This document shows positions 1-64,000 of a stretch of DNA of 64,000 bases, piece by piece (the stretch's first letter is position 1; each line of letters starts with the position of its first letter). The stretch is from Nitratidesulfovibrio termitidis HI1 (lineage in GTDB: Bacteria; Desulfobacterota; Desulfovibrionia; Desulfovibrionales; Desulfovibrionaceae): positions 2,551,469 to 2,615,468 of the forward strand of contig NZ_KI632512.1 of assembly GCF_000504305.1 (NCBI RefSeq), in the 5' to 3' direction. The position numbers and the translations under genes are program-made. The notes under the pieces are model-generated. The model was not told where the DNA came from, ran no database searches, and was given only the letters and a program-made list of their open reading frames with translations.

Positions 1-8917: not shown

Positions 8918-8932
8918 TGGCACAACCGTTGC
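8918..8932 (+). promoter_or_regulatory. sigma-54 promoter for the TSUP operon
   Basis: TGGCACAACCGTTGC matches the -24/-12 consensus TGGCACR-N4-TTGC at every defined position, with correct spacing, and is followed by T. Transcription would start near 8944, about 82 bases before the ATG at 9026. This predicts an RpoN-dependent operon needing an NtrC-type activator. Confidence 0.8.
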
Positions 8933-9025
8933 TAACCCCGGGGTGTCCCACTGTGCCGCAAGGGGTGCACGGGGCGGAGGCTGGGTAGAGGGTATGCATC
9001 ACGCATCGCGTTTCACGGAGGAACC

Positions 9026-10273
9026 ATGAGCTTTCCAAGACAAGTCTTCGAATTCCTGAAGGCGAGTTCCATCGCCCACGCACAGTGGGATATCGAGGTC
9101 TCCACGTCCATCATCAAGAACCGGAAGAAGCTGCTCTTCCTCGGCATCCTGCTGCTGCCGATCCTGATGTTCAGCTTTGCCGAAGCGGGTTCCATGCTGG
9201 GCAGCAAGACCGCCTACGCACCCGCGTTCTACTCCACCAAGATATTCCTGGTGTCCATCGCGGTGGGCCTGGCTGCCGGCCTGATCACCGGCTGCATCGG
9301 CGCGGGCGGCGGCTTCATCATCACCCCGGCGCTCATGGCTGCGGGGGTCAAGGGCATCCTGGCCGTGGGCACCGACCTGTTCCACATCTTCGCCAAGGCC
9401 ATCATGGGCACCACGGTGCACAAGAAGCTGGGCAACGTGTCGGTCAAGCTGGCCATCGCCTTTCTGGTGGGGTCCGGCGCGGGCACGTTTGTCGGCGGGG
9501 CCATCAACAAGGGCCTGTACAACACCGACCCCCTGCTGTCCGAAATGTTCATCAGCTCCATCTACGCGGTGCTGCTGGGCTTTCTGGGCTTCTACGCCCT
9601 GTTCGACTACCTGAAGGCCAGCAAGTCCGGCGGCGGCGGTGACGCCCACGGCGGCAGCAGCGGCGCCACGGGCCTGTCCGTCAAGTTGCAGGCCATGAAC
9701 GTGCCCCCCATGATCACCTTCGACGAAGACCTCGTGCCCGGCGGCCGTCGCATCTCCGGCTGGATCGTTGCCGCAGGCGGCATGGTGGTGGGCATCCTGG
9801 CGGCCATCATGGGCGTGGGCGGCGGCTTCGTCACCTTCCCCATGTTCGTGTACATCTTCGGCGTGTCGTCCATGACCACCGTGGGTACCGACATCCTGCA
9901 GATCATCTTCACCGCCGGTCTCGGCGCCATCGCCCAGTACGCCATCTACGGCTACGTGTTCTACACCCTGGCCATGGGCATGCTGATCGGTTCGCTCCTG
10001 GGCATCCAGGTGGGCGCGCTGACCACCAAGGTGGTCAAGGGCATCCACATCCGCGGCTTCTACGCCATGTCGATCATCGCGGGCTTCATCAACCGCGTGG
10101 CCACCCTGCCCAAGAAGATGGTGGAACTGGAAATGATCTCCATGCCCAAGGAACTGGTGAACAACATCGAATTCGTGGGCAACATCGTGTTCTGGGTGGT
10201 GGTTGCCATCTTTGGCGCCTGGGTGTTCGGCAAGTTCTTCGCCAACATCGGCAAGCTGAGAGCGGAGGCGTAA
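9026..10273 (+). CDS. TSUP (TauE/SafE) family anion transporter
   Basis: 415 residues, integral membrane. After a soluble N-terminus of about 35 residues and one membrane helix (38-55), two homologous blocks carry the family signature of Gly-rich helices: Gly-Cys-Ile-Gly-Ala-Gly-Gly-Gly-Phe-Ile-Ile-Thr-Pro (about 90-102) and Gly-Val-Gly-Gly-Gly-Phe-Val-Thr-Phe-Pro (about 267-276). Each is followed by Val-Gly-Thr-Asp, diagnostic for TauE/SafE proteins, which move sulfite, sulfoacetate or other sulfur anions. In a sulfate reducer, sulfate or sulfite traffic is plausible but unproven. GGAGG lies before the ATG. It is coupled (1-base gap) to the gene at 10275 and driven by the sigma-54 promoter at 8918. 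Confidence 0.88.
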   Translation: MSFPRQVFEFLKASSIAHAQWDIEVSTSIIKNRKKLLFLGILLLPILMFSFAEAGSMLGSKTAYAPAFYSTKIFLVSIAVGLAAGLITGCIGAGGGFIITPALMAAGVKGILAVGTDLFHIFAKAIMGTTVHKKLGNVSVKLAIAFLVGSGAGTFVGGAINKGLYNTDPLLSEMFISSIYAVLLGFLGFYALFDYLKASKSGGGGDAHGGSSGATGLSVKLQAMNVPPMITFDEDLVPGGRRISGWIVAAGGMVVGILAAIMGVGGGFVTFPMFVYIFGVSSMTTVGTDILQIIFTAGLGAIAQYAIYGYVFYTLAMGMLIGSLLGIQVGALTTKVVKGIHIRGFYAMSIIAGFINRVATLPKKMVELEMISMPKELVNNIEFVGNIVFWVVVAIFGAWVFGKFFANIGKLRAEA

Positions 10274-10274
10274 C

Positions 10275-10994
10275 ATGCTTATCCACAGCAAGAGCAGTTT
10301 CACGAAGGGCCTGCTGCTCATGGGTTCCTTCTGCGCGGTCTTCTTCTTGATCTTCATGCCGCTCTTTCCCGGTGACGGCGGCAAGGCCCTGACCGGCCTG
10401 GAATACTCGGATGACCTGTTCAACAAGCTGTCCAAGGGCTCGTCCTACTTCATTCCCGAGGCCGCAGCGCGCGTCGAGCCCCTGAAGGGCAAGGTTGTCG
10501 AGGTAGCCTACACCTCCAAGAAGGCCGCCGACGCCGCCAAGGTGTTTGCCGCCGTGGGCGTGACCGCCACCGCCGAAGGCAACACCCTGAAGGTGCAGGG
10601 CGACCTGGGTGCGCTGCTGGCCGCCGCCGTGGTCGATTCCGACGCCATGTACAAGAACGACGGCGCGTCCGTCTCCGCACGCTACGCGGGCATGGATCAC
10701 ATGACGGTCATGGAAGCCTGGTGGGAAGGCCTGAACCCCATGATCAAGGCGTTGCAGAAGAACAAGATGGTGGGCGAAGCCAGCGCCGTCGACACCGTGC
10801 TGAAGCGCGCCGTGGAAACCGGCTACAACTACTACGGCATCCCGGCCGCCAAGGTCATGGACAAGATGGGCGTGATGATCGGCCTGCTGGTCTTCTACGT
10901 GGTGTATACCATGTGGTACGGCTTCGCCATCTTCGAACTGTTCGACGGCATCGGCCTGACCATGAAGAAGTCCAAGATCAAGCAGGAAGCCTAG
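10275..10994 (+). CDS. membrane-anchored partner of the TSUP transporter, unknown
   Basis: 239 residues. One membrane helix at each end (about 9-29 and 199-221) frames a domain of about 170 residues, probably periplasmic, with Ala-rich alternating segments and no recognised catalytic motif. It starts one base after the transporter stop, and its GGAGG lies within the end of that gene, so translation is probably coupled and the protein is likely an accessory subunit. I recognise no named family. The Met-Trp-Tyr-Gly-Phe stretch in the last helix and the short basic C-terminus fit a cytoplasmic tail. Confidence 0.75.
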   Translation: MLIHSKSSFTKGLLLMGSFCAVFFLIFMPLFPGDGGKALTGLEYSDDLFNKLSKGSSYFIPEAAARVEPLKGKVVEVAYTSKKAADAAKVFAAVGVTATAEGNTLKVQGDLGALLAAAVVDSDAMYKNDGASVSARYAGMDHMTVMEAWWEGLNPMIKALQKNKMVGEASAVDTVLKRAVETGYNYYGIPAAKVMDKMGVMIGLLVFYVVYTMWYGFAIFELFDGIGLTMKKSKIKQEA

Positions 10995-11061
10995 CGCTCG
11001 CCGCATCGGCGTCGCGGGCAACTGCCCGCTCTGCCTGACGATCATGCCGCATGACAACCAT

Positions 11062-11088
11062 GGCCCCTCGCACCCTGTGCGGGGGGCC
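11062..11088 (+). terminator. terminator after the TSUP operon
   Basis: A 12-bp stem with one G-T pair (GGCCCCTCGCAC / GTGCGGGGGGCC) and loop CCT is followed by TTCCCTTTT. It lies 67 bases after the operon's last stop. Confidence 0.75.
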
Positions 11089-11131
11089 TTCCCTTTTCCG
11101 GGTGGCCCGCACAACCTTCGCCCGCACTCCC

Positions 11132-11181
11132 TGTCGTACGACACGTCCACCTGTTGCGCCATTGGCGCGTTGTGCTATGGT
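11132..11181 (+). promoter_or_regulatory. palindrome and promoter upstream of sodB
   Basis: A perfect 12-base palindrome TGTCGTACGACA (11132-11143) is followed by TTGCGC (11154-11159), 16 bases, and TATGGT (11176-11181), a plausible sigma-70 promoter. An operator just upstream of -35 would fit an activator or redox regulator. The gene starts 176 bases further on, so a long leader is implied. Confidence 0.4.
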
Positions 11182-11357
11182 GACGGTAATCGCCCGCATC
11201 CCCGGCGCTGGCCGGGCTCTCCGCTCTCCCTACGGCACCTTGCGGGCTTCGGCATCCGGTATCCACGGGGCCCTCACGCGCCCCGTCCCGCCGCACCGCC
11301 CCGCGTCACATTCCGGGATACCCGGCGCGGCCCACCTACATCCGCAAGGAGAACGCC

Positions 11358-12074
11358 ATGCCGTCCAGCTTCACCCGCCGCTGTTTCATGTCCCTGTGCG
11401 CCTCGGCCACCCTGGTTGCCGCCGGTTCCCGCCTGCTGGGCCCCACCGTGGCCCACGCCGCCGATGCCCCCGACGCCTTCCCCATGCCGCCGCTGCCCTA
11501 CCCCGAAAACGGGCTGGAACCCGCCATCAGCGCCCGCACCATCTCGTTCCATTACGGCAAGCACACGGCCGCCTACTACGGCAACCTGAACAAGGCCGTG
11601 GCAGGCACCCCCATGGCCAGCATGAAACTGGAAGAGGTGTTCAAATCCGTGGCGGGCGATCCGGCCAAGGCCGGGCTGTTCAACAACGCCGCCCAGTCCT
11701 GGAACCACACCTTCTACTGGGCAGGCATGAAGCCCGGCGGCGGCGGCAAGCCCCCGGCCAAGGTTGCCGACGCCCTGTCCGCCGCCTTCGGCTCCGTGGA
11801 CGCCTGCGTCACCCAGCTTTCCGACGCCGCCAAAACCCAGTTCGCCAGCGGCTGGGCCTGGCTGGTCAAGGGCCGCGAAGGCGGCAAGGATGTGCTGAAG
11901 GTGCTGAAGACCGGCAACGCCGAAAACCCCATCACCCAAGGCTATACCCCCATCCTCACCATCGACGTGTGGGAGCATGCCTACTACCTGGACTACCAGA
12001 ACAAGCGCCCTGATTACGTCCAGGCCTTCTTCGACAAGCTGGTGAACTGGGACGAAGTGGCCAAGCGGTTGTAA
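11358..12074 (+). CDS. sodB: exported iron superoxide dismutase
   Basis: 238 residues. A twin-arginine-type signal (Thr-Arg-Arg-Cys-Phe-Met, residues 6-11, then a hydrophobic run to Ala-His-Ala about 34) sends it folded to the periplasm. The mature part is a Fe/Mn-SOD: Phe-His65-Tyr-Gly-Lys-His, Trp-Asn-His117-Thr-Phe-Tyr-Trp, and Asp203-Val-Trp-Glu-His207 give the four metal ligands. The Gly-Gly-Gly-Gly loop after Met-Lys-Pro favours the iron form. Periplasmic Fe-SOD is known in D. vulgaris, where it protects periplasmic metalloenzymes during oxygen exposure. AAGGAG precedes the ATG. Confidence 0.95.
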   Translation: MPSSFTRRCFMSLCASATLVAAGSRLLGPTVAHAADAPDAFPMPPLPYPENGLEPAISARTISFHYGKHTAAYYGNLNKAVAGTPMASMKLEEVFKSVAGDPAKAGLFNNAAQSWNHTFYWAGMKPGGGGKPPAKVADALSAAFGSVDACVTQLSDAAKTQFASGWAWLVKGREGGKDVLKVLKTGNAENPITQGYTPILTIDVWEHAYYLDYQNKRPDYVQAFFDKLVNWDEVAKRL

Positions 12075-12109
12075 GTGATCGGCTGTTCCAAGATTTTTTA
12101 AGAATGAAT

Positions 12110-12145
12110 CGGGGAGGGGACCTTTTAAAAAAGGCTCCCTCCCCG
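12110..12145 (+). terminator. terminator-like palindromic element after sodB
   Basis: A stem CGGGGAGGG / CCCTCCCCG encloses an inner CCTTTT/AAAAGG pairing. It begins 36 bases after the sodB stop. The same style of element (G/C-rich outer arms, CCTTTT-AAAAGG core) recurs at 12336 and 15719. Confidence 0.7.
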
Positions 12146-12335
12146 AACCCCGCTCTGCTGTCGTCATCCGTAACACTCACGCGTTGCACTCGCTTAACGG
12201 CTGACGCTCCCCCCCAAACTTTTTATCGGGGGGATTGTTATAAGCGCGCCGCCGCAACGAAGCCTATGCCCTGTCGTCATCCTCCGACTTCGTCTGCAAT
12301 ACCCACCCAATTGAAAAGTTTTGGAAGATAGGGGT

Positions 12336-12375
12336 CCGGGGAAAGAAACCTTTTTCAAAAGGTTTCTTTCCCCGG
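12336..12375 (-). terminator. perfect 19-bp hairpin downstream of PEP-synthase-like gene
   Basis: CCGGGGAAAGAAACCTTTT is followed by a two-base spacer TC and its exact reverse complement. It ends 37 bases beyond the stop of the minus-strand gene at 12412. With its T/A core it could stop transcription from either side. The remainder of the 12075-12411 gap is non-coding. Confidence 0.7.
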
Positions 12376-12411
12376 TTATTCCCAGTTCAATCTCTTTAAA
12401 AAATCAGATGA

Positions 12412-15219
12412 CTACCCGGCGACAGGGGCGATCCTGGCGAGGTCGGCGGCAATGCGGTCACGGATGGGGCCGAACACGCGTTCGTTGTGGGCCACCATAT
12501 CGATCTGGCGGGTATGGATGAGCAGGTAGCCCACGCCGCGCACCAGGGTGAGGATGCGGTCCTTGGGCAGTCCTTCGAGGGAGGCGAACAGGGCGTCGTC
12601 CTTGACGTCGGCGCGGAAGCCGCGTGCTTCCAGCACTTCGCCCACGAACCGGGCACGCAGGGTGCGGCGGTCGGCGCTGGCGGCGCCGCCCTTGAACTGG
12701 AAGGTCACGTAGTTCTCGTGCGGGTTGTCGGTGGCCATGGCTTCCACGGTGCAGAAGTGGTAGCCGAAGCGCGCCTGAAGGTTGCAGTAGTCGCGCGAGA
12801 TCATGAGAAAGTTGCGATTGGCCAGGGTGGTGGCGGCAGTGGGTTCCAGGTCCGGATTCACGGTGGATTCCAGCATGACGGACAGGAACCCGCGCGCGTC
12901 GGTAGCAGGCGGCCCGGCCCAGGGCACGGCGGTCATGCCATCCCACAGGGCCAGCATGGGCGCGGAAGCGATGTCGGCCAGGTCTACCACGGGGCCGGGC
13001 ACGGGCTTGCGGAAGCCGCCGTCGATGTCCAGCAGCCAGTATTGCAGCTTGGTGCCATTGACCCGCAGCTGCTTGCCCAACCGCTGGGTGCCGGAGCCGG
13101 AGGAACCGGCGGGATCGGGCGCGCCGAACAGCACCTCCACGGACTTCTCGTGGCAGAAGCGGGTGATGTCGTGCAGGGTGCGGCAGTGAGCGGGGGCAAA
13201 CTGCGGCGATTCCGGGTCCAGCAGATGCAGCGGCAGCACCAGCCGCGCGGCTTCGGCCAGCGCGGTGTGCACCGGGCTGCCCTCCATCAGGTTGCGACGC
13301 GGGGCGTGACCCAGAAGGTCTTCGATGCGACCGGGATGCACGCGGCGGTTATCCGCATCCACGGTGACGATGCCCGCCTGCTCCAAAAGCTCTGCGGCGC
13401 GGGGCAAACCAAACAGGGCGGGCACGCCGTACTCGCGGGCCACGCTGGCCAGATGCCCGGCGGCCCCGCCCGCCTCTGCCACCACGGCGGACGCGCGGGA
13501 CAGCAACGGCGCCCAGCGCGGCAGGGCGCGCTCGATGACCAGCACGCCACCATCAGGGAAGGACAGCAGGTCCATGTCCTTGCGCACCACGTGGGCAAGG
13601 CCCGCGCCCGCGCCAGGGCTGACCGGGGTGCCGCCCAGCAGCAACACGGGCGGACCGGATTCGCCGCAGTTGTAGCCGCCCGGCAGAGGGCCGGATTCTG
13701 CGGCGGCATCATCGCCGGATCGGGTTGCTTCGATAACATCCGTTGCCGCCGCGCCCGCACCGTCCGCGCCATCATCCCCGGCCACTGGCGAACATTCGCC
13801 CTCGGGCAATTCGTCGTGACGCGCCTCGCGCAGGGGGCGGCTTTGCAGGATGGTCAGCACGCCTTCGGGGCACACGGCCCATTCGATGTCCTGCGGTTCG
13901 CCGTAGAACACCTCGAACCCTGCGGCCAGCGCGGCGATTTCCAGGGCGCGGGCATCGTCGATGCACGGGGCGTCCACCATGTCCGACGGCATGTCCTCCA
14001 GCCGCACCCCCTCGATGGGGTCGCGCACGAAGCGCTGGGGCTTGGCCGCTATCTGGCGCTGCGCCACTGCCATGGGCACCTCGCGCGAAACCACGAACAC
14101 GTCGGGGCTGAAGCTGCCGTCCACCACTGCCTTGGGCAGGCCGGGCACGGCGTTGATGACCACGGTGTTGTCGCGCAGGTCGAGCGGGTTGCGGCTGTAG
14201 GCCACACCGCCCGCCACCGCATCCACCATGACCAGACAGCCCACGCACATGGGCACGTCCTCGTCGGGGATGCCGCGCGCCAGGCGGTAGGTCATGGCGG
14301 TGACGCCGTACTTGCTGGCCACGATGTCCTTGAAGGTGTCCAGCACGTCTTCGGGCGGCACGTTGAGTTCAGAGCGGTACTGCCCGGCGAAGGAGGCGTC
14401 CAGCGAATCCTCGCCCACGGCGCTGGAGCGCACGGCAAAACGCACCTCCGCCCCGATGCAGGCGACCGCGGAAGAATGGCCCGGATGCGGCTCCGTCCGT
14501 GCATCATGCGGGGGCCCCGCCAGGCGCTCCACCTGCGCGGTGATGGCCTCGGCCAGGTCGTCGGGCACGGGCGCTGCCAGAATGAGTTGCTGGATGGACG
14601 CAGACAGCGCGAACACCTCGTCCAGCCGGGTGGCGTCCGCCGCCTGCACCCGCCGGTCGATCTCTTCCTGCAACCCGCCTGCCTCCATGAAACGCTGGTA
14701 GCCCGTGGCCGTGACCACGAAGCCGTCGGGCACGGTGATGCCGAGGCTGCGGCGGATTTCGCCAAGGTTGGCCATCTTGCCGCCGGTCTGGTCGGCCAGG
14801 TCCACGCCGGTTTCGGCAATGGGCAGCACCAGCGGCCCGCCGCCCGCACGCACATGGGGGGCCACCACGGCCTCGATGCCCGCGCGGATTTCGTCGAACT
14901 TCGTTTCCAGCTCGGGCCAGCGGTCATCGGACAACGTGTTGAGGTGGCGCACGATCTGGAACACGCTGGCGCACGCACGGGTGCAGGCCCCGCGCACGTA
15001 GGTCATGCCGAAGGGACGCACCCCGCGCAGGGCCTCTTCCATGTCGGCCATGATTTCAAGGGCGCTTTTGTTGGCGGACAGCAGCAGCCGGAACCGCGAG
15101 CAGCGTTCGCGGTACAGCGCGCGCAGCCGTTCGGTTTCGGCGTCGGGCACGCCGCCGTCCTGCGCAGAGGGGTCCTGCCGCCGGAACAGCGCGCCGAGTG
15201 TATGGAAAAAGCCGCCCAT
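12412..15219 (-). CDS. PEP-synthase-like protein with novel C-terminal domain (intact copy)
   Basis: 935 residues. An N-terminal helical region (1-145) is followed by a pyruvate/ATP-grasp domain as in PEP synthase: Gly-Gly-Lys-x-Ala-Asn-Leu-Gly-Glu (about 168), Val-Arg264-Ser-Ser-Ala-Val-Gly-Glu-Asp, Ala-Ser-Phe-Ala-Gly-Gln, and Gln-Asp-Ile-Glu-Trp-Ala with Gln-Ser-Arg-Pro. A phosphohistidine swivel domain follows with His589 in Ala-Gly-His-Leu-Ala-Ser, where PEP synthase has its catalytic His. The usual PEP-binding barrel is absent; about 300 C-terminal residues form a different, well-conserved domain shared with the paralogue at 17942. It is last in a minus-strand group with a kinase (15882) and receiver (15333). 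True PEP synthesis is doubtful; signalling phosphotransfer is an inference. Confidence 0.8.
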   Translation of the reverse strand: MGGFFHTLGALFRRQDPSAQDGGVPDAETERLRALYRERCSRFRLLLSANKSALEIMADMEEALRGVRPFGMTYVRGACTRACASVFQIVRHLNTLSDDRWPELETKFDEIRAGIEAVVAPHVRAGGGPLVLPIAETGVDLADQTGGKMANLGEIRRSLGITVPDGFVVTATGYQRFMEAGGLQEEIDRRVQAADATRLDEVFALSASIQQLILAAPVPDDLAEAITAQVERLAGPPHDARTEPHPGHSSAVACIGAEVRFAVRSSAVGEDSLDASFAGQYRSELNVPPEDVLDTFKDIVASKYGVTAMTYRLARGIPDEDVPMCVGCLVMVDAVAGGVAYSRNPLDLRDNTVVINAVPGLPKAVVDGSFSPDVFVVSREVPMAVAQRQIAAKPQRFVRDPIEGVRLEDMPSDMVDAPCIDDARALEIAALAAGFEVFYGEPQDIEWAVCPEGVLTILQSRPLREARHDELPEGECSPVAGDDGADGAGAAATDVIEATRSGDDAAAESGPLPGGYNCGESGPPVLLLGGTPVSPGAGAGLAHVVRKDMDLLSFPDGGVLVIERALPRWAPLLSRASAVVAEAGGAAGHLASVAREYGVPALFGLPRAAELLEQAGIVTVDADNRRVHPGRIEDLLGHAPRRNLMEGSPVHTALAEAARLVLPLHLLDPESPQFAPAHCRTLHDITRFCHEKSVEVLFGAPDPAGSSGSGTQRLGKQLRVNGTKLQYWLLDIDGGFRKPVPGPVVDLADIASAPMLALWDGMTAVPWAGPPATDARGFLSVMLESTVNPDLEPTAATTLANRNFLMISRDYCNLQARFGYHFCTVEAMATDNPHENYVTFQFKGGAASADRRTLRARFVGEVLEARGFRADVKDDALFASLEGLPKDRILTLVRGVGYLLIHTRQIDMVAHNERVFGPIRDRIAADLARIAPVAG

Positions 15220-15332
15220 GTCGCTTCCGCCGAGGTCTGCTTCGTGAAATCCGCCGTCAGCCGATAGGGCCGCCGGTCTTGCTGCCTGCCGCTTGCCCGT
15301 TGCCTGTTCTCCGCCCTGCCGCGCGCCGCTGC

Positions 15333-15692
15333 TCAGGCGTGACGCACGGCCTCGCCCAACTTGAAGATCAGCTCGTTGATGGCCACGGGTTTCAGCATGT
15401 AGTCGAACGCGCCCAGCTCCATGCCGGTCAGGGCCGCGCCCAGGCTGGCATGCCCGGTCAGCAGCACCACCGGCACCTCAGGCCGCAGGGCCTTGATGCG
15501 CCGCAAGGTCTCCAGACCGTCCATGCCCGGCATCTTCACGTCCAGCACCACGGCGTCGTAAACGCCCTGCTCCACGCGCGCCACCGCGTCCGTGCCGTTG
15601 TCCACCGTGTCCACCTCCATGCCGCGCCGTTCCAGCCGCTTGTGCATGAGGTCCAGGAATTCCGTCTCGTCATCCACGATGAGAATCTTCAT
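15333..15692 (-). CDS. single-domain CheY-like response regulator
   Basis: 119 residues, a receiver domain only. Acidic pair Asp7-Asp8, phospho-acceptor Asp51 in Val-Leu-Asp-Val-Lys-Met-Pro-Gly-Met-Asp-Gly, Thr in Leu-Leu-Thr-Gly-His, and Lys-Pro near the end are all present; no output domain. It lies between the histidine kinase at 15882 and the PEP-synthase-like gene at 12412, so it probably relays phosphate from the kinase and may act on the latter by protein contact. AAGGG precedes the ATG at 15692. Upstream in-frame sequence is the palindromic element at 15719, so the short start is preferred. Confidence 0.9.
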   Translation of the reverse strand: MKILIVDDETEFLDLMHKRLERRGMEVDTVDNGTDAVARVEQGVYDAVVLDVKMPGMDGLETLRRIKALRPEVPVVLLTGHASLGAALTGMELGAFDYMLKPVAINELIFKLGEAVRHA

Positions 15693-15718
15693 GTCGTGGC
15701 CCTTTTTCGAAGATGTTC

Positions 15719-15870
15719 GGGGGAAGGGACCCTTTAAAAAGGGTCCCCTTCCCCCGGCCCCCATCCCCCCAAACTTTTCATTCGGGGTGTGGGAGGGGCC
15801 GAGGGCGCCGTGCCCCCTCCATACGGGGGTGCAGGGGGCAAGGCCCACTGCCCGCCGGAGGCGTACAAAA
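15719..15870. repeat. palindromic intergenic element, copy 2
   Basis: It begins with a long hairpin of GGGGGAAGGGACCC against GGGTCCCCTTCCCCC (one bulged base) around a CTTTAAAAAG core. A C-rich stretch, then CATTCGGGG, follow, and it ends with CCCGCCGGAGGCGTACAAAA at 15851-15870. The identical 20-base end occurs at 59721-59740, and the hairpin core resembles those at 12110 and 12336. It lies between the kinase stop and the receiver start on the minus strand, so it may reduce read-through within this group. Confidence 0.75.
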
Positions 15871-15881
15871 AGCAGCAGCCG

Positions 15882-17582
15882 CTACCGCAAGTTGAGCAGG
15901 GTATCCTGCGTGAAGGCGGGTGCTGCGGTGGGCAGGTACACGGTAAAGGTGGCCCCGTTGCCGGGGCTGCTTTCCGCCACGATGCGGCCGCCGAGTTTTT
16001 CCATGATCGAGTAGCAGATGGCGAGGCCAAGGCCGGTGCCTTCGCCTGCCTTCTTGGTGGTGTAGAACGGGTCGAAGATGTGTTCGAGCACGTCGGGGGT
16101 GATGCCGCCGCCGGTATCGGTAACGGCCACGAACACTTCCTGCCCGCCTTCGGTGGCCCCGGTGCGCACGGTAATGGCCCCGCCCTGGCCCACGGCATCG
16201 ATGGCGTTGTCCAGCACGTTCAGGATCACCTGCTGCACCTGCGCGGTGTCGGTGGTGATGGCGGGCAGGTTGGCGTCGAAATCCTTGTGGATGGTGATGG
16301 AACGGTGCAGGGCCTCGCTTTCCAGAAACTTCACGGTCTGCTCGGTCAGCACGTTGAGGGGCACGTCTTCCTGCATGGGTTCCATGCGGCGGCCAAAGCC
16401 CAGCATGCGGTGGGTGATGCCCTTGGCCCGGTCCACGTGCTGCTCGATCTTGGCGGCGGCTTCCTCGATTTCGGCGTGGTGGCCCATGCGGGCGGCGTCC
16501 TCTTCGGACAGCAGGTCGCGGATCCACCCGGCGTTCTCGCGGATGAGCATGAGCGGGTTGTTCACCTCGTGCGCCACCCCGGCGGCCAGTTTGCCGAGGG
16601 CGGCCATCTTGCTGGACTGCATGAGCGAGGCGTCAAGCATGGCCTGCCTGCGGTCGGCCTCGATGACCTTGTCCACGATCACCCGGGTGGTGAAGAAGGT
16701 GCCCAGGCAGATGACCACGGCCCCGCCCAGCAGGAACAGCACCACGATGAGCTGGGTGTGCGCCAGGGGCGAAAGGGGCTCGCGCGGGTCGTCCATGACC
16801 ACCAGCAGCCAGGGCATGTTCTCGAGCCAGGTCATGCCGGTGACCATGGGGCGGCCATCGGTATTGGCGATGGTGTCCACCACCACCCCGCGCTTGGCCT
16901 TGTCGGGCATGGTCATGCGCAGGGCGGGCCGGGTCATGATGGCGCCGTTGTTGCGCGAATCGGATTGCAGGGTGCCGTCTGCGGCCAGCAGGAAGGCGTC
17001 GCTGTTGGTGCCGGAATAGGCACGGTGCAGCATGGTGCTGACGGCGGCGGAATCGATGGTGGCCCGCAGTATCCAGGCCCGACCGTTCTCGCGGCGCATG
17101 ACCGCGATGATGAAGTGCGGAAAACGGCGGAACCCGGTGAACACGTCGCTGACGTACTGACCCTTCAGCATCACCTCGTGGAACCACGGCTCGTCGCGGT
17201 AGTTGGCCGCCTCCAGCGAGTACGGCCCCACGTAGGCCACGTGTTCGCCCTGGTCGTTGATGACCCCGATGTCCACGTAGGAACGGGCGTTGGACTGGAT
17301 GACCCCGAAGATGGCGCCCAACTGGGTGGAATCGGACAACTCGCGAAACGAGTGGGTCCAGGCCAGGCTTTTTATCTGCGAGACCCGCTCGGCCAGAAAG
17401 GTGTCCAGCGCGCGGCGCTTGCTTTCGGTCACCGCCTCGATGCCCGAAACCATGCGCTCGTGGTAGGTCTTGGAAAACTGGAGATGGATGAAGAAGCCCA
17501 GTGCAAACAGCGGCACGAGCGAAAAGGCGAGCATGGCGAGGGTGAGCCTGCGCCGCAGCCTGGTGTATCCGCCAATGTCCAT
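15882..17582 (-). CDS. membrane sensor histidine kinase (NtrB-like)
   Basis: 566 residues. Membrane helix 1 (about 12-32), a large periplasmic sensor region (33-270) resembling a double-Cache fold (Tyr-Val-Asp-Ile-Gly-Val-Ile-Asn, Glu-Pro-Trp-Phe motifs), membrane helix 2 (about 277-297), HisKA with His338 in Ala-His-Glu-Val-Asn-Asn-Pro-Leu, and HATPase with Gly-Gly-Gly-Ile and Gly-Leu-Gly-Leu-Ala. The HEVNNPL box is typical of NtrB/AtoS-type kinases. GGAGG precedes the ATG at 17582. It heads the minus-strand group kinase - receiver - PEP-synthase-like protein and probably senses a small periplasmic ligand. Confidence 0.92.
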   Translation of the reverse strand: MDIGGYTRLRRRLTLAMLAFSLVPLFALGFFIHLQFSKTYHERMVSGIEAVTESKRRALDTFLAERVSQIKSLAWTHSFRELSDSTQLGAIFGVIQSNARSYVDIGVINDQGEHVAYVGPYSLEAANYRDEPWFHEVMLKGQYVSDVFTGFRRFPHFIIAVMRRENGRAWILRATIDSAAVSTMLHRAYSGTNSDAFLLAADGTLQSDSRNNGAIMTRPALRMTMPDKAKRGVVVDTIANTDGRPMVTGMTWLENMPWLLVVMDDPREPLSPLAHTQLIVVLFLLGGAVVICLGTFFTTRVIVDKVIEADRRQAMLDASLMQSSKMAALGKLAAGVAHEVNNPLMLIRENAGWIRDLLSEEDAARMGHHAEIEEAAAKIEQHVDRAKGITHRMLGFGRRMEPMQEDVPLNVLTEQTVKFLESEALHRSITIHKDFDANLPAITTDTAQVQQVILNVLDNAIDAVGQGGAITVRTGATEGGQEVFVAVTDTGGGITPDVLEHIFDPFYTTKKAGEGTGLGLAICYSIMEKLGGRIVAESSPGNGATFTVYLPTAAPAFTQDTLLNLR

Positions 17583-17941
17583 CGTGCCTCCAAAAAACGG
17601 GGCAAGCCTTCGTGGAACGGGCCGCCGGGGCGAGGGGGGCTTGGGAGCGAAGAAAGGGTGCCGCATGCCGCTCGCGGCCACGACCATGGCACACAACCGT
17701 CGCAGATGCGGCACATTCGTTTCATCAGGGATACGCCGGAGCATTTGCCCGGCAATCCTTCTCCCCCTGCGGCGCAGTTGTGAAACACGGACCGCGCGAG
17801 GGACACCCCATGTGCTAGAATTACCCGATCATCCAGCATTTTACAATCGCCGGAAGCCCCCGGGACGGCGAAACAGGGAAACATCCGCTGCGCTGCCCGG
17901 CGGTTTTCGCACCGCCGCCAACGCCGTGCCCGCGACGGGGA
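17583..17941. other. intergenic region between the two signalling modules
   Basis: 359 bases, no gene. It should hold the promoter of the kinase starting at 17582. A less GC-rich patch around 17810-17850 includes, on the minus strand, TTGTAA and TAATTC separated by 17 bases, a weak sigma-70 candidate. No sigma-54 pattern with correct spacing. Confidence 0.3.
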
Positions 17942-20761
17942 TCAGATGGGGGCTGCGGGGTCCACGGCCCGGCGCGGGCGGTCGTCACCCCCGGCCTGAT
18001 CAGCCTCCGCCGACGCTGCCTGATCGGCCTCCTCCAGCAGGCGGCGGCAGTCGGCCAGCATGGCGGCGCGCCGCTCGGCCAGTTGCGGCCCGTCGTTCAT
18101 GATCATGTCCAACTGGCGGGTGTGGATGGTCATGTACCCGGCCACCAGCAGCATGCGCAGTGCGTCCGCCTCGGGCAGGTTTTCGATGCGGGCCGACAGC
18201 GCGTCGCGCCGCACCGTGCAGGCAAAGCCGAATTCGCCCAGCAGCCCGGCCACGAACTCCACCCGGCGCACCCGGCGTTCGATGTTGGCGGCCCCGCCGC
18301 GCAACTGAAAAACCACGTAGTTCTCGGGGGTGCGTTCGCCCACCAACGATTCCACGGCCACGAAGTGGAACCCGAAGCGCGAGTGCAGGCTACAGTAATT
18401 GCGCGAGACCATGAAGTAATTGCGCTCGGTGAAGAACGCGCTCTGCGACGCCGGGTCCAGATGCGGGTTGGCCGTGGCCTCGAACATCACCGACAGAAAG
18501 CCCTTGGCGTCCACCGGCGGCGGCCCCTGCCACGGCACGGCGTTCATGCCGCGCCACAGGGTGCGCATGGGCACGGAGGCTATCCGCGCGATGGGCACCA
18601 GCGGGCCGTTGACCTCGCCGTCGAAGCCGTCGTCCAGGTTGACCACCCAGAACTGCTTGGGCACGTCGCACTGCAACTGCTTGACCCGCTGCGGCGCGTG
18701 GCGCTGCTGCGAGCCGAAGCGGAACATCTCCGCCACGGCCTTTTCATGGCAGAACCGCCCAAGATCATGAAAGGTCTTGCAGTTGGCGGACTTGAAATCG
18801 GGCGAATCCGGGTCCAGGGTCAGGGGCAGCATGTGGTGGGCGGCGGCGTCCAGCGCCTGCAACACCGGGCTGCCGGGCATGAAGTTGCATTCGCGCGGGC
18901 CCGATTCGATGAAGGCCTCGATGCGGCCCGGATAGACCACGCCCACGTCGCCGTGCACGGTGACCACGGCCCCCTGCTCCAGCAGGTCCAGCGGGTTGCC
19001 CTGCCGGAACGGGCCGAACACGGCGGGCTTGCCGAATTCGCGCGCCACGGCGGCCAACTGGCTGGAAACGCGCCCCCGCTCGGCCACCACGGCGGCGGCA
19101 CGGTCCAGCAGCATGCCCCAGTCGGCCAGGTCGCGCGCCACCACCAGCACGGCTCCGTCAGGGAAAGAGCGCACGTCGTCCCGTTCGCGCACGATGTGCA
19201 CCGGCCCGGCCACCACGCCCGGCCCGGCGGTAACCCCGCCGTCCAGCAGGGCCGGGGGCGGGCATTCAAGCTGGGCGGCGTCTTCGGCCTCGGATTCGGC
19301 GTAGCTTTCCGGCAGGTGGGCGCGCGGCGCGGGCAATGGCCGGGCATGCAGCAGCGAGACGGAACCGTCCGGCTCCAGCAGCCAGTCGATCTCCTGGGGC
19401 AGGCCGCAGTGCTCCTCCACGGCCAGGGCCAGTTCGGCAACGGCACGGGCCGCCGCGTCATCAAGGACCGGCGCCGCCGGGCCGGATGCCGCATCGACGC
19501 CGGGGGCGATGCTGCGCAGCCGCACCGAACCGCCCACGCGGCACACGTGGTAGGCGTCCACGTCGTGCGCGCCGTCCTCCACGGCCTCGGACAGGCCACG
19601 CGCGGCGTAGACGTGCACCGAGGTGTCGCGGGCGTGCAGGGGGTTGCCGGTGTAGGCGATGCCCCCGGCCACGGGGGCCTCCACGGCAAAACAGCCCACG
19701 CACACGCAGGTGCCCGCATCGCGCAGGCCCCGGTTGCGGCGGTAGGCGATGGCCTGGGGCGAATACTTCAGGGCCAGGGTGGCGCGCAGGGCGTCCAGCA
19801 CCCGCTGCCGGTCGGATTGCCTGCCGTGCTGGGAGTCGGGGCCGATGCCATCTTCGAACAGGGGAATGGACGGACCCCACAGGGTCATGCCGCCCGCATC
19901 GTCGTCCGTGTTCTCGCCAACGCCCGTCGAACCCTGCGGCCAGACCCGCCCGCGCAGCAACAGGCGCATGTCGCGCCCCTGCGCGCCGGGCCGCGCGGCC
20001 ACCCGCGTGCGCAGGGCGGACAGGGCGTCCATGAGCGCGCCGGCAACCTCGTCCGGCGCCTCCGCCGTCTGGATCAGCCCGACGATGGAGGGCGAAAGGT
20101 CCATCAGATTGTCCGGCCTGATGCCGCCCGAAGCCTGCACTCGCCGCCCGATTTCCTCTTGCAGCCCCTGATGGCGGAACAGCCGCTGGCAGGCGGCGGC
20201 GGTGACGATGAACCCGTCGGGTACCCCGCCACCCGGCACTCCGGATGTCTCAGATTGCGCGGATGTCGCGGAAGTCGCGGAAGTCGCGGGCGCGGCATCA
20301 TCCGCCCCGCGCGGGGCCAACGCCGCACGCAGCCCCCCCAGCCGGGTCAGGGCAGGGTCGGCAAGGTCTGGCTGGGCAAGGTCCGGATGGCCGAACGGCA
20401 GGGCAAGCGGGCCGTCCATGGTGGCCGGGCGGCCATAGACAATGGCCGCCACCTCGGCCTGGATGGCGTCGAAGCGGGCGGAAAGTTCCGGGTAGCGGCC
20501 GGGGGCCAGTTCGTCCAACTGGCGGATGCACTGGAAGACCTGGGTGGTGATGCGGGTGCACAGCGAGCGCACCGTCTGCATGCCGAAGGGATGGACACAG
20601 CACAGGGCCAGTTCCATCTCGGTCATCACTTCCTGCAGCTTGGCCCAGGCGTTGAGCACCAGCTTGAAGCGGTGATACCGCGCCGCGAAGGCCTCTTCGG
20701 CGGCGGCGCGTTCCTCGTCCCGCCGCTTGCGGCGGAAGGGCAGCCAGCAGAACAGACCCAT
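17942..20761 (-). CDS. PEP-synthase-like protein, degenerate paralogue
   Basis: 939 residues, aligned over its whole length with the protein at 12412. The C-terminal domain is strongly conserved (Arg-Phe-Cys-His-Glu-Lys, Gly-Phe-Leu-Ser-Val-Met, Glu-Asn-Tyr-Val, His-Thr-Arg-Gln), but the enzymatic parts are not. The swivel His is replaced by Gln568 (Ser-Ser-Gln-Leu-Ala-Ala), and the Val-Arg-Ser-Ser-Ala...Glu-Asp / Phe-Ala-Gly-Gln region is replaced by unrelated residues around 262-300, although Glu-Ile-Asp-Trp and Ala-Arg-Pro remain. A Ser-Ala-Thr repeat at about 157-165 comes from a 9-bp DNA repeat. It should be catalytically dead as a phosphotransferase and may act as a scaffold or antagonist of the other copy. 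It is co-transcribed with the receiver at 20798. Confidence 0.82.
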   Translation of the reverse strand: MGLFCWLPFRRKRRDEERAAAEEAFAARYHRFKLVLNAWAKLQEVMTEMELALCCVHPFGMQTVRSLCTRITTQVFQCIRQLDELAPGRYPELSARFDAIQAEVAAIVYGRPATMDGPLALPFGHPDLAQPDLADPALTRLGGLRAALAPRGADDAAPATSATSATSAQSETSGVPGGGVPDGFIVTAAACQRLFRHQGLQEEIGRRVQASGGIRPDNLMDLSPSIVGLIQTAEAPDEVAGALMDALSALRTRVAARPGAQGRDMRLLLRGRVWPQGSTGVGENTDDDAGGMTLWGPSIPLFEDGIGPDSQHGRQSDRQRVLDALRATLALKYSPQAIAYRRNRGLRDAGTCVCVGCFAVEAPVAGGIAYTGNPLHARDTSVHVYAARGLSEAVEDGAHDVDAYHVCRVGGSVRLRSIAPGVDAASGPAAPVLDDAAARAVAELALAVEEHCGLPQEIDWLLEPDGSVSLLHARPLPAPRAHLPESYAESEAEDAAQLECPPPALLDGGVTAGPGVVAGPVHIVRERDDVRSFPDGAVLVVARDLADWGMLLDRAAAVVAERGRVSSQLAAVAREFGKPAVFGPFRQGNPLDLLEQGAVVTVHGDVGVVYPGRIEAFIESGPRECNFMPGSPVLQALDAAAHHMLPLTLDPDSPDFKSANCKTFHDLGRFCHEKAVAEMFRFGSQQRHAPQRVKQLQCDVPKQFWVVNLDDGFDGEVNGPLVPIARIASVPMRTLWRGMNAVPWQGPPPVDAKGFLSVMFEATANPHLDPASQSAFFTERNYFMVSRNYCSLHSRFGFHFVAVESLVGERTPENYVVFQLRGGAANIERRVRRVEFVAGLLGEFGFACTVRRDALSARIENLPEADALRMLLVAGYMTIHTRQLDMIMNDGPQLAERRAAMLADCRRLLEEADQAASAEADQAGGDDRPRRAVDPAAPI

Positions 20762-20797
20762 GGCGGTTTTCCGGATGGAAGCAGGTTTCGGACGCCT

Positions 20798-21274
20798 TTA
20801 GGAACCCTTGCGCGCCGCCGCCCTACGATCAAGCTGGCACTGGGTGTAGGCGTCCTCGATCTTGAACAGCAACTCGTCGAAATCGGTTGGCTTCATCAGG
20901 TAGCCGAAGGCGCCAAGGCGCATGCCCTCCACCGCCACCTCCATGTCGGCGTGGCCGGAAAGCATGATCACCTCCACCCCCGGGAATTCGGTGCGGATGC
21001 GCTCCAACGCGCGCATGCCGCCCATGCCCGGCATCTTCACGTCCATGACCACCACGTCGGCTCCCTGGCGGGCCAGGTGTTCCAACGCTTCTTCTCCGCT
21101 GGCCGCGCGCGCCGCCGGGAAACCGCGTTTGCCAAGGCGCAGGGCCAGCATCTCGGTGCTTTCCGGCTCGTCGTCCACCAGCAGGACGCGCGGCAATGGC
21201 TTGCCGGAGTCGGGCCCTGCACCGCCGGAGTGGGCGCCGCCGGAATGGGCATCTGATGTCGGCGTGTCGGTCAT
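20798..21274 (-). CDS. CheY-like response regulator paired with degenerate PEP-synthase-like protein
   Basis: 158 residues. A Gly/Ser/His-rich lead (1-25), then a receiver with Asp34-Asp35, phospho-acceptor Asp78 in Val-Met-Asp-Val-Lys-Met-Pro-Gly-Met, Ser in Leu-Ser-Gly-His, and Lys-Pro. No output domain. It resembles the receiver at 15333 (Gly-His-Ala, Leu-Gly-Ala-Phe-x-Tyr-Leu/Met-Lys-Pro), so receiver and PEP-synthase-like gene were duplicated together. GGGAGG precedes the ATG at 21274, and the next gene starts 36 bases after its stop. Its kinase is not adjacent on the same strand; the divergent kinase at 21654 is the nearest candidate. Confidence 0.88.
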   Translation of the reverse strand: MTDTPTSDAHSGGAHSGGAGPDSGKPLPRVLLVDDEPESTEMLALRLGKRGFPAARAASGEEALEHLARQGADVVVMDVKMPGMGGMRALERIRTEFPGVEVIMLSGHADMEVAVEGMRLGAFGYLMKPTDFDELLFKIEDAYTQCQLDRRAAARKGS

Positions 21275-21491
21275 GGGGCCTCCCGGCGTCTGGATGGCGC
21301 GCCCGTGCCCCACCCCGGGAGAGGGAGATGTGGAGACAGGTCCGCCCTGCCTTCCTACCGCTCTTTGGGATGGGCCACAAGGTGGCTGGATGCACGACAG
21401 TGCCGCTCTCGCCACGATGCTGCGCAGGGGGCTGACGGGATACGCCGGGCGATGTCCCGCGCGTCCGCGTCATTCGGACCTGCTGGGCAGG

Positions 21492-21536
21492 CCGATTCAG
21501 CCGATTCAGCCGGTTCAGCCGGTTCAGCCGGAGCAG
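21492..21536. repeat. 9-bp tandem repeat in a divergent intergenic region
   Basis: Five 9-base units: CCGATTCAG twice, CCGGTTCAG twice, CCGGAGCAG once. They lie in the 379-base gap (21275-21653) between the divergent receiver and kinase genes. Nothing else is recognisable in that gap apart from the Shine-Dalgarno of the receiver. Confidence 0.9.
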
Positions 21537-21653
21537 CCGGGCAGGCCGGGCCACCCGCTCCTCTCGTTGTTCCCGCGCGTGAATTGGGCTAGAACCACCC
21601 TGACCCACTGACATGCTGGCACCGCAACCTCACATTCGGCCCACGGATTCGCC

Positions 21654-22772
21654 ATGGTGAACTGGAGACTGCCCCGGGTGGTGCGCTTTCGCCCCAGCCT
21701 GCGCGTACGCATCGGCCTGCTGCTGGCCGCGCTGGCGGCCACGTCCATGGCCGCCGCCGCGCTGCCGCTGCTCATGGCCAGCGGACGGCTGTCCCTGCCC
21801 ACGCCCTTCGGCACCTGGACGGCGGACCCGGCCACCGACGCCCTGGGGCTGATGCTGGTGGTTCTGTTTCTGGCAGGGCTGCTGGCCGTGGTCGTGTTCC
21901 GCCAGGTGCTGGGCCCCATCCGCCGCCTGGCGCTGGAAGGGTTGGAGGATGCCGACGCCTACGGCAACGAGGTGGAGGTGCTGGACCGCCGCCTGCGCCA
22001 CCTGCTGGACACCATGCACCGCACCCAGGTGCAGTTGGAAGAAAGCCACGAAACCCTGCGCCAGACCGAAAAACTGGCCCTGGTGGGCAAGCTGGCCGCC
22101 GGGGTGGCCCATTCCATCCGCAATCCGCTGACGTCGGTGAAGCTGCGCCTGTTCGCGCTGGAACGCAGCCTGAAGCTGGGGCCGGACCAGAAGGAACAGC
22201 AGGAAGACTTCGAGGTCATCGCCGCAGAAATCCGCCACCTGGACGCCATCGTCACCAATTTTCTGGAATTCTCGCGCCGCCCGCGCCTGCGCATGCAGCC
22301 GGTCAGCCCGTCCGACGTGGTGGACATGACCCTGCAACTGCTCAAACACCGCCTGGAATCGTTCAACGTGGCGGTTGCGGTACACCGGACAGAACGCCTG
22401 CCCCTGGTGGACGGCGATGCCGAACAGCTGAAGGAAGCGCTGGTCAACCTCATCCTGAACGCCTGCGAAGCCATGGGCTACAACGGCACGCTGGACATCA
22501 CGGAAGAAAAGGGCATCATCAATCCGTTGGGCCGGGCCGTGGTCATCCGCATTGCGGACAGCGGCCCCGGCGTGCCCCAGCATATCCGCGACGAAGTGTT
22601 CCAGCCGTTCTTCAGCACCAAGGAAGAAGGCACCGGCCTTGGCCTGCCCATCGCCCGGCGTATCTTCGAGGAGCATGGCGGCTGGCTGCACCTGCATTCG
22701 GCGCACGGCAAGGGAGCCACCTTCGTCATCGTGCTGCCCGCCCGCAAGGACGACTCATGGCTAAGATCCTGA
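21654..22772 (+). CDS. membrane sensor histidine kinase
   Basis: 372 residues. Two membrane helices (about 17-40 and 62-82) with a very short loop, a HAMP-like linker, HisKA with His153 in Ala-His-Ser-Ile-Arg-Asn-Pro-Leu, and HATPase with Asn-Ala-Cys-Glu-Ala, Asp-Ser-Gly-Pro-Gly and Gly-Thr-Gly-Leu-Gly-Leu boxes. With only a tiny periplasmic loop it probably senses membrane state or a cytoplasmic signal. Its last 16 bases overlap the NtrC-type regulator at 22757, so the two form a translationally coupled pair. It is divergent from the receiver/PEP-synthase-like module at 20798. Confidence 0.92.
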   Translation: MVNWRLPRVVRFRPSLRVRIGLLLAALAATSMAAAALPLLMASGRLSLPTPFGTWTADPATDALGLMLVVLFLAGLLAVVVFRQVLGPIRRLALEGLEDADAYGNEVEVLDRRLRHLLDTMHRTQVQLEESHETLRQTEKLALVGKLAAGVAHSIRNPLTSVKLRLFALERSLKLGPDQKEQQEDFEVIAAEIRHLDAIVTNFLEFSRRPRLRMQPVSPSDVVDMTLQLLKHRLESFNVAVAVHRTERLPLVDGDAEQLKEALVNLILNACEAMGYNGTLDITEEKGIINPLGRAVVIRIADSGPGVPQHIRDEVFQPFFSTKEEGTGLGLPIARRIFEEHGGWLHLHSAHGKGATFVIVLPARKDDSWLRS

Positions 22773-24223
22773 TAGTCGACGACGAACTGCAACTGCGCCA
22801 AAGCTTCCAGCGTCTGCTGGCCGGGGAAGGCCACGACGTGCGCGCCGCCTCCACCGGCGAGCAGGGCATCAAGCTGGTGCGCGAAGAGTTGCCCGAACTG
22901 GTGATCATGGACGTGCGCATGCCCGGCATGGACGGCCTGACCGCCCTGCGTGCCATCCGTGAGATAGACGCCCGCCTGCCGGTGGTCATCATGACCGCCT
23001 ATTCCACCACCGAGACCGCCATCGAGGCCACCAAGCTGGGGGCCTTCGACTACATCCTGAAGCCCTTCGAAATCCCGGACATTCTCGCGCTCATCGAGCA
23101 GGCCGTGGAGGCGGGCCGCCGCATGCGCGCCCGCGTGGACATGGTGGCCGACGGCGAGGACGGCGACGGCGCCGGGCAGGAACCGCTGGGCGAAGCCCTG
23201 GTGGGCACCAGCCGGGCCATGCACCAGGTGTACAAGGCCATCGGCCGGGCCGCGCCCACCGACGCCCTGGTGCTGGTGCGGGGCGAATCGGGCACCGGCA
23301 AGGAACTGGTGGCCCGCGCCGTGTACCAGCACAGCCTGCGCGGCGAAAAGCCGTTTCTGGTCATCAACTGCGTGGCCATTCCGGATACGCTGCTGGAAAG
23401 CGAGCTGTTCGGCTACGAGAAGGGGGCCTTCACCGGGGCCACCAACCGCCGGGTGGGCAAGATAGAACAGGCGGGCGGCGGCACCGTGTTCCTGGACGAA
23501 ATAGGCGACATGCCCCTGGGCATTCAGGCCAAGCTGCTGCGCCTGTTGCAGGAAAAGCAGATCGAACGGCTGGGCGGCAGGCAGCCCATCCCCGTGGACG
23601 TGCGCATCATCGCCGCCACCAACACCGACCTGGAAGCCGCCGTGGCCGACGGGCGCTTCCGCGAGGACCTGTACTACCGGCTGAAGGTGGTCACCCTGTG
23701 GCTGCCCCCCCTGCGCGAACGTAGCGAGGACATCCCCCCGCTGGCCCGGTACTTTCTGGCCCGCTTCTCGCGCGAGATGGACATGCAGAACCCCGGCATC
23801 ACCCCGGAGGCCCTGGCCTATCTGGAAGCACAGCCGTGGCCGGGCAACGTGCGCGAACTGGGCAACACCGTGCACAAGGCGCTGGTGTTCAGCCGGGGCG
23901 GGCCGCTGGGCGAACCGGACCTGAAGCAGGCGCTTGAAGCCAGCCGGGGCGTGCGCCCCGGCAGCGAAGGCCCGACCTGCGACCTTTCGCTGGCCGCCGA
24001 CCAGACCATGCAGGAGCTCATCCGCCGCACCCTCAGCGAAAGCGACGGCGACAACGTGTTCGATTCGCTGATGGACCACGTGGGGCGGCTGGTGGTGCGC
24101 GAGGCGCTGCACCTTACCGGGGGCAACCGCACCCGCGCCGCGCGCCTGCTGGGGCTTTCGCGCCCCACCCTGCTGGCCAAGATCGAAAAATACGGCCTGC
24201 GCATAGAGACGCAGGTTTCCTGA
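22757..24223 (+). CDS. sigma-54-dependent NtrC-family response regulator
   Basis: 488 residues in the classic order: receiver (1-120, phospho-Asp in Ile-Met-Asp-Val-Arg-Met-Pro), AAA+ domain with Walker A Gly-Glu-Ser-Gly-Thr-Gly-Lys-Glu, the sigma-54 contact loop Gly-Ala-Phe-Thr-Gly-Ala, Walker B Phe-Leu-Asp-Glu-Ile-Gly-Asp, and a C-terminal Fis-type helix-turn-helix (Asn-Arg-Thr-Arg-Ala-Ala-Arg-Leu-Leu-Gly). It activates RpoN promoters when phosphorylated, presumably by the overlapping kinase gene. Targets are unknown; the sigma-54 promoter at 8918 is the only clear one in this window. Confidence 0.95.
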   Translation: MAKILIVDDELQLRQSFQRLLAGEGHDVRAASTGEQGIKLVREELPELVIMDVRMPGMDGLTALRAIREIDARLPVVIMTAYSTTETAIEATKLGAFDYILKPFEIPDILALIEQAVEAGRRMRARVDMVADGEDGDGAGQEPLGEALVGTSRAMHQVYKAIGRAAPTDALVLVRGESGTGKELVARAVYQHSLRGEKPFLVINCVAIPDTLLESELFGYEKGAFTGATNRRVGKIEQAGGGTVFLDEIGDMPLGIQAKLLRLLQEKQIERLGGRQPIPVDVRIIAATNTDLEAAVADGRFREDLYYRLKVVTLWLPPLRERSEDIPPLARYFLARFSREMDMQNPGITPEALAYLEAQPWPGNVRELGNTVHKALVFSRGGPLGEPDLKQALEASRGVRPGSEGPTCDLSLAADQTMQELIRRTLSESDGDNVFDSLMDHVGRLVVREALHLTGGNRTRAARLLGLSRPTLLAKIEKYGLRIETQVS

Positions 24224-24418
24224 CGGCAACTGTCCGTCCGTACGCCCCCATTTCTCCACCAGTTCACCGCTCCCCCGCGCCACGTGCGGCATCTCTTGCG
24301 ACTGCCCGTTCAACTAGCATCAACGAAAGGCCCGCCACACCGCGAGGCTGGCCGGTTTCATCCGTTATCACCCTCTTGTGTTGCGACCGTTTCTCGGATA
24401 GTTGCAAGGTACCAAATG

Positions 24419-24450
24419 GCAAGACTGCTATCATATATTTTTTGCAAGAC
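24419..24450 (-). promoter_or_regulatory. putative GntR operator half-sites before gntR
   Basis: Two direct copies of GTCTTGC on the minus strand (24419-24425 and 24444-24450), 25 bases apart, in an A/T-rich patch 45 bases before the gntR ATG. The same GTCTTGC forms one arm of the palindrome in both suyA promoters (37872, 40259), suggesting autoregulation. Confidence 0.5.
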
Positions 24451-24494
24451 CCGACCCGAACCAGGAAGCCCACGGTTTCCGGAACCACCCATAG

Positions 24495-25226
24495 ATGCAC
24501 ATGCCCGTAAAGCCCGCCTTCAACCCCCTGTATCAGCAGGTCAAGGAATCGCTGCTCCGCCGCATCGCCGCTGGTGAATGGGCGCCGGGCAGCTTCCTGC
24601 CCAGCGAACCCGTGCTGGCCGAAGAATACGGCGTCAGCCACGGCACCCTGCGCAAGGCCCTGAACGAGCTGACCGCAGAGCGCCGCGTGGTGCGGTACCA
24701 GGGCAAGGGCACGGCGGTGGCCACCTTCGACGCGGACGAAGCGTTGTTCCGTTTCTTCCGCATCGTCAGCTGCGAGGACAGGCGTACCCTGCCTATTTCC
24801 GAAGTGCTCGGGGCTTCCCGCGGCAAGGCCGACGCCGAAGAGGCGGCGGCGCTGGACATTGCCCTGGGCTCGCCGGTGCTGCGCATAGACCGCGTGCGTT
24901 CGCTGGACGGCGTGCCGCTGCTGAACGAACGCATCGCCCTGAGTTGCGCGCGCATGCCGGGCATCGAGGCCATTCCCGTGGGGGCGCTGCCCAACACGCT
25001 GTACGATTTCTTCCAGAAGCGCTTCAACGTCACCATCGCCAAGGCGGACGAAAGCATCACCGCCGTGGCTGCCGACAAGAGCGACGCCGAGCGCCTTGGC
25101 GTACCGGTGGGGCACCCCCTGCTGGCCATCCGCCGCGTGGCCATGGACATAGAGGAAAACCCCGTGGAACTGCGCCACACCCGCTGCGTGACCACCAACT
25201 TTCACTACCGCACCAAGCTTTCCTGA
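24495..25226 (+). CDS. GntR-family regulator (HutC type, UTRA domain)
   Basis: 243 residues. An N-terminal winged helix (8-72) carries the GntR signature Leu-Pro-Ser-Glu-x-x-Leu-Ala-Glu-Glu-Tyr-Gly-Val-Ser and Gly-Thr-Leu-Arg-Lys-Ala. It is followed by a ligand-binding UTRA domain (about 90-235). It is divergent to the catabolic genes on the minus strand (comC-like, larA-like, tct, suyAB) and is the obvious local regulator; its likely ligand is the pathway substrate. It probably represses from GTCTTGCATAAGAC-like sites. The ATG at 24495 has no strong Shine-Dalgarno; Met3 is an alternative. Confidence 0.9.
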   Translation: MHMPVKPAFNPLYQQVKESLLRRIAAGEWAPGSFLPSEPVLAEEYGVSHGTLRKALNELTAERRVVRYQGKGTAVATFDADEALFRFFRIVSCEDRRTLPISEVLGASRGKADAEEAAALDIALGSPVLRIDRVRSLDGVPLLNERIALSCARMPGIEAIPVGALPNTLYDFFQKRFNVTIAKADESITAVAADKSDAERLGVPVGHPLLAIRRVAMDIEENPVELRHTRCVTTNFHYRTKLS

Positions 25227-25266
25227 TTTTCCGCCCGGCTCTCGCCAAACGGACCATCACCAGCCA

Positions 25267-25322
25267 GGCATCACAGGTCGGGCATCACAGGTCGGGCATC
25301 ACAGGTCGGGCATCACAGGTCG
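25267..25322. repeat. 14-bp tandem repeat, four copies
   Basis: The unit GGCATCACAGGTCG is repeated exactly four times without change, between the gntR stop and the shared terminator. Recent expansion is likely given the perfect identity. Confidence 0.97.
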
Positions 25323-25356
25323 GGCCACACGCCCGCGCCCGGCACGCAAACAACGG

Positions 25357-25386
25357 AACGGGCCTTCCCTGTAGGGAAGGCCCGTT
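25357..25386. terminator. bidirectional terminator between gntR and comC-like gene
   Basis: A perfect 13-bp stem AACGGGCCTTCCC / GGGAAGGCCCGTT with loop TGTA separates two convergent genes. Confidence 0.8.
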
Positions 25387-25473
25387 CTTGCGTTTGCGGC
25401 GGATTGGCGTTGCGTTCGGCCCCGTCACCCGACACCTGTCACCGCGGGAATTCAGGTTGCGGATGCCTTGCGG

Positions 25474-26508
25474 TCACGCACTCCCGGCGCGCCGCAAAAG
25501 ATCCTGATGCAGCGACCACGGCAGGGCCACTCCTTCGCGAAGCGCCCGGCGTTGCAGTTCGAACCGCCGCGCGCCGGGCAGGCGGGTGGACGGCTGGTCC
25601 AGCACGTGGCCCAGAAGGGCAGCGGCGCGCCCGGCAAAATCTGCACCGAAGGCCTGCGGCGCCAGTAGCAGCATGCACTGCCCGGTGCGGGGCGGGCCGC
25701 CCTCCGCATCCAGAAACGACGTGGCCTCGTACGCGTGATTGCTGCCGGTGAGCGAAGCAGCCAGCAATTCCACCATCAGGGCCAGCGCAGCGCCCTTGGC
25801 CCCGCCAAAGGGCAGCAGCATGCCGCCAAGCGCGGCCCGCGCGTCGGTGGTGGGGCTGCCGTTCCCGTCCACGGCCCAGCCTTCGGGAATGGGCTTGCCC
25901 TCGCGCGCGGCGGCAACGATCTTGCCGCGCGCCACCGTGCTCAGCGAAAGGTCCATGACCAGCGGGTCGTGCTCCACCCCTTCAGCACCGGCAGCCTCTC
26001 CGACAGGCGCCGGGCAGGCAAAGGCCAGGGGGTTGGTGCCCAGCGAGGCGCGGTTGCCGCCCCACGGGGCCATGGCCGCCGGGGTGTTGGCGAACAGCAG
26101 CGCCACCAGCCCCTGCCGGGCGGCCCGCTCCACGTGCAGCCCGGCCACCCCGCAATGGTGCGAACCGGTCACCCCCAGCGCCGCGCAGCCCATGCGCTGC
26201 GCCAGCGGCACGGCCACGTCCAGCCCGGCCTCCAGCGCCGGGTAGGCAAAGCCGCATCCCGCATCCACGCGCACGGTGGCGGGCAACGGTGTTTCCACCC
26301 GGGGCACGGCATCGCCGCGCACCTTGCCTGTCGCCACCTGGTCGGCGTATTGCGGCAGGCGTGCCACCCCGTGCGAGGGGATGCCCATGCACTCGGCGGC
26401 CACCAGCGCCCCGGCCACGGAGGACGCGGCGGCGGGCAACACGCCCACCCGTTCCAGCACGGTGCGGCACAGCGCCGCAAGATCGTCGGGCCTGAGGACC
26501 ACGGTCAT
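25474..26508 (-). CDS. comC: LDH2/MDH-family oxidoreductase, probable (R)-sulfolactate dehydrogenase
   Basis: 344 residues, a NAD(P)-dependent 2-hydroxyacid dehydrogenase of the type 2 malate/lactate family. Signatures: Ser-His-Gly-Val-Ala-Arg-Leu (about 46-52), Ser-His-His-Cys-Gly-Val-Ala-Gly, Thr-Asn-Pro-Leu-Ala-Phe, Asp-Leu-Ser-Leu-Ser-Thr-Val-Ala-Arg-Gly-Lys, and Gly-Gly-Ala-Lys-Gly-Ala-Ala-Leu. ComC, which interconverts (R)-sulfolactate and 3-sulfopyruvate, belongs here. The specific call rests on context with suyAB, tct genes and a racemase homologue; a malate or other hydroxyacid dehydrogenase is possible. AGGAG precedes the ATG at 26508. Confidence 0.7.
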   Translation of the reverse strand: MTVVLRPDDLAALCRTVLERVGVLPAAASSVAGALVAAECMGIPSHGVARLPQYADQVATGKVRGDAVPRVETPLPATVRVDAGCGFAYPALEAGLDVAVPLAQRMGCAALGVTGSHHCGVAGLHVERAARQGLVALLFANTPAAMAPWGGNRASLGTNPLAFACPAPVGEAAGAEGVEHDPLVMDLSLSTVARGKIVAAAREGKPIPEGWAVDGNGSPTTDARAALGGMLLPFGGAKGAALALMVELLAASLTGSNHAYEATSFLDAEGGPPRTGQCMLLLAPQAFGADFAGRAAALLGHVLDQPSTRLPGARRFELQRRALREGVALPWSLHQDLLRRAGSA

Positions 26509-26651
26509 GGTTGCTCCTGCAGCTGTTTGACTCCAAGACGCATGCGCCAGGTTGCCGTCCCCGCCAGTGGCAGGGTTCAAGGGGCGTCTTTACAGCAGGA
26601 TGTACGTTCGCTGGCGACGCCAACGGCGAAAGGATCCGTTGAAAACACCTC

Positions 26652-28685
26652 TTACGCGCGCAGGCGGGTCAGGGCCTGTTCCAGTTGCGCGGCCATTTCC
26701 GACAGTTCGCGGATGGCCACGGCGGACTGCTGCATGCCGCCCGCCGTTTCCGCCGCGATGTCGCTGACCGACTGCACGGTGCGGCCGATCTGCTCGCTGG
26801 CGGCGGACTGCTGTTCCGCCGCCGTGGCGATGCCGTTGACCTGTGCGGCAGAGTCACCCACGATGCGCACGATGGCGTCCAGCGCCTGGCCCGATTCGCG
26901 GGCCGAGCGGGTGGCCTCGCCCACGGCGGTCACGGAATGCTCCACCGCATCCACGTTGCGTCGGGCCACGTCCTGGATGCCGCGCACGCTGCCGCCCACC
27001 TCCGCCGTGGCCTGCATGGTGCGCTCGGCCAGCTTGCGCACCTCATCCGCCACCACGGCAAAGCCGCGTCCGGCGTCACCGGCGCGGGCCGCCTCGATGG
27101 CGGCGTTGAGCGCCAGCAGGTTGGTCTGGTCGGCGATGTCGGCGATCATCTCCATGACCTTGCCGATGGCCTCCGCCTTCACGCCCAGTTCCTGCATGTT
27201 GCGGCGCACCGCATCCGAGCCTTCCGCCACCTTCTCGATGGCGGCGACGGTGCGGGCCACCACCTGCGCGCCGTCTTCGGCGTTGCGGCGCGAATCGTCG
27301 GAACTGCGGCTGGTGGCGGCGGCGCTGGCGGCCACCTCGGTCACGGCCGCGTTCATCTGGGTGATGGCGGCCAGGGTTTCGGCCATGCGCTGCTGCTGCA
27401 CCTCTGCCCCTGCGCCCACCTGTTCGGCCTGGGCGGCCAGTTCTTCCGCCGCCGCGGCGATGCGCGCGGAAATGGCGTGGGCCTCGTCCGCCACCGACAG
27501 CATGGTCTTGTTGGCCGCTTCCACCCCCGAGCGGGCCTCGTCCGCCTGCTCCATGGCCAGGCGGGCCCGTTCCGATTCCTCGCGGGCGCGCCGCGATTCC
27601 TCTTCGGCGCTGGCAAGGTGGGTTTTCAACGAGGCCACCATGTCCACGATGCGGCCATACACACCCGTGTGCGGGGTGCCGTCGTCGATGTCGTAGTCGC
27701 CCTCGGTGACCCGCCGGGCGATATCGGCCAGTTCGCCGGGATCCTTGCCCAGCTGGCGCACGGTGCCGCGCGGCAGGGCCACGGCGATGCACGCCCCGAT
27801 GACCATGGCGGCCAGGGCCACCCCGGCCAGCAGCCAGGTGGCGGTGCGCACCGAGGCGTCGGACGCCGCCGAGGCATGTTGCAGCGCCTCGGACGCGGCG
27901 GCCTGGGTTGCGGCCACCACTTCCTGCTGGCGGTCCAGGGCCTCGTACTTGGCCAGCATCTGGCGCGAAAAAATGCCGAACAGGCCGGAATAGTTGCCCA
28001 CGTAGCCCATGAGTTCCTGCACGGCATCCTGGGACGGCTCGTCGGGCTGGGCGTCGCGCGCCGCCTGAAAGGCCTTGCGGGCCTGGGTCAGCCGGGCGCG
28101 GATGGCAGTGCGCAGTTCTTCGGTGGGGGTATCCAGAAACTGGCTGGTCAGCACGCGCACCTCGGCGAAGGCGGCGGCCCCGGCATGCAGCATCTGGTAG
28201 CCCTTCAGCCGCCCGGCGTCGTGGGTGGTCTCCAGAACCCCGGCAAGCCTGCCGTCCAGCGCGGCCACCGTCTCCACCACCTTGGCGGCGTTGGCGTCGA
28301 TGCGCTGCTGCATGGCGATGGCCTCGTTCTGCGAATTGACCAGCTGGGCAAAGGCGGTCTTGAAGTTCTCCAGGTTTTCCAGCAGCCCCTTGCCGTCGGC
28401 CTGCATCCACTCAAGCGTCAGCCCCGCACCTGCCGCCTCGATGGTGGCACGGGCGTCATCCAGGCGTTTGTCCGTGGCGGCCGCGTGCGCCTGCTCGCCG
28501 CGCAGCATGAAGCGCCCCATGGAGGCTTCCGCCCCCGAAAGATGGCGCATGGCCGTTTCGATGGACGTGGAATAATTACCGTACACGACCATCTCGTGCA
28601 TTCCCCGCCAGCCGATGCCGCCCACGATGGCCGTCAATGACAGCACGGCCATGAATCCGAGATACAGTTTGGTCTTCAGGAGCAT
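26652..28685 (-). CDS. methyl-accepting chemotaxis protein
   Basis: 677 residues. N-terminal membrane helix (about 7-27), a helical periplasmic sensor domain (30-280), second membrane helix (about 285-308), a HAMP-like linker, then the cytoplasmic signalling domain with the conserved hairpin tip [16 protein letters not shown]. It sits inside the presumed sulfolactate gene cluster, so it may direct chemotaxis to that compound or a relative; this is inference from position. It has no AGGAGG start; the ATG at 28685 begins a typical Leu-Leu-Lys-Thr-Lys-Leu lead. Confidence 0.93.
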
Positions 28686-29066
28686 GCCGCCCTCCGGAGC
28701 GTGTCTGGTGTTCTGCCTTGCGGACAGAGGAGCACGCCCGCGCGTTCCGGCGCGGCCCGCTCCTGCTTCGGACCCGTCCCCCCTTCGTCTCGCCGTCGCC
28801 CTTTTCCGGGCGCGGCACCAGGTTTGCCATCCCGATCGACTGCCGCGCTCCCCAATGGCGGGTGGCTCGGTTCCCCCAGTCGCGCCGGGATGCTCTGCAT
28901 GGCCGTATGCCCCCCGGCAGTCCGGCCCCTGATTCCGTTACGTGTCGATTCCACTTCCGGCCTGCTGAGAGGCAGGCGGGGGTAGCCCGTGCACGGCCCC
29001 GCCCATGGCGAAACCGTACAGGCTCCCCGCCCGCCACGCCAGGAGGAAACGGGTAATCGATGCAGA
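28686..29066. other. intergenic region between larA-like and chemoreceptor genes
   Basis: 381 bases without a supportable gene. No clear hairpin with a T-run, and no copy of the GTCTTGC motif, was found. Confidence 0.3.
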
Positions 29067-30317
29067 CTACTTCTTGTAGAAGAACGACGAGTTGGCGTTC
29101 TTCACCACGGCCACGCGCGGGTCCCGCAACCCTGCCAGCCAGGTGTTCACGGTTTCCTGCATGTCGCCGGGCGTCAACAGGCATTCGCGCAGCCGGGCCG
29201 GATCCAGGTCGGAATGCACCACCACCTCGAAGCTGGTGGTGGCCCGCGCGAACAGGAAGCCCTTGTGCGCGCCCATGCGGAACGCCCCGGACTCGAAGTC
29301 CTTCTTCAGCGAATGGGCGCAGGGAAAGCGCCGCACGTAGTCGTGATACACCTCGTCGCCGATGCCCTGGCCGCACTCGGCCACCAGCAGCACCTTCGCG
29401 CCGGGCGCGGCGCACTGCACCGCCGTGTTCAGCCCCTTCTGGGCCTGGTACAGGCAGAGATCCTTGGGGGTGCCCCCGCATGAGGCGATGACGACATCAT
29501 AGGGCTTGTCGAAGGCCAGCCCGTACACCTGCGCCGTAACCTTGGCGGCGGCGCGCATGACCTGGGGCGGCCACCCGGCCAGTACGGTCACCGGGCGCTT
29601 GGCCGCGTCCAGCACCACGTTGATGGCCATGGCCACCCCGGCCAGTTCACCGGCCTCGTCCAGGTCAAGACGCACGGGGTTGGTCTCTATGGCCCCCACG
29701 GTGGCCGCCGGATCGCGCATCAGGCGGTGGTTGGCCTCGATCATGGCCGCCGAAGCGCAGCCGATGGCCACACCCTTGGCCCCGCCGGTGAAGCCCACGA
29801 ACTGGTGCGCGTCCACCATGCCGATGACCAGCCGCAGTTCCGCCGCGCCGTAGGCGGCATTGACCTCCACCGGGGTGCCGCGCGTGGTGGCGCCAAAGCG
29901 CGCCAGCCTGGAGTGCTCGGCATCGTGGGCCACCACCCGGCAGCCGCGCAGATCTTCCGGCAGCACGCGGGCCAGTTGGGCCTCGTCCGCCGGGGGGTGC
30001 AGCCCGCCGCCCACCACGATCACCACGTCCTCCGGCTTCAGGGACGGATACGCGGCGAACAGCCGGTCCAGCACCGGCGGCAGCAACAGCCGCACCGGCA
30101 CGGGGCGCGTCTCGTCCGGCACGGCGATGGCCACGGAACGGGGCGCCGGACGGTCTTCAAACCGGGGACAACCCAACGGTTCGTCCAGGGCGGCATGCAG
30201 GGCGGCCAGGGGGTCGGCCAGTGGTTCTACAGGGTTCGGTTCGAACACGTCCACATGGACGGAATCCGGCAACTCCAGGGGCACATAACCGTGCCCGTAC
30301 TTCAGCTCGATGCGCAT
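29067..30317 (-). CDS. LarA-type nickel-dependent hydroxyacid racemase homologue
   Basis: 416 residues. LarA family features are present in order: Pro-Asp-Glu-Thr-Arg-Pro (about 85), Gly-Gly-Gly-Leu-His-Pro-Pro where LarA has its Gly-x-His active-site segment, Asp-Ala-His-Gln-Phe-Val-Gly-Phe-Thr-Gly-Gly-Ala-Lys with the Lys that can hold the nickel-pincer cofactor, and His-Arg-Leu-Met-Arg-Asp-Pro...Glu-Thr-Asn-Pro-Val-Arg. LarA enzymes invert 2-hydroxyacids. Between a Tct transporter, a ComC-like dehydrogenase and suyAB, a role as sulfolactate racemase is an attractive inference. Cofactor-making larB/C/E are not in the window. AGAGG lies before the ATG at 30317 and overlaps a TCTTGCA motif. 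Confidence 0.82.
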   Translation of the reverse strand: MRIELKYGHGYVPLELPDSVHVDVFEPNPVEPLADPLAALHAALDEPLGCPRFEDRPAPRSVAIAVPDETRPVPVRLLLPPVLDRLFAAYPSLKPEDVVIVVGGGLHPPADEAQLARVLPEDLRGCRVVAHDAEHSRLARFGATTRGTPVEVNAAYGAAELRLVIGMVDAHQFVGFTGGAKGVAIGCASAAMIEANHRLMRDPAATVGAIETNPVRLDLDEAGELAGVAMAINVVLDAAKRPVTVLAGWPPQVMRAAAKVTAQVYGLAFDKPYDVVIASCGGTPKDLCLYQAQKGLNTAVQCAAPGAKVLLVAECGQGIGDEVYHDYVRRFPCAHSLKKDFESGAFRMGAHKGFLFARATTSFEVVVHSDLDPARLRECLLTPGDMQETVNTWLAGLRDPRVAVVKNANSSFFYKK

Positions 30318-30347
30318 GGAACGAAACCTCTTGCAAATGGTATCTAC

Positions 30348-30404
30348 AAAAAAAGGCCCCTCCGTCGTACGCAACTTATCCGGAAATGCACACGGCGGAG
30401 GGGC
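30348..30404 (-). terminator. terminator after tctB (copy 2)
   Basis: On the minus strand, CGGCGGAGGGG-type arms (30394-30404 with 30357-30367, one mismatch) form a hairpin followed by CCTTTTTTTG. It separates tctB from the larA-like gene, so the latter probably has its own promoter. TCTTGCAAATGG (30329-30340) between them resembles the suyA operator half-site. Confidence 0.65.
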
Positions 30405-30434
30405 GGAACCGGCGATGCCGTGCAACAGCGGCGT

Positions 30435-30896
30435 CTAGAACAGCATGCCTTCCGGAGTGGGAACGCCCAACAGCATCGCGAACCCTATCCAGACGAACAG
30501 GCACAACACCACGGTGAACACGGCAGAAGCCACGGCCCTCTTGCGCGTGCTGCCGCCAGCATCGCTCAGCACCATGGACATGCCGAAAAGGTACAGGGCG
30601 GAGGCGGGATAGAAGCCCAGGAAAGGAATGATGGCGACATAGGCAATGGCTCCCGCAGAGATCATGACCACCCGGCCCACGGCCACGGGCTCGTCGTCCT
30701 GCGGTGCGTCCTCGCCCTTGCGGCGCTTCAGCAGGCCCTGGGCACACAAAAGGAAAGCGCCAAGGGTCATGAAGATGATGAGCATCCGGGGGAACAGCAG
30801 GCTGACCCCTTCAAGGTCGCCGCTCTGGGCGTGGAACACACCGGCAATGGCCAGCACGGCAAGGCCGGAGGTGATGTCGGCAACGCTGCTACGCAT
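30435..30896 (-). CDS. tctB: TctB-family small membrane subunit, copy 2
   Basis: 153 residues with four hydrophobic helices, the small membrane subunit of a tripartite tricarboxylate transporter (TTT). It is almost identical to the copy at 32992. The ATG at 30896 lies 8 bases inside the end of tctA copy 2, a typical coupled overlap. With TctA it forms the permease of a binding-protein-dependent secondary transporter, here probably for sulfolactate or a similar carboxylate. Confidence 0.88.
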   Translation of the reverse strand: MRSSVADITSGLAVLAIAGVFHAQSGDLEGVSLLFPRMLIIFMTLGAFLLCAQGLLKRRKGEDAPQDDEPVAVGRVVMISAGAIAYVAIIPFLGFYPASALYLFGMSMVLSDAGGSTRKRAVASAVFTVVLCLFVWIGFAMLLGVPTPEGMLF

Positions 30897-32433
30897 GGGT
30901 GGAATCCTCCTTGGACTGCGGCACGTCGCAGCCGCAGTCGCGCCGCTTGCGCTTCCAGTCCAGCAGGAAGGGCGTTGCCAGCGACAGCATGGTCATCAGG
31001 AAGAGCAGGATGGCGATGGGGCTTTCGAGGAACACGTTGATCACCGAGCCACCCGAGGCCTTGGACAGGTGCACGCACTTGCCCAGGTTTTCCTCGATCA
31101 TGGGGCCAAGGATGATGCCGAGGGCCATGGCCCCCGTATCCAGGCCCACCCGGCCGGAGAAGTAGCCCAGGAAGCCGAAGACGATGACGATCCACACGTC
31201 CAGCATGCTGTTGCGGATGGCGTATGACCCGATGACCGACAGCACCACGATGGCGATGGCCACGAAGGTCAGGCGGATGCTGAGCAGCTTGGTCATGATG
31301 CGGGCCAGCAGCAGGCCGATGGGGATCATCAGCAGGTTCACCGCGAACTGGGACATGATGAAGGTGTAGGCCAGGTCGCCCGTGGCGGTGAACACCTTGA
31401 AGCCGGGCTGGATGCCCTTGGCCAGCAGTGCGCCCAGAATGACCGCCGCCACCGCGCTGCCCGGGATGCCCAGGGTCAGCATGGGGATCAGCGAGCCGCC
31501 GATGACCGCGTTGTTGGCGCTTTCGCTGGAAGCAAGGCCTTCGATCGCCCCCTTGCCGTACCGCTCGGGATGCTTGTCCCAGCGTTTGGACTCGTTGTAG
31601 GCGATGATGGAGGCAATCTCGCCGCCCGCGCCGGGCAGCATGCCCACCAGGCCACCAATGAGCGACGAACGCATCAGGATGACCTTGCAGCGGCTCGCCA
31701 GGGCGTTCATGACCTCACGGAGGGCGCCGGGCGTTGGCTGGTATTCCGCGATGAACGGCTTGTAGCTGCCGATCAGGTACAGCACCTGCGAGAAGGAAAA
31801 CAGGCCGATCATGGCCGGGATGACTTCAATGCCCTGCACCAGCGGATAGTACCCGAAGGTGAAGCGGGGCACACCGGCGTTGGGGTCGATGCCCACGGTG
31901 GATACCAGCAGGCCCATGGCGCCCGACAACAGACCCTTGACCATGTTGCCCGACGACATGACCGCAATGGTGGACAGGCCGAAGATGCACAGCCAGAAAT
32001 TCTCGGGGCCGCCAAACTGCAGGGCAAACCGGGCCAGCGGCGCGGCCAGGAACAGCAGCAGAACGGTACCGACGATACCGCCAAAGGCCGAAGACAGCAG
32101 AGAGGTGACCAGGCCGATGTCGGCGCGGCCAGCCTGACACAGCGGCCAACCATCAAAAGTGGTGGCCACGGACGACGGCGTGCCGGGGGTGCAGATGAGA
32201 CAGGCGGAGTTGGCCCCGCCGTAGATGGCGCCTGCGTAGATCGCCCCCAGCATGACCAGGCCGCTGGTGGCGTCCATGGCGAAGGTGGCCGGCACCATGA
32301 GGGCTACGCCCATGGTGGCGGTAAGGCCCGGCAGGGCCCCCACGATGATGCCCCCCGTCAGGCCCACGACCATCAGCAGGATGTTCAGCGGTTCGAACAG
32401 ATGCCCGATGGCCGGTCCGATAAATTCCATCAT
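30889..32433 (-). CDS. tctA: TctA-family large membrane subunit, copy 2
   Basis: 514 residues, about 11-12 membrane helices. TctA signatures: Gly-Ala-Leu-Pro-Gly-Leu-Thr-Ala-Thr-Met-Gly near residue 32, the Ile-Tyr-Gly-Gly region near 70, and Leu-Pro-Gly-Ala-Gly-Gly-Glu-Ile-Ala near 265. It is nearly identical to tctA copy 1 (33446) except in one internal block (about residues 230-250) and near the C-terminus. Its matching tctC upstream (32496-32787) is decayed, so it probably shares the intact TctC at 35052. Confidence 0.92.
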   Translation of the reverse strand: MMEFIGPAIGHLFEPLNILLMVVGLTGGIIVGALPGLTATMGVALMVPATFAMDATSGLVMLGAIYAGAIYGGANSACLICTPGTPSSVATTFDGWPLCQAGRADIGLVTSLLSSAFGGIVGTVLLLFLAAPLARFALQFGGPENFWLCIFGLSTIAVMSSGNMVKGLLSGAMGLLVSTVGIDPNAGVPRFTFGYYPLVQGIEVIPAMIGLFSFSQVLYLIGSYKPFIAEYQPTPGALREVMNALASRCKVILMRSSLIGGLVGMLPGAGGEIASIIAYNESKRWDKHPERYGKGAIEGLASSESANNAVIGGSLIPMLTLGIPGSAVAAVILGALLAKGIQPGFKVFTATGDLAYTFIMSQFAVNLLMIPIGLLLARIMTKLLSIRLTFVAIAIVVLSVIGSYAIRNSMLDVWIVIVFGFLGYFSGRVGLDTGAMALGIILGPMIEENLGKCVHLSKASGGSVINVFLESPIAILLFLMTMLSLATPFLLDWKRKRRDCGCDVPQSKEDSTHA

Positions 32434-32495
32434 TACAAAGCTCCTTGGTACGGGCCGGGGAGGGATGGCACCCCTTCCAGCGGTATCAGGGTTGG

Positions 32496-32787
32496 CTACT
32501 TAAGCGGGCCAGCCTTTATGCATACGCGTTCCGGGTTCGCGCGTACGCCGCAAAGGCATCACCATCGATGTGCCCGATGGTCAGGCCCGGCACTTCATGT
32601 CGGCAGGGGAACAGTACGAGTTTCAGCACCTCTGCATGATACGGTTTGCACGCCGGTGAACCCGACCGCCGTGAAGCCGAAGGTCATTTTACGGGCTTTT
32701 CGGGATACCCGCATGGGTATCACCTGCGGCCGCCAGTCCGAGGACAGGCAACGCCCGAGGTCAGCCGCACAAGGAAGCATATGGTTG
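32496..32787 (-). pseudogene. decayed tctC remnant
   Basis: Between the two tct pairs, about 290 bases resemble the two ends of the intact tctC at 35052. The left end matches its last codons (stop at 32496-32498; CGCGTACGCCGCAAAGGC corresponds to CGCACGTACGCGGCAAAGGC). The right part matches the Phe-Thr-Ala-Gly-Gly region and the sequence before the start (GGGCTCCTTTTTC, 32791-32803). About 670 internal bases are missing and the frame is destroyed. Homology continues upstream to about 32885 (GAAGTTCAAG, CACCTGTCG, TACGAACCGGCCCT), so the duplication once covered tctC with its leader. Confidence 0.85.
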
Positions 32788-32991
32788 TGCAGGGCTCCTT
32801 TTTCAGCGTTCGAAGTTCAAGACACCTGTCGTCTCCCCTTCGGGGGAGCAAAATCCTGGCAGTGTCCGATTACGAACCGGCCCTGCAAACGGATGCTTTC
32901 GATCACAAACAGCCCCCCCCGCCGCACGCAACCCTTCGGAAAGGCGCACGACGGGGGGAACGGAGAAAGCGGCGCCGTGCGGCAGATGCGA

Positions 32992-33453
32992 TCAGAACAG
33001 CATGCCTTCGGGAGTGGGAACGCCCAACAGCATCGCGAACCCTATCCAGACGAACAGGCACAGCACCACGGTGAACGCGGCAGAGGCCACGGCCTTTTTG
33101 CGCGTGCTGCCGCCAGCATCGCTCAACACCATGGACATGCCGAACAGGTACAGGGCGGAGGCAAGGTAGAAGCCCAGCAAGGGAATGATGGCGACATAGG
33201 CAATGGCCCCGGCGGAGATCATGACCACGCGGCCCACGGCCACGGGTTCGTCGTCCTGCGGTGCGGCATCACCCTTGCGCCCCTTCAGCAGGCCAAGGCC
33301 GCACAGGTAGATGCCGCCAAGGGCCATGAAGATGATGAGCATCCGGGGAAACAGCAGGCTGACCCCATCAAGATCGCCGCTCTGGGAATGGAACACACCG
33401 GCAATGACCAGGACGGCGAGACCGGAGGTGATGTCGGCAACGCTGCTACGCAT
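32992..33453 (-). CDS. tctB: TctB-family small membrane subunit, copy 1
   Basis: 153 residues, four membrane helices, same start and end motifs as the copy at 30435 with scattered substitutions. It overlaps the end of tctA copy 1 by 8 bases. Downstream on the minus strand a C/G-rich hairpin with CTGTTTG after it (about 32908-32955) may end the transcript suyAB-tctC-tctA-tctB. Confidence 0.88.
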   Translation of the reverse strand: MRSSVADITSGLAVLVIAGVFHSQSGDLDGVSLLFPRMLIIFMALGGIYLCGLGLLKGRKGDAAPQDDEPVAVGRVVMISAGAIAYVAIIPLLGFYLASALYLFGMSMVLSDAGGSTRKKAVASAAFTVVLCLFVWIGFAMLLGVPTPEGMLF

Positions 33454-34990
33454 GGGTGGAATCCTCCTTGGACTGCGGCACGTCGCAGCCGCAGTCGCGC
33501 CGCTTGCGCTTCCAGTCCAGCAGGAAGGGGGTGGCCAGCGAAAGCAGGGTGAGCGCGATGAGCAGGATGGCGATGGGGCTTTCAAGGAACACGTTGATCA
33601 CCGAGCCGCCCGAGGCCCTGGACAGGTGCACGCACTTGCCCAGGTTCTCCTCGATCATGGGACCAAGGATGATGCCGAGGGCCATGGCCCCGGTATCCAG
33701 GCCCACCCGGCCGGAGAAGTAGCCCAGAAAGCCGAAGACGATGACGATCCACACGTCCAGCATGCTGTTGCGGATGGCGTACGAGCCGATGACCGACATT
33801 ACCACGATGGCGATGGCCACGAAGGTCAGGCGGATGCTGAGCAGCTTGGTCATGATGCGGGCCAGCAGCAGGCCGATGGGAATCATCAGCAGGTTCACCG
33901 CGAACTGGGACATGATGAAGGTGTAAGCCAGGTCGCCCGTGGCGGTGAACACCTTGAAGCCGGGCTGGATGCCCTTGGCCAGCAGCGCGCCCAGGATGAC
34001 CGCCGCCACCGCGCTGCCCGGAATGCCCAGGGTCAGCATGGGGATCAGCGAGCCGCCGATGACCGCGTTGTTGGCGCTTTCGCTGGCGGCAACGCCCTCG
34101 ATGATGCCCGTGCCGTAGCGCTCGGGATTCTTGTCCCAGCGCTTGGCCTCGTTGTAGGAAATAATGGAGGCAATCTCGCCGCCCGCGCCGGGCAGCATGC
34201 CCACGAGGGTACCGATGATGGACGAGCGCATCAGGTTGACCTTGCACCGCCCCACCAAGGCGCGCGCCACCAGGCTCAGGGCGCCGGGCGCGGGGCGGTA
34301 ATCGGCGATGAACGGCTTGTAACTGCCGATCAGGTACAGCACCTGCGAGAAGGAAAACAGGCCGATCATGGCGGGAATGACTTCAATGCCCTGCACCAGC
34401 GGATAGTACCCGAAGGTGAAGCGGGGCACACCGACGTTGGGGTCAATGCCCACGGTGGACACCAGAAGCCCCATGGCCCCGGACAACAGGCCCTTGACCA
34501 TGTTGCCCGACGACATGACCGCGATGGTGGAAAGGCCGAAAATGCACAGCCAGAAATTTTCGGGGCCGCCGAACTGCAGGGCGAACCGGGCCAGCGGCGC
34601 GGCCAGGAACAGCAGGAACACGGTGCCGACGATGCCGCCGAACACGGAGGAAAGCAGCGAGGTGATCAGGCCGATGTCGGCTCGACCGGCCTGGCACAGC
34701 GGCCAGCCGTCGAAGGTGGTTGCCACGGACGAGGGCGTGCCGGGCGTGCAGATGAGACAGGCGGAGTTGGAACCGCCGTAGATGGCGCCTGCATAGATCG
34801 CTCCCAGCATGATCAGGCCGCTGGTGGCGTCCATGGCAAAGGTGGCCGGCACCATGAGGGCGACGCCCATGGTGGCGGTGAGGCCCGGCAGGGCCCCCAC
34901 GATGATGCCCCCCGTCAGACCCGCGATCATCAGCAGAATGTTCAAAGGCTCGAACAGATGGCCGATGGCGGGCCCGATAAATTCCATCAT
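33446..34990 (-). CDS. tctA: TctA-family large membrane subunit, copy 1
   Basis: 514 residues, 11-12 helices, TTT transporter large subunit with the same Gly-Ala-Leu-Pro-Gly-Leu and Leu-Pro-Gly-Ala-Gly-Gly motifs as copy 2. It follows the intact tctC (35052) by 61 bases and overlaps tctB (32992), so this is the complete and probably main transporter set. Differences from copy 2 cluster around residues 230-250, suggesting limited divergence or conversion between copies. Confidence 0.93.
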   Translation of the reverse strand: MMEFIGPAIGHLFEPLNILLMIAGLTGGIIVGALPGLTATMGVALMVPATFAMDATSGLIMLGAIYAGAIYGGSNSACLICTPGTPSSVATTFDGWPLCQAGRADIGLITSLLSSVFGGIVGTVFLLFLAAPLARFALQFGGPENFWLCIFGLSTIAVMSSGNMVKGLLSGAMGLLVSTVGIDPNVGVPRFTFGYYPLVQGIEVIPAMIGLFSFSQVLYLIGSYKPFIADYRPAPGALSLVARALVGRCKVNLMRSSIIGTLVGMLPGAGGEIASIISYNEAKRWDKNPERYGTGIIEGVAASESANNAVIGGSLIPMLTLGIPGSAVAAVILGALLAKGIQPGFKVFTATGDLAYTFIMSQFAVNLLMIPIGLLLARIMTKLLSIRLTFVAIAIVVMSVIGSYAIRNSMLDVWIVIVFGFLGYFSGRVGLDTGAMALGIILGPMIEENLGKCVHLSRASGGSVINVFLESPIAILLIALTLLSLATPFLLDWKRKRRDCGCDVPQSKEDSTHA

Positions 34991-35051
34991 TGGGATGCTC
35001 CTTGGTACAAGCCGGGGAGGGATGGCACCCCTCCCCGGCAGAATGGGCCTG

Positions 35052-36014
35052 CTACTTCAGCAGACCGGCCTTTTGCAGCATGGTCTTGGCGAACTCGTTC
35101 TGGGTGCGCACGTACGCGGCAAAGGCGTCGCCATCCATGTATTCGGTGGGCTGGCCCGCCTTCTTCATGTCAGAGACGTATTCCGGGTCGTCGCAGATCT
35201 TCTTGAAGGTTTCGCGCAGGTAGTCCAGTTGGGCCTTGTCGATGCCCTTGGGGGCAACGTAGGCACGGCGGATGTCGGATACCACGTCGAAGCCCTGTTC
35301 ACGCAGGGTGGCCACGTCGGGCAGGAAGGCGTTGCGCTTTTCCGCCGCAAGGCCGAGCACGGTCATTTCTTCGAGGCTGCGCATGACGTCGTTCAGGTTG
35401 CCGAACATGACGTCGATTTCGCCGCCCAGCAGGGCCGCGTTCTGGTCGGCGGCGCCCTTGTAGAACACTTCGGTGACGGGGAAGTCGAACTTGCCCTTCA
35501 CGTCAAGGAACATCAGGTGATGGCCGCTGTTGGGGCCCACCAGGCCCACCTTGAGCTTGCCGGGGTTGGCCTTGGCGAACTCGAAGATTTCCTTGACCGA
35601 CTTGAACTTGCTGTCGTTGCGCACGACCACGGCCTGCGGATCGTTCACGACCTGGCAGATGTAGGCGTAGCTGTCGATGGAGAACATGGCCTTCTGGACC
35701 ATGGGCTGCAGCACCAGGTGCGGAATGTTGATGCCGCCGATGGTGTAGCCGTCGGGACGGGCGTTGGCGATTTCGCCAAAGCCGATGGCGCCGCCGGCAC
35801 CGGGCTTGTAGATGAACACCCACTGCTGGTCGGAGTACTTGTTCCAGTACTTCTGCATGATGCGGGCCTGCACGTCGCTGGACCCGCCCGCCGTGAAGGC
35901 GATGATCATGTTGATGGGCTTGTCGGGATACTTGGCGTAGGCATCACCGGCAACAGCAAGGCCGAGGACGAGCAGCGCCGCAAGGGCCAGCCGCGCAAGG
36001 AAACGCACTTTCAT
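35052..36014 (-). CDS. tctC: TctC-family periplasmic solute-binding protein
   Basis: 320 residues. Signal peptide 1-27 (basic start, Leu/Ala core, Gly-Asp-Ala-Tyr-Ala), then the TctC/Bug fold with Tyr-Pro-Asp-Lys-Pro-Ile-Asn-Met-Ile, Ala-Gly-Gly-Ser-Ser-Asp and Lys-Pro-Gly-Ala-Gly-Gly-Ala-Ile-Gly typical of carboxylate-binding members. It delivers substrate to TctAB in the inner membrane; the gene neighbourhood suggests sulfolactate or another C3 hydroxyacid. AAGGAG lies before the ATG at 36014. Confidence 0.93.
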   Translation of the reverse strand: MKVRFLARLALAALLVLGLAVAGDAYAKYPDKPINMIIAFTAGGSSDVQARIMQKYWNKYSDQQWVFIYKPGAGGAIGFGEIANARPDGYTIGGINIPHLVLQPMVQKAMFSIDSYAYICQVVNDPQAVVVRNDSKFKSVKEIFEFAKANPGKLKVGLVGPNSGHHLMFLDVKGKFDFPVTEVFYKGAADQNAALLGGEIDVMFGNLNDVMRSLEEMTVLGLAAEKRNAFLPDVATLREQGFDVVSDIRRAYVAPKGIDKAQLDYLRETFKKICDDPEYVSDMKKAGQPTEYMDGDAFAAYVRTQNEFAKTMLQKAGLLK

Positions 36015-36302
36015 GTAGGGCTCCTTTTTCGGTCTTCGAAGTTCAAGGCACCTGTCGATGCCCCCCGCCGGGGGGAGCGAAATTCTGGCAGCGCCCGTAC
36101 GAACCGGCCCTACGAAAGGCGGGAGTGGGGCGGCGATTCCCTTGCATGCCTGTGCGGCTGCTGCGCCGTCCCGCGGGATCACGCCCCTGGCGGTCCTGCC
36201 CCTTGCTGGTTCGCTGTCATGCAATGCATCTCATCACTACGCGCGCTACCTGTGATGGTCCATGGTCCCCCGGCCCCCCTGCGGTTTCCGGGGCTCCGCT
36301 GC

Positions 36303-36365
36303 CCCGCCCCGGCGTGCCACCGACCGGGGCGGGACGCCTCCTTCACGACCATCGTGAAGGAGGCG
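36303..36365 (-). terminator. double hairpin between suyB and tctC
   Basis: A 14-bp perfect stem (CGCCTCCTTCACGA 36335-36348 with its complement 36352-36365) stands next to a 10-bp one (CCCGCCCCGG / CCGGGGCGGG, 36303-36333). They begin 12 bases after the suyB stop on the minus strand. They may be a partial terminator or an RNA-stability element setting suyAB above tct expression. The rest of 36015-36302 shows only the palindrome CCCCCCGCCGGGGGG near 36060. Confidence 0.6.
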
Positions 36366-36376
36366 GCAGAGGATGA

Positions 36377-37540
36377 TTAGGCGCTTTCGTACAGACGGGT
36401 AAGGACGAACTCGCGGTGGCCCAGCACTTCGGCGGCGGTGTTACGGCCGTTGGCGGTGCGGATGGCCATTTCCACCAGCTTGTCGCCGGCGCCGTCCATG
36501 GTCAGTTCCTTGCGCAGGATGCCCGACACGTCCACGTCGATGTGCTCGTTCATGGTGCGCACGGTGCGCGGGTTGGCGCACAGCTTCACCACGGGAAGGA
36601 TGGGGTTGCCGATGACGTTGCCCTGCCCGGTGGGGAACAGGTGCACAACGTACCCGGCAGCGGCGCACAGGGTGACCATTTCCGCCGCGGCGGACGAGGA
36701 ATCCATGAACCACAGGCCGGGGCCGGTGGGGGCTTCGGCCTTGTCCAGGCAGCCCACGACCGGAGCCTTGCGGCCGATCTTCTGGATGTTGCCGAGGGCC
36801 TTTTCCTCGATGGTGGTCAGGCCGCCTTCGATGTTGCCCTTGGTGGGCTGCGAGTCGGAAAGGTCGCTGGTCTTGTGGTCGTCCACGAGCTTCGCGTAGC
36901 GGTCGAAGAAGAACTGGAACTGCTTGCGCACTTCGTCGTTGGCACAGCGTTCCAGCACCAGGTGCTCGCCGCCGGTCAGTTCGGTGGTTTCACCGAACAG
37001 CAGGGTGCAGCCCTTTTCGTACAGCTTGTCGAAGGCGTTACCCACGGTGGGGTTGGAGGCGATGCCCGAGGTGGTGTCGGATTCACCGCACTTGGTGGAC
37101 ACCCACAGGTCGCTCACCGGGCATTCCACGCGCTGCAGCTCGGTGGCCCAGTGCATGAATTCCTTGGCCTTGCGCGAGGCGGCGCAAATGGTGTTGTGGT
37201 CGCCGTTCTGCTCGATGGAGAAGCCAGCCACCGGCTTGCCGGTCTTGGCGATGCCTTCCACGATGCGGTTGGTCCACTGGGGTTCGATGCCGATGACCAC
37301 CACGGCGGCCACGTTGGGGTTGCTGCCCACGCCGATCAGGGTGCGGAAGTGCAGTTCCAGGTCTTCACCGAACTGCAGGCGGCCATAGGGGTGCGGCAGG
37401 GCCAGGGTGCCCTTGACGTTGTTGGCCACGGCTTCCGAGGCAGCATTGGAAAGATCGTCCAGGGGCAGGATGACCACGTGGTTGCGCACGCCCACGCGGC
37501 CGTTTTCGCGGCGGTAGCCGAGGAAGGTATTAGCGGTCAT
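36377..37540 (-). CDS. suyB: (R)-sulfolactate sulfo-lyase large subunit (UxaA family), intact copy
   Basis: 387 residues, UxaA/altronate dehydratase superfamily large part. Features: [13 protein letters not shown] at the start, Ser-Thr-Lys-Cys-Gly-Glu-Ser-Asp (about 155) with the Cys-Gly-Glu-Ser-Asp motif, and Gly-Asn-Val-Ile-Gly-Asn-Pro near the end. In SuyB it joins SuyA to split (R)-sulfolactate into pyruvate and sulfite. The call over altronate or galactarate dehydratase rests on the separate small subunit, length, and context with ComC-like, LarA-like and Tct genes. Sulfite could feed dissimilatory reduction. It starts 4 bases after the suyA stop. Confidence 0.78.
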
Positions 37541-37544
37541 GTTC

Positions 37545-37829
37545 CTACCACCTCTTGGTCTTGACGTTGTGAACGTGCAGGTGTTCGCCCTGCTTGATGG
37601 GAGCGATGACCTTGCCGATGTCGGTGCCGTACTTCATCACGGTATCACCCACGGAAAGGTTCTTCAGGGCCAGCTTGTGACCGATCGGAATATCGTTGAG
37701 CACCTTGAAGGTAATGGTCCGGTCTTCGGCCATCACCCAACCGGTCAGTTCCTGACCGGCCTTGACGCCTTCAACAACCACGACGCCGACGGAATCGCCG
37801 TCTTCGTGCACCAGAAATTGGATCGACAT
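37545..37829 (-). CDS. suyA: (R)-sulfolactate sulfo-lyase small subunit (SAF-like), copy 1
   Basis: 94 residues, the small SAF-type domain that in altronate dehydratases is fused to the large part but in sulfolactate lyase is a separate gene. [10 protein letters not shown] lies near the start and Gly-His-Lys-Leu-Ala-Leu in the middle, typical of the UxaA N-terminal domain. AAGGAGG lies 7 bases before the ATG at 37829. It is followed directly by suyB. Nearly identical to the copy at 39932. Confidence 0.8.
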
Positions 37830-37861
37830 GGAGTTCCTCCTTGGGGAGCGTTGTTGAGGCA

Positions 37862-37891
37862 TGTGTATGATGTCTTATGCAAGACTGTCAA
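37862..37891 (-). promoter_or_regulatory. suyAB promoter with palindromic operator, copy 1
   Basis: Minus strand: TTGACA (37891-37886), 18 bases, TACACA (37867-37862). The spacer holds the palindrome GTCTTGCATAAGAC (37872-37885), which would place a repressor directly between -35 and -10. The whole block is repeated unchanged before the second suyA at 40249-40278. Confidence 0.7.
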
Positions 37892-38712
37892 CGCGAAACT
37901 TGAGCTTTTTTGCCCAAGCCTTTCAGTCGCGCTTTCAACGCTGTGTTATGTTTTGTTTTTTTCGATGCCCCCCGGAACCCCGTCGTATTCTTGCATACCC
38001 CCAACAGCCTTTCTGTTACGCCAACGTGGCGGCATTCCTACCTCTGCTCTCCATATTTGAGCGCTCAGTGAAATAAAGCACGAAGCATATCGGCATGCGA
38101 TGGTATTGTTTGCTTGTTCAATCAATACAGTTCTCTTGCAGTGCAGGAACACGCGAATGCGTCTGGCAGCGCATGCCCATGTGCCTTTTGTGTCATGCCC
38201 TTTCTGCGTGTGCAATCACACACACCCGCTTCAACGACTATTCTTGCGCGTCCGCGCCTGCCCGCATCCGCGGGCCGCTCAGGGGGCGTCCGGGGTGGAT
38301 CGCTCCGGTTGCCGGTCCCGGCGACGCAAGCGAATCGCCGGTTCCGTGCTGGCACGCCGTACAAAAGCACAGCGCGGGCCCCTGGCAGGGCCCGCGCTTG
38401 CGCAAGCTGGCGGCACTGCGTGCCGCGCGAAAAACGTGGAGGATGAAGGCGAAGAATCCGTGAGGCAGAAAGGCTCGTGCGCCGTTACGGCACGGTCCCG
38501 ATTCCGTGCGTCAGGCGTTGCGAGGCATGCGGGGCCACAAGGCGGCCCAGGGTGCGGTGCTCTGCTGCACACGCAAGAGAAAGGCTGCGGCAAGCGTGCA
38601 CGGATCAAGCCGGACGGGCGGGTCCGACTTGCGCTCCTCCGAGTATTCCCCGGGGGTATCCACTGGTGTGTGCCGAGAGTGCCGGACGCACACGCCTGCC
38701 GCAGAATATGCC
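37892..38712. other. long non-coding stretch between suyAB copies
   Basis: About 820 bases. The first 350 are clearly less GC-rich than the rest of the window. No gene was supported and no relic of a known gene was recognised. A perfect 10-bp hairpin GCGCGGGCCC / GGGCCCGCGC lies at 38372-38397. Confidence 0.35.
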
Positions 38713-38739
38713 CCCCTGCGGCGAGGTGCGCCGCAGGGG
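38713..38739 (-). terminator. hairpin after the second suyB copy
   Basis: An 11-bp perfect stem CCCCTGCGGCG / CGCCGCAGGGG with a five-base loop lies 20 bases beyond the suyB copy-2 stop on the minus strand. No T-run follows. Confidence 0.55.
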
Positions 38740-38758
38740 AGACCGAAGCGCCTGGGGA

Positions 38759-39927
38759 CTAGGCGCTTTCGTACAGGCGGGTAAGGACGAACTCGCGGTG
38801 GCCCAGCACTTCGGCGGCGGTGTTACGGCCGTTGGCGGTGCGGATGGCCATTTCCAGCAGCTTGTCACCGGCGCCGTCCAGGGTCAGTTCCTTGCGCAGG
38901 ATGCCCGACACGTCCACGTCGATGTGCTCGTTCATGGTGCGCACGGTGCGCGGGTTGGCGCACAGCTTCACCACGGGAAGGATGGGGTTGCCGATGACGT
39001 TGCCCTGCCCGGTGGGGAACAGGTGCACAACGTACCCGGCAGCGGCGCACAGGGTGACCATTTCCGCCGCGGCGGACGAGGAATCCATGAACCACAGGCC
39101 GGGGCCGGTGGGGGCTTCGGCCTTGTCCAGGCAGCCCACGACCGGAGCCTTGCGACCGATCTTCTGGATGTTGCCGAGGGCCTTTTCCTCGATGGTGGTC
39201 AGGCCGCCTTCGATGTTGCCCTTGGTGGGCTGCGAGTCGGAAAGGTCGCTGGTCTTGTGGTCGTCCACGAGCTTCGCGTAGCGGTCGAAGAAGAACTGGA
39301 ACTGCTTGCGCACTTCGTCGTTGGCACAGCGTTCCAGCACCAGGTGCTCGCCGCCGGTCAGTTCGGGTGTTTTCACCGACAGCAGGGTGCAGCCCTTTTC
39401 GTACAGCTTGTCGAAGGCGTTACCACGGTGGGGGTTGGGAGGCGATGCCCGAAGTGGGTGTCGGATTCACCGCACTTGGTGGACACCCCACAGGGTCGCT
39501 CACCGGGCATTCCACGCGCTGCAGCTCGGTGGCCCAGTGCATGAATTCCTTGGCCTTGCGCGAGGCGGCGCAAATGGTGTTGTGGTCGCCGTTCTGCTCG
39601 ATGGAGAAGCCAGCCACCGGCCTGCCGGGTCTTGGCGATGCCTTCCACGATGCGGTTGGTCCACTGGGGTTCGATGCCGATGACCACCACGGCGGCCACG
39701 TTGGGGTTGCTGCCCACGCCGATCAGGGTGCGGAAGTGCAGTTCCAGGTCTTCACCGAACTGCAGGCGGCCATAGGGGTGCGGCAGGGCCAGGGTGCCCT
39801 TGACGTTGTGGGCCACGGCTTCCGAGGCAGCATTGGAAAGATCGTCCAGGGGCAGGATGACCACGTGGTTGCGCACGCCCACGCGGCCGTTTTCGCGGCG
39901 GTAGCCGAGGAAGGTATTAGCGGTCAT
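38759..39927 (-). pseudogene. suyB: suyB second copy, frameshifted
   Basis: Nearly identical to 36377-37540 at both ends, but about ten single-base insertions or deletions and two substitutions fall within 39364-39630, almost all in G or C runs (for example GTTACCACGG for GTTACCCACGG, GGGGGTTGGGAGG for GGGGTTGGAGG, CACCCCACAGGG for CACCCACAGG). The net gain is 5 bases, so reading breaks near the middle. A C-terminal open part runs from 39376 to 38759 and an N-terminal part from 39927 to 39373. Clustering in homopolymers makes sequencing or assembly error as likely as real decay. The similarity to copy 1 starts exactly at the stop codon. Confidence 0.88.
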
Positions 39928-39931
39928 GTTC

Positions 39932-40216
39932 CTACCACCTCTTGGTCTTGACGTTGTGAACGTGCAGGTGTTCGCCCTGCTTGATGGGAGCGATGACCTT
40001 GCCGATGTCGGTGCCGTACTTCATCACGGTATCACCCACGGAAAGGTTCTTCAGGGCCAGCTTGTGACCGATCGGAATATCGTTGAGCACCTTGAAGGTA
40101 ATGGTCCGGTCTTCGGCCATCACCCAACCGGTCAGTTCCTGACCGGCCTTGACGCCTTCAACAGCCACGACGCCGACGGAATCGCCGTCTTCGTGCACCA
40201 GAAATTGGATCGACAT
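39932..40216 (-). CDS. suyA: (R)-sulfolactate sulfo-lyase small subunit, copy 2
   Basis: 94 residues, the same protein as at 37545 except Val-to-Ala near residue 24. AAGGAGG precedes the ATG at 40216. It is intact although the following suyB copy is disrupted, so it could still supply SuyA. It is transcribed from its own copy of the promoter/operator at 40249-40278. Confidence 0.82.
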
Positions 40217-40248
40217 GGAGTTCCTCCTTGGGAGCGTTGGTGGAGACA

Positions 40249-40278
40249 TGTGTATGATGTCTTATGCAAGACTGTCAA
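40249..40278 (-). promoter_or_regulatory. suyAB promoter with palindromic operator, copy 2
   Basis: TTGACA (40278-40273), 18-base spacer containing GTCTTGCATAAGAC (40259-40272), TACACA (40254-40249). Identical to the block at 37862-37891 although sequence just outside differs, which argues that the block is under selection or recently copied. Confidence 0.7.
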
Positions 40279-40371
40279 CGACAATACGTACCCTTCTTTC
40301 CGGTTCACTTTCATTTTTCTCTTATTACATCGATATTGTTTAGTATTTTTTTATGAAACCGCGCGTCGAAA

Positions 40372-40410
40372 AACACAGCCCCCCACCGGATTCCGGTGGG
40401 GGGCTGTGTT
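40372..40410 (-). terminator. strong terminator after the DUF2802-like gene
   Basis: A near-perfect palindrome with arms AACACAGCCCCCCACCGG and its complement around ATT. On the minus strand it runs into TTTTTCG, fitting a Rho-independent stop for the gene ending at 40517. Confidence 0.85.
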
Positions 40411-40516
40411 GACGCCAGGGGCGGCTCCCGCGCCACCAGGGCGCGGGTCGCCACGGGGTAATTGGAAAAAACCGGCGGCGCAAAAAGCAGCCCTCGGAAA
40501 CGCGGATGTGGTCGAC

Positions 40517-40933
40517 CTACCCGACCTGGGCCAGGATCAGTTCCACTTCGTCCACCGACAGGCCGGTGGACCGGGCGATCTGTTCCAGGCTGCGGCCCTT
40601 GCGGTGGCCGTTCAGGATCACCTCGCGCAGGAACTGCGGCGAACGGCTGATGCCCTCGGCCTGTTCCAGCAGGCGGCGCAGGGCCTGAGCCCGCCCCTCC
40701 AGCCGCTGGTCCAGATGGCGCAGCTGCTCCTGGCGTTGGGCGAAGGTGGCCACCAGTTCCTGCTCAAGTTCCGCATTCTGGCGCAGCCGCTCCAGCAGCT
40801 GGGTCTGGTTGGCTTGCAGACGGTTGAGCAGCGCCTCCGACCTGCGCAACCGCAGAAAGAACATCAGCAGCACGCCGAGCAGGGCCACTTCCACCACGCT
40901 GACGAAAATGATGAGCCACAGGGATACGGTCAT
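40517..40933 (-). CDS. membrane-anchored coiled-coil protein, DUF2802-like
   Basis: 138 residues. One N-terminal membrane helix (about 5-27), a long charged coiled coil (30-95, many Gln/Leu/Arg/Glu), and a C-terminal helical motif Gly-Arg-Ser-Leu-Glu-Gln-Ile-Ala-Arg-Ser-Thr-Gly-Leu-Ser with the look of a helix-turn-helix. This order matches DUF2802/DUF6115 proteins often found beside flagellar or envelope genes; function unknown. AGAGG lies before the ATG at 40933; the longer upstream reading is unlikely. It is divergent from the aminotransferase at 41161. Confidence 0.75.
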   Translation of the reverse strand: MTVSLWLIIFVSVVEVALLGVLLMFFLRLRRSEALLNRLQANQTQLLERLRQNAELEQELVATFAQRQEQLRHLDQRLEGRAQALRRLLEQAEGISRSPQFLREVILNGHRKGRSLEQIARSTGLSVDEVELILAQVG

Positions 40934-41079
40934 GGGGGCCTCTGAACGGCGGACAGCGAGTGCACCTGGCGGCACCGTGCCTGCCGGTATGTAGCCTGAC
41001 GGCAGAGCGGACTCCCGGACCGGCAGGGCGGACCGGGCAACGCCACTGATCCTGCCGGATTCCGCCAAACTTTTCCAGT

Positions 41080-41095
41080 CGTAGCGTACGCTACA
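41080..41095 (+). promoter_or_regulatory. possible Crp/Fnr-type operator near the aminotransferase
   Basis: CGTAGCGTACGCTACA contains the perfect palindrome GTAGCGTACGCTAC and fits TGTAG-N6-CTACA with one mismatch. It lies 66 bases before the aminotransferase ATG, in the divergent gap with the gene at 40933. Confidence 0.5.
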
Positions 41096-41160
41096 GGCCA
41101 CACCCGCCGCGCCGGGCTACGCGGAATGCATGGTCACACCTCCAAACCACGGGAGGCCAC

Positions 41161-42165
41161 ATGCACCCCGCCGATTCCACGGACCCCATCTCCCCTGCCG
41201 CCGCGCCCGAAGCCGGTTCCGACCCCATCCGCCTGCTTGATGCCGCCGTCTGCCTCCAGCGGCTGCTGGCCGCCCCCCGCCCCGGCGCGGACCGGGTGCT
41301 GGCCTTCCACGACCACCGCGTGGGCGGCATCTGCACCGACCCGCGCCTGCTGCTGGTCCCGCTGGACGACCACCTGTGCCACCGGGGCGATGGGGTGTTC
41401 GAATCCATTCGCTATCGGCAGCGCCGCCTGTTCCAGCTGGACCTGCACCTGGCCCGGCTGCGCCGCTCGGCGGAAGCCATCCACCTTGCGCCGCCCTGCC
41501 CGTGGGACGATCTGCGGGGCCGCATCATCGCCGTGGCCCGCGCGGGCGGCCAGGACGAAGGCGGCATCCGCGTGCTGGTGGGCCGGGGACCGGGCGGCTT
41601 CGGCATTTCACCCGCCGAATGCCCGCAGTCCAGCCTGTACATCATCGCCTGGCGGCAGACCGCCCCGCCGGAGGCATGGTTCGCCGCCGGGCTGTCCGCC
41701 TTCCGCAGCGTGGTGCCCGCGCATCGGGGGCCGCTTACCGGCGTGAAGCACGCCAACTACCTGCTCAACGTACTGATGATGGACGAGGCCCGGCAGCGCG
41801 GCATGGACGTGCCGCTGACCTTCGACGCCGAAGGCCGCCTGTCCGAATCGGCCATCGCCAACGTGGCCCTGGTGGACGCCACGGGAACCCTGGCCGCCCC
41901 GGAGGGCGCGGGCGCCCTGCCAGGCACCACCCTGCACCGGGTCATGGACCTGGCTGCCGCGTTCATGCCCACGGCCCGCCGCGCCATCACCGAGGCGGAC
42001 ATCCTGTCCGCACGGGAATTCCTGATCCTGGGCACCGTGTACGAATGCGCCAGCCTGGTGCGCTACGAGGGCGCGCCCATCGGCACGGGCACGCCCGGCC
42101 CCATGGCCGCCAGGCTGCGCGAGGCGTTGCGGCGCAGCCTGCTGGCCGATGGAACCCCTTTCTAG
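41161..42165 (+). CDS. class IV PLP aminotransferase (BCAT/PabC-like)
   Basis: 334 residues, fold-type IV PLP enzyme. His-Arg-Gly-Asp-Gly-Val-Phe-Glu-Ser-Ile-Arg (about 78), the PLP lysine in Leu-Thr-Gly-Val-Lys-His-Ala-Asn-Tyr (about 200), and Leu-Ser-Glu-Ser-Ala-Ile-Ala-Asn-Val, where family members bind cofactor phosphate. The family includes branched-chain aminotransferase, D-amino acid aminotransferase and aminodeoxychorismate lyase; substrate cannot be fixed from sequence. An N-terminal stretch of about 40 residues precedes the fold. GGGAGG lies before the ATG. The possible shared operator with the tyrosine operon suggests amino acid metabolism. Confidence 0.85.
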   Translation: MHPADSTDPISPAAAPEAGSDPIRLLDAAVCLQRLLAAPRPGADRVLAFHDHRVGGICTDPRLLLVPLDDHLCHRGDGVFESIRYRQRRLFQLDLHLARLRRSAEAIHLAPPCPWDDLRGRIIAVARAGGQDEGGIRVLVGRGPGGFGISPAECPQSSLYIIAWRQTAPPEAWFAAGLSAFRSVVPAHRGPLTGVKHANYLLNVLMMDEARQRGMDVPLTFDAEGRLSESAIANVALVDATGTLAAPEGAGALPGTTLHRVMDLAAAFMPTARRAITEADILSAREFLILGTVYECASLVRYEGAPIGTGTPGPMAARLREALRRSLLADGTPF

Positions 42166-43755
<1,590 letters not shown>

Positions 43756-43770
43756 CACTGCACCACAATG

Positions 43771-43800
43771 AAGGGGAACGCCTTTGGCGTTCCCCTTTTT
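43771..43800 (+). terminator. intercistronic terminator between tpl and tyrP
   Basis: AAGGGGAACGCC / GGCGTTCCCCTT, 12-bp perfect stem with loop TTT, followed by TTTTT. It is only 15 bases after the tpl stop and 4 bases before the tyrP Shine-Dalgarno, so it probably lowers expression of the downstream genes rather than ending the operon. Confidence 0.85.
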
Positions 43801-43815
43801 CATAAGGAGCTGACC

Positions 43816-45060
43816 ATGACGCATTGCGCACACCGCCCCAGCGTGCTGGGCGGCACCATGATCATCGCCGGTACATCCGTTGGCGCGGGCATGCTGGCAC
43901 TGCCCACCATCTCCGCGGGCATGTGGTTTCAGTGGTCCGTACTCATCCTGCTGCTTTCGTGGGCCATGATGCTGCTCTCCAGCCAGGCGCTGCTGGAGGT
44001 GAACCTGCACTACGAACCGGGCGCCAGTTTTCATACCCTGGTCAAGGATACGCTGGGCCCGTCATGGAGCATCATCAACGGCGCGGCAGTGGCCTTCGTG
44101 CTGTACATCCTTGTCTACGCCTATGTCAGCGGTGGCGGGTCCATCGTGCGCCACACCCTGCAGGTGACCATTGGCCACGAGCCGTCCAAGCTGGTGGCCG
44201 GGCTGACCTTTGCGCTACTGCTGACCGCGTGCGTGTGGTGGAGCACCTGGATCGTGGACCGCATCTCCGTGCTCATGATGGGCGGCATGGTGCTCAGCTT
44301 CGCGTTGTCCATGTCGGGCATGCTGTCGGAAATCCGCGCCGGGGTGCTGTTCGACATGGGCGCGGGCGGCAGCGGCGGCGGCTCGGCCATCTTCATCTGG
44401 GGCGCGCTGTCCACCTACCTGACCTCGTTCTGTTTCCACGCCAGCGTGCCCAGCCTGGTCAAATACTTCGGCAAGGAACCGGGGCAGATCAACCGCTGCC
44501 TCGTGGGCGGCACGATCATCGCCCTGGTCTGCTACCTGTTGTGGATCGTGGCCTGCGACGGCACCATCCCCCGCGCCGGGTTCCGCGACGTCATCGCCGC
44601 GGGCGGCAACGTGGGCGACCTGGTCAAGGCCGCGGGGGCAAACCTGAACAGCAGCTTCATCCTGCGCATGCTGGAGGCGTTTTCGTCTCTGGCCGTGGCC
44701 ACCTCGTTCCTGGGGGCGGGCCTGGGCCTGTTCGATTACATGGCCGACCTGTGCAAGTTCGACGATTCGCGCGCGGGCCGCACCAAGACCACCCTGATCA
44801 CCTTCCTGCCGCCCACCCTGGGCGGACTGCTGTGGCCCGACGGCTTTCTGCTGGCCATCGGCTGGGCCGGGCTTGCCGCCACCATCTGGTCGGTGATCAT
44901 TCCCGCCGTGATGCTGCGCGCCTGTCGTGCGCGCCGCCCCTCGAACGGCTACCGCGCCAGAGGGGGCAACGTCACCGTGCCCGCGCTGCTGCTGTTCGGC
45001 ATCGTCACGGCCATTTGCCACACCCTGTTCGTGTTCGACGTCCTGCCCATGTACAAGTAG
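43816..45060 (+). CDS. tyrP: aromatic amino acid permease, TyrP-like
   Basis: 414 residues, about 11 membrane helices, HAAAP family. Opening Gly-Gly-Thr-Met-Ile-Ile-Ala-Gly-Thr-Ser-Val-Gly-Ala-Gly-Met-Leu-Ala-Leu-Pro is the family hallmark shared with TyrP, Mtr and TnaB. Next to tyrosine phenol-lyase, tyrosine uptake is the best reading. AAGGAG lies before the ATG at 43816, right after the hairpin at 43771. The ridA gene follows 22 bases later. Confidence 0.9.
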   Translation: MTHCAHRPSVLGGTMIIAGTSVGAGMLALPTISAGMWFQWSVLILLLSWAMMLLSSQALLEVNLHYEPGASFHTLVKDTLGPSWSIINGAAVAFVLYILVYAYVSGGGSIVRHTLQVTIGHEPSKLVAGLTFALLLTACVWWSTWIVDRISVLMMGGMVLSFALSMSGMLSEIRAGVLFDMGAGGSGGGSAIFIWGALSTYLTSFCFHASVPSLVKYFGKEPGQINRCLVGGTIIALVCYLLWIVACDGTIPRAGFRDVIAAGGNVGDLVKAAGANLNSSFILRMLEAFSSLAVATSFLGAGLGLFDYMADLCKFDDSRAGRTKTTLITFLPPTLGGLLWPDGFLLAIGWAGLAATIWSVIIPAVMLRACRARRPSNGYRARGGNVTVPALLLFGIVTAICHTLFVFDVLPMYK

Positions 45061-45082
45061 CCCTCCCGACAGGAGACGCCCC

Positions 45083-45460
45083 ATGAAACATCAGATATCC
45101 AGCCCCGACGCCCCCGCCGCCATCGGCCCGTACAGCCAGGCCATCCGCACCGGCAACCTGCTGTTCGTTTCCGGTCAGTTGCCCGTGAACCCCGCCACCG
45201 GCGCCGTGGTGGAAGGCGACGCCAAGGCCCAGGCCGCGCAAAGCTGCGCCAACCTTGCCGCCATCCTGGCCGAGGCCGGGGCCAGCCTGGCCAGCGTGGT
45301 CAAGACCACGGTATTCATCACCGACATGGCCCACTTTCCGCTGGTGAACGACGCCTACGCGGCGGCCTTTGCCGCGCCCTTCCCCGCCCGCTCGTGCGTG
45401 GCCGTGCGCGCCCTGCCCTTGGGCTGCCTGGTGGAGATAGAGGCCGTGGCCGCGCTGTAG
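45083..45460 (+). CDS. ridA: RidA-family 2-iminobutanoate/2-iminopropanoate deaminase
   Basis: 125 residues, the standard YjgF/RidA length. Ala-Pro-Ala-Ala-Ile-Gly-Pro-Tyr-Ser-Gln-Ala near the start, Val-Ser-Gly-Gln-Leu-Pro, Thr-Val-Phe-Ile-Thr-Asp-Met, and Pro-Ala-Arg-Ser-Cys-Val with the substrate-binding Arg. RidA hydrolyses reactive enamines/imines such as 2-aminoacrylate to ketoacid and ammonia. Tyrosine phenol-lyase forms aminoacrylate, so its place as third gene of the operon is functionally coherent. AGGAG precedes the ATG. Confidence 0.93.
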   Translation: MKHQISSPDAPAAIGPYSQAIRTGNLLFVSGQLPVNPATGAVVEGDAKAQAAQSCANLAAILAEAGASLASVVKTTVFITDMAHFPLVNDAYAAAFAAPFPARSCVAVRALPLGCLVEIEAVAAL

Positions 45461-45494
45461 GGCCTGATATCCGACCCGTCACACCTGCATCCAC

Positions 45495-45526
45495 AAAAGG
45501 CCCGCCGGGTTTCCGGCGGGCCTTTT
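45495..45526. terminator. bidirectional terminator between ridA and the Crp/Fnr regulator
   Basis: A perfect 14-bp stem AAAAGGCCCGCCGG / CCGGCGGGCCTTTT with loop GTTT; both strands end in a T-run. Confidence 0.92.
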
Positions 45527-45552
45527 CGTTGCCGCGCTACGCGCGCCGCGCG

Positions 45553-46254
45553 CTATTTCTCGGCGTGCAGGATATCCACCAGACCGTCCACGTCGCGCAC
45601 GTCCAGATGGTCGGCATCGGGCGAAAGAATGCCCGCCCGCCGGAATCCGTTGATGACGTTGGTGGTGGTCACCCGGTGCAGGCCCAGCAATTCACCGATG
45701 GTCACCAGCGGCAGGCGGGCCAGGCGGTGGTACAGCGGGGTGGTACGCTGCTGCTCGCCCGCCAGGTGGTACAGGAAATGGGCGATCTTCTGCTCGCTGG
45801 TCATGAAGGTGGTGCATTCCAGCTGGGTGGACATGATGTACGACTTGGTGGCCATGTTGCGGCACAGGCAGATGGTCAGCGAGGGATATTTGCCGATGAT
45901 CTCGCCGAATACCACGTCCTTGCCGAACACAAGGCCCGAACACGGCTCCACCACCTTGATGACGTGCTGGTTCTCCACCTCGCAGAACAGCGAGGACTCG
46001 CCCAGGATGCTGCCCGGGCCCAGGATGCCGATGGTGCGTTGCTCTCCGTTGTAGCCCAGGGCGATGATGCGCAGCAGCCCCTCGCGGATGAGCACGATTT
46101 CGGACGAGGGCGCGCCGATGTCGTAAACCACGCTTTTGCGCGCCCAGCGCATGGGTCGCCCCAGATGCGCGACCTTTTCCCAGTCTTCGTGCACCGGGGC
46201 CACCAGCCAGGGGGGAATGTAGGCACCGTCGAACAGGCGTTCGGCATTCGGCAT
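45553..46254 (-). CDS. Crp/Fnr-family transcription regulator
   Basis: 233 residues. Cyclic-nucleotide-binding fold (about 25-145) with Gly-Ser-Ile-Leu-Gly-Glu-Ser-Ser-Leu-Phe, dimer helix, and C-terminal winged helix with Val-Thr-Ile-Gly-Glu-Leu-Leu-Gly-Leu-His-Arg-Val-Thr-Thr-Thr-Asn-Val as recognition region. No Fnr-type N-terminal cysteine cluster, so not an iron-sulfur oxygen sensor. Convergent with the tpl-tyrP-ridA operon; TGTAG-N6-CTACA palindromes lie upstream of itself and of tpl, making it the likely regulator of tyrosine breakdown. Effector unknown. GAGGTG precedes the ATG at 46254. Confidence 0.88.
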   Translation of the reverse strand: MPNAERLFDGAYIPPWLVAPVHEDWEKVAHLGRPMRWARKSVVYDIGAPSSEIVLIREGLLRIIALGYNGEQRTIGILGPGSILGESSLFCEVENQHVIKVVEPCSGLVFGKDVVFGEIIGKYPSLTICLCRNMATKSYIMSTQLECTTFMTSEQKIAHFLYHLAGEQQRTTPLYHRLARLPLVTIGELLGLHRVTTTNVINGFRRAGILSPDADHLDVRDVDGLVDILHAEK

Positions 46255-46442
46255 GGCGCACCTCGCGTCACGGCGGCATTCCGCCGCCACCGGCACTGGT
46301 ATCGTGCCTGCTGCATCGCCGCAAGAACCCGTCTGCCCTGCCTGTGCACCGCCACGGCACCGCCGTCTTCACCTTGCCGCTTCCATCCTTCATGGGCGTC
46401 CGGATTTCTCTCCAAGCATGCTCTTGTCGTACCTGCGTGACA

Positions 46443-46479
46443 ATGGCGTTGCTGTAGTCTGGGCTACACGCAACGCCAT
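46443..46479 (-). promoter_or_regulatory. nested palindrome upstream of the Crp/Fnr-type gene
   Basis: Inner palindrome TGTAGTCTGGGCTACA (46453-46468), reverse complement TGTAGCCCAGACTACA, differing by one base from the tpl site. It is flanked by perfect 9-base arms ATGGCGTTG (46443-46451) and CAACGCCAT (46471-46479). It lies about 200 bases before the regulator start, suggesting autoregulation or control of a divergent transcript. The remaining 46255-46646 gap shows nothing else. Confidence 0.65.
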
Positions 46480-46646
46480 GGCGGCGTTCGATGGCGAACG
46501 GTGTGGAGAACGGATGGCTTCGGGCGGGAAGGCGGACGGAAATCATGGCCGCCGGTACAGTGGCGATGCGTCGGGGGCGCCTGCCGCTACGCGCGACCAA
46601 CCATGCGGCCAGCAGCCGACATGACGCCCGAATGGGCGGCGGGAAA

Positions 46647-46982
46647 TCAGACCTTGATGTTCAGGATGTTGCCGGACCAGGGATCGTCGTCGGAGTCGGG
46701 CGTTTCGTCCTCGTCCCCCTCCGCCGCCGCAGCCTGGGCCTTGCGACGGGCCAGCAGCATGGCGCGCCGCCGCTGGCGGTTGCGTTCGCGCTCGTCCACC
46801 ACCTCGGACTTGCCGCTTTCGTCGGTCTTCTGGACCTGCGAACGGTCGTGCTGCAACGCCTGGGCGGCAAGCTGCTGGGCGGCGGCCTGGGCCATTTCCG
46901 GGTGTGCCTGCGCCTCGTGGACCACGCGCTCGGCGTGGCCCATCTGGGCGATGACGACGGGAAGCGTCGGGTCGACGGACAC
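46647..46982 (-). CDS. small charged protein at the end of the flagellar block, unknown
   Basis: 111 residues from a GTG at 46982, chosen because GGAGG lies 7 bases upstream. It has an Ala/Gln/His-rich helical middle (about 10-50), a strongly basic stretch Arg-Asn-Arg-Gln-Arg-Arg-Arg (about 69-75), an acidic run, and a C-terminal Asn-Ile-Leu-Asn-Ile-Lys-Val. No signal or membrane segment. It follows fliL on the same strand, so a flagellar role is possible; no named family recognised. Confidence 0.65.
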   Translation of the reverse strand: MSVDPTLPVVIAQMGHAERVVHEAQAHPEMAQAAAQQLAAQALQHDRSQVQKTDESGKSEVVDERERNRQRRRAMLLARRKAQAAAAEGDEDETPDSDDDPWSGNILNIKV

Positions 46983-47157
46983 GGCGGATCCTCCATCGCC
47001 GCATGGTGCCCCGCGCGACGCACCTGCAAGGGGTGGCGGCGGCTGACGACGAAACCCGCTGCCGGGCGGGTCGGCTGTCGGCGGGGGCGGCGGGCTTTGG
47101 CGCATCACCCGAAGATGGGGACGACGGGCGGCGCGCCAGGGGGGCCTTGGGGCTCCC

Positions 47158-47943
47158 CTACTTGACCAGATAGTTCTCTATCAACAAATCCTCCAGCTTA
47201 CCGATGCTGAGGTATTCGTTCATGATGGCCAGGATGTCCTTTTTCAGCGTTTCGGCATTGGCCGCATCGGTGAGGTAGGTCAGCGACTTGTTCTTCAGAT
47301 AGTAATACACGGCATCGCGGATGACCACCTTCTTGGCCTGCGCCTCGAACACCAGCTTCTGGTTTTCCGTGGGCGCCGAGAATTTGACGACCAGGAAACG
47401 GATGGCACCCTTGGTGTCCTTCTGTTCCACCCAGAACGGCTCCCAGCTCAGGATGGTCTGGGCGGGTTTGGCCGGTTCCGGCGGGGGCGGCGGGGCCTGC
47501 TGGGGCACCACGATCTTCTGGACCGCGGCCTCGGGGGACGGCGGCGGGGCTTCCTTCTTGCGCAGCAGGAACCACGCGGCACCGCCGCCTGCCAGCAGCA
47601 GCACCAACACGGCCACCACGATGATCAGCAGCTTCTTGTTGGCCAGCAACCCGGCAAGGTTGAGGCTGAATTTCTTCTTGGGGGCATCGCCCTCGGGCGA
47701 CAGCGCAAGGGTCTGGGCGGCTTGGGGCGGCGGGGGAGGAGCCTTTTCCTCTTCCGGCAGCAGGAAGGGGGCGTCCTCGAGGTCCAGTTCAACCTTGTCT
47801 TCCACCGGGGGACCCAGCGAATCGACATCCAGCTGCCCGGCGTCCAGTTCCGCCTTGCCCTCCTCGTCGGACAACAGGCCGTCCACCCCCGGCGTTGCGG
47901 GGGAATCGGGAACGGCGGCGGTGACGATGGGCATGAGCAGCAT
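47158..47943 (-). CDS. fliL: FliL-like flagellar basal-body-associated protein
   Basis: 261 residues. An acidic, Pro-rich cytoplasmic N-terminus (1-105), one membrane helix (about 107-128), a Pro-rich linker, and a periplasmic FliL domain (about 160-261) with Phe-Leu-Val-Val-Lys-Phe and Ile-Arg-Asp-Ala-Val-Tyr-Tyr-Tyr-Leu. FliL supports stator function at the flagellar motor. The N-terminal extension is longer than in enteric FliL (about 154 residues). It lies in the minus-strand block cheY-fliL. Confidence 0.85.
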   Translation of the reverse strand: MLLMPIVTAAVPDSPATPGVDGLLSDEEGKAELDAGQLDVDSLGPPVEDKVELDLEDAPFLLPEEEKAPPPPPQAAQTLALSPEGDAPKKKFSLNLAGLLANKKLLIIVVAVLVLLLAGGGAAWFLLRKKEAPPPSPEAAVQKIVVPQQAPPPPPEPAKPAQTILSWEPFWVEQKDTKGAIRFLVVKFSAPTENQKLVFEAQAKKVVIRDAVYYYLKNKSLTYLTDAANAETLKKDILAIMNEYLSIGKLEDLLIENYLVK

Positions 47944-48186
47944 GGTCTGGTCCCTCGCACGGCCCGCGCTGGGGCGTCGGGGTAACGGGCGTCCGGATCA
48001 GACCCGGCCGGGAAACGCCGGCATGGGGAGACGCCGTGTCGGCTGGCGTACTGGCCGCCGGGTGCTCCGGAGCGGCAGGGCCTGCCTGCGGAAAGGGGGC
48101 ATGCGGCGCGGCGCGCGTGCGGCCCTGCACGGCAAACGGGCGCAAGCCCGCCCCATGGCGGCCCGGCGCCCGCAGAAAATGGCGAC

Positions 48187-48567
48187 CTACGGGAAGATCT
48201 TGTCGATCTTCTGCTTCATGGTCTCTGCGGTGAAGGGCTTGACGATGTAGTTGGACACCCTGGCCTGCACCGCTTCGATGACGTTTTCCTGCTGGGCTTC
48301 GGCCGTCACCATCAGGAAGGGCATGTCGGCGAATTCCTCGCTGGCGCGCACCTTGCGCAGCAGTTCGATGCCGGTCATCTTGGGCATGTTCCAGTCGGAG
48401 ATGACGAACTCGATGCGGTCCTTGTTCAGGATCTCCCACGCGGTGGTGCCGTCGTCGGCCTCGACCACGTTGGTGAACCCCAGCTGGCGCAGGATGTTCT
48501 TGATGATGCGACGCATGGTGGAAAAGTCGTCCACCACGAGGACACGCATATTGGTGTCGTAGGGCAT
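48187..48567 (-). CDS. cheY: chemotaxis response regulator CheY
   Basis: 126 residues, receiver only: Val-Val-Asp-Asp-Phe-Ser-Thr-Met-Arg-Arg-Ile, phospho-acceptor in Ile-Ser-Asp-Trp-Asn-Met-Pro, Val-Thr-Ala-Glu-Ala, and Val-Lys-Pro-Phe-Thr are the CheY residues. It should bind the flagellar switch when phosphorylated by CheA (not in the window). AGGAG precedes the ATG at 48567, and it follows fliA by 31 bases in the flagellar block. Confidence 0.95.
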   Translation of the reverse strand: MPYDTNMRVLVVDDFSTMRRIIKNILRQLGFTNVVEADDGTTAWEILNKDRIEFVISDWNMPKMTGIELLRKVRASEEFADMPFLMVTAEAQQENVIEAVQARVSNYIVKPFTAETMKQKIDKIFP

Positions 48568-48598
48568 TGTGCGTACTCCTGGCCAACGGACGCCGCAA

Positions 48599-49396
48599 TC
48601 ACACGGTGCCGTGTTCTCCGTAGTGGTTCCTGAATTCCTTGCGCAGCCTGTTGAGCGCCTGGGAGTGCAGTTGCGAGACGCGCCCCTCGGTGATGCCCAT
48701 GACCTCGGCTGTTTCGCGCATGTTCAGCTCGTCGCTATAATATAACGACAATACCAGCTTCTCTCGGGGTGTCAATTCGTCGATCAGCCCCGCCACTCGC
48801 TCTATGAGCTCCTGCGTTGCCGTGGTCTGGAACGGTTCACCCTCTCCCTGCACGCCTGCATCTGGCGCCAGCGAGTCCTGTATGGCGTCGAGCGAGAGGC
48901 ACAACTGGTTCTGCAACGCCTCCAGCCCCAGCCGTACATCCTTCTGGTCCAGTCCCGTGGCGTCCTGCAATTCCGCCTCGGTGGGGTGGCGTCCCTTTTC
49001 GTGCTCGATGCGCTGGATTGCCTCGTCCAGTTGCCGCACCCGCTGTCGCAGACTGCGCGGAAACCAGTCCAGCCGCCGCAACTCGTCCAGCATGGCGCCC
49101 CGGATGCGGCTTTCGGCATACGTCTCGAAGCGGATGCCAAGCTGCGGCCGGAACTTGCCCAGCGCCTCCATGAGGCCCAGGGTGCCCGCGCTGATCAGTT
49201 CGTTCAGCTCCACGTTGCGGGGCAGCTTGGCCTTCAGGCGCAAGGCCAGAAACCGCACCTTAGGCGCGTAGTGCCGGACTATCCGTTCCTGGTCGGCGCG
49301 CGGGAAGTCGCCCCAGGCGACGGCTCCCGATTCCAGCGCCTCCCAGGGGTTAGTGCCGGAAGAGGAGCTTTTTCCAGAAGAACTTGATGTTTCCAT
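48599..49396 (-). CDS. fliA: flagellar sigma factor sigma-28
   Basis: 265 residues. Sigma-70 family regions 2 (Glu-Leu-Asn-Glu-Leu-Ile-Ser-Ala-Gly-Thr-Leu-Gly-Leu and Arg-Phe-Glu-Thr-Tyr-Ala-Glu-Ser-Arg-Ile-Arg-Gly-Ala-Met), 3, and 4 (Met-Arg-Glu-Thr-Ala-Glu-Val-Met-Gly-Ile-Thr-Glu-Gly-Arg-Val-Ser-Gln) match FliA. A Ser/Gly-rich lead of about 15 residues comes first. Its start overlaps the last 47 bases of flhG, so synthesis is probably coupled. It directs late flagellar and chemotaxis gene transcription. Confidence 0.95.
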   Translation of the reverse strand: METSSSSGKSSSSGTNPWEALESGAVAWGDFPRADQERIVRHYAPKVRFLALRLKAKLPRNVELNELISAGTLGLMEALGKFRPQLGIRFETYAESRIRGAMLDELRRLDWFPRSLRQRVRQLDEAIQRIEHEKGRHPTEAELQDATGLDQKDVRLGLEALQNQLCLSLDAIQDSLAPDAGVQGEGEPFQTTATQELIERVAGLIDELTPREKLVLSLYYSDELNMRETAEVMGITEGRVSQLHSQALNRLRKEFRNHYGEHGTV

Positions 49397-50165
49397 CGAG
49401 GCTCGCCGCCACGTCCCACGTTTGTACCGTCCGGGCCACCTCGCGCACCGCCGCGCAGGCCGGGCTGTCCGGCGCCATGACGCAGAAGGGTCGCTGGTTC
49501 ACCACTGCCTTGCGCACCGCCGGGTCGCGCGGGACAAAGCCCGCGAGATCCAGGGACACGCCGGAAAGAAAATGATCGCAGGCCTTGTACAGCCGGGTGA
49601 ACATGTCGCGCGCGGTCTGCGCGTCGGGCACCATGTTCACCAGCACCTTGAAATGCTCCACCCCGTGGTTGAGCTTCATCACCTTGATCAGGGCGTAGGC
49701 GTCGGTGAGCGACGTGGGCTCGGGGGTCAGCACCACCAGCCGCTCCTGGGCCGCCAGGTTGAAATACAGCACATTATCGTTGATGCCCGCGCCGGTGTCC
49801 ACGATCAGATAGTCCACCGCGCCTTCCAGCGCGTCCATGGCCTCCAGCAGTTCCAGCTTCTGGCCGGTGGAAAGCGACAGCATTTCGCTCATGCCCGACG
49901 AGGCGGGCAGGATGCGGAAGCCGTAGGGCGTATCGCAGAGTATCTCGGAAAGGTCGACGCCTTCGTGGAACAGGTGGAACAGGTTCAACTGCGGGGTCAG
50001 GCCCAGCACCACGTCCACGTTGGCAAGGCCAAGGTCCGCGTCCAGCAGGACCACGCGCTTGCCTTCCTGCGCGAGGCAGCAGGCCAGGTTGGCGGCGATG
50101 TTGGTCTTGCCGACGCCACCCTTGCCGGAGGTGACGGAGAATACCAGGGGAAGATCGGGGCTCAT
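49350..50165 (-). CDS. flhG: flagellar number regulator FlhG (MinD-like ATPase)
   Basis: 271 residues. Deviant Walker A Ser-Gly-Lys-Gly-Gly-Val-Gly-Lys-Thr-Asn (about 15), Asp-Ala-Asp-Leu-Gly-Leu-Ala-Asn-Val-Asp, and Val-Asp-Thr-Gly-Ala-Gly identify the ParA/MinD family; position between flhF and fliA identifies FlhG (YlxH/FleN). It controls flagellar number and antagonises FlhF. ATG at 50165 with GGAG upstream preferred over the TTG at 50174. Confidence 0.93.
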   Translation of the reverse strand: MSPDLPLVFSVTSGKGGVGKTNIAANLACCLAQEGKRVVLLDADLGLANVDVVLGLTPQLNLFHLFHEGVDLSEILCDTPYGFRILPASSGMSEMLSLSTGQKLELLEAMDALEGAVDYLIVDTGAGINDNVLYFNLAAQERLVVLTPEPTSLTDAYALIKVMKLNHGVEHFKVLVNMVPDAQTARDMFTRLYKACDHFLSGVSLDLAGFVPRDPAVRKAVVNQRPFCVMAPDSPACAAVREVARTVQTWDVAASLDGNIKFFWKKLLFRH

Positions 50166-50317
50166 GCGATGCAAGCTCCAGTGAGTGCGTGCGGTGCCGG
50201 GCGCGCCTGGCGCGGTCGCCCGTGGATGCCGTGTGCCGTCGGTGCTGCCGTCAGTTCTTCCGTTAGCTCTGCCGTCAGATCTGCCGTCCGGCGCGCCGTC
50301 GGGACCGGGACCATGGT

Positions 50318-51643
50318 TCAGGCCCTTGCGCCAGCCAGGGATCGGGCGTTCGCCGAAATGCCGTCAGCCTTCATTCCGTCTGGCCGGCCCCCTTCTGGCC
50401 GAACACTGTCTGGCCGAACACCGCCGGGCCTGATGGCCGTCTGGCCGCCGGTCTGGGCCTTGGTCTGGGCCGCCACCCTTGCCTGGGGCCGGGACTCGGC
50501 CTGCTCCGCAGCATGTCCCGGAGCCTCGCCGGGCAGTTGCCGCTTGAACAGCAGGCGCCACAGTGCCGCATCGCTTGCGGCTACCAGCGAATTGCGCATG
50601 CCGGGGCCGTAGGAAAGGGCCGACACGGGCAGGCCGCAGGCCGCCGCCACGTTCACCAATGCCCCGAAGGTACAGGCTTCGTCCAGCTTCGTCCAGACAA
50701 GGCTGCCCGCCCCCTCGAAGGCATAGCGCGCCAGCAGCGCGGCCATCTGGGCCGGTCCGTGATGCGGCGGCAGCACCAGGTGCACGGCAACGCCGTTGCC
50801 CGTACCCGTGCCCGCCGCCGCTCCCGAAAGTCCAAGAATCGCCAGTTGGCGGGCCAGGCTGCCGTCGCGCGCCACGCCGGGCAGATCCACCAGAATGCGG
50901 CCCGCATCGGGGTTTTCGCGCAGGATGGCCGCGAATTCGGCGGCGGTGGAGGCCTCTCGGTACACCAGGTTGGAAAGTTCGGCGTAATGTTGCAGCAGCA
51001 GGCGGCCATGGCCACGCCCGCAGTCGGCGTTGACCATCACGACCTTCAGGCCCGGCTTTTCGCGGCGCAGGGCCAGCGCCATGCGCAGCATGGCCGTGGT
51101 CTTGCCCGCGCCGAACGGCCCGGCGAACACGTGGGCCCGCTGCGGCCACGCCGCAAGGCCCCAGCCGCGCACGGGCACGATGTCGGCCAGGGCTTCCAGC
51201 ACGGATGCGCCGGAATCGGCCGCCAGCCTGCGGTGCAGGGTCATGGCCACGCCGTCGTCCACGCCTTCGCGCGTCAGGTATTCCAGGGCCACGCGCTGGC
51301 GGGGGGTCAGGTCTTCCATGCGCAGGGCGGGCTTCATCAGCGCGAACAGGTGCTCCTTCATCTGGCCCCATTCGCGGTGCCATTCCTCCCAGCCGGGGGG
51401 GACGGGACCACCGGGGCCACCAGGCGCGGCGGAACCCGCAAAACCAGGGGCAAAACCAGGGGCAAAACCACCGGCAACGCCGGGCGCGGCGGCATGCTCG
51501 ATGCCCACGCTCATCTCGTGCCACGTGCGGTCGCCTTCGCGGCATTCGCGCGAGGACAGAATGACCGCGTCCGACCCGAGTTCGGCCTTGATCTTCGCCA
51601 GTACCGCCGTCGCGTTCCGGCCTGTGTACGTCTTGATCTGCAT
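50318..51643 (-). CDS. flhF: flagellar GTPase FlhF (SRP-like)
   Basis: 441 residues. The start Met-Gln-Ile-Lys-Thr-Tyr-Thr-Gly is the FlhF hallmark. The NG GTPase follows: P-loop Gly-Pro-Phe-Gly-Ala-Gly-Lys-Thr-Thr (about 168), Val-Asn-Ala-Asp-Cys, and Thr-Lys-Leu-Asp-Glu. The G3 segment reads Val-Asp-Leu-Pro-Gly instead of the usual Asp-Thr-Ala-Gly. An Ala/Gly/Pro-rich region (about 55-75) has a repeated Phe-Ala-Pro-Gly, and a low-complexity tail of about 55 residues (Val-Arg-Pro-Asp/Glu repeats) extends the C-terminus. FlhF places the flagellum at the pole. Confidence 0.92.
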   Translation of the reverse strand: MQIKTYTGRNATAVLAKIKAELGSDAVILSSRECREGDRTWHEMSVGIEHAAAPGVAGGFAPGFAPGFAGSAAPGGPGGPVPPGWEEWHREWGQMKEHLFALMKPALRMEDLTPRQRVALEYLTREGVDDGVAMTLHRRLAADSGASVLEALADIVPVRGWGLAAWPQRAHVFAGPFGAGKTTAMLRMALALRREKPGLKVVMVNADCGRGHGRLLLQHYAELSNLVYREASTAAEFAAILRENPDAGRILVDLPGVARDGSLARQLAILGLSGAAAGTGTGNGVAVHLVLPPHHGPAQMAALLARYAFEGAGSLVWTKLDEACTFGALVNVAAACGLPVSALSYGPGMRNSLVAASDAALWRLLFKRQLPGEAPGHAAEQAESRPQARVAAQTKAQTGGQTAIRPGGVRPDSVRPEGGRPDGMKADGISANARSLAGARA

Positions 51644-51810
51644 CAGAGCATTTCGACCTTGAAGTTGTAACCGTTGCAGAAAAATGCTCTCGGCGCGGAC
51701 GGCGCCGCCCGCCTCGCGGATCTGGCGAAACCCCGTTTCGCCGCTGCCGCCGGGGGTTCCCCCTCTTTGGGGCTGTTGTCGCCATGAGGGTTTTTGTTCT
51801 CTGCCAAGGA

Positions 51811-51873
51811 AGAATGGTTTTTTATGGAGGGCGTATACTCTTATCGTATTCAACCGGAATAAAAAACCATTCT
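51811..51873. repeat. 15-bp perfect inverted repeat between flhA and flhF
   Basis: AGAATGGTTTTTTAT (51811-51825) and its exact complement (51859-51873) enclose 33 bases. It lies in the 271-base gap between flhA (stop at 51915) and flhF (start 51643) on the minus strand. A second perfect hairpin GGCGAAAC / GTTTCGCC is at 51724-51742. It could be an mRNA structure dividing the operon, a bidirectional terminator, or an operator. Confidence 0.85.
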
Positions 51874-51914
51874 GACGAAGGCAGAGGGCAAAAGGACCAT
51901 GGCGTCAACAGCCC

Positions 51915-54026
51915 CTAATCAAAGGCCACGCTGCCCACGGATTGCAGCCGGATGTCCGAAGGAATCTCGGCCTGCGAAATCACGGCCACGTTGGGAAGGA
52001 AGCGCATCAGCAACTGGGCCAGATGAGGCCGGGCCACGGGCGAGGCCAGGATGACCGGCTGCCCGTCGGTATTCACGGCGCGCTCCACCGCGTTGTTCAC
52101 CCGCTGGATGAGCCGCTGGGCAATGCCGGGGTTGAGCGCCAGGTAGTTGCCGCCATCGGTCTGGCGGATGGCTTCCTGCACGGTCTTTTCCACGGCCTGG
52201 TCCAGGGTGACGATGGGCAGTCCGCCCTCGCTGTCCATGTATTGCTTGACGATGGAGCGGGCCAGGCGCTCGCGCACGTACTCGGTCAGGGTGTCGGCGT
52301 TCTTCACCGCCGGGCCGTAGTCGGCCAGGGTTTCCGCGATGGTCAGCAGGTCGCGGATGGAAACGTTTTCGCGCACCAGGTTCTGCAACACCTTCTGCAC
52401 CGTACCCAGCGGCAGGATGCCGGGCACCAGTTCTTCCACGGCTTTCGGCGCATGCTTGGCCAGGTTGTCCAGCAGGCCCTGCACTTCCTGACGGCCCAGG
52501 AAGTCGCCCAGATGGCGCTTGAACACCTCGGTGAGGTGGGTGGCGATGACCGTGGAGGGATCGACCACGGTGTAGCCGGCCAGCATGGCTTCTTCCTTCT
52601 GCGATTCGGGTATCCACAGCGCGGGCAGGTTGAAGGCCGGTTCGCGCGTTTCGATGCCCCGGATGCGGTGCTTGGCGTTGCCCGGGTCCATGGCCAAGTA
52701 GTGGTCCACGAGGATTTCCGCAGAGGCAACCTGGTTGCCCTTGACCAGCACGCAGTACTGGCCGGGCTTCAACTGCAGGTTGTCACGCAGGTGCAGCGAG
52801 GGCACCACCACGCCCATGTCCAGGGCGAACTGGCGGCGGATGGAGCGGATGCGCGACAGCAGGTTGCCGTTCTGGTCCTCGTCCACCAGGGGAATCAGGC
52901 CGTAGCCCACTTCCAGTTCCAGGGTGTCGAGGGGCAGCAGGGTCTGCACTTCTTCCGGCGTGTCCAGCGAACCGTCCTTCTTCTTGCCCTTGGCGCCCTT
53001 GCCGCCCTTGGCTTCAGCGGCGGCCTCCGCATCCTGCTTGTCGCCCACCAGGCGCGACACGCCGAACAGGCCCGCGCCAAAGACGAGGAACGGCAGCGTG
53101 GGCAGGCCGGGCACCAGAGAGAACAGCACCAGCACGCCGGACACCAGCTTGAGCGCGCGCGAGTTGTACGACAACTGGCCCACGAATTCCTCGCCCATCT
53201 TGGCTTCCGCCGCCGCGCGCGACACGATGAGGCCCGCCGCCGTGGAAACGATGATGGAAGGAATGGTGGCCACCAGACCGTCGCCGATGGACAGCAGGGT
53301 GTAGGTGGTCAGCGCGTCGCGCCACTCCATGTCCTTCTGGAACACGCCAAGCAGGATGCCGCCGATGACGTTGATCATCGTGATGAACATGCCTGCGTTC
53401 ACGTCCCCCTGCACGAACTTGCCCGCGCCGTCCATGGCGCCGTAGAAGTCGGCTTCCTTGCGGATGTTGGTACGGCGGGCGGTGGCTTCTTCCTCGTCGA
53501 TGAGCCCGGCGTTCAGGTCGGCCTCGATGGCCATCTGCTTGCCGGGCATGGCGTCCAGGGTGAAGCGCGCGGCCACTTCGGCGATGCGCGTGGTGCCCGC
53601 GGTGATGACGATCTTGTTCAGGATGAACAGGATCATGAAGATGACCGCACCGATGACGTAGTTGCCGCCCACCACGAACTCGCCGAAGGCCTGGATGACC
53701 TGGCCCGCCGCGTCGGTGCCTTCGTCGCCGTGCAGCAGGATGAGGCGGGTGGAGGCCACGTTGAGCGCGAGGCGCAACAGGGTGGTGACCAGCAGCAACG
53801 ACGGAAAGATGGAAAATTCCAGCGGCGAGAGCATGAACATGGAGGTGACCAGGATCACCAGCGACAACGAGATGCTGAGCGAAAGCAGCATGTCCAGGAA
53901 GAACGTGGGCAGCGGCACCAGCATCACGAACAGGATCGTGACGACGCCACCCGCCAGCAGCAGGTCGCCCTGCCTGGCGAAGCGCTGGTAGTCGATCTTG
54001 GGGGCGTATCCTGGTTTGGCAGCCAT
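51915..54026 (-). CDS. flhA: flagellar export gate protein FlhA
   Basis: 703 residues. Eight predicted membrane helices in the first 330 residues with the FHIPEP signature region (Leu-Asp-Ala-Met-Pro-Gly-Lys-Gln-Met-Ala-Ile-Glu-Ala-Asp at about 150), a Lys/Gly-rich linker (about 335-350), and a C-terminal cytoplasmic domain (355-703) that docks export substrates. It is the main gate of the type III flagellar secretion system. Normal length. It lies 56 bases after flhB. Confidence 0.97.
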   Translation of the reverse strand: MAAKPGYAPKIDYQRFARQGDLLLAGGVVTILFVMLVPLPTFFLDMLLSLSISLSLVILVTSMFMLSPLEFSIFPSLLLVTTLLRLALNVASTRLILLHGDEGTDAAGQVIQAFGEFVVGGNYVIGAVIFMILFILNKIVITAGTTRIAEVAARFTLDAMPGKQMAIEADLNAGLIDEEEATARRTNIRKEADFYGAMDGAGKFVQGDVNAGMFITMINVIGGILLGVFQKDMEWRDALTTYTLLSIGDGLVATIPSIIVSTAAGLIVSRAAAEAKMGEEFVGQLSYNSRALKLVSGVLVLFSLVPGLPTLPFLVFGAGLFGVSRLVGDKQDAEAAAEAKGGKGAKGKKKDGSLDTPEEVQTLLPLDTLELEVGYGLIPLVDEDQNGNLLSRIRSIRRQFALDMGVVVPSLHLRDNLQLKPGQYCVLVKGNQVASAEILVDHYLAMDPGNAKHRIRGIETREPAFNLPALWIPESQKEEAMLAGYTVVDPSTVIATHLTEVFKRHLGDFLGRQEVQGLLDNLAKHAPKAVEELVPGILPLGTVQKVLQNLVRENVSIRDLLTIAETLADYGPAVKNADTLTEYVRERLARSIVKQYMDSEGGLPIVTLDQAVEKTVQEAIRQTDGGNYLALNPGIAQRLIQRVNNAVERAVNTDGQPVILASPVARPHLAQLLMRFLPNVAVISQAEIPSDIRLQSVGSVAFD

Positions 54027-54082
54027 GTTCTTGACACCTTCCGGAATGGACCGGGTTTCGCTTCAGGTTCTCAGCGCGGGGG

Positions 54083-55153
54083 CTACGATGCGCGGCCCGC
54101 CTTGAATTTCCACAGGCTGGCCAGCACGGTGGCAACGGCCTGGAACAGTTCGGCGGGAATCATGTCGCCGACCTCCACCGCTTTATACAAAGCCTGTGCC
54201 AGCGGCTTGTTCTCGCGGATGGGCACGCCGTGTTCGCGGGCCACTTCCTTGATCTTCTGGGCCAGGTTGTCCGCGCCCTTGGCCAGCACGATGGGGGCCG
54301 GGGCCTCGGTGGCGTCGTAACGCAGGGCGATGGCGAAGTGGGTGGGGTTGGTGATGACCACGTCGGCCTTGGGCACGTCCTGCAGCATGCGCTTGGCCAT
54401 CATCTGCATCATCTTGCGGCGCTGCTGGGCGCGGATCACGGGGTCGCCTTCGGCCTGCTTGCGCTCGTCCTTGGTTTCGTCCTTGGTCATCTTCAGGTTT
54501 TCCTCATAGCTCCAGCGGGTGTACCAGAAGTCCGCTATGGCTATGATGAACATGGGCACCAGGGCGTAGCGCACCATGTCCCACCCGGTTTTCAGCATGT
54601 ACGCGCTGATCCCCTGGGCATCGGCGTAGTACAGGGGCAGAAAGTTGTGCATCTCGCGCCGGATGATGATGTACGGCGCAACGCCGATGAACACGGCCTG
54701 CAACAGGCTCTTGCCCAGGCGCACGAATGTTTCGGGCGAGGCGAACATGCGCTTGAGTGCCGCAATGATGTTGAAGCGCGACCAGTTGAACTTGAAGACC
54801 TCGGTGGTCCACAGCTTGCCCACCTGCAACCGCAGCACCAGCCATGCGGTGAACCCGATGAACAGCATGATGGGCAGCAGCATGGCCGCCAGTTCTCCGG
54901 CCAGCCACATGAGCAGCTTGATGACGTTCTGCTGGTTGGGATTGAACCCGAAGGCGTTGCCCAGGAAATGCCGGAAGATGGTCTGCATGTCCTTGGCCAG
55001 GAAGTCTATGTAGAACAGAAGGCCCACCGAGCCTGCCAGGATGGTCAGGGCCTTGGTGAGTTCTTGCGATTTCGGGACGTTGCCCTTGCCGCGGGCCTTT
55101 TTGCGACGTTTCGGCGTCGCTTTTTCGGTCTTGCTCGGATCGCGCTGCGCCAT
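54083..55153 (-). CDS. flhB: flagellar export switch protein FlhB
   Basis: 356 residues. A basic N-terminus, four membrane helices (about 30-210), and a cytoplasmic C-domain with the self-cleaving motif Asn-Pro-Thr-His (about 270) that switches export from hook to filament substrates. Glu-Lys-Ala-Thr-Pro-Lys-Arg near the start is typical. GGAGG precedes the ATG at 55153. It sits between fliR and flhA, the usual order. Confidence 0.97.
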   Translation of the reverse strand: MAQRDPSKTEKATPKRRKKARGKGNVPKSQELTKALTILAGSVGLLFYIDFLAKDMQTIFRHFLGNAFGFNPNQQNVIKLLMWLAGELAAMLLPIMLFIGFTAWLVLRLQVGKLWTTEVFKFNWSRFNIIAALKRMFASPETFVRLGKSLLQAVFIGVAPYIIIRREMHNFLPLYYADAQGISAYMLKTGWDMVRYALVPMFIIAIADFWYTRWSYEENLKMTKDETKDERKQAEGDPVIRAQQRRKMMQMMAKRMLQDVPKADVVITNPTHFAIALRYDATEAPAPIVLAKGADNLAQKIKEVAREHGVPIRENKPLAQALYKAVEVGDMIPAELFQAVATVLASLWKFKAGRAS

Positions 55154-55237
55154 GGCAGCCCTCCGTCAGGGTTCCGTCCGCGCCCGCCCGGGCGGGGGAC
55201 GCGTGGCGGGTGGTCAGCGGTTCATCTCGGCAGCGGT

Positions 55238-56032
55238 TCAGCGGTTCAGCAGGGGGCTGGCCGCCTGCAACAGGTGCAGCATCATGGGGTCCATGCCCAC
55301 GATGAATTCGCGGATCTTGTCGGCCATGATGGTGAACAGCATGCCGATGAAGAAAAAGCCCACGGCGATCTTGAGCGGAAAGCCGATCATCAGCAGGTTC
55401 ATCTGCGGGGCGGCGCGGGCCATCAGCGCCAGCGCCAGTTCCACCAGAAACAGCGAAACCAGCACCGGCGCGGCGATCTTGACGGCCAGCACGAACATGG
55501 AGCCGGACAGGGCCAGGACTTCCTTCACCAGCGGGGGGGTAAGCAGCAGGCCGCCCGCGGGCACCAGTTCGAAGGTGCGCACGAAGGCCCGCAGCATGTA
55601 CAGGTGCCCGTCCAGCGCCAGAAAGCTGAGCATGGCCACCATGTACAGCAGGTGCGAGGTGATGCTGACGCTGGCCCCGGTCAGCGGGTCGGCCAGGGTG
55701 ATCATGGTGAAGCCCATCTGGGTGGCCAGCATCTGGCCGCCGGTCTGGATGCCCGCGAACAGGAAGTGCACGGTCATGCCCAGCATCAGGCCCATGACCA
55801 GTTCGCCCGCCAGCAGCACGATGAGCGAAAAGGGGTGCGTGGGCATCAACCCGCCCGGCAGGGACACGTGCGGCCACAGCGCCAGGGTGAACACCATGCA
55901 CAGGGCCACCTTGACCTGCATGGGCGCCGCGTCGCCCCCGAAGAAAGGCAGCAGGAACAGCACCAGGCTCACCCGCATGAAGGTAAGCAGAAAGCTGAGC
56001 ATGGCGGCGGCGTCGAACGCGAAGATATCCAT
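55238..56032 (-). CDS. fliR: flagellar export protein FliR
   Basis: 264 residues, six membrane helices, with Arg-Val-Ser-Leu near the start and Pro-Gln-Met-Asn-Leu-Leu-Met-Ile-Gly-Phe-Pro-Leu-Lys typical of FliR. Component of the flagellar export gate. It is the first gene of the minus-strand block, so the block's promoter should lie in 56033-56343, where none was clearly recognised. No good Shine-Dalgarno before the ATG at 56032. Confidence 0.95.
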   Translation of the reverse strand: MDIFAFDAAAMLSFLLTFMRVSLVLFLLPFFGGDAAPMQVKVALCMVFTLALWPHVSLPGGLMPTHPFSLIVLLAGELVMGLMLGMTVHFLFAGIQTGGQMLATQMGFTMITLADPLTGASVSITSHLLYMVAMLSFLALDGHLYMLRAFVRTFELVPAGGLLLTPPLVKEVLALSGSMFVLAVKIAAPVLVSLFLVELALALMARAAPQMNLLMIGFPLKIAVGFFFIGMLFTIMADKIREFIVGMDPMMLHLLQAASPLLNR

Positions 56033-56343
56033 GCGCGCGGCACAGCAAGATGCGGGCCATGCCGCCGGATCGGGCGGCTGAGGACATTGGGCCGCAAGGC
56101 CCCGACGGCATCCCGTAGGTCTGATGAGGATCGCGGCGGCATGTACGGCGCGGTGACGGAGCGGCCGCGGAACCGGCCATGGCCAAAAACCCGTCACGGG
56201 CGGAACCGGCCGCCACACCCCCCACCCATCCCCCTGGCCCGGCAACCGCGCTGGACACAAGCCCCCTTCGAAGGCATCTTGGGGGCATGCTCGGCACCCC
56301 CATGCATTCCGGCGGGGGCGCCCCCACTCTCTACGGTGAGATC

Positions 56344-58401
56344 ATGCCCGACACACCCGCGCCCGATACACGAAATACGCCCCACGCCACCGGCGGCCCG
56401 GCAGATGCGGACGCCCCCGGCACCCCCAGTTCCCCAGGCCCCGGCTCCCCCACCCCACCGCCACCGCCGCCTGGCCAATCTGGACATTCTGGGCAATCTG
56501 GCCCGACGCCCCCTCCCGGCGGCCCGGCCTGCCCGGTGCCCCCGCGCGGCCTGGGCGACAAGCTGCTGTGCGCCGCCCTGCCCTTCGTGGAAAGCCTGCG
56601 CGGCTATTCCATGCAGGCCTTGCGGGCCGACGTGCTGGCCGCGCTGACCGTGGCCGTGGTGGCCCTGCCCCAGTCCATGGCCTATGCGGTCATTGCCGGG
56701 GTGCATCCCAAATACGGGCTGTACGCGGCCATCGTGCCGGTGATCGTGGCCGCCCTGTGGGGGGCCTCGCGCTACCTCATCGCGGGCCCCACCAACGCCA
56801 TCGCCATGCTGCTCTTCGCCACCATGGCCGAAACCGTGGTCAACGGCGCACCCCTGTCAGCCCTGCCGGAAGAAACGCGCATGGCCTACGTGTTCGGCGT
56901 GGCCATCCTGGCCGGGCTGCTGCAGGTGGTCATGGGACTCGCCCGGCTGGGCGAACTGGTGCACTTCATCTCCCATTCGGTGATGGTGGGCTTTACCGCC
57001 GGGGCGGCGGTGCTCATTGCCGTGGGGCAGCTCAAGAACCTGCTGGGCGTCAGCATCGGCAACGCGCCCTCGTTCGTGGAACTGGTGCTGTCCACCCTGC
57101 GCCACCTGCCCCAGACCAACCTGTGGGCCTTGGGCACGGGATTGTTCGCCATGGCCGTGGCGCTGGGCATCGGGCGGGTGCATCGTCGCCTGCCCGCCGC
57201 GTTCCTGGCCGTGACGGCGTCAGGCCTGGCCGCGTGGGCGCTGGACCTTGGCGCGCACGGGGTGAAGGTGGTGGGGGCCATCCCCGCCGGTCTGCCGCCT
57301 TTTTCGCTGCCGCCCGCGCCCGACGCGCAGGTGATGCGCGACCTGTTCATGCCCGCCCTGGCCATTGCCCTGCTGGGCGTGGTGGAAGCGCTGTCCATCG
57401 CCAAGACCCTGGCGGGCGCGCGGGGCGAACAGGTGGACGGCAGCCGCGAATTCGTGGCCCAGGGGCTGGCCAACATTGCCGCGGGGTTCTTTTCCGGCAT
57501 TCCGGGCAGCGGTTCGTTCACCCGCAGCGCCGTCAATTTCGTGGCCGGGGCGCGCACCCGCTTCGCCGGGGCGCTTTCCGGGGTGATCACCCTGCTGGCG
57601 GTACTGCTGCTGGCCCCGCTGGCCTCGTACATCCCCATCGCCGCGCTGGCGGGCATCCTGATGATCATCGCCTGGGGCATGATCGACCGGCACGGCATCG
57701 CCCTGGCGCTGCGCGCAACCCGCGCCGACCGCATGGTGCTGCTGACCACCTTTGCCGCCACCCTGCTGCTGGACCTGGAAAAGGCCGTGTTCGTGGGGGT
57801 GCTGCTTTCGCTGGTGCTGTTCCTGCGCAAGGTGTCGCACCCGCTGGTGACCCGCATGGACACCTGCGACAGCCCGGAATTGCAGGGGCTGCCCGTGGGA
57901 CCGTGCTGCCCCAACCTGGCCGTGTATTCCATAGAAGGCACGCTGTTCTTCGGGGCCGTGGATGAACTGGAACAGCGCCTTTACGAGTACGAGGACTTCG
58001 GCCACCGCGCGGTGATCCTGCACCTGCGGCAGGTGCACTGGGTGGACGCCACCGGGGTGCACGCCTTCCAGCAGTTTCTGCACAAATGCCAGCGGCGCGG
58101 GGTTGCCCTGGTGCTGAGCGGGGTGAAACCCGCCGTGCGCACGGTGTTCGAACGCTCCGGCCTTGTGCCGCAACTGGGCGCGGACAACATGGCGGAAACC
58201 CTGACCGACGCGCTGGCCCTGTGCTACCGCCGCTACCTCAAGGGCGCGGTATGCGACGCCTGCAAGGCGTCCAACCTGGGGCGCTGCCGCCGCGAACATC
58301 ACGCCGGGGGCGGGGCGAATGGCGCGGAGGGCGCGACAGGGGGCCCGGATGCCCCTGCGTCCCTGCCGGATGCCGCTACTGATGGAGAGCCCCGGACATG
58401 A
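56344..58401 (+). CDS. SulP-family anion permease with STAS domain
   Basis: 685 residues. A Pro-rich N-terminus (about 1-70), a membrane domain with the SulP signature (Ala-Leu-Thr-Val-Ala-Val-Val-Ala-Leu-Pro-Gln-Ser-Met-Ala-Tyr-Ala, about 101), and further motifs Gly-Pro-Thr-Asn-Ala and Gly-Ser-Gly-Ser-Phe-Thr-Arg-Ser-Ala-Val-Asn. A C-terminal STAS domain (about 510-620) and a Cys-containing tail rich in Gly/Ala follow. SulP proteins carry sulfate, bicarbonate or other anions; sulfate is plausible here but not proven. GGTGAG precedes the ATG at 56344. It overlaps the next gene by 4 bases. Confidence 0.92.
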   Translation: MPDTPAPDTRNTPHATGGPADADAPGTPSSPGPGSPTPPPPPPGQSGHSGQSGPTPPPGGPACPVPPRGLGDKLLCAALPFVESLRGYSMQALRADVLAALTVAVVALPQSMAYAVIAGVHPKYGLYAAIVPVIVAALWGASRYLIAGPTNAIAMLLFATMAETVVNGAPLSALPEETRMAYVFGVAILAGLLQVVMGLARLGELVHFISHSVMVGFTAGAAVLIAVGQLKNLLGVSIGNAPSFVELVLSTLRHLPQTNLWALGTGLFAMAVALGIGRVHRRLPAAFLAVTASGLAAWALDLGAHGVKVVGAIPAGLPPFSLPPAPDAQVMRDLFMPALAIALLGVVEALSIAKTLAGARGEQVDGSREFVAQGLANIAAGFFSGIPGSGSFTRSAVNFVAGARTRFAGALSGVITLLAVLLLAPLASYIPIAALAGILMIIAWGMIDRHGIALALRATRADRMVLLTTFAATLLLDLEKAVFVGVLLSLVLFLRKVSHPLVTRMDTCDSPELQGLPVGPCCPNLAVYSIEGTLFFGAVDELEQRLYEYEDFGHRAVILHLRQVHWVDATGVHAFQQFLHKCQRRGVALVLSGVKPAVRTVFERSGLVPQLGADNMAETLTDALALCYRRYLKGAVCDACKASNLGRCRREHHAGGGANGAEGATGGPDAPASLPDAATDGEPRT

Positions 58402-59546
58402 GCGAGCGCATCCGCCACTCTCCCGGCACCGGTTCCGCCGGACTGTCCGGCGGCTTTGGCGACCGGCAAGGGGCCGGGCACGACCCGGAACGCGCGGCCC
58501 GCTTCCGGCGTGCGCACCGCCCCGGCGACACGGTGCGCGGCACCTTCCTGCGCCCGGCGGCGCAGTCTGCGGCCTTTGCCGGGCCGGGGGCCCACAGTGG
58601 CGGACTGGGCTGGGCCGACATCGATGGACAGACCCTGCTGGCCTCCATGCCCGCCTTTCCCCAGCCCGGCACGGAACTGCTGTTCCGGGTGGAACGCACG
58701 GAACCGGACATCGTGCTGCGCCTGCTGGCGGAAGGCGAAGGCGCTGCCGTGGCGCCCCCGTCACCCGCCCGGCTGGCGGCGGAGTATGCCGCCGCGCGTG
58801 ACCGGCTGGATGCCCGGCTTGCCGACACGCTGTTCGCGGAGTGGACGGCATGGACGGCGACGACCGCGCCGGATATGGGGACCGAACCCGCCGCGGCTGC
58901 ATCCGTGAAACGGAGCAGTTCCCCTGCCCTGGCCACCGCCGCCGCCCGTCACGCAGCCTTTGCCGCCCACGTGGCCCCCGTACGCGACGACACGGAAACC
59001 ACCGCGCTGTTCCTGGCCTGCCAGCGTGCCCGGCTGGCCCTGCTGCCCGTGCTGCGCGCGGCGCACCCCGGCGTTGCGCTGCTGCACCTGCCATGGCTGT
59101 GTCCCCCGGCCCGCGCGCTTGATTGCGCGGTGCTGCCGCCGTCACCGGACGCCACGGGCGGCGGGCTGGTCAAAATCCTGCTGGGCGGGATGATTGACCC
59201 GGCCTGTTCCGTCGGCACGCCAGACAGCCCCACTGGCGGCGCACCGCCCCTTTCCTCGTCCCTTGCTCCGTCCCTTGCTCCGTCCCTTGATGCTCCGGGG
59301 CGCTTCCTGCTGCACGGCCTGCTGCGGCCCGCCACCCCGCAGGCTCCGGCCCGTCTGGCCTTCCGGATGATGTCGGAGCATCCCGACGGGCTTGATGCGT
59401 TGTTGGCCCCGTTGGCTGAGGGCCTGTCCGGTAACGGCACCATCGAAATCGCCCTGCTGTCCACCGGCCCACTGCCCGCCGGGCCGTCCGACCCGCTGGG
59501 GCTGCTGCTGGCCGCGCTGCACGGCGGGTCCGGCCTGCTGGCCTGA
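58398..59546 (+). CDS. unknown protein coupled to SulP permease
   Basis: 382 residues, starting in an ATGA overlap with the permease stop, so translation is coupled. A segment at about 43-115 (Gly-Asp-Thr-Val-Arg-Gly-Thr-Phe, Gly-Gln-Thr-Leu-Leu-Ala-Ser, Gly-Thr-Glu-Leu-Leu-Phe-Arg-Val, Ile-Val-Leu-Arg-Leu-Leu) looks like the beta-rich region preceding the hook domain in FliK-type proteins, but the Flg-hook domain is absent. The rest is Ala/Pro-rich, with a repeated Ser-Leu-Ala-Pro from a 12-bp DNA repeat (about 59265-59290). No signal peptide. Function not assigned. Confidence 0.65.
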   Translation: MSERIRHSPGTGSAGLSGGFGDRQGAGHDPERAARFRRAHRPGDTVRGTFLRPAAQSAAFAGPGAHSGGLGWADIDGQTLLASMPAFPQPGTELLFRVERTEPDIVLRLLAEGEGAAVAPPSPARLAAEYAAARDRLDARLADTLFAEWTAWTATTAPDMGTEPAAAASVKRSSSPALATAAARHAAFAAHVAPVRDDTETTALFLACQRARLALLPVLRAAHPGVALLHLPWLCPPARALDCAVLPPSPDATGGGLVKILLGGMIDPACSVGTPDSPTGGAPPLSSSLAPSLAPSLDAPGRFLLHGLLRPATPQAPARLAFRMMSEHPDGLDALLAPLAEGLSGNGTIEIALLSTGPLPAGPSDPLGLLLAALHGGSGLLA

Positions 59547-59565
59547 CACGGGGGGTACCGGCAAC

Positions 59566-59740
59566 GCCCTTCCGGGAAGGCTCCGCCTCCCCGAACCCCA
59601 CCGGCAAAAGGGCCGCGCCCCTTTGCAAACCCTTTCATGGGAATGCCCCGTATCCGGCATGCGTCCGCCCTGGCCCACAAATCCCCTGACACGGGGGGGG
59701 TGCGGGGGCGTTGCCGCCCGCCCGCCGGAGGCGTACAAAA
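59566..59740. repeat. palindromic intergenic element, copy 3
   Basis: It has weaker hairpins than the element at 15719 (AAAGGG / CCCTTT type near 59606-59633) but the same C-rich middle. It ends in the identical 20 bases CCCGCCGGAGGCGTACAAAA at 59721-59740 preceded by a G-run. It fills the gap before dusB. Confidence 0.7.
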
Positions 59741-59813
59741 CCCCTTCCCGCCCCGTTCATCACAAACCGACCACCCCAACCCGCCCGCCATCCGGCGCGC
59801 CGCCGCACCCCGC

Positions 59814-60908
59814 ATGACCGACACCGCCTCCGCCGCCCCCCACCTGGCCCTCCACCTTTCCGGGGCCCCGCCCCTGCGGCCCGACGCCCCGTGGCTGGCC
59901 CCTCTGGCCGGGTATTCCGACCTGCCCTTCCGCCTGCTGTGCCGCGAGCACGGCGCAGCCGCCTGCTGCACCGAAATGGTCAGCGCCAAGGGCTTGCTGT
60001 ACCACAGCCCCGGCACCCGCGACCTGCTGGCCACCACGCCAGAAGACGCCCCCCGCAAGGATGCGCCCCTGATCCTGCAGCTGTTCGGGGCCGACGCGGA
60101 CATCATGCGCACGGCCATGCCGGGGCTTATGGAACAGGGCTTTCGCTGGTTCGACCTGAACATGGGTTGTTCGGTGCCCAAGGTGGTCAAGACGGGCTGC
60201 GGATCGGCCATGTCCCGCGACAAGGACAACGCCCTGGCCGTGGCGCGGGCCATGGTCGAGGTGGCCGGAGAAGGTCGGGTGGGCTTCAAGATGCGGCTGG
60301 GCTGGCAGACGGGCGAGGAAACCTGGCGTGAAATGGCCCTGCGCCTGCAAGACGCGGGCGCGGGCTGGATCACCCTGCACCCCCGCTTCGCGCGGCAGGG
60401 CTTTGGCGGCGAGGCGCGCTGGAGCGCCCTGCGCGAGCTTGCGGCCACGCTGACCATACCGGTCATCGCCAGCGGCGACCTGTTCACGGCGGCGGACGCG
60501 GTACGCTGCGTGCGCGAGACCGGCGTTGCCACGGTGATGTTCGCGCGCGGGGCCATGAACAACCCCGCCATTTTCGAGGAATACCGGACGCTGCTGGCCG
60601 GGGGCCAGCCCCCGCCGCCCGACGCGGACCGGCTGAAGGCGCTCATCCGCCGCCATCTGGAACTGGCCCTGGCCCATTCCGGCGAACGCACCGCCCTGCT
60701 CAAAATGCGCACCTTCGTGCCGCGCTACGTGCGCCACATTCCCGGCGTGCGGGCGCTGCGCAACCGGCTGGCCTCGTGCCTGGACCGCGACCTGCTGGAA
60801 GAACTGCTAGAAACCCACCTGACGCCGCAGGCGTTCGCGGAAAACGGCGACGGTGCCGACCCTGCCGACGCGACCACCACGCAACCCGATGGAGATGTCC
60901 GGCCATGA
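59814..60908 (+). CDS. dusB: tRNA-dihydrouridine synthase
   Basis: 364 residues, FMN TIM barrel. Ala-Pro-Leu-Ala-Gly-Tyr-Ser-Asp-Leu-Pro-Phe-Arg at the start, Asn-Met-Gly-Cys-Ser-Val-Pro-Lys-Val with the catalytic Cys, Lys-Met-Arg-Leu-Gly-Trp, His-Pro-Arg, and Ala-Ser-Gly-Asp-Leu are Dus motifs; Ser replaces the usual Pro after the catalytic Cys. It reduces uridine in tRNA D-loops. Subfamily DusB is likely from the overall pattern. The first 25 residues are extra. Its stop overlaps ispH by 4 bases. Confidence 0.88.
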   Translation: MTDTASAAPHLALHLSGAPPLRPDAPWLAPLAGYSDLPFRLLCREHGAAACCTEMVSAKGLLYHSPGTRDLLATTPEDAPRKDAPLILQLFGADADIMRTAMPGLMEQGFRWFDLNMGCSVPKVVKTGCGSAMSRDKDNALAVARAMVEVAGEGRVGFKMRLGWQTGEETWREMALRLQDAGAGWITLHPRFARQGFGGEARWSALRELAATLTIPVIASGDLFTAADAVRCVRETGVATVMFARGAMNNPAIFEEYRTLLAGGQPPPPDADRLKALIRRHLELALAHSGERTALLKMRTFVPRYVRHIPGVRALRNRLASCLDRDLLEELLETHLTPQAFAENGDGADPADATTTQPDGDVRP

Positions 60909-61750
60909 AGATCATTCGCGCCCGCACGGCGGGCTTCTGCATGGGGGTCAGCCTGGCCCTGCGCAAGCTGGACCGGGAAGTGACCGAAAACAACGCCCCC
61001 ATCGCCACCCTGGGCCCCATCATCCACAACCCGCAGGTCATGGCCCACTACGAGCAGCGTGGGGTGCGCTGCCTGCGCGACACCGCGCAGGTGATCCCCG
61101 GCCAGCGGGTGGTCATCCGCGCGCACGGCATTCCCGTGGCCGAGGAAGCCGCCCTGAAGGCCACCGGGGCCACGGTGGTGGACGCCACCTGCCCCAAGGT
61201 CAAGCGGGCCCAGCTGGGCATTGCCGAGGAGCGCGCCCGGGGCGGCACCCTGCTGCTGTTCGGCGAGGCCGACCACCCGGAGGTGCGCGGCCTTTTGTCC
61301 TACGCCGGGGAAGGGGCCATGGTCTTCGGCTCGCTGGACGAATTGAAGGGGCTGGCCCTGTGCGACGGCACGGACTATTTCCTGGCCGCCCAGACCACCC
61401 AGGACCGCGCGGCCTTCGAAGACGTGGTGGCCTGGCTGCGGCAGCGCCTGGGCCGCGAGATCCCCGTGTTGCAAACCATCTGCGACGCCACCCGCAAACG
61501 CCAGCAGGAGGCCGTGGACATTGCCCGGCGGGTGCAGGCCATGGTGGTGGTGGGCGGCTTCGACAGCGGCAACACCCGGCGACTGGCCGACGTGGCCCGC
61601 GCGCAGGGGGTGTTTACCGTGCACGTGGAAACCGTGGACCAGCTTCCTGTCGACGAGTTGCGAAAAAAATCAGTCATCGGACTAACGGCCGGGGCCTCCA
61701 CGCCGAAAAGTCTTATTGACGCCGTGCAGCGATTCCTTGAATCTCTGTAG
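60905..61750 (+). CDS. ispH: 4-hydroxy-3-methylbut-2-enyl diphosphate reductase
   Basis: 281 residues, complete IspH (LytB). Three Fe-S cysteines are in place: Gly-Phe-Cys12-Met-Gly-Val, Ala-Thr-Cys-Pro-Lys-Val, and Thr-Ile-Cys-Asp-Ala-Thr. Ala-His-Gly-Ile-Pro, Asp-His-Pro-Glu-Val and Ala-Gly-Ala-Ser-Thr-Pro bind substrate diphosphate. It makes IPP and DMAPP, the last step of the MEP isoprenoid pathway. It begins in an ATGA overlap with dusB. Confidence 0.96.
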   Translation: MKIIRARTAGFCMGVSLALRKLDREVTENNAPIATLGPIIHNPQVMAHYEQRGVRCLRDTAQVIPGQRVVIRAHGIPVAEEAALKATGATVVDATCPKVKRAQLGIAEERARGGTLLLFGEADHPEVRGLLSYAGEGAMVFGSLDELKGLALCDGTDYFLAAQTTQDRAAFEDVVAWLRQRLGREIPVLQTICDATRKRQQEAVDIARRVQAMVVVGGFDSGNTRRLADVARAQGVFTVHVETVDQLPVDELRKKSVIGLTAGASTPKSLIDAVQRFLESL

Positions 61751-61789
61751 ATACGTTTCCATCGACGCGCCGCACCAACGGAGGGGGCC

Positions 61790-62740
61790 ATGTCCCAGAC
61801 CAACATCCTGCTCGAAGCCGGAACCAACGAACTCGAAATCGTGGAATTCCACCTCGAGGAAAGCTCCACCGACCCCGCAACGCCCAATTACCGGGGCTAC
61901 TACGGGGTCAACGTGGCCAAGGTTCTGGAAATCATCCGCATGCCCAAGGTCACGGGCCTGCCCGAGGTGCAGCATCCCTCGGTGCTGGGAGCGTTCAACC
62001 TGCGCTCGCACATCATCCCGCTGGTGGACCTCAGCCAGTGGCTGGGCAAGCAGCGCACCGAAAGCGAACCGCCCAAGGTCATCGTCACCGAATTCAACAA
62101 CGTGACCACGGCGTTCATGGTGTCCGGCGTCAACCGCATCCACCGCATCAGCTGGGAGGAAGTGGAACCGCCGAACAGGTACGTGGCGGCGCTGTCCAAC
62201 AACTCCATCACCGGCGTGGTCAAGCTGGAAGGGCGGATCATCTTCATCCTGGACCTGGAGAAGATCGTGGCCGACCTGAACCCCCAGCTGGGCCTGCGCC
62301 TGGACGAGGCCGTGGACTGGTCGGCCAACACCCGCTACCGCGCCCTCATCGCCGACGACTCGGGCCTGATCCGCGAAATGCTGAAGGACCTGATGCAGAA
62401 GGCCAACTTCGAGGTGGAGGCCGTGAACAACGGCCGCGAGGCGTGGGAACGGCTGGTGGAACTGAAGCGCAAGGCCGAACAGGAAGCGCGGCGCGTTACC
62501 GATTACGTGCAGGTGCTGGTTTCGGACATCGAAATGCCCAGCATGGACGGCCACAACCTGTGCAAGCAGGTCAAGGAAGATCCCGCGCTGAAGGATCTGC
62601 CCGTGGTGCTGTTCTCGTCGCTGATCACCGACAAGCTGCGCCACAAGGGCGAGTCTGTCGGGGCCGACGACCAGATTTCCAAGCCCGAGGTCACGGCGCT
62701 GGCCAAGCGCTGTCTGGCGCTCATCGAGGCCGCCAAGTAG
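61790..62740 (+). CDS. cheV: chemotaxis coupling protein CheV
   Basis: 316 residues: an N-terminal CheW domain (about 12-165; Tyr-Tyr-Gly-Val-Asn-Val-Ala-Lys-Val-Leu-Glu-Ile and Leu-Arg-Ser-His-Ile-Ile-Pro-Leu-Val-Asp-Leu) and a C-terminal receiver (about 180-316; Ala-Asp-Asp-Ser-Gly, Val-Ser-Asp-Ile-Glu-Met-Pro-Ser-Met-Asp-Gly). It links chemoreceptors to CheA and is phosphorylated for adaptation. GGAGGGGG precedes the ATG. Single gene with its own terminator. Confidence 0.96.
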   Translation: MSQTNILLEAGTNELEIVEFHLEESSTDPATPNYRGYYGVNVAKVLEIIRMPKVTGLPEVQHPSVLGAFNLRSHIIPLVDLSQWLGKQRTESEPPKVIVTEFNNVTTAFMVSGVNRIHRISWEEVEPPNRYVAALSNNSITGVVKLEGRIIFILDLEKIVADLNPQLGLRLDEAVDWSANTRYRALIADDSGLIREMLKDLMQKANFEVEAVNNGREAWERLVELKRKAEQEARRVTDYVQVLVSDIEMPSMDGHNLCKQVKEDPALKDLPVVLFSSLITDKLRHKGESVGADDQISKPEVTALAKRCLALIEAAK

Positions 62741-62772
62741 CCGACGGGACACGGACCGGCATGAACCTTCGG

Positions 62773-62803
62773 GGGCGGTGCGCCATGCGGCGTGCCGCCC
62801 TTT
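62773..62803 (+). terminator. terminator after cheV
   Basis: GGGCGGTGCGCC / GGCGTGCCGCCC, a 12-bp stem with two G-T pairs and loop ATGC, followed by TTT. The rest of the gap to 63059 contains degenerate 11-bp direct repeats (TCAGGGCAAGC type, about 62958-62990). Confidence 0.75.
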
Positions 62804-63059
62804 CTTGTGGGGCGCGGATCGTCAGCCCTGTTCGCCCGACGCTGTTCGCTGTACACTGGCGCGGATGCCGCCGGGACGATAGCCAAGGCGAAGGCGGTGC
62901 TTCGGACCATCAGCAGGACAGGCCGAGGCGAGCCGGGTCAGGACAAACCAGGCCAGATCAGGGCAAGCTCAGGGCCAGCTCAGGGCAAAATCAGGACGAA
63001 GCCGGCGCGGGCTACCGCACCCGCCAACGCCTTCTCCCGCACCGGGAAACGAGCGCACC

Positions 63060-64000
63060 ATGTTCATTCTGAACCACGACGACAGCGTCCCGCTGTACGT
63101 ACAGTTGTACACCCAGATCAGGGACCGCGTGCTGACGGGTGAACTGCCCGCCGGAACCCGCCTGCCCTCCGTCCGGCATCTGGCCGACGAGCTTGGCGTC
63201 AGCCGCAACACGGTGGATACCGCCTATCTGGAACTGATCGCCGAAGGGTTTCTGCTCACCCGCCCCAGAAGCGGCTTTTTCGTCGCGCCCGTGGAGCGGC
63301 ACCAGGCCTTGCGCGCGGACCCGAACGGAGTGCCGGAAACACGTTCCGGGCCCGCCGGAATCGTCCCGCGCAAGGAATGGCCCCATGCACACAGCGAGGC
63401 CAGTGACAGGTTGCATGACGGGGCATCGCCATCTCCGTACCGGTTCGACTTCCACCCCGCCCGGCTGGACCCCGCATGCTTTCCCCTGCCCCTGTGGCGC
63501 ACCTATACCCTGGAATGCCTGCGCGAAGCCCCCCGCGACCTTGCCGAATACAACCACCCGCAAGGCGATCCGGAACTGCGCCGGGCCATTGGCGATTATC
63601 TGCAACGCTCGCGCGGGGTGGTCTGCACCCCGGACCGCGTGATCGTCTGCGCCGGGTTGCAGCACAGCCTGGAGATCGTGGCGGACATCATGACTGCCAT
63701 CGCCGCCACCGCGGCGCCTGCTCAAACCGCCCAGACCGCCCAGACCGCCCGGGGTGCCGCAAGGCCGCTGGTGGTTGGCGTGGAGAACCCCGGTTACCCC
63801 CTGCCGCAGGCCGTGTTCCGCAACCGGGGCATTGCGGTGGTTCCCATTCCCGTGGGGCCGGAGGGCATGGACGTGGACGCCCTGGCGCAAAGCCCCTGCA
63901 CGCTGGCCTACGTCACGCCGTCGCACCAGTTCCCCCTGGGGCCGTGATGCCCGTGCGCAACAGGCTGCGGCTCCTCCACTGGGCCAGGACGAACGGCAAT
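63060..64000 (+). pseudogene. MocR/PdxR-type GntR regulator, frameshifted and cut by window edge
   Basis: An N-terminal GntR winged helix (8-72; Leu-Pro-Ser-Val-Arg-His-Leu-Ala-Asp-Glu-Leu-Gly-Val-Ser-Arg-Asn-Thr-Val) is joined by a linker to an aspartate-aminotransferase-like domain (Tyr-Asn-His-Pro-Gln-Gly, Val-Glu-Asn-Pro-Gly-Tyr). Frame 1 stops at 63945-63947 right after Ser-His-Gln-Phe-Pro-Leu-Gly, but the family continues Val-Met-Pro-Val, and exactly that follows in another frame from 63943. One G missing from the GGGG run at about 63938-63941 would explain it. A 9-bp repeat (Ala-Gln-Thr three times, about 63721-63748) lies in the linker region. Real mutation or base-calling error cannot be told apart here. 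Confidence 0.8.

Follow-up and report, generated by a model that had tools for sequence, protein, structure and literature searches.

A conserved gene set linking PEP-synthase-like proteins, lone receivers and a TauE-family permease in Nitratidesulfovibrio termitidis

Introduction

The closest described relative of the gene set reported here is the nitrate cluster of Desulfovibrio (DVU0251-DVU0245 / Dde_0597-Dde_0605; PMC4001038), in which a TauE permease, a kinase, a CheY-like receiver and a PPDK/mobile-domain protein are clustered as well. Disruption of any one of the genes for TauE, the receiver and the PEP-synthase-like protein by insertion is reported to make the cells resistant to nitrate (PMC4001038). 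D. vulgaris insertion mutants in DVU0246, DVU0247, DVU0250 and DVU0251 grew equally with and without 100 mM nitrate, whereas the growth of the DVU0245 mutant differed between the two conditions; for DVU0250 the pooled and the single-mutant results disagreed (PMC4001038). As only DVU0245 follows DVU0246 in D. vulgaris, the phenotype of DVU0246 is unlikely to be a polar effect on the permease. This argument is limited to D. vulgaris, since in D. alaskensis Dde_0605, the homologue of DVU0245, also gave high fitness (PMC4001038). For the receiver insertion, a polar effect on DVU0246 is conceivable. DVU0248, the kinase of the cluster, has pseudogene status in the D. vulgaris gene list (PMC4001038), so the role of the receiver in this organism cannot depend on it.

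The proteins at the centre of our analysis resemble PEP synthase and pyruvate phosphate dikinase, which combine an ATP-grasp domain with a swivelling phosphohistidine domain. Related ATP-grasp and His-domain parts occur in rifampin phosphotransferase, the prodigiosin ligase PigC and RedH, all of which gave sub-threshold NCBIfam matches. In these enzymes the His domain is C-terminal, whereas in our family it is central and followed by a new domain. Receivers coupled to a protein of the PPDK type are also known as fusions, described as 'Bacteroides-like' and from three Heimdallarchaeota members (PMC5847659). There both parts form one chain, whereas here they are encoded by neighbouring genes; the likeness drawn here concerns the coupling of a receiver to a PPDK-type protein. 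The sections of PMC4001038 and PMC5847659 available to us give no mechanism for the PEP-synthase-like protein. Finally, nine operons with TSUP/PSE permeases belong to the published sigma-54 regulons of D. vulgaris (PMC4641369). There, as is probable for our locus, sigma-54 activators govern permeases of the TauE/TSUP type whose substrates are not known; the main text of that paper nowhere mentions phosphoenolpyruvate, PEP synthase or ppsA.

In a literature search that covered few subscription papers and had no name for the C-terminal domain to work with, we found no paper that deals with TauE together with both PEP synthase and a histidine kinase. A second search of the same coverage found none joining TauE with response regulator and Desulfovibrio. 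A preliminary description of the locus knew of no system of this form. This goes too far, as the genetics of a cluster composed alike were published in 2014 (PMC4001038) and the receiver-PPDK fusions are on record (PMC5847659).

Results

Organization of the locus

The window, that is the whole stretch of 64,000 nucleotides of N. termitidis HI1 DNA analysed here, contains one minus-strand run of five genes in the order receiver, paralogue B, histidine kinase, receiver, paralogue A. The paralogues A (12412..15219, 935 aa) and B (17942..20761, 939 aa) have about 937 residues each and are 39% identical, and each is preceded by a lone receiver. The receiver paired with A is a single-domain CheY-like protein (15333..15692, minus strand, counted from its ATG; Response_reg, 5.7e-32); a longer open reading frame to 15848 opens with GTG and crosses a palindrome. 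In the receiver paired with B (20798..21415, minus strand; Response_reg, 2.5e-29) the domain takes up residues 77-186 of the longest open reading frame, and the true start is uncertain. The receivers have the acidic pair, the phosphoacceptor Asp and the Lys expected of two-component proteins. The sensor histidine kinase of the run (15882..17744) carries HisKA and HATPase_c domains behind a dCache-like N-terminus, which scores 36.5 bits and is below the Pfam cut-off of 45; an inner ATG near 17582 may be its true start. Divergent from the run, on the plus strand, lie a membrane histidine kinase (21654..22772; HisKA and HATPase_c) and an NtrC-type sigma-54 response regulator with receiver, sigma-54 AAA and Fis HTH domains (22757..24223), whose gene overlaps the end of the kinase gene.

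The sequence observations of the preliminary description hold once some corrections are made. Both receiver/PEP-synthase-like pairs, both kinases and the NtrC-type regulator are borne out by the open reading frames and the domain matches. The pairs had been described as separate twin modules; we reject this arrangement because they form one five-gene run sharing one kinase, and the same order recurs in locus L012 and a similar one in L037 and L131. The gene set also extends further than described. A TauE/SafE-family permease (9026..10273, plus strand; PF01925, 123.4 bits against a cut-off of 32.6) and a small membrane partner protein (10275..10994, plus strand) belong to the module on the other strand. 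The partner has no Pfam match and is a homologue of a protein of about 229 aa whose gene, in many relatives, separates TauE from the PEP-synthase-like gene. This pair is convergent with protein A and does not share an operon with it. The region 9026-21415 brings PEP-synthase-like proteins together with lone receivers, a kinase and a TauE permease. The earlier finding did not include the permease, which offers the best lead to function. A sigma-54 promoter-like site, TGGCACAACCGTTGCT (8918..8933, plus strand), is located 92 bases 5′ of the TauE gene; it is the sole exact match in the window, where about one is expected by chance.

Compared with the nitrate cluster, the window holds paralogous copies with a different kinase, another membrane partner, an added NtrC pair and two PEP-synthase-like genes, one of them a predicted pseudoenzyme. 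A scan of ten gene products between 9026 and 24223 showed no DUF169 protein, no phosphonate-binding (PtxB-like) protein and no tyrosine phosphatase. A third family copy in the same genome, at locus L009, does have the gene order of the nitrate cluster (DUF169, TauE, membrane protein, phosphonate-binding protein, kinase, receiver, PEP-synthase-like protein, phosphatase). The published nitrate phenotype concerns a paralogue of the window genes. We also considered DVU0539-0545 as a counterpart of the window and rejected it, as universal stress proteins are found there instead.

The PEP-synthase-like proteins

As judged from their domains, neither A nor B is a PEP synthase. In both, the ATP-grasp domain is still followed by the mobile phosphohistidine domain, and over these parts the family aligns with eight PEP synthases at an hhalign probability of 100%. 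Protein A consists of an N-domain (about 1-125), which is an addition relative to PEP synthase, an ATP-grasp PPDK_N domain (144-467; 277.8 bits), the mobile domain with His589 (554-624; 58 bits) and a C-terminal domain (about 641-935). The latter, of about 290 residues, stands where PEP synthases have the PEP/pyruvate barrel. PEP-utilizers_C has no Pfam match in either A or B, and against 12 PEP synthase barrels the C-terminal domain reached an hhalign probability of 0.2%. Sequence searches of Pfam, PHROGs, NCBIfam and PDB with this domain gave nothing of weight; with 80 members, Pfam returned 11 families, each in one member only (best E = 0.015). Both proteins miss the curated cut-off of TIGR01418 (739.75 bits) with 273.6 bits for A and 130 for B.

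The residues of the ATP site of protein A (K148, R264, S265, S266, E270, D271, Q459 and R461) are each present in at least 108 of 113 family members. His589, the counterpart in the alignment of the His in the PEP synthase catalytic site, is kept in 108 of the 113. These counts cover 113 of the 118 full family genes, five of 780 aa or less being left out; the alignments A3 and A4 comprise 80 and 64 of 81 diverse members chosen. The preliminary description had assumed a phosphohistidine in these proteins, which fits A but not B. In protein B, with a PPDK_N match of 95.8 bits, K148, S265, S266, D271 and Q459 are replaced, the VRSSA loop and the GGK motif are lost, and Gln takes the position equivalent to His589. 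Protein B is thus predicted to be a pseudoenzyme that has lost the catalytic histidine and the ATP-site residues, and its C-terminal domain residues are retained. In the C-terminal domain C679, H683, D684, R687, H690 and H821 are conserved, and all of these except C679 are kept in 113 of 113 members. Protein B and four other full-length putative pseudoenzymes retain H683-D684-R687-H690 without the phosphohistidine. The new domain is marked by an invariant histidine-rich motif.

Locus L130 contains an open reading frame of 1833 aa, which we considered as a natural fusion. Its first ~1000 residues have no domain and overlap opposite-strand kinase and receiver genes, which is why we interpret this part as open frame lying upstream of the real start.

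Conservation of the gene neighborhood

We sampled 395 genomes of the phylum and found the family in 146 of them. In 40 loci, chosen among the matches listed and mostly the best-scoring of a genus or family, genes were assigned by domain matches on all open reading frames. Requiring flanks of 1, 3 or 6 kb reduced the 118 full family genes to 99, 87 and 67 and the controls to 20, 20 and 19. These 20 controls, all drawn from among the same 40 genomes, were 13 PEP synthases above the family cut-off and seven longer ones of ~1200 aa. The profiles for receiver, kinase and TauE were built from matches in the family loci and may favour detection there.

Within 3 kb, 69 of 87 family genes have a lone receiver and 70 any receiver, against 0 and 2 of the 20 ordinary PEP synthases. 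A kinase is found near 48/87 family genes (controls 2/20), TauE near 40/87 (0/20), the membrane partner near 37/87 (0/20) and a sigma-54 activator near 17/87. With only one gene per fetched genome, which left 35 of the 40 loci at 3 kb and 31 at 6 kb, the lone receiver is present in 32/35 (controls 0/20; Fisher p = 3.5e-12), the kinase in 19/35 (p = 0.0013) and TauE in 21/35 (controls 0/20; p = 4.7e-6); receiver, kinase and TauE occur together within 6 kb in 18/31 loci. Among the 67 family genes with full 6-kb flanks the receiver is absent for three (L040, L109, L126), the kinase for 10 and TauE for 19. The pairing of family protein, receiver and kinase, which the preliminary description had proposed to look for in homologous neighborhoods, is thus conserved beyond chance. 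Of the two outcomes that this description had named as refuting it, a missing gene pairing in other genomes and an ordinary PEP synthase, the sequences bear out neither.

The partner gene occurs in 98/395 genomes of the phylum, and the C-terminal domain family is present in 94 of these 98 and in 52 of the 297 others. The own genome has 11 TauE genes, and at all three PEP-synthase-like loci a family gene lies at most 5 kb from TauE. The lone receivers retain the phosphoacceptor Asp in 193/196 cases. In the receiver tree a clade of 38 tips (support 0.92), which by tip counts includes both window receivers, has 37 members adjoining a family protein or TauE; it takes in only 16 of the 49 receivers adjoining a family protein and 21 of the 39 adjoining TauE.

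Discussion

Lone receivers are common, and their outputs are often unknown. In the family described here, lone receivers turn up repeatedly, across the phylum to which this sulfate reducer belongs, in company with a kinase, a dikinase-like protein and an anion permease, and an ATP-using protein outside transcription becomes a concrete candidate output. Starting from the gene set, its conservation, the domain make-up and the active-site loss in B, we tentatively regard the module as a two-component-controlled accessory of a TauE-family anion permease, at somewhat less than an even chance. The convergent orientation of the TauE pair and protein A, and the family genes with no receiver, kinase or TauE in their flanks, count against it. 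On the view that we favour, the anion permease would depend on an ATP-using protein under the control of the receiver. As the gene set recurs in many related bacteria, it is probably a way of switching anion uptake.

We suggest that the module could operate as follows. The kinase 15882 would sense a ligand, probably via its cache-like outer domain, and phosphorylate the lone receivers. The receivers would then dock on the PEP-synthase-like proteins and not on DNA. Protein A would phosphorylate His589 with ATP, and the swivelling domain would hand the phosphoryl to a group held by the C-terminal domain (H683-D684-x-x-R687-x-x-H690). This motif itself may not be the phosphoryl acceptor, since the pseudoenzymes keep it without the phosphohistidine. 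Protein B, devoid of the residues for the chemistry, would have retained the C-terminal domain and act as a partner with a regulatory or structural role. The output would be the activity of the permease and its partner, hence a change in transport of a presumed anion and not in expression; the latter is probably set by the NtrC/kinase pair 21654/22757 via the sigma-54-like site at 8918. Natural twins without active site, such as B, allow the mechanism to be dissected. The model also bears on why disruption of the PEP-synthase-like gene gives nitrate resistance in Desulfovibrio, which the authors of PMC4001038 left open. A PTS-like version, where the receiver-switched, ATP-charged phosphohistidine protein directly energises or opens the TauE permease and the inactive twin is a control subunit, appears very doubtful to us.

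Alternatively, the module could serve gene control: the PEP-synthase-like proteins would report the ATP or ligand state to sigma-54 activators and kinases, and the permease would merely be a regulated target. We consider this unlikely but to be taken seriously. The direct joining of the family gene to a sigma-54 activator in L010, L018, L021 (second gene), L042-L045, L047-L049, L051 and L059, in some loci one of the one-component type, suits such a role, as do the nine permease operons in the sigma-54 regulons mentioned above and the GAFSEA motif shared by a D. vulgaris sigma-54 activator and the activator of L010. Sigma-54-like sites with at most one mismatch precede 5/65 TauE genes and 10/56 SENS-type kinase genes (0.22 expected each), 6/109 family genes (0.42 expected) and 5/277 other genes (1.0 expected), where the expectations come from mononucleotide shuffling and several of the sites from near-identical relatives. 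The pseudogene status of DVU0248 and the high fitness of Dde_0605 likewise take some weight from the permease-accessory reading and add slightly to gene control. However, lone receivers are far more common within 3 kb than sigma-54 activators (69/87 against 17/87), and they have no DNA-binding part.

It is distinctly unlikely that the transported anion or its product is itself the acceptor, phosphorylated after entry as in group translocation but driven by ATP. Such trapping would account for the repeated association with an anion permease and for a PEP synthase domain order in which another domain has replaced the one for the substrate; the prodigiosin ligases and rifampin phosphotransferase are of the same build with a different acceptor part. 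Against it speak the conservation of a predicted pseudoenzyme type, that of B, next to a copy predicted to be active, the want of a known acceptor, and the fact that nitrate, for which the phenotype was published, has no evident form carrying a phosphoryl group.

The preliminary description had suggested that phosphate from the two-component relay may gate a phosphohistidine protein or be exchanged with it, linking sensory input to the pyruvate/PEP or ATP state; phosphate would then pass between the receiver Asp and the phosphohistidine. The conservation of His589 and of the receiver Asp is in line with such an exchange, to which we give a slim chance. It should be impossible for protein B, which nonetheless keeps its receiver, and five family members without the His and the ATP-site residues still have receiver and kinase nearby. 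Of that interpretation the conserved pairing stands, whereas exchange as a general mechanism does not, nor does the link to pyruvate/PEP, given a C-terminal domain in which we found no PEP/pyruvate domain.

That ordinary PEP synthases lie beside signalling genes by accident is hardly credible in spite of the PPDK_N (278 bits) and mobile-domain (58 bits) matches, because the PEP/pyruvate domain was not found, the score is far below the family cut-off, the association is conserved in the family and not in the controls, and the genome has, among the matches listed, another frame, of 1228 aa, that matches positions 162-554 of PEP synthase. Frames of about 1228 aa in genomes G001, G082 and G042, again among the matches listed, also match about positions 530-784. 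In PEP synthase, the regulatory protein of this enzyme acts on the Thr two residues before the histidine; at this position 64 of the 113 family members have Ala and 38 have Thr.

Results

Gene layout

The window (C1:2551469-2615468) belongs to a 4.26-Mb genome in a single contig, C1. Its closest named matches are Nitratidesulfovibrio and Desulfovibrio. Five minus-strand genes in a row (21415 to 12412) encode a receiver, PEP-synthase-like protein B (17942-20761), a histidine kinase, a second receiver and PEP-synthase-like protein A (12412-15219). The genes of a further kinase and of an NtrC-type regulator (21654-24223) are divergent from this run. Protein A is faced by a TauE permease (9026, plus strand) and its membrane partner (10275, plus strand); the gap from this pair to protein A holds an iron/manganese superoxide dismutase gene (11358-12074, plus strand). 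The palindrome GGGACCCTTTTTAAAGGGTCCC lies at 15726-15747, between kinase and receiver. Allowing for at most two mismatches, the genome has 11 occurrences of it, and the one at C1:2859509, in the further family locus L009, is likewise between kinase and receiver. Elsewhere in the window two 514-aa proteins (30889-32433 and 33446-34990) have near-identical beginnings (MMEFIGPAIGHLFEPLNILLM) and a smaller protein beside each, which looks like a tandem duplication.

The PEP-synthase-like proteins

In A as well as in B, Pfam detects PPDK_N and the mobile domain; the sole further match is a sub-threshold DUF2576 in B. In hhalign comparisons with eight PEP synthases of the phylum to which the window belongs, the probability is 100%; the match is clear from residue 126 to about 645 (ATP-grasp and mobile domain), and the alignment extends to residue 777 with little similarity past about 645; the first 125 or so residues are outside the match. 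The C-terminal part of about 290 residues, aligned with 79 relatives, has no match to the PEP synthase barrel (hhalign 0.2%), nor to Pfam, NCBIfam or PHROGs, nor by sequence to the PDB (best E 0.12). By their sequence these are not ordinary PEP synthases, the reading which would have undone the preliminary description. In all 113 full-length members R264, G279, H683, D684, R687, H690, H821, G844, G845 and R855 are invariant, C679 is kept in 112 and the catalytic His589 in 108.

The five members without this histidine are protein B and those of L012, L030, L037 and L131. VRSSA loop and GGK region are lost in them too, and a different stretch, LLLRGR(V/I)WP, is common to all five. In a tree they group with a 378-aa L016 protein in a single clade (support 1.0). 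The order dead copy, kinase, receiver, active copy is common to the window, L012, L037 and L131; in L030 the contig edge is reached after the kinase. Judged from its sequence, protein B represents a conserved kind of pseudoenzyme, and the phosphate exchange between receiver and histidine proposed earlier cannot work for it.

In the L016 protein (6751-7887) neither ATP-grasp nor mobile domain is detectable. A second such short protein (L168, 7574-8746, 390 aa; left out of the tree) adjoins TauE and partner. The two proteins consist of a weakly matching N-domain (10 and 21 bits) and the C-terminal domain, in which H683 and R687 are lost; D684 and H690 are lost as well in L168. As they show, N- and C-terminal parts can occur apart from the ATP chemistry.

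Conserved neighbours

As controls for the neighbourhoods of family genes we took the surroundings of 20 ordinary PEP synthases. Within 3 kb, a lone receiver is present at 69/87 family genes and 0/20 controls, any receiver at 70/87 versus 2/20, a kinase at 48/87 versus 2/20, TauE at 40/87 versus 0/20 and the partner at 37/87 versus 0/20. The suggested conservation of receiver and kinase genes beside homologues is thus borne out. With one gene per fetched genome, the counts within 3 kb are 32/35 (lone receiver), 19/35 (kinase) and 21/35 (TauE); the p values of this comparison are guides, since the loci are mutually related and the profiles were built from matches in them. Within 6 kb, any receiver is found at 64/67 family genes (absent at 3/67) versus 5/19 controls, a kinase at 57/67 versus 3/19 and TauE at 48/67 versus 0/19.

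In a tree of 196 lone receivers, nearly all with intact active-site residues, both window receivers fall, by the printed tip counts, into a clade of 38 tips, 37 of which adjoin a PEP-synthase-like protein or TauE. This clade covers 16 of the 49 receivers beside a PEP-synthase-like protein and 21 of the 39 beside TauE.

Discussion

Two further family copies are present in the genome. In L009 the order is DUF169, TauE, membrane protein, phosphonate-binding protein, kinase, receiver, PEP-synthase-like protein and phosphatase, which is that of the published nitrate cluster Dde_0597-0605/DVU0251-0245. According to that paper, nitrate at 100 mM left growth of Desulfovibrio vulgaris unchanged when DVU0246, DVU0247, DVU0250 or DVU0251 carried an insertion, which was not so for DVU0245, and no insertion helped against nitrite; the D. 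alaskensis homologue of DVU0245 also gave high fitness, pooled and single-mutant results for DVU0250 disagree and the kinase DVU0248 is a listed pseudogene (PMC4001038). Its authors put forward a leaky thiosulfate transporter and call for further study (PMC4001038). DVU0246 is followed in that order by DVU0245 only, from which we infer that in D. vulgaris the phenotype should belong to DVU0246 itself; the insertion in the receiver gene may have a polar effect on DVU0246.

The lone receiver is without output domain, the large protein is its most constant neighbour and the nitrate phenotype fits a permease. Most simply, the two proteins would act jointly to set the activity of the permease. Protein A may phosphorylate a small molecule, another protein or itself alone. 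The invariant HDxxRxxH of the C-terminal domain is a candidate acceptor site, although the dead full-length copies retain it as well.

The main rival is that the PEP-synthase-like proteins act in gene control. In its favour, there are loci in which a family gene is joined to sigma-54 activators, and sigma-54-like sites were found, including one exact site 92 bases 5′ of the window TauE gene. In L010, the other further copy, the family gene is paired with a sigma-54 activator bearing GAFSEA, the motif given for DVU0151 (PMC4641369). The L010 TauE gene is divergent from this activator and has a DUF4881 protein (15710-16315) directly 3′ of it.

Already in print are, besides the nitrate cluster (PMC4001038), sigma-54 control of TauE-type permeases (PMC4641369) and receiver-PPDK fusions (PMC5847659). 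In full-text searches of an open-licence library we found no description of the whole family or of the pseudoenzyme twin, and the C-terminal domain has no searchable name.

Within the class, 135 of 149 genomes have the C-terminal domain family; within the phylum, it occurs in 146 of 395 genomes (83 of 246 genera). The partner gene occurs in 98 of the 395, and 94 of these 98 also have the C-terminal domain family. Named matches with the labels Acidobacteria, Bacteroidetes and Zixiibacteriota come from metagenome assemblies and may be misplaced. L164 has two TauE-partner pairs in tandem (6903-11031), and its genome, 82% complete, yielded no member of the C-terminal domain family.
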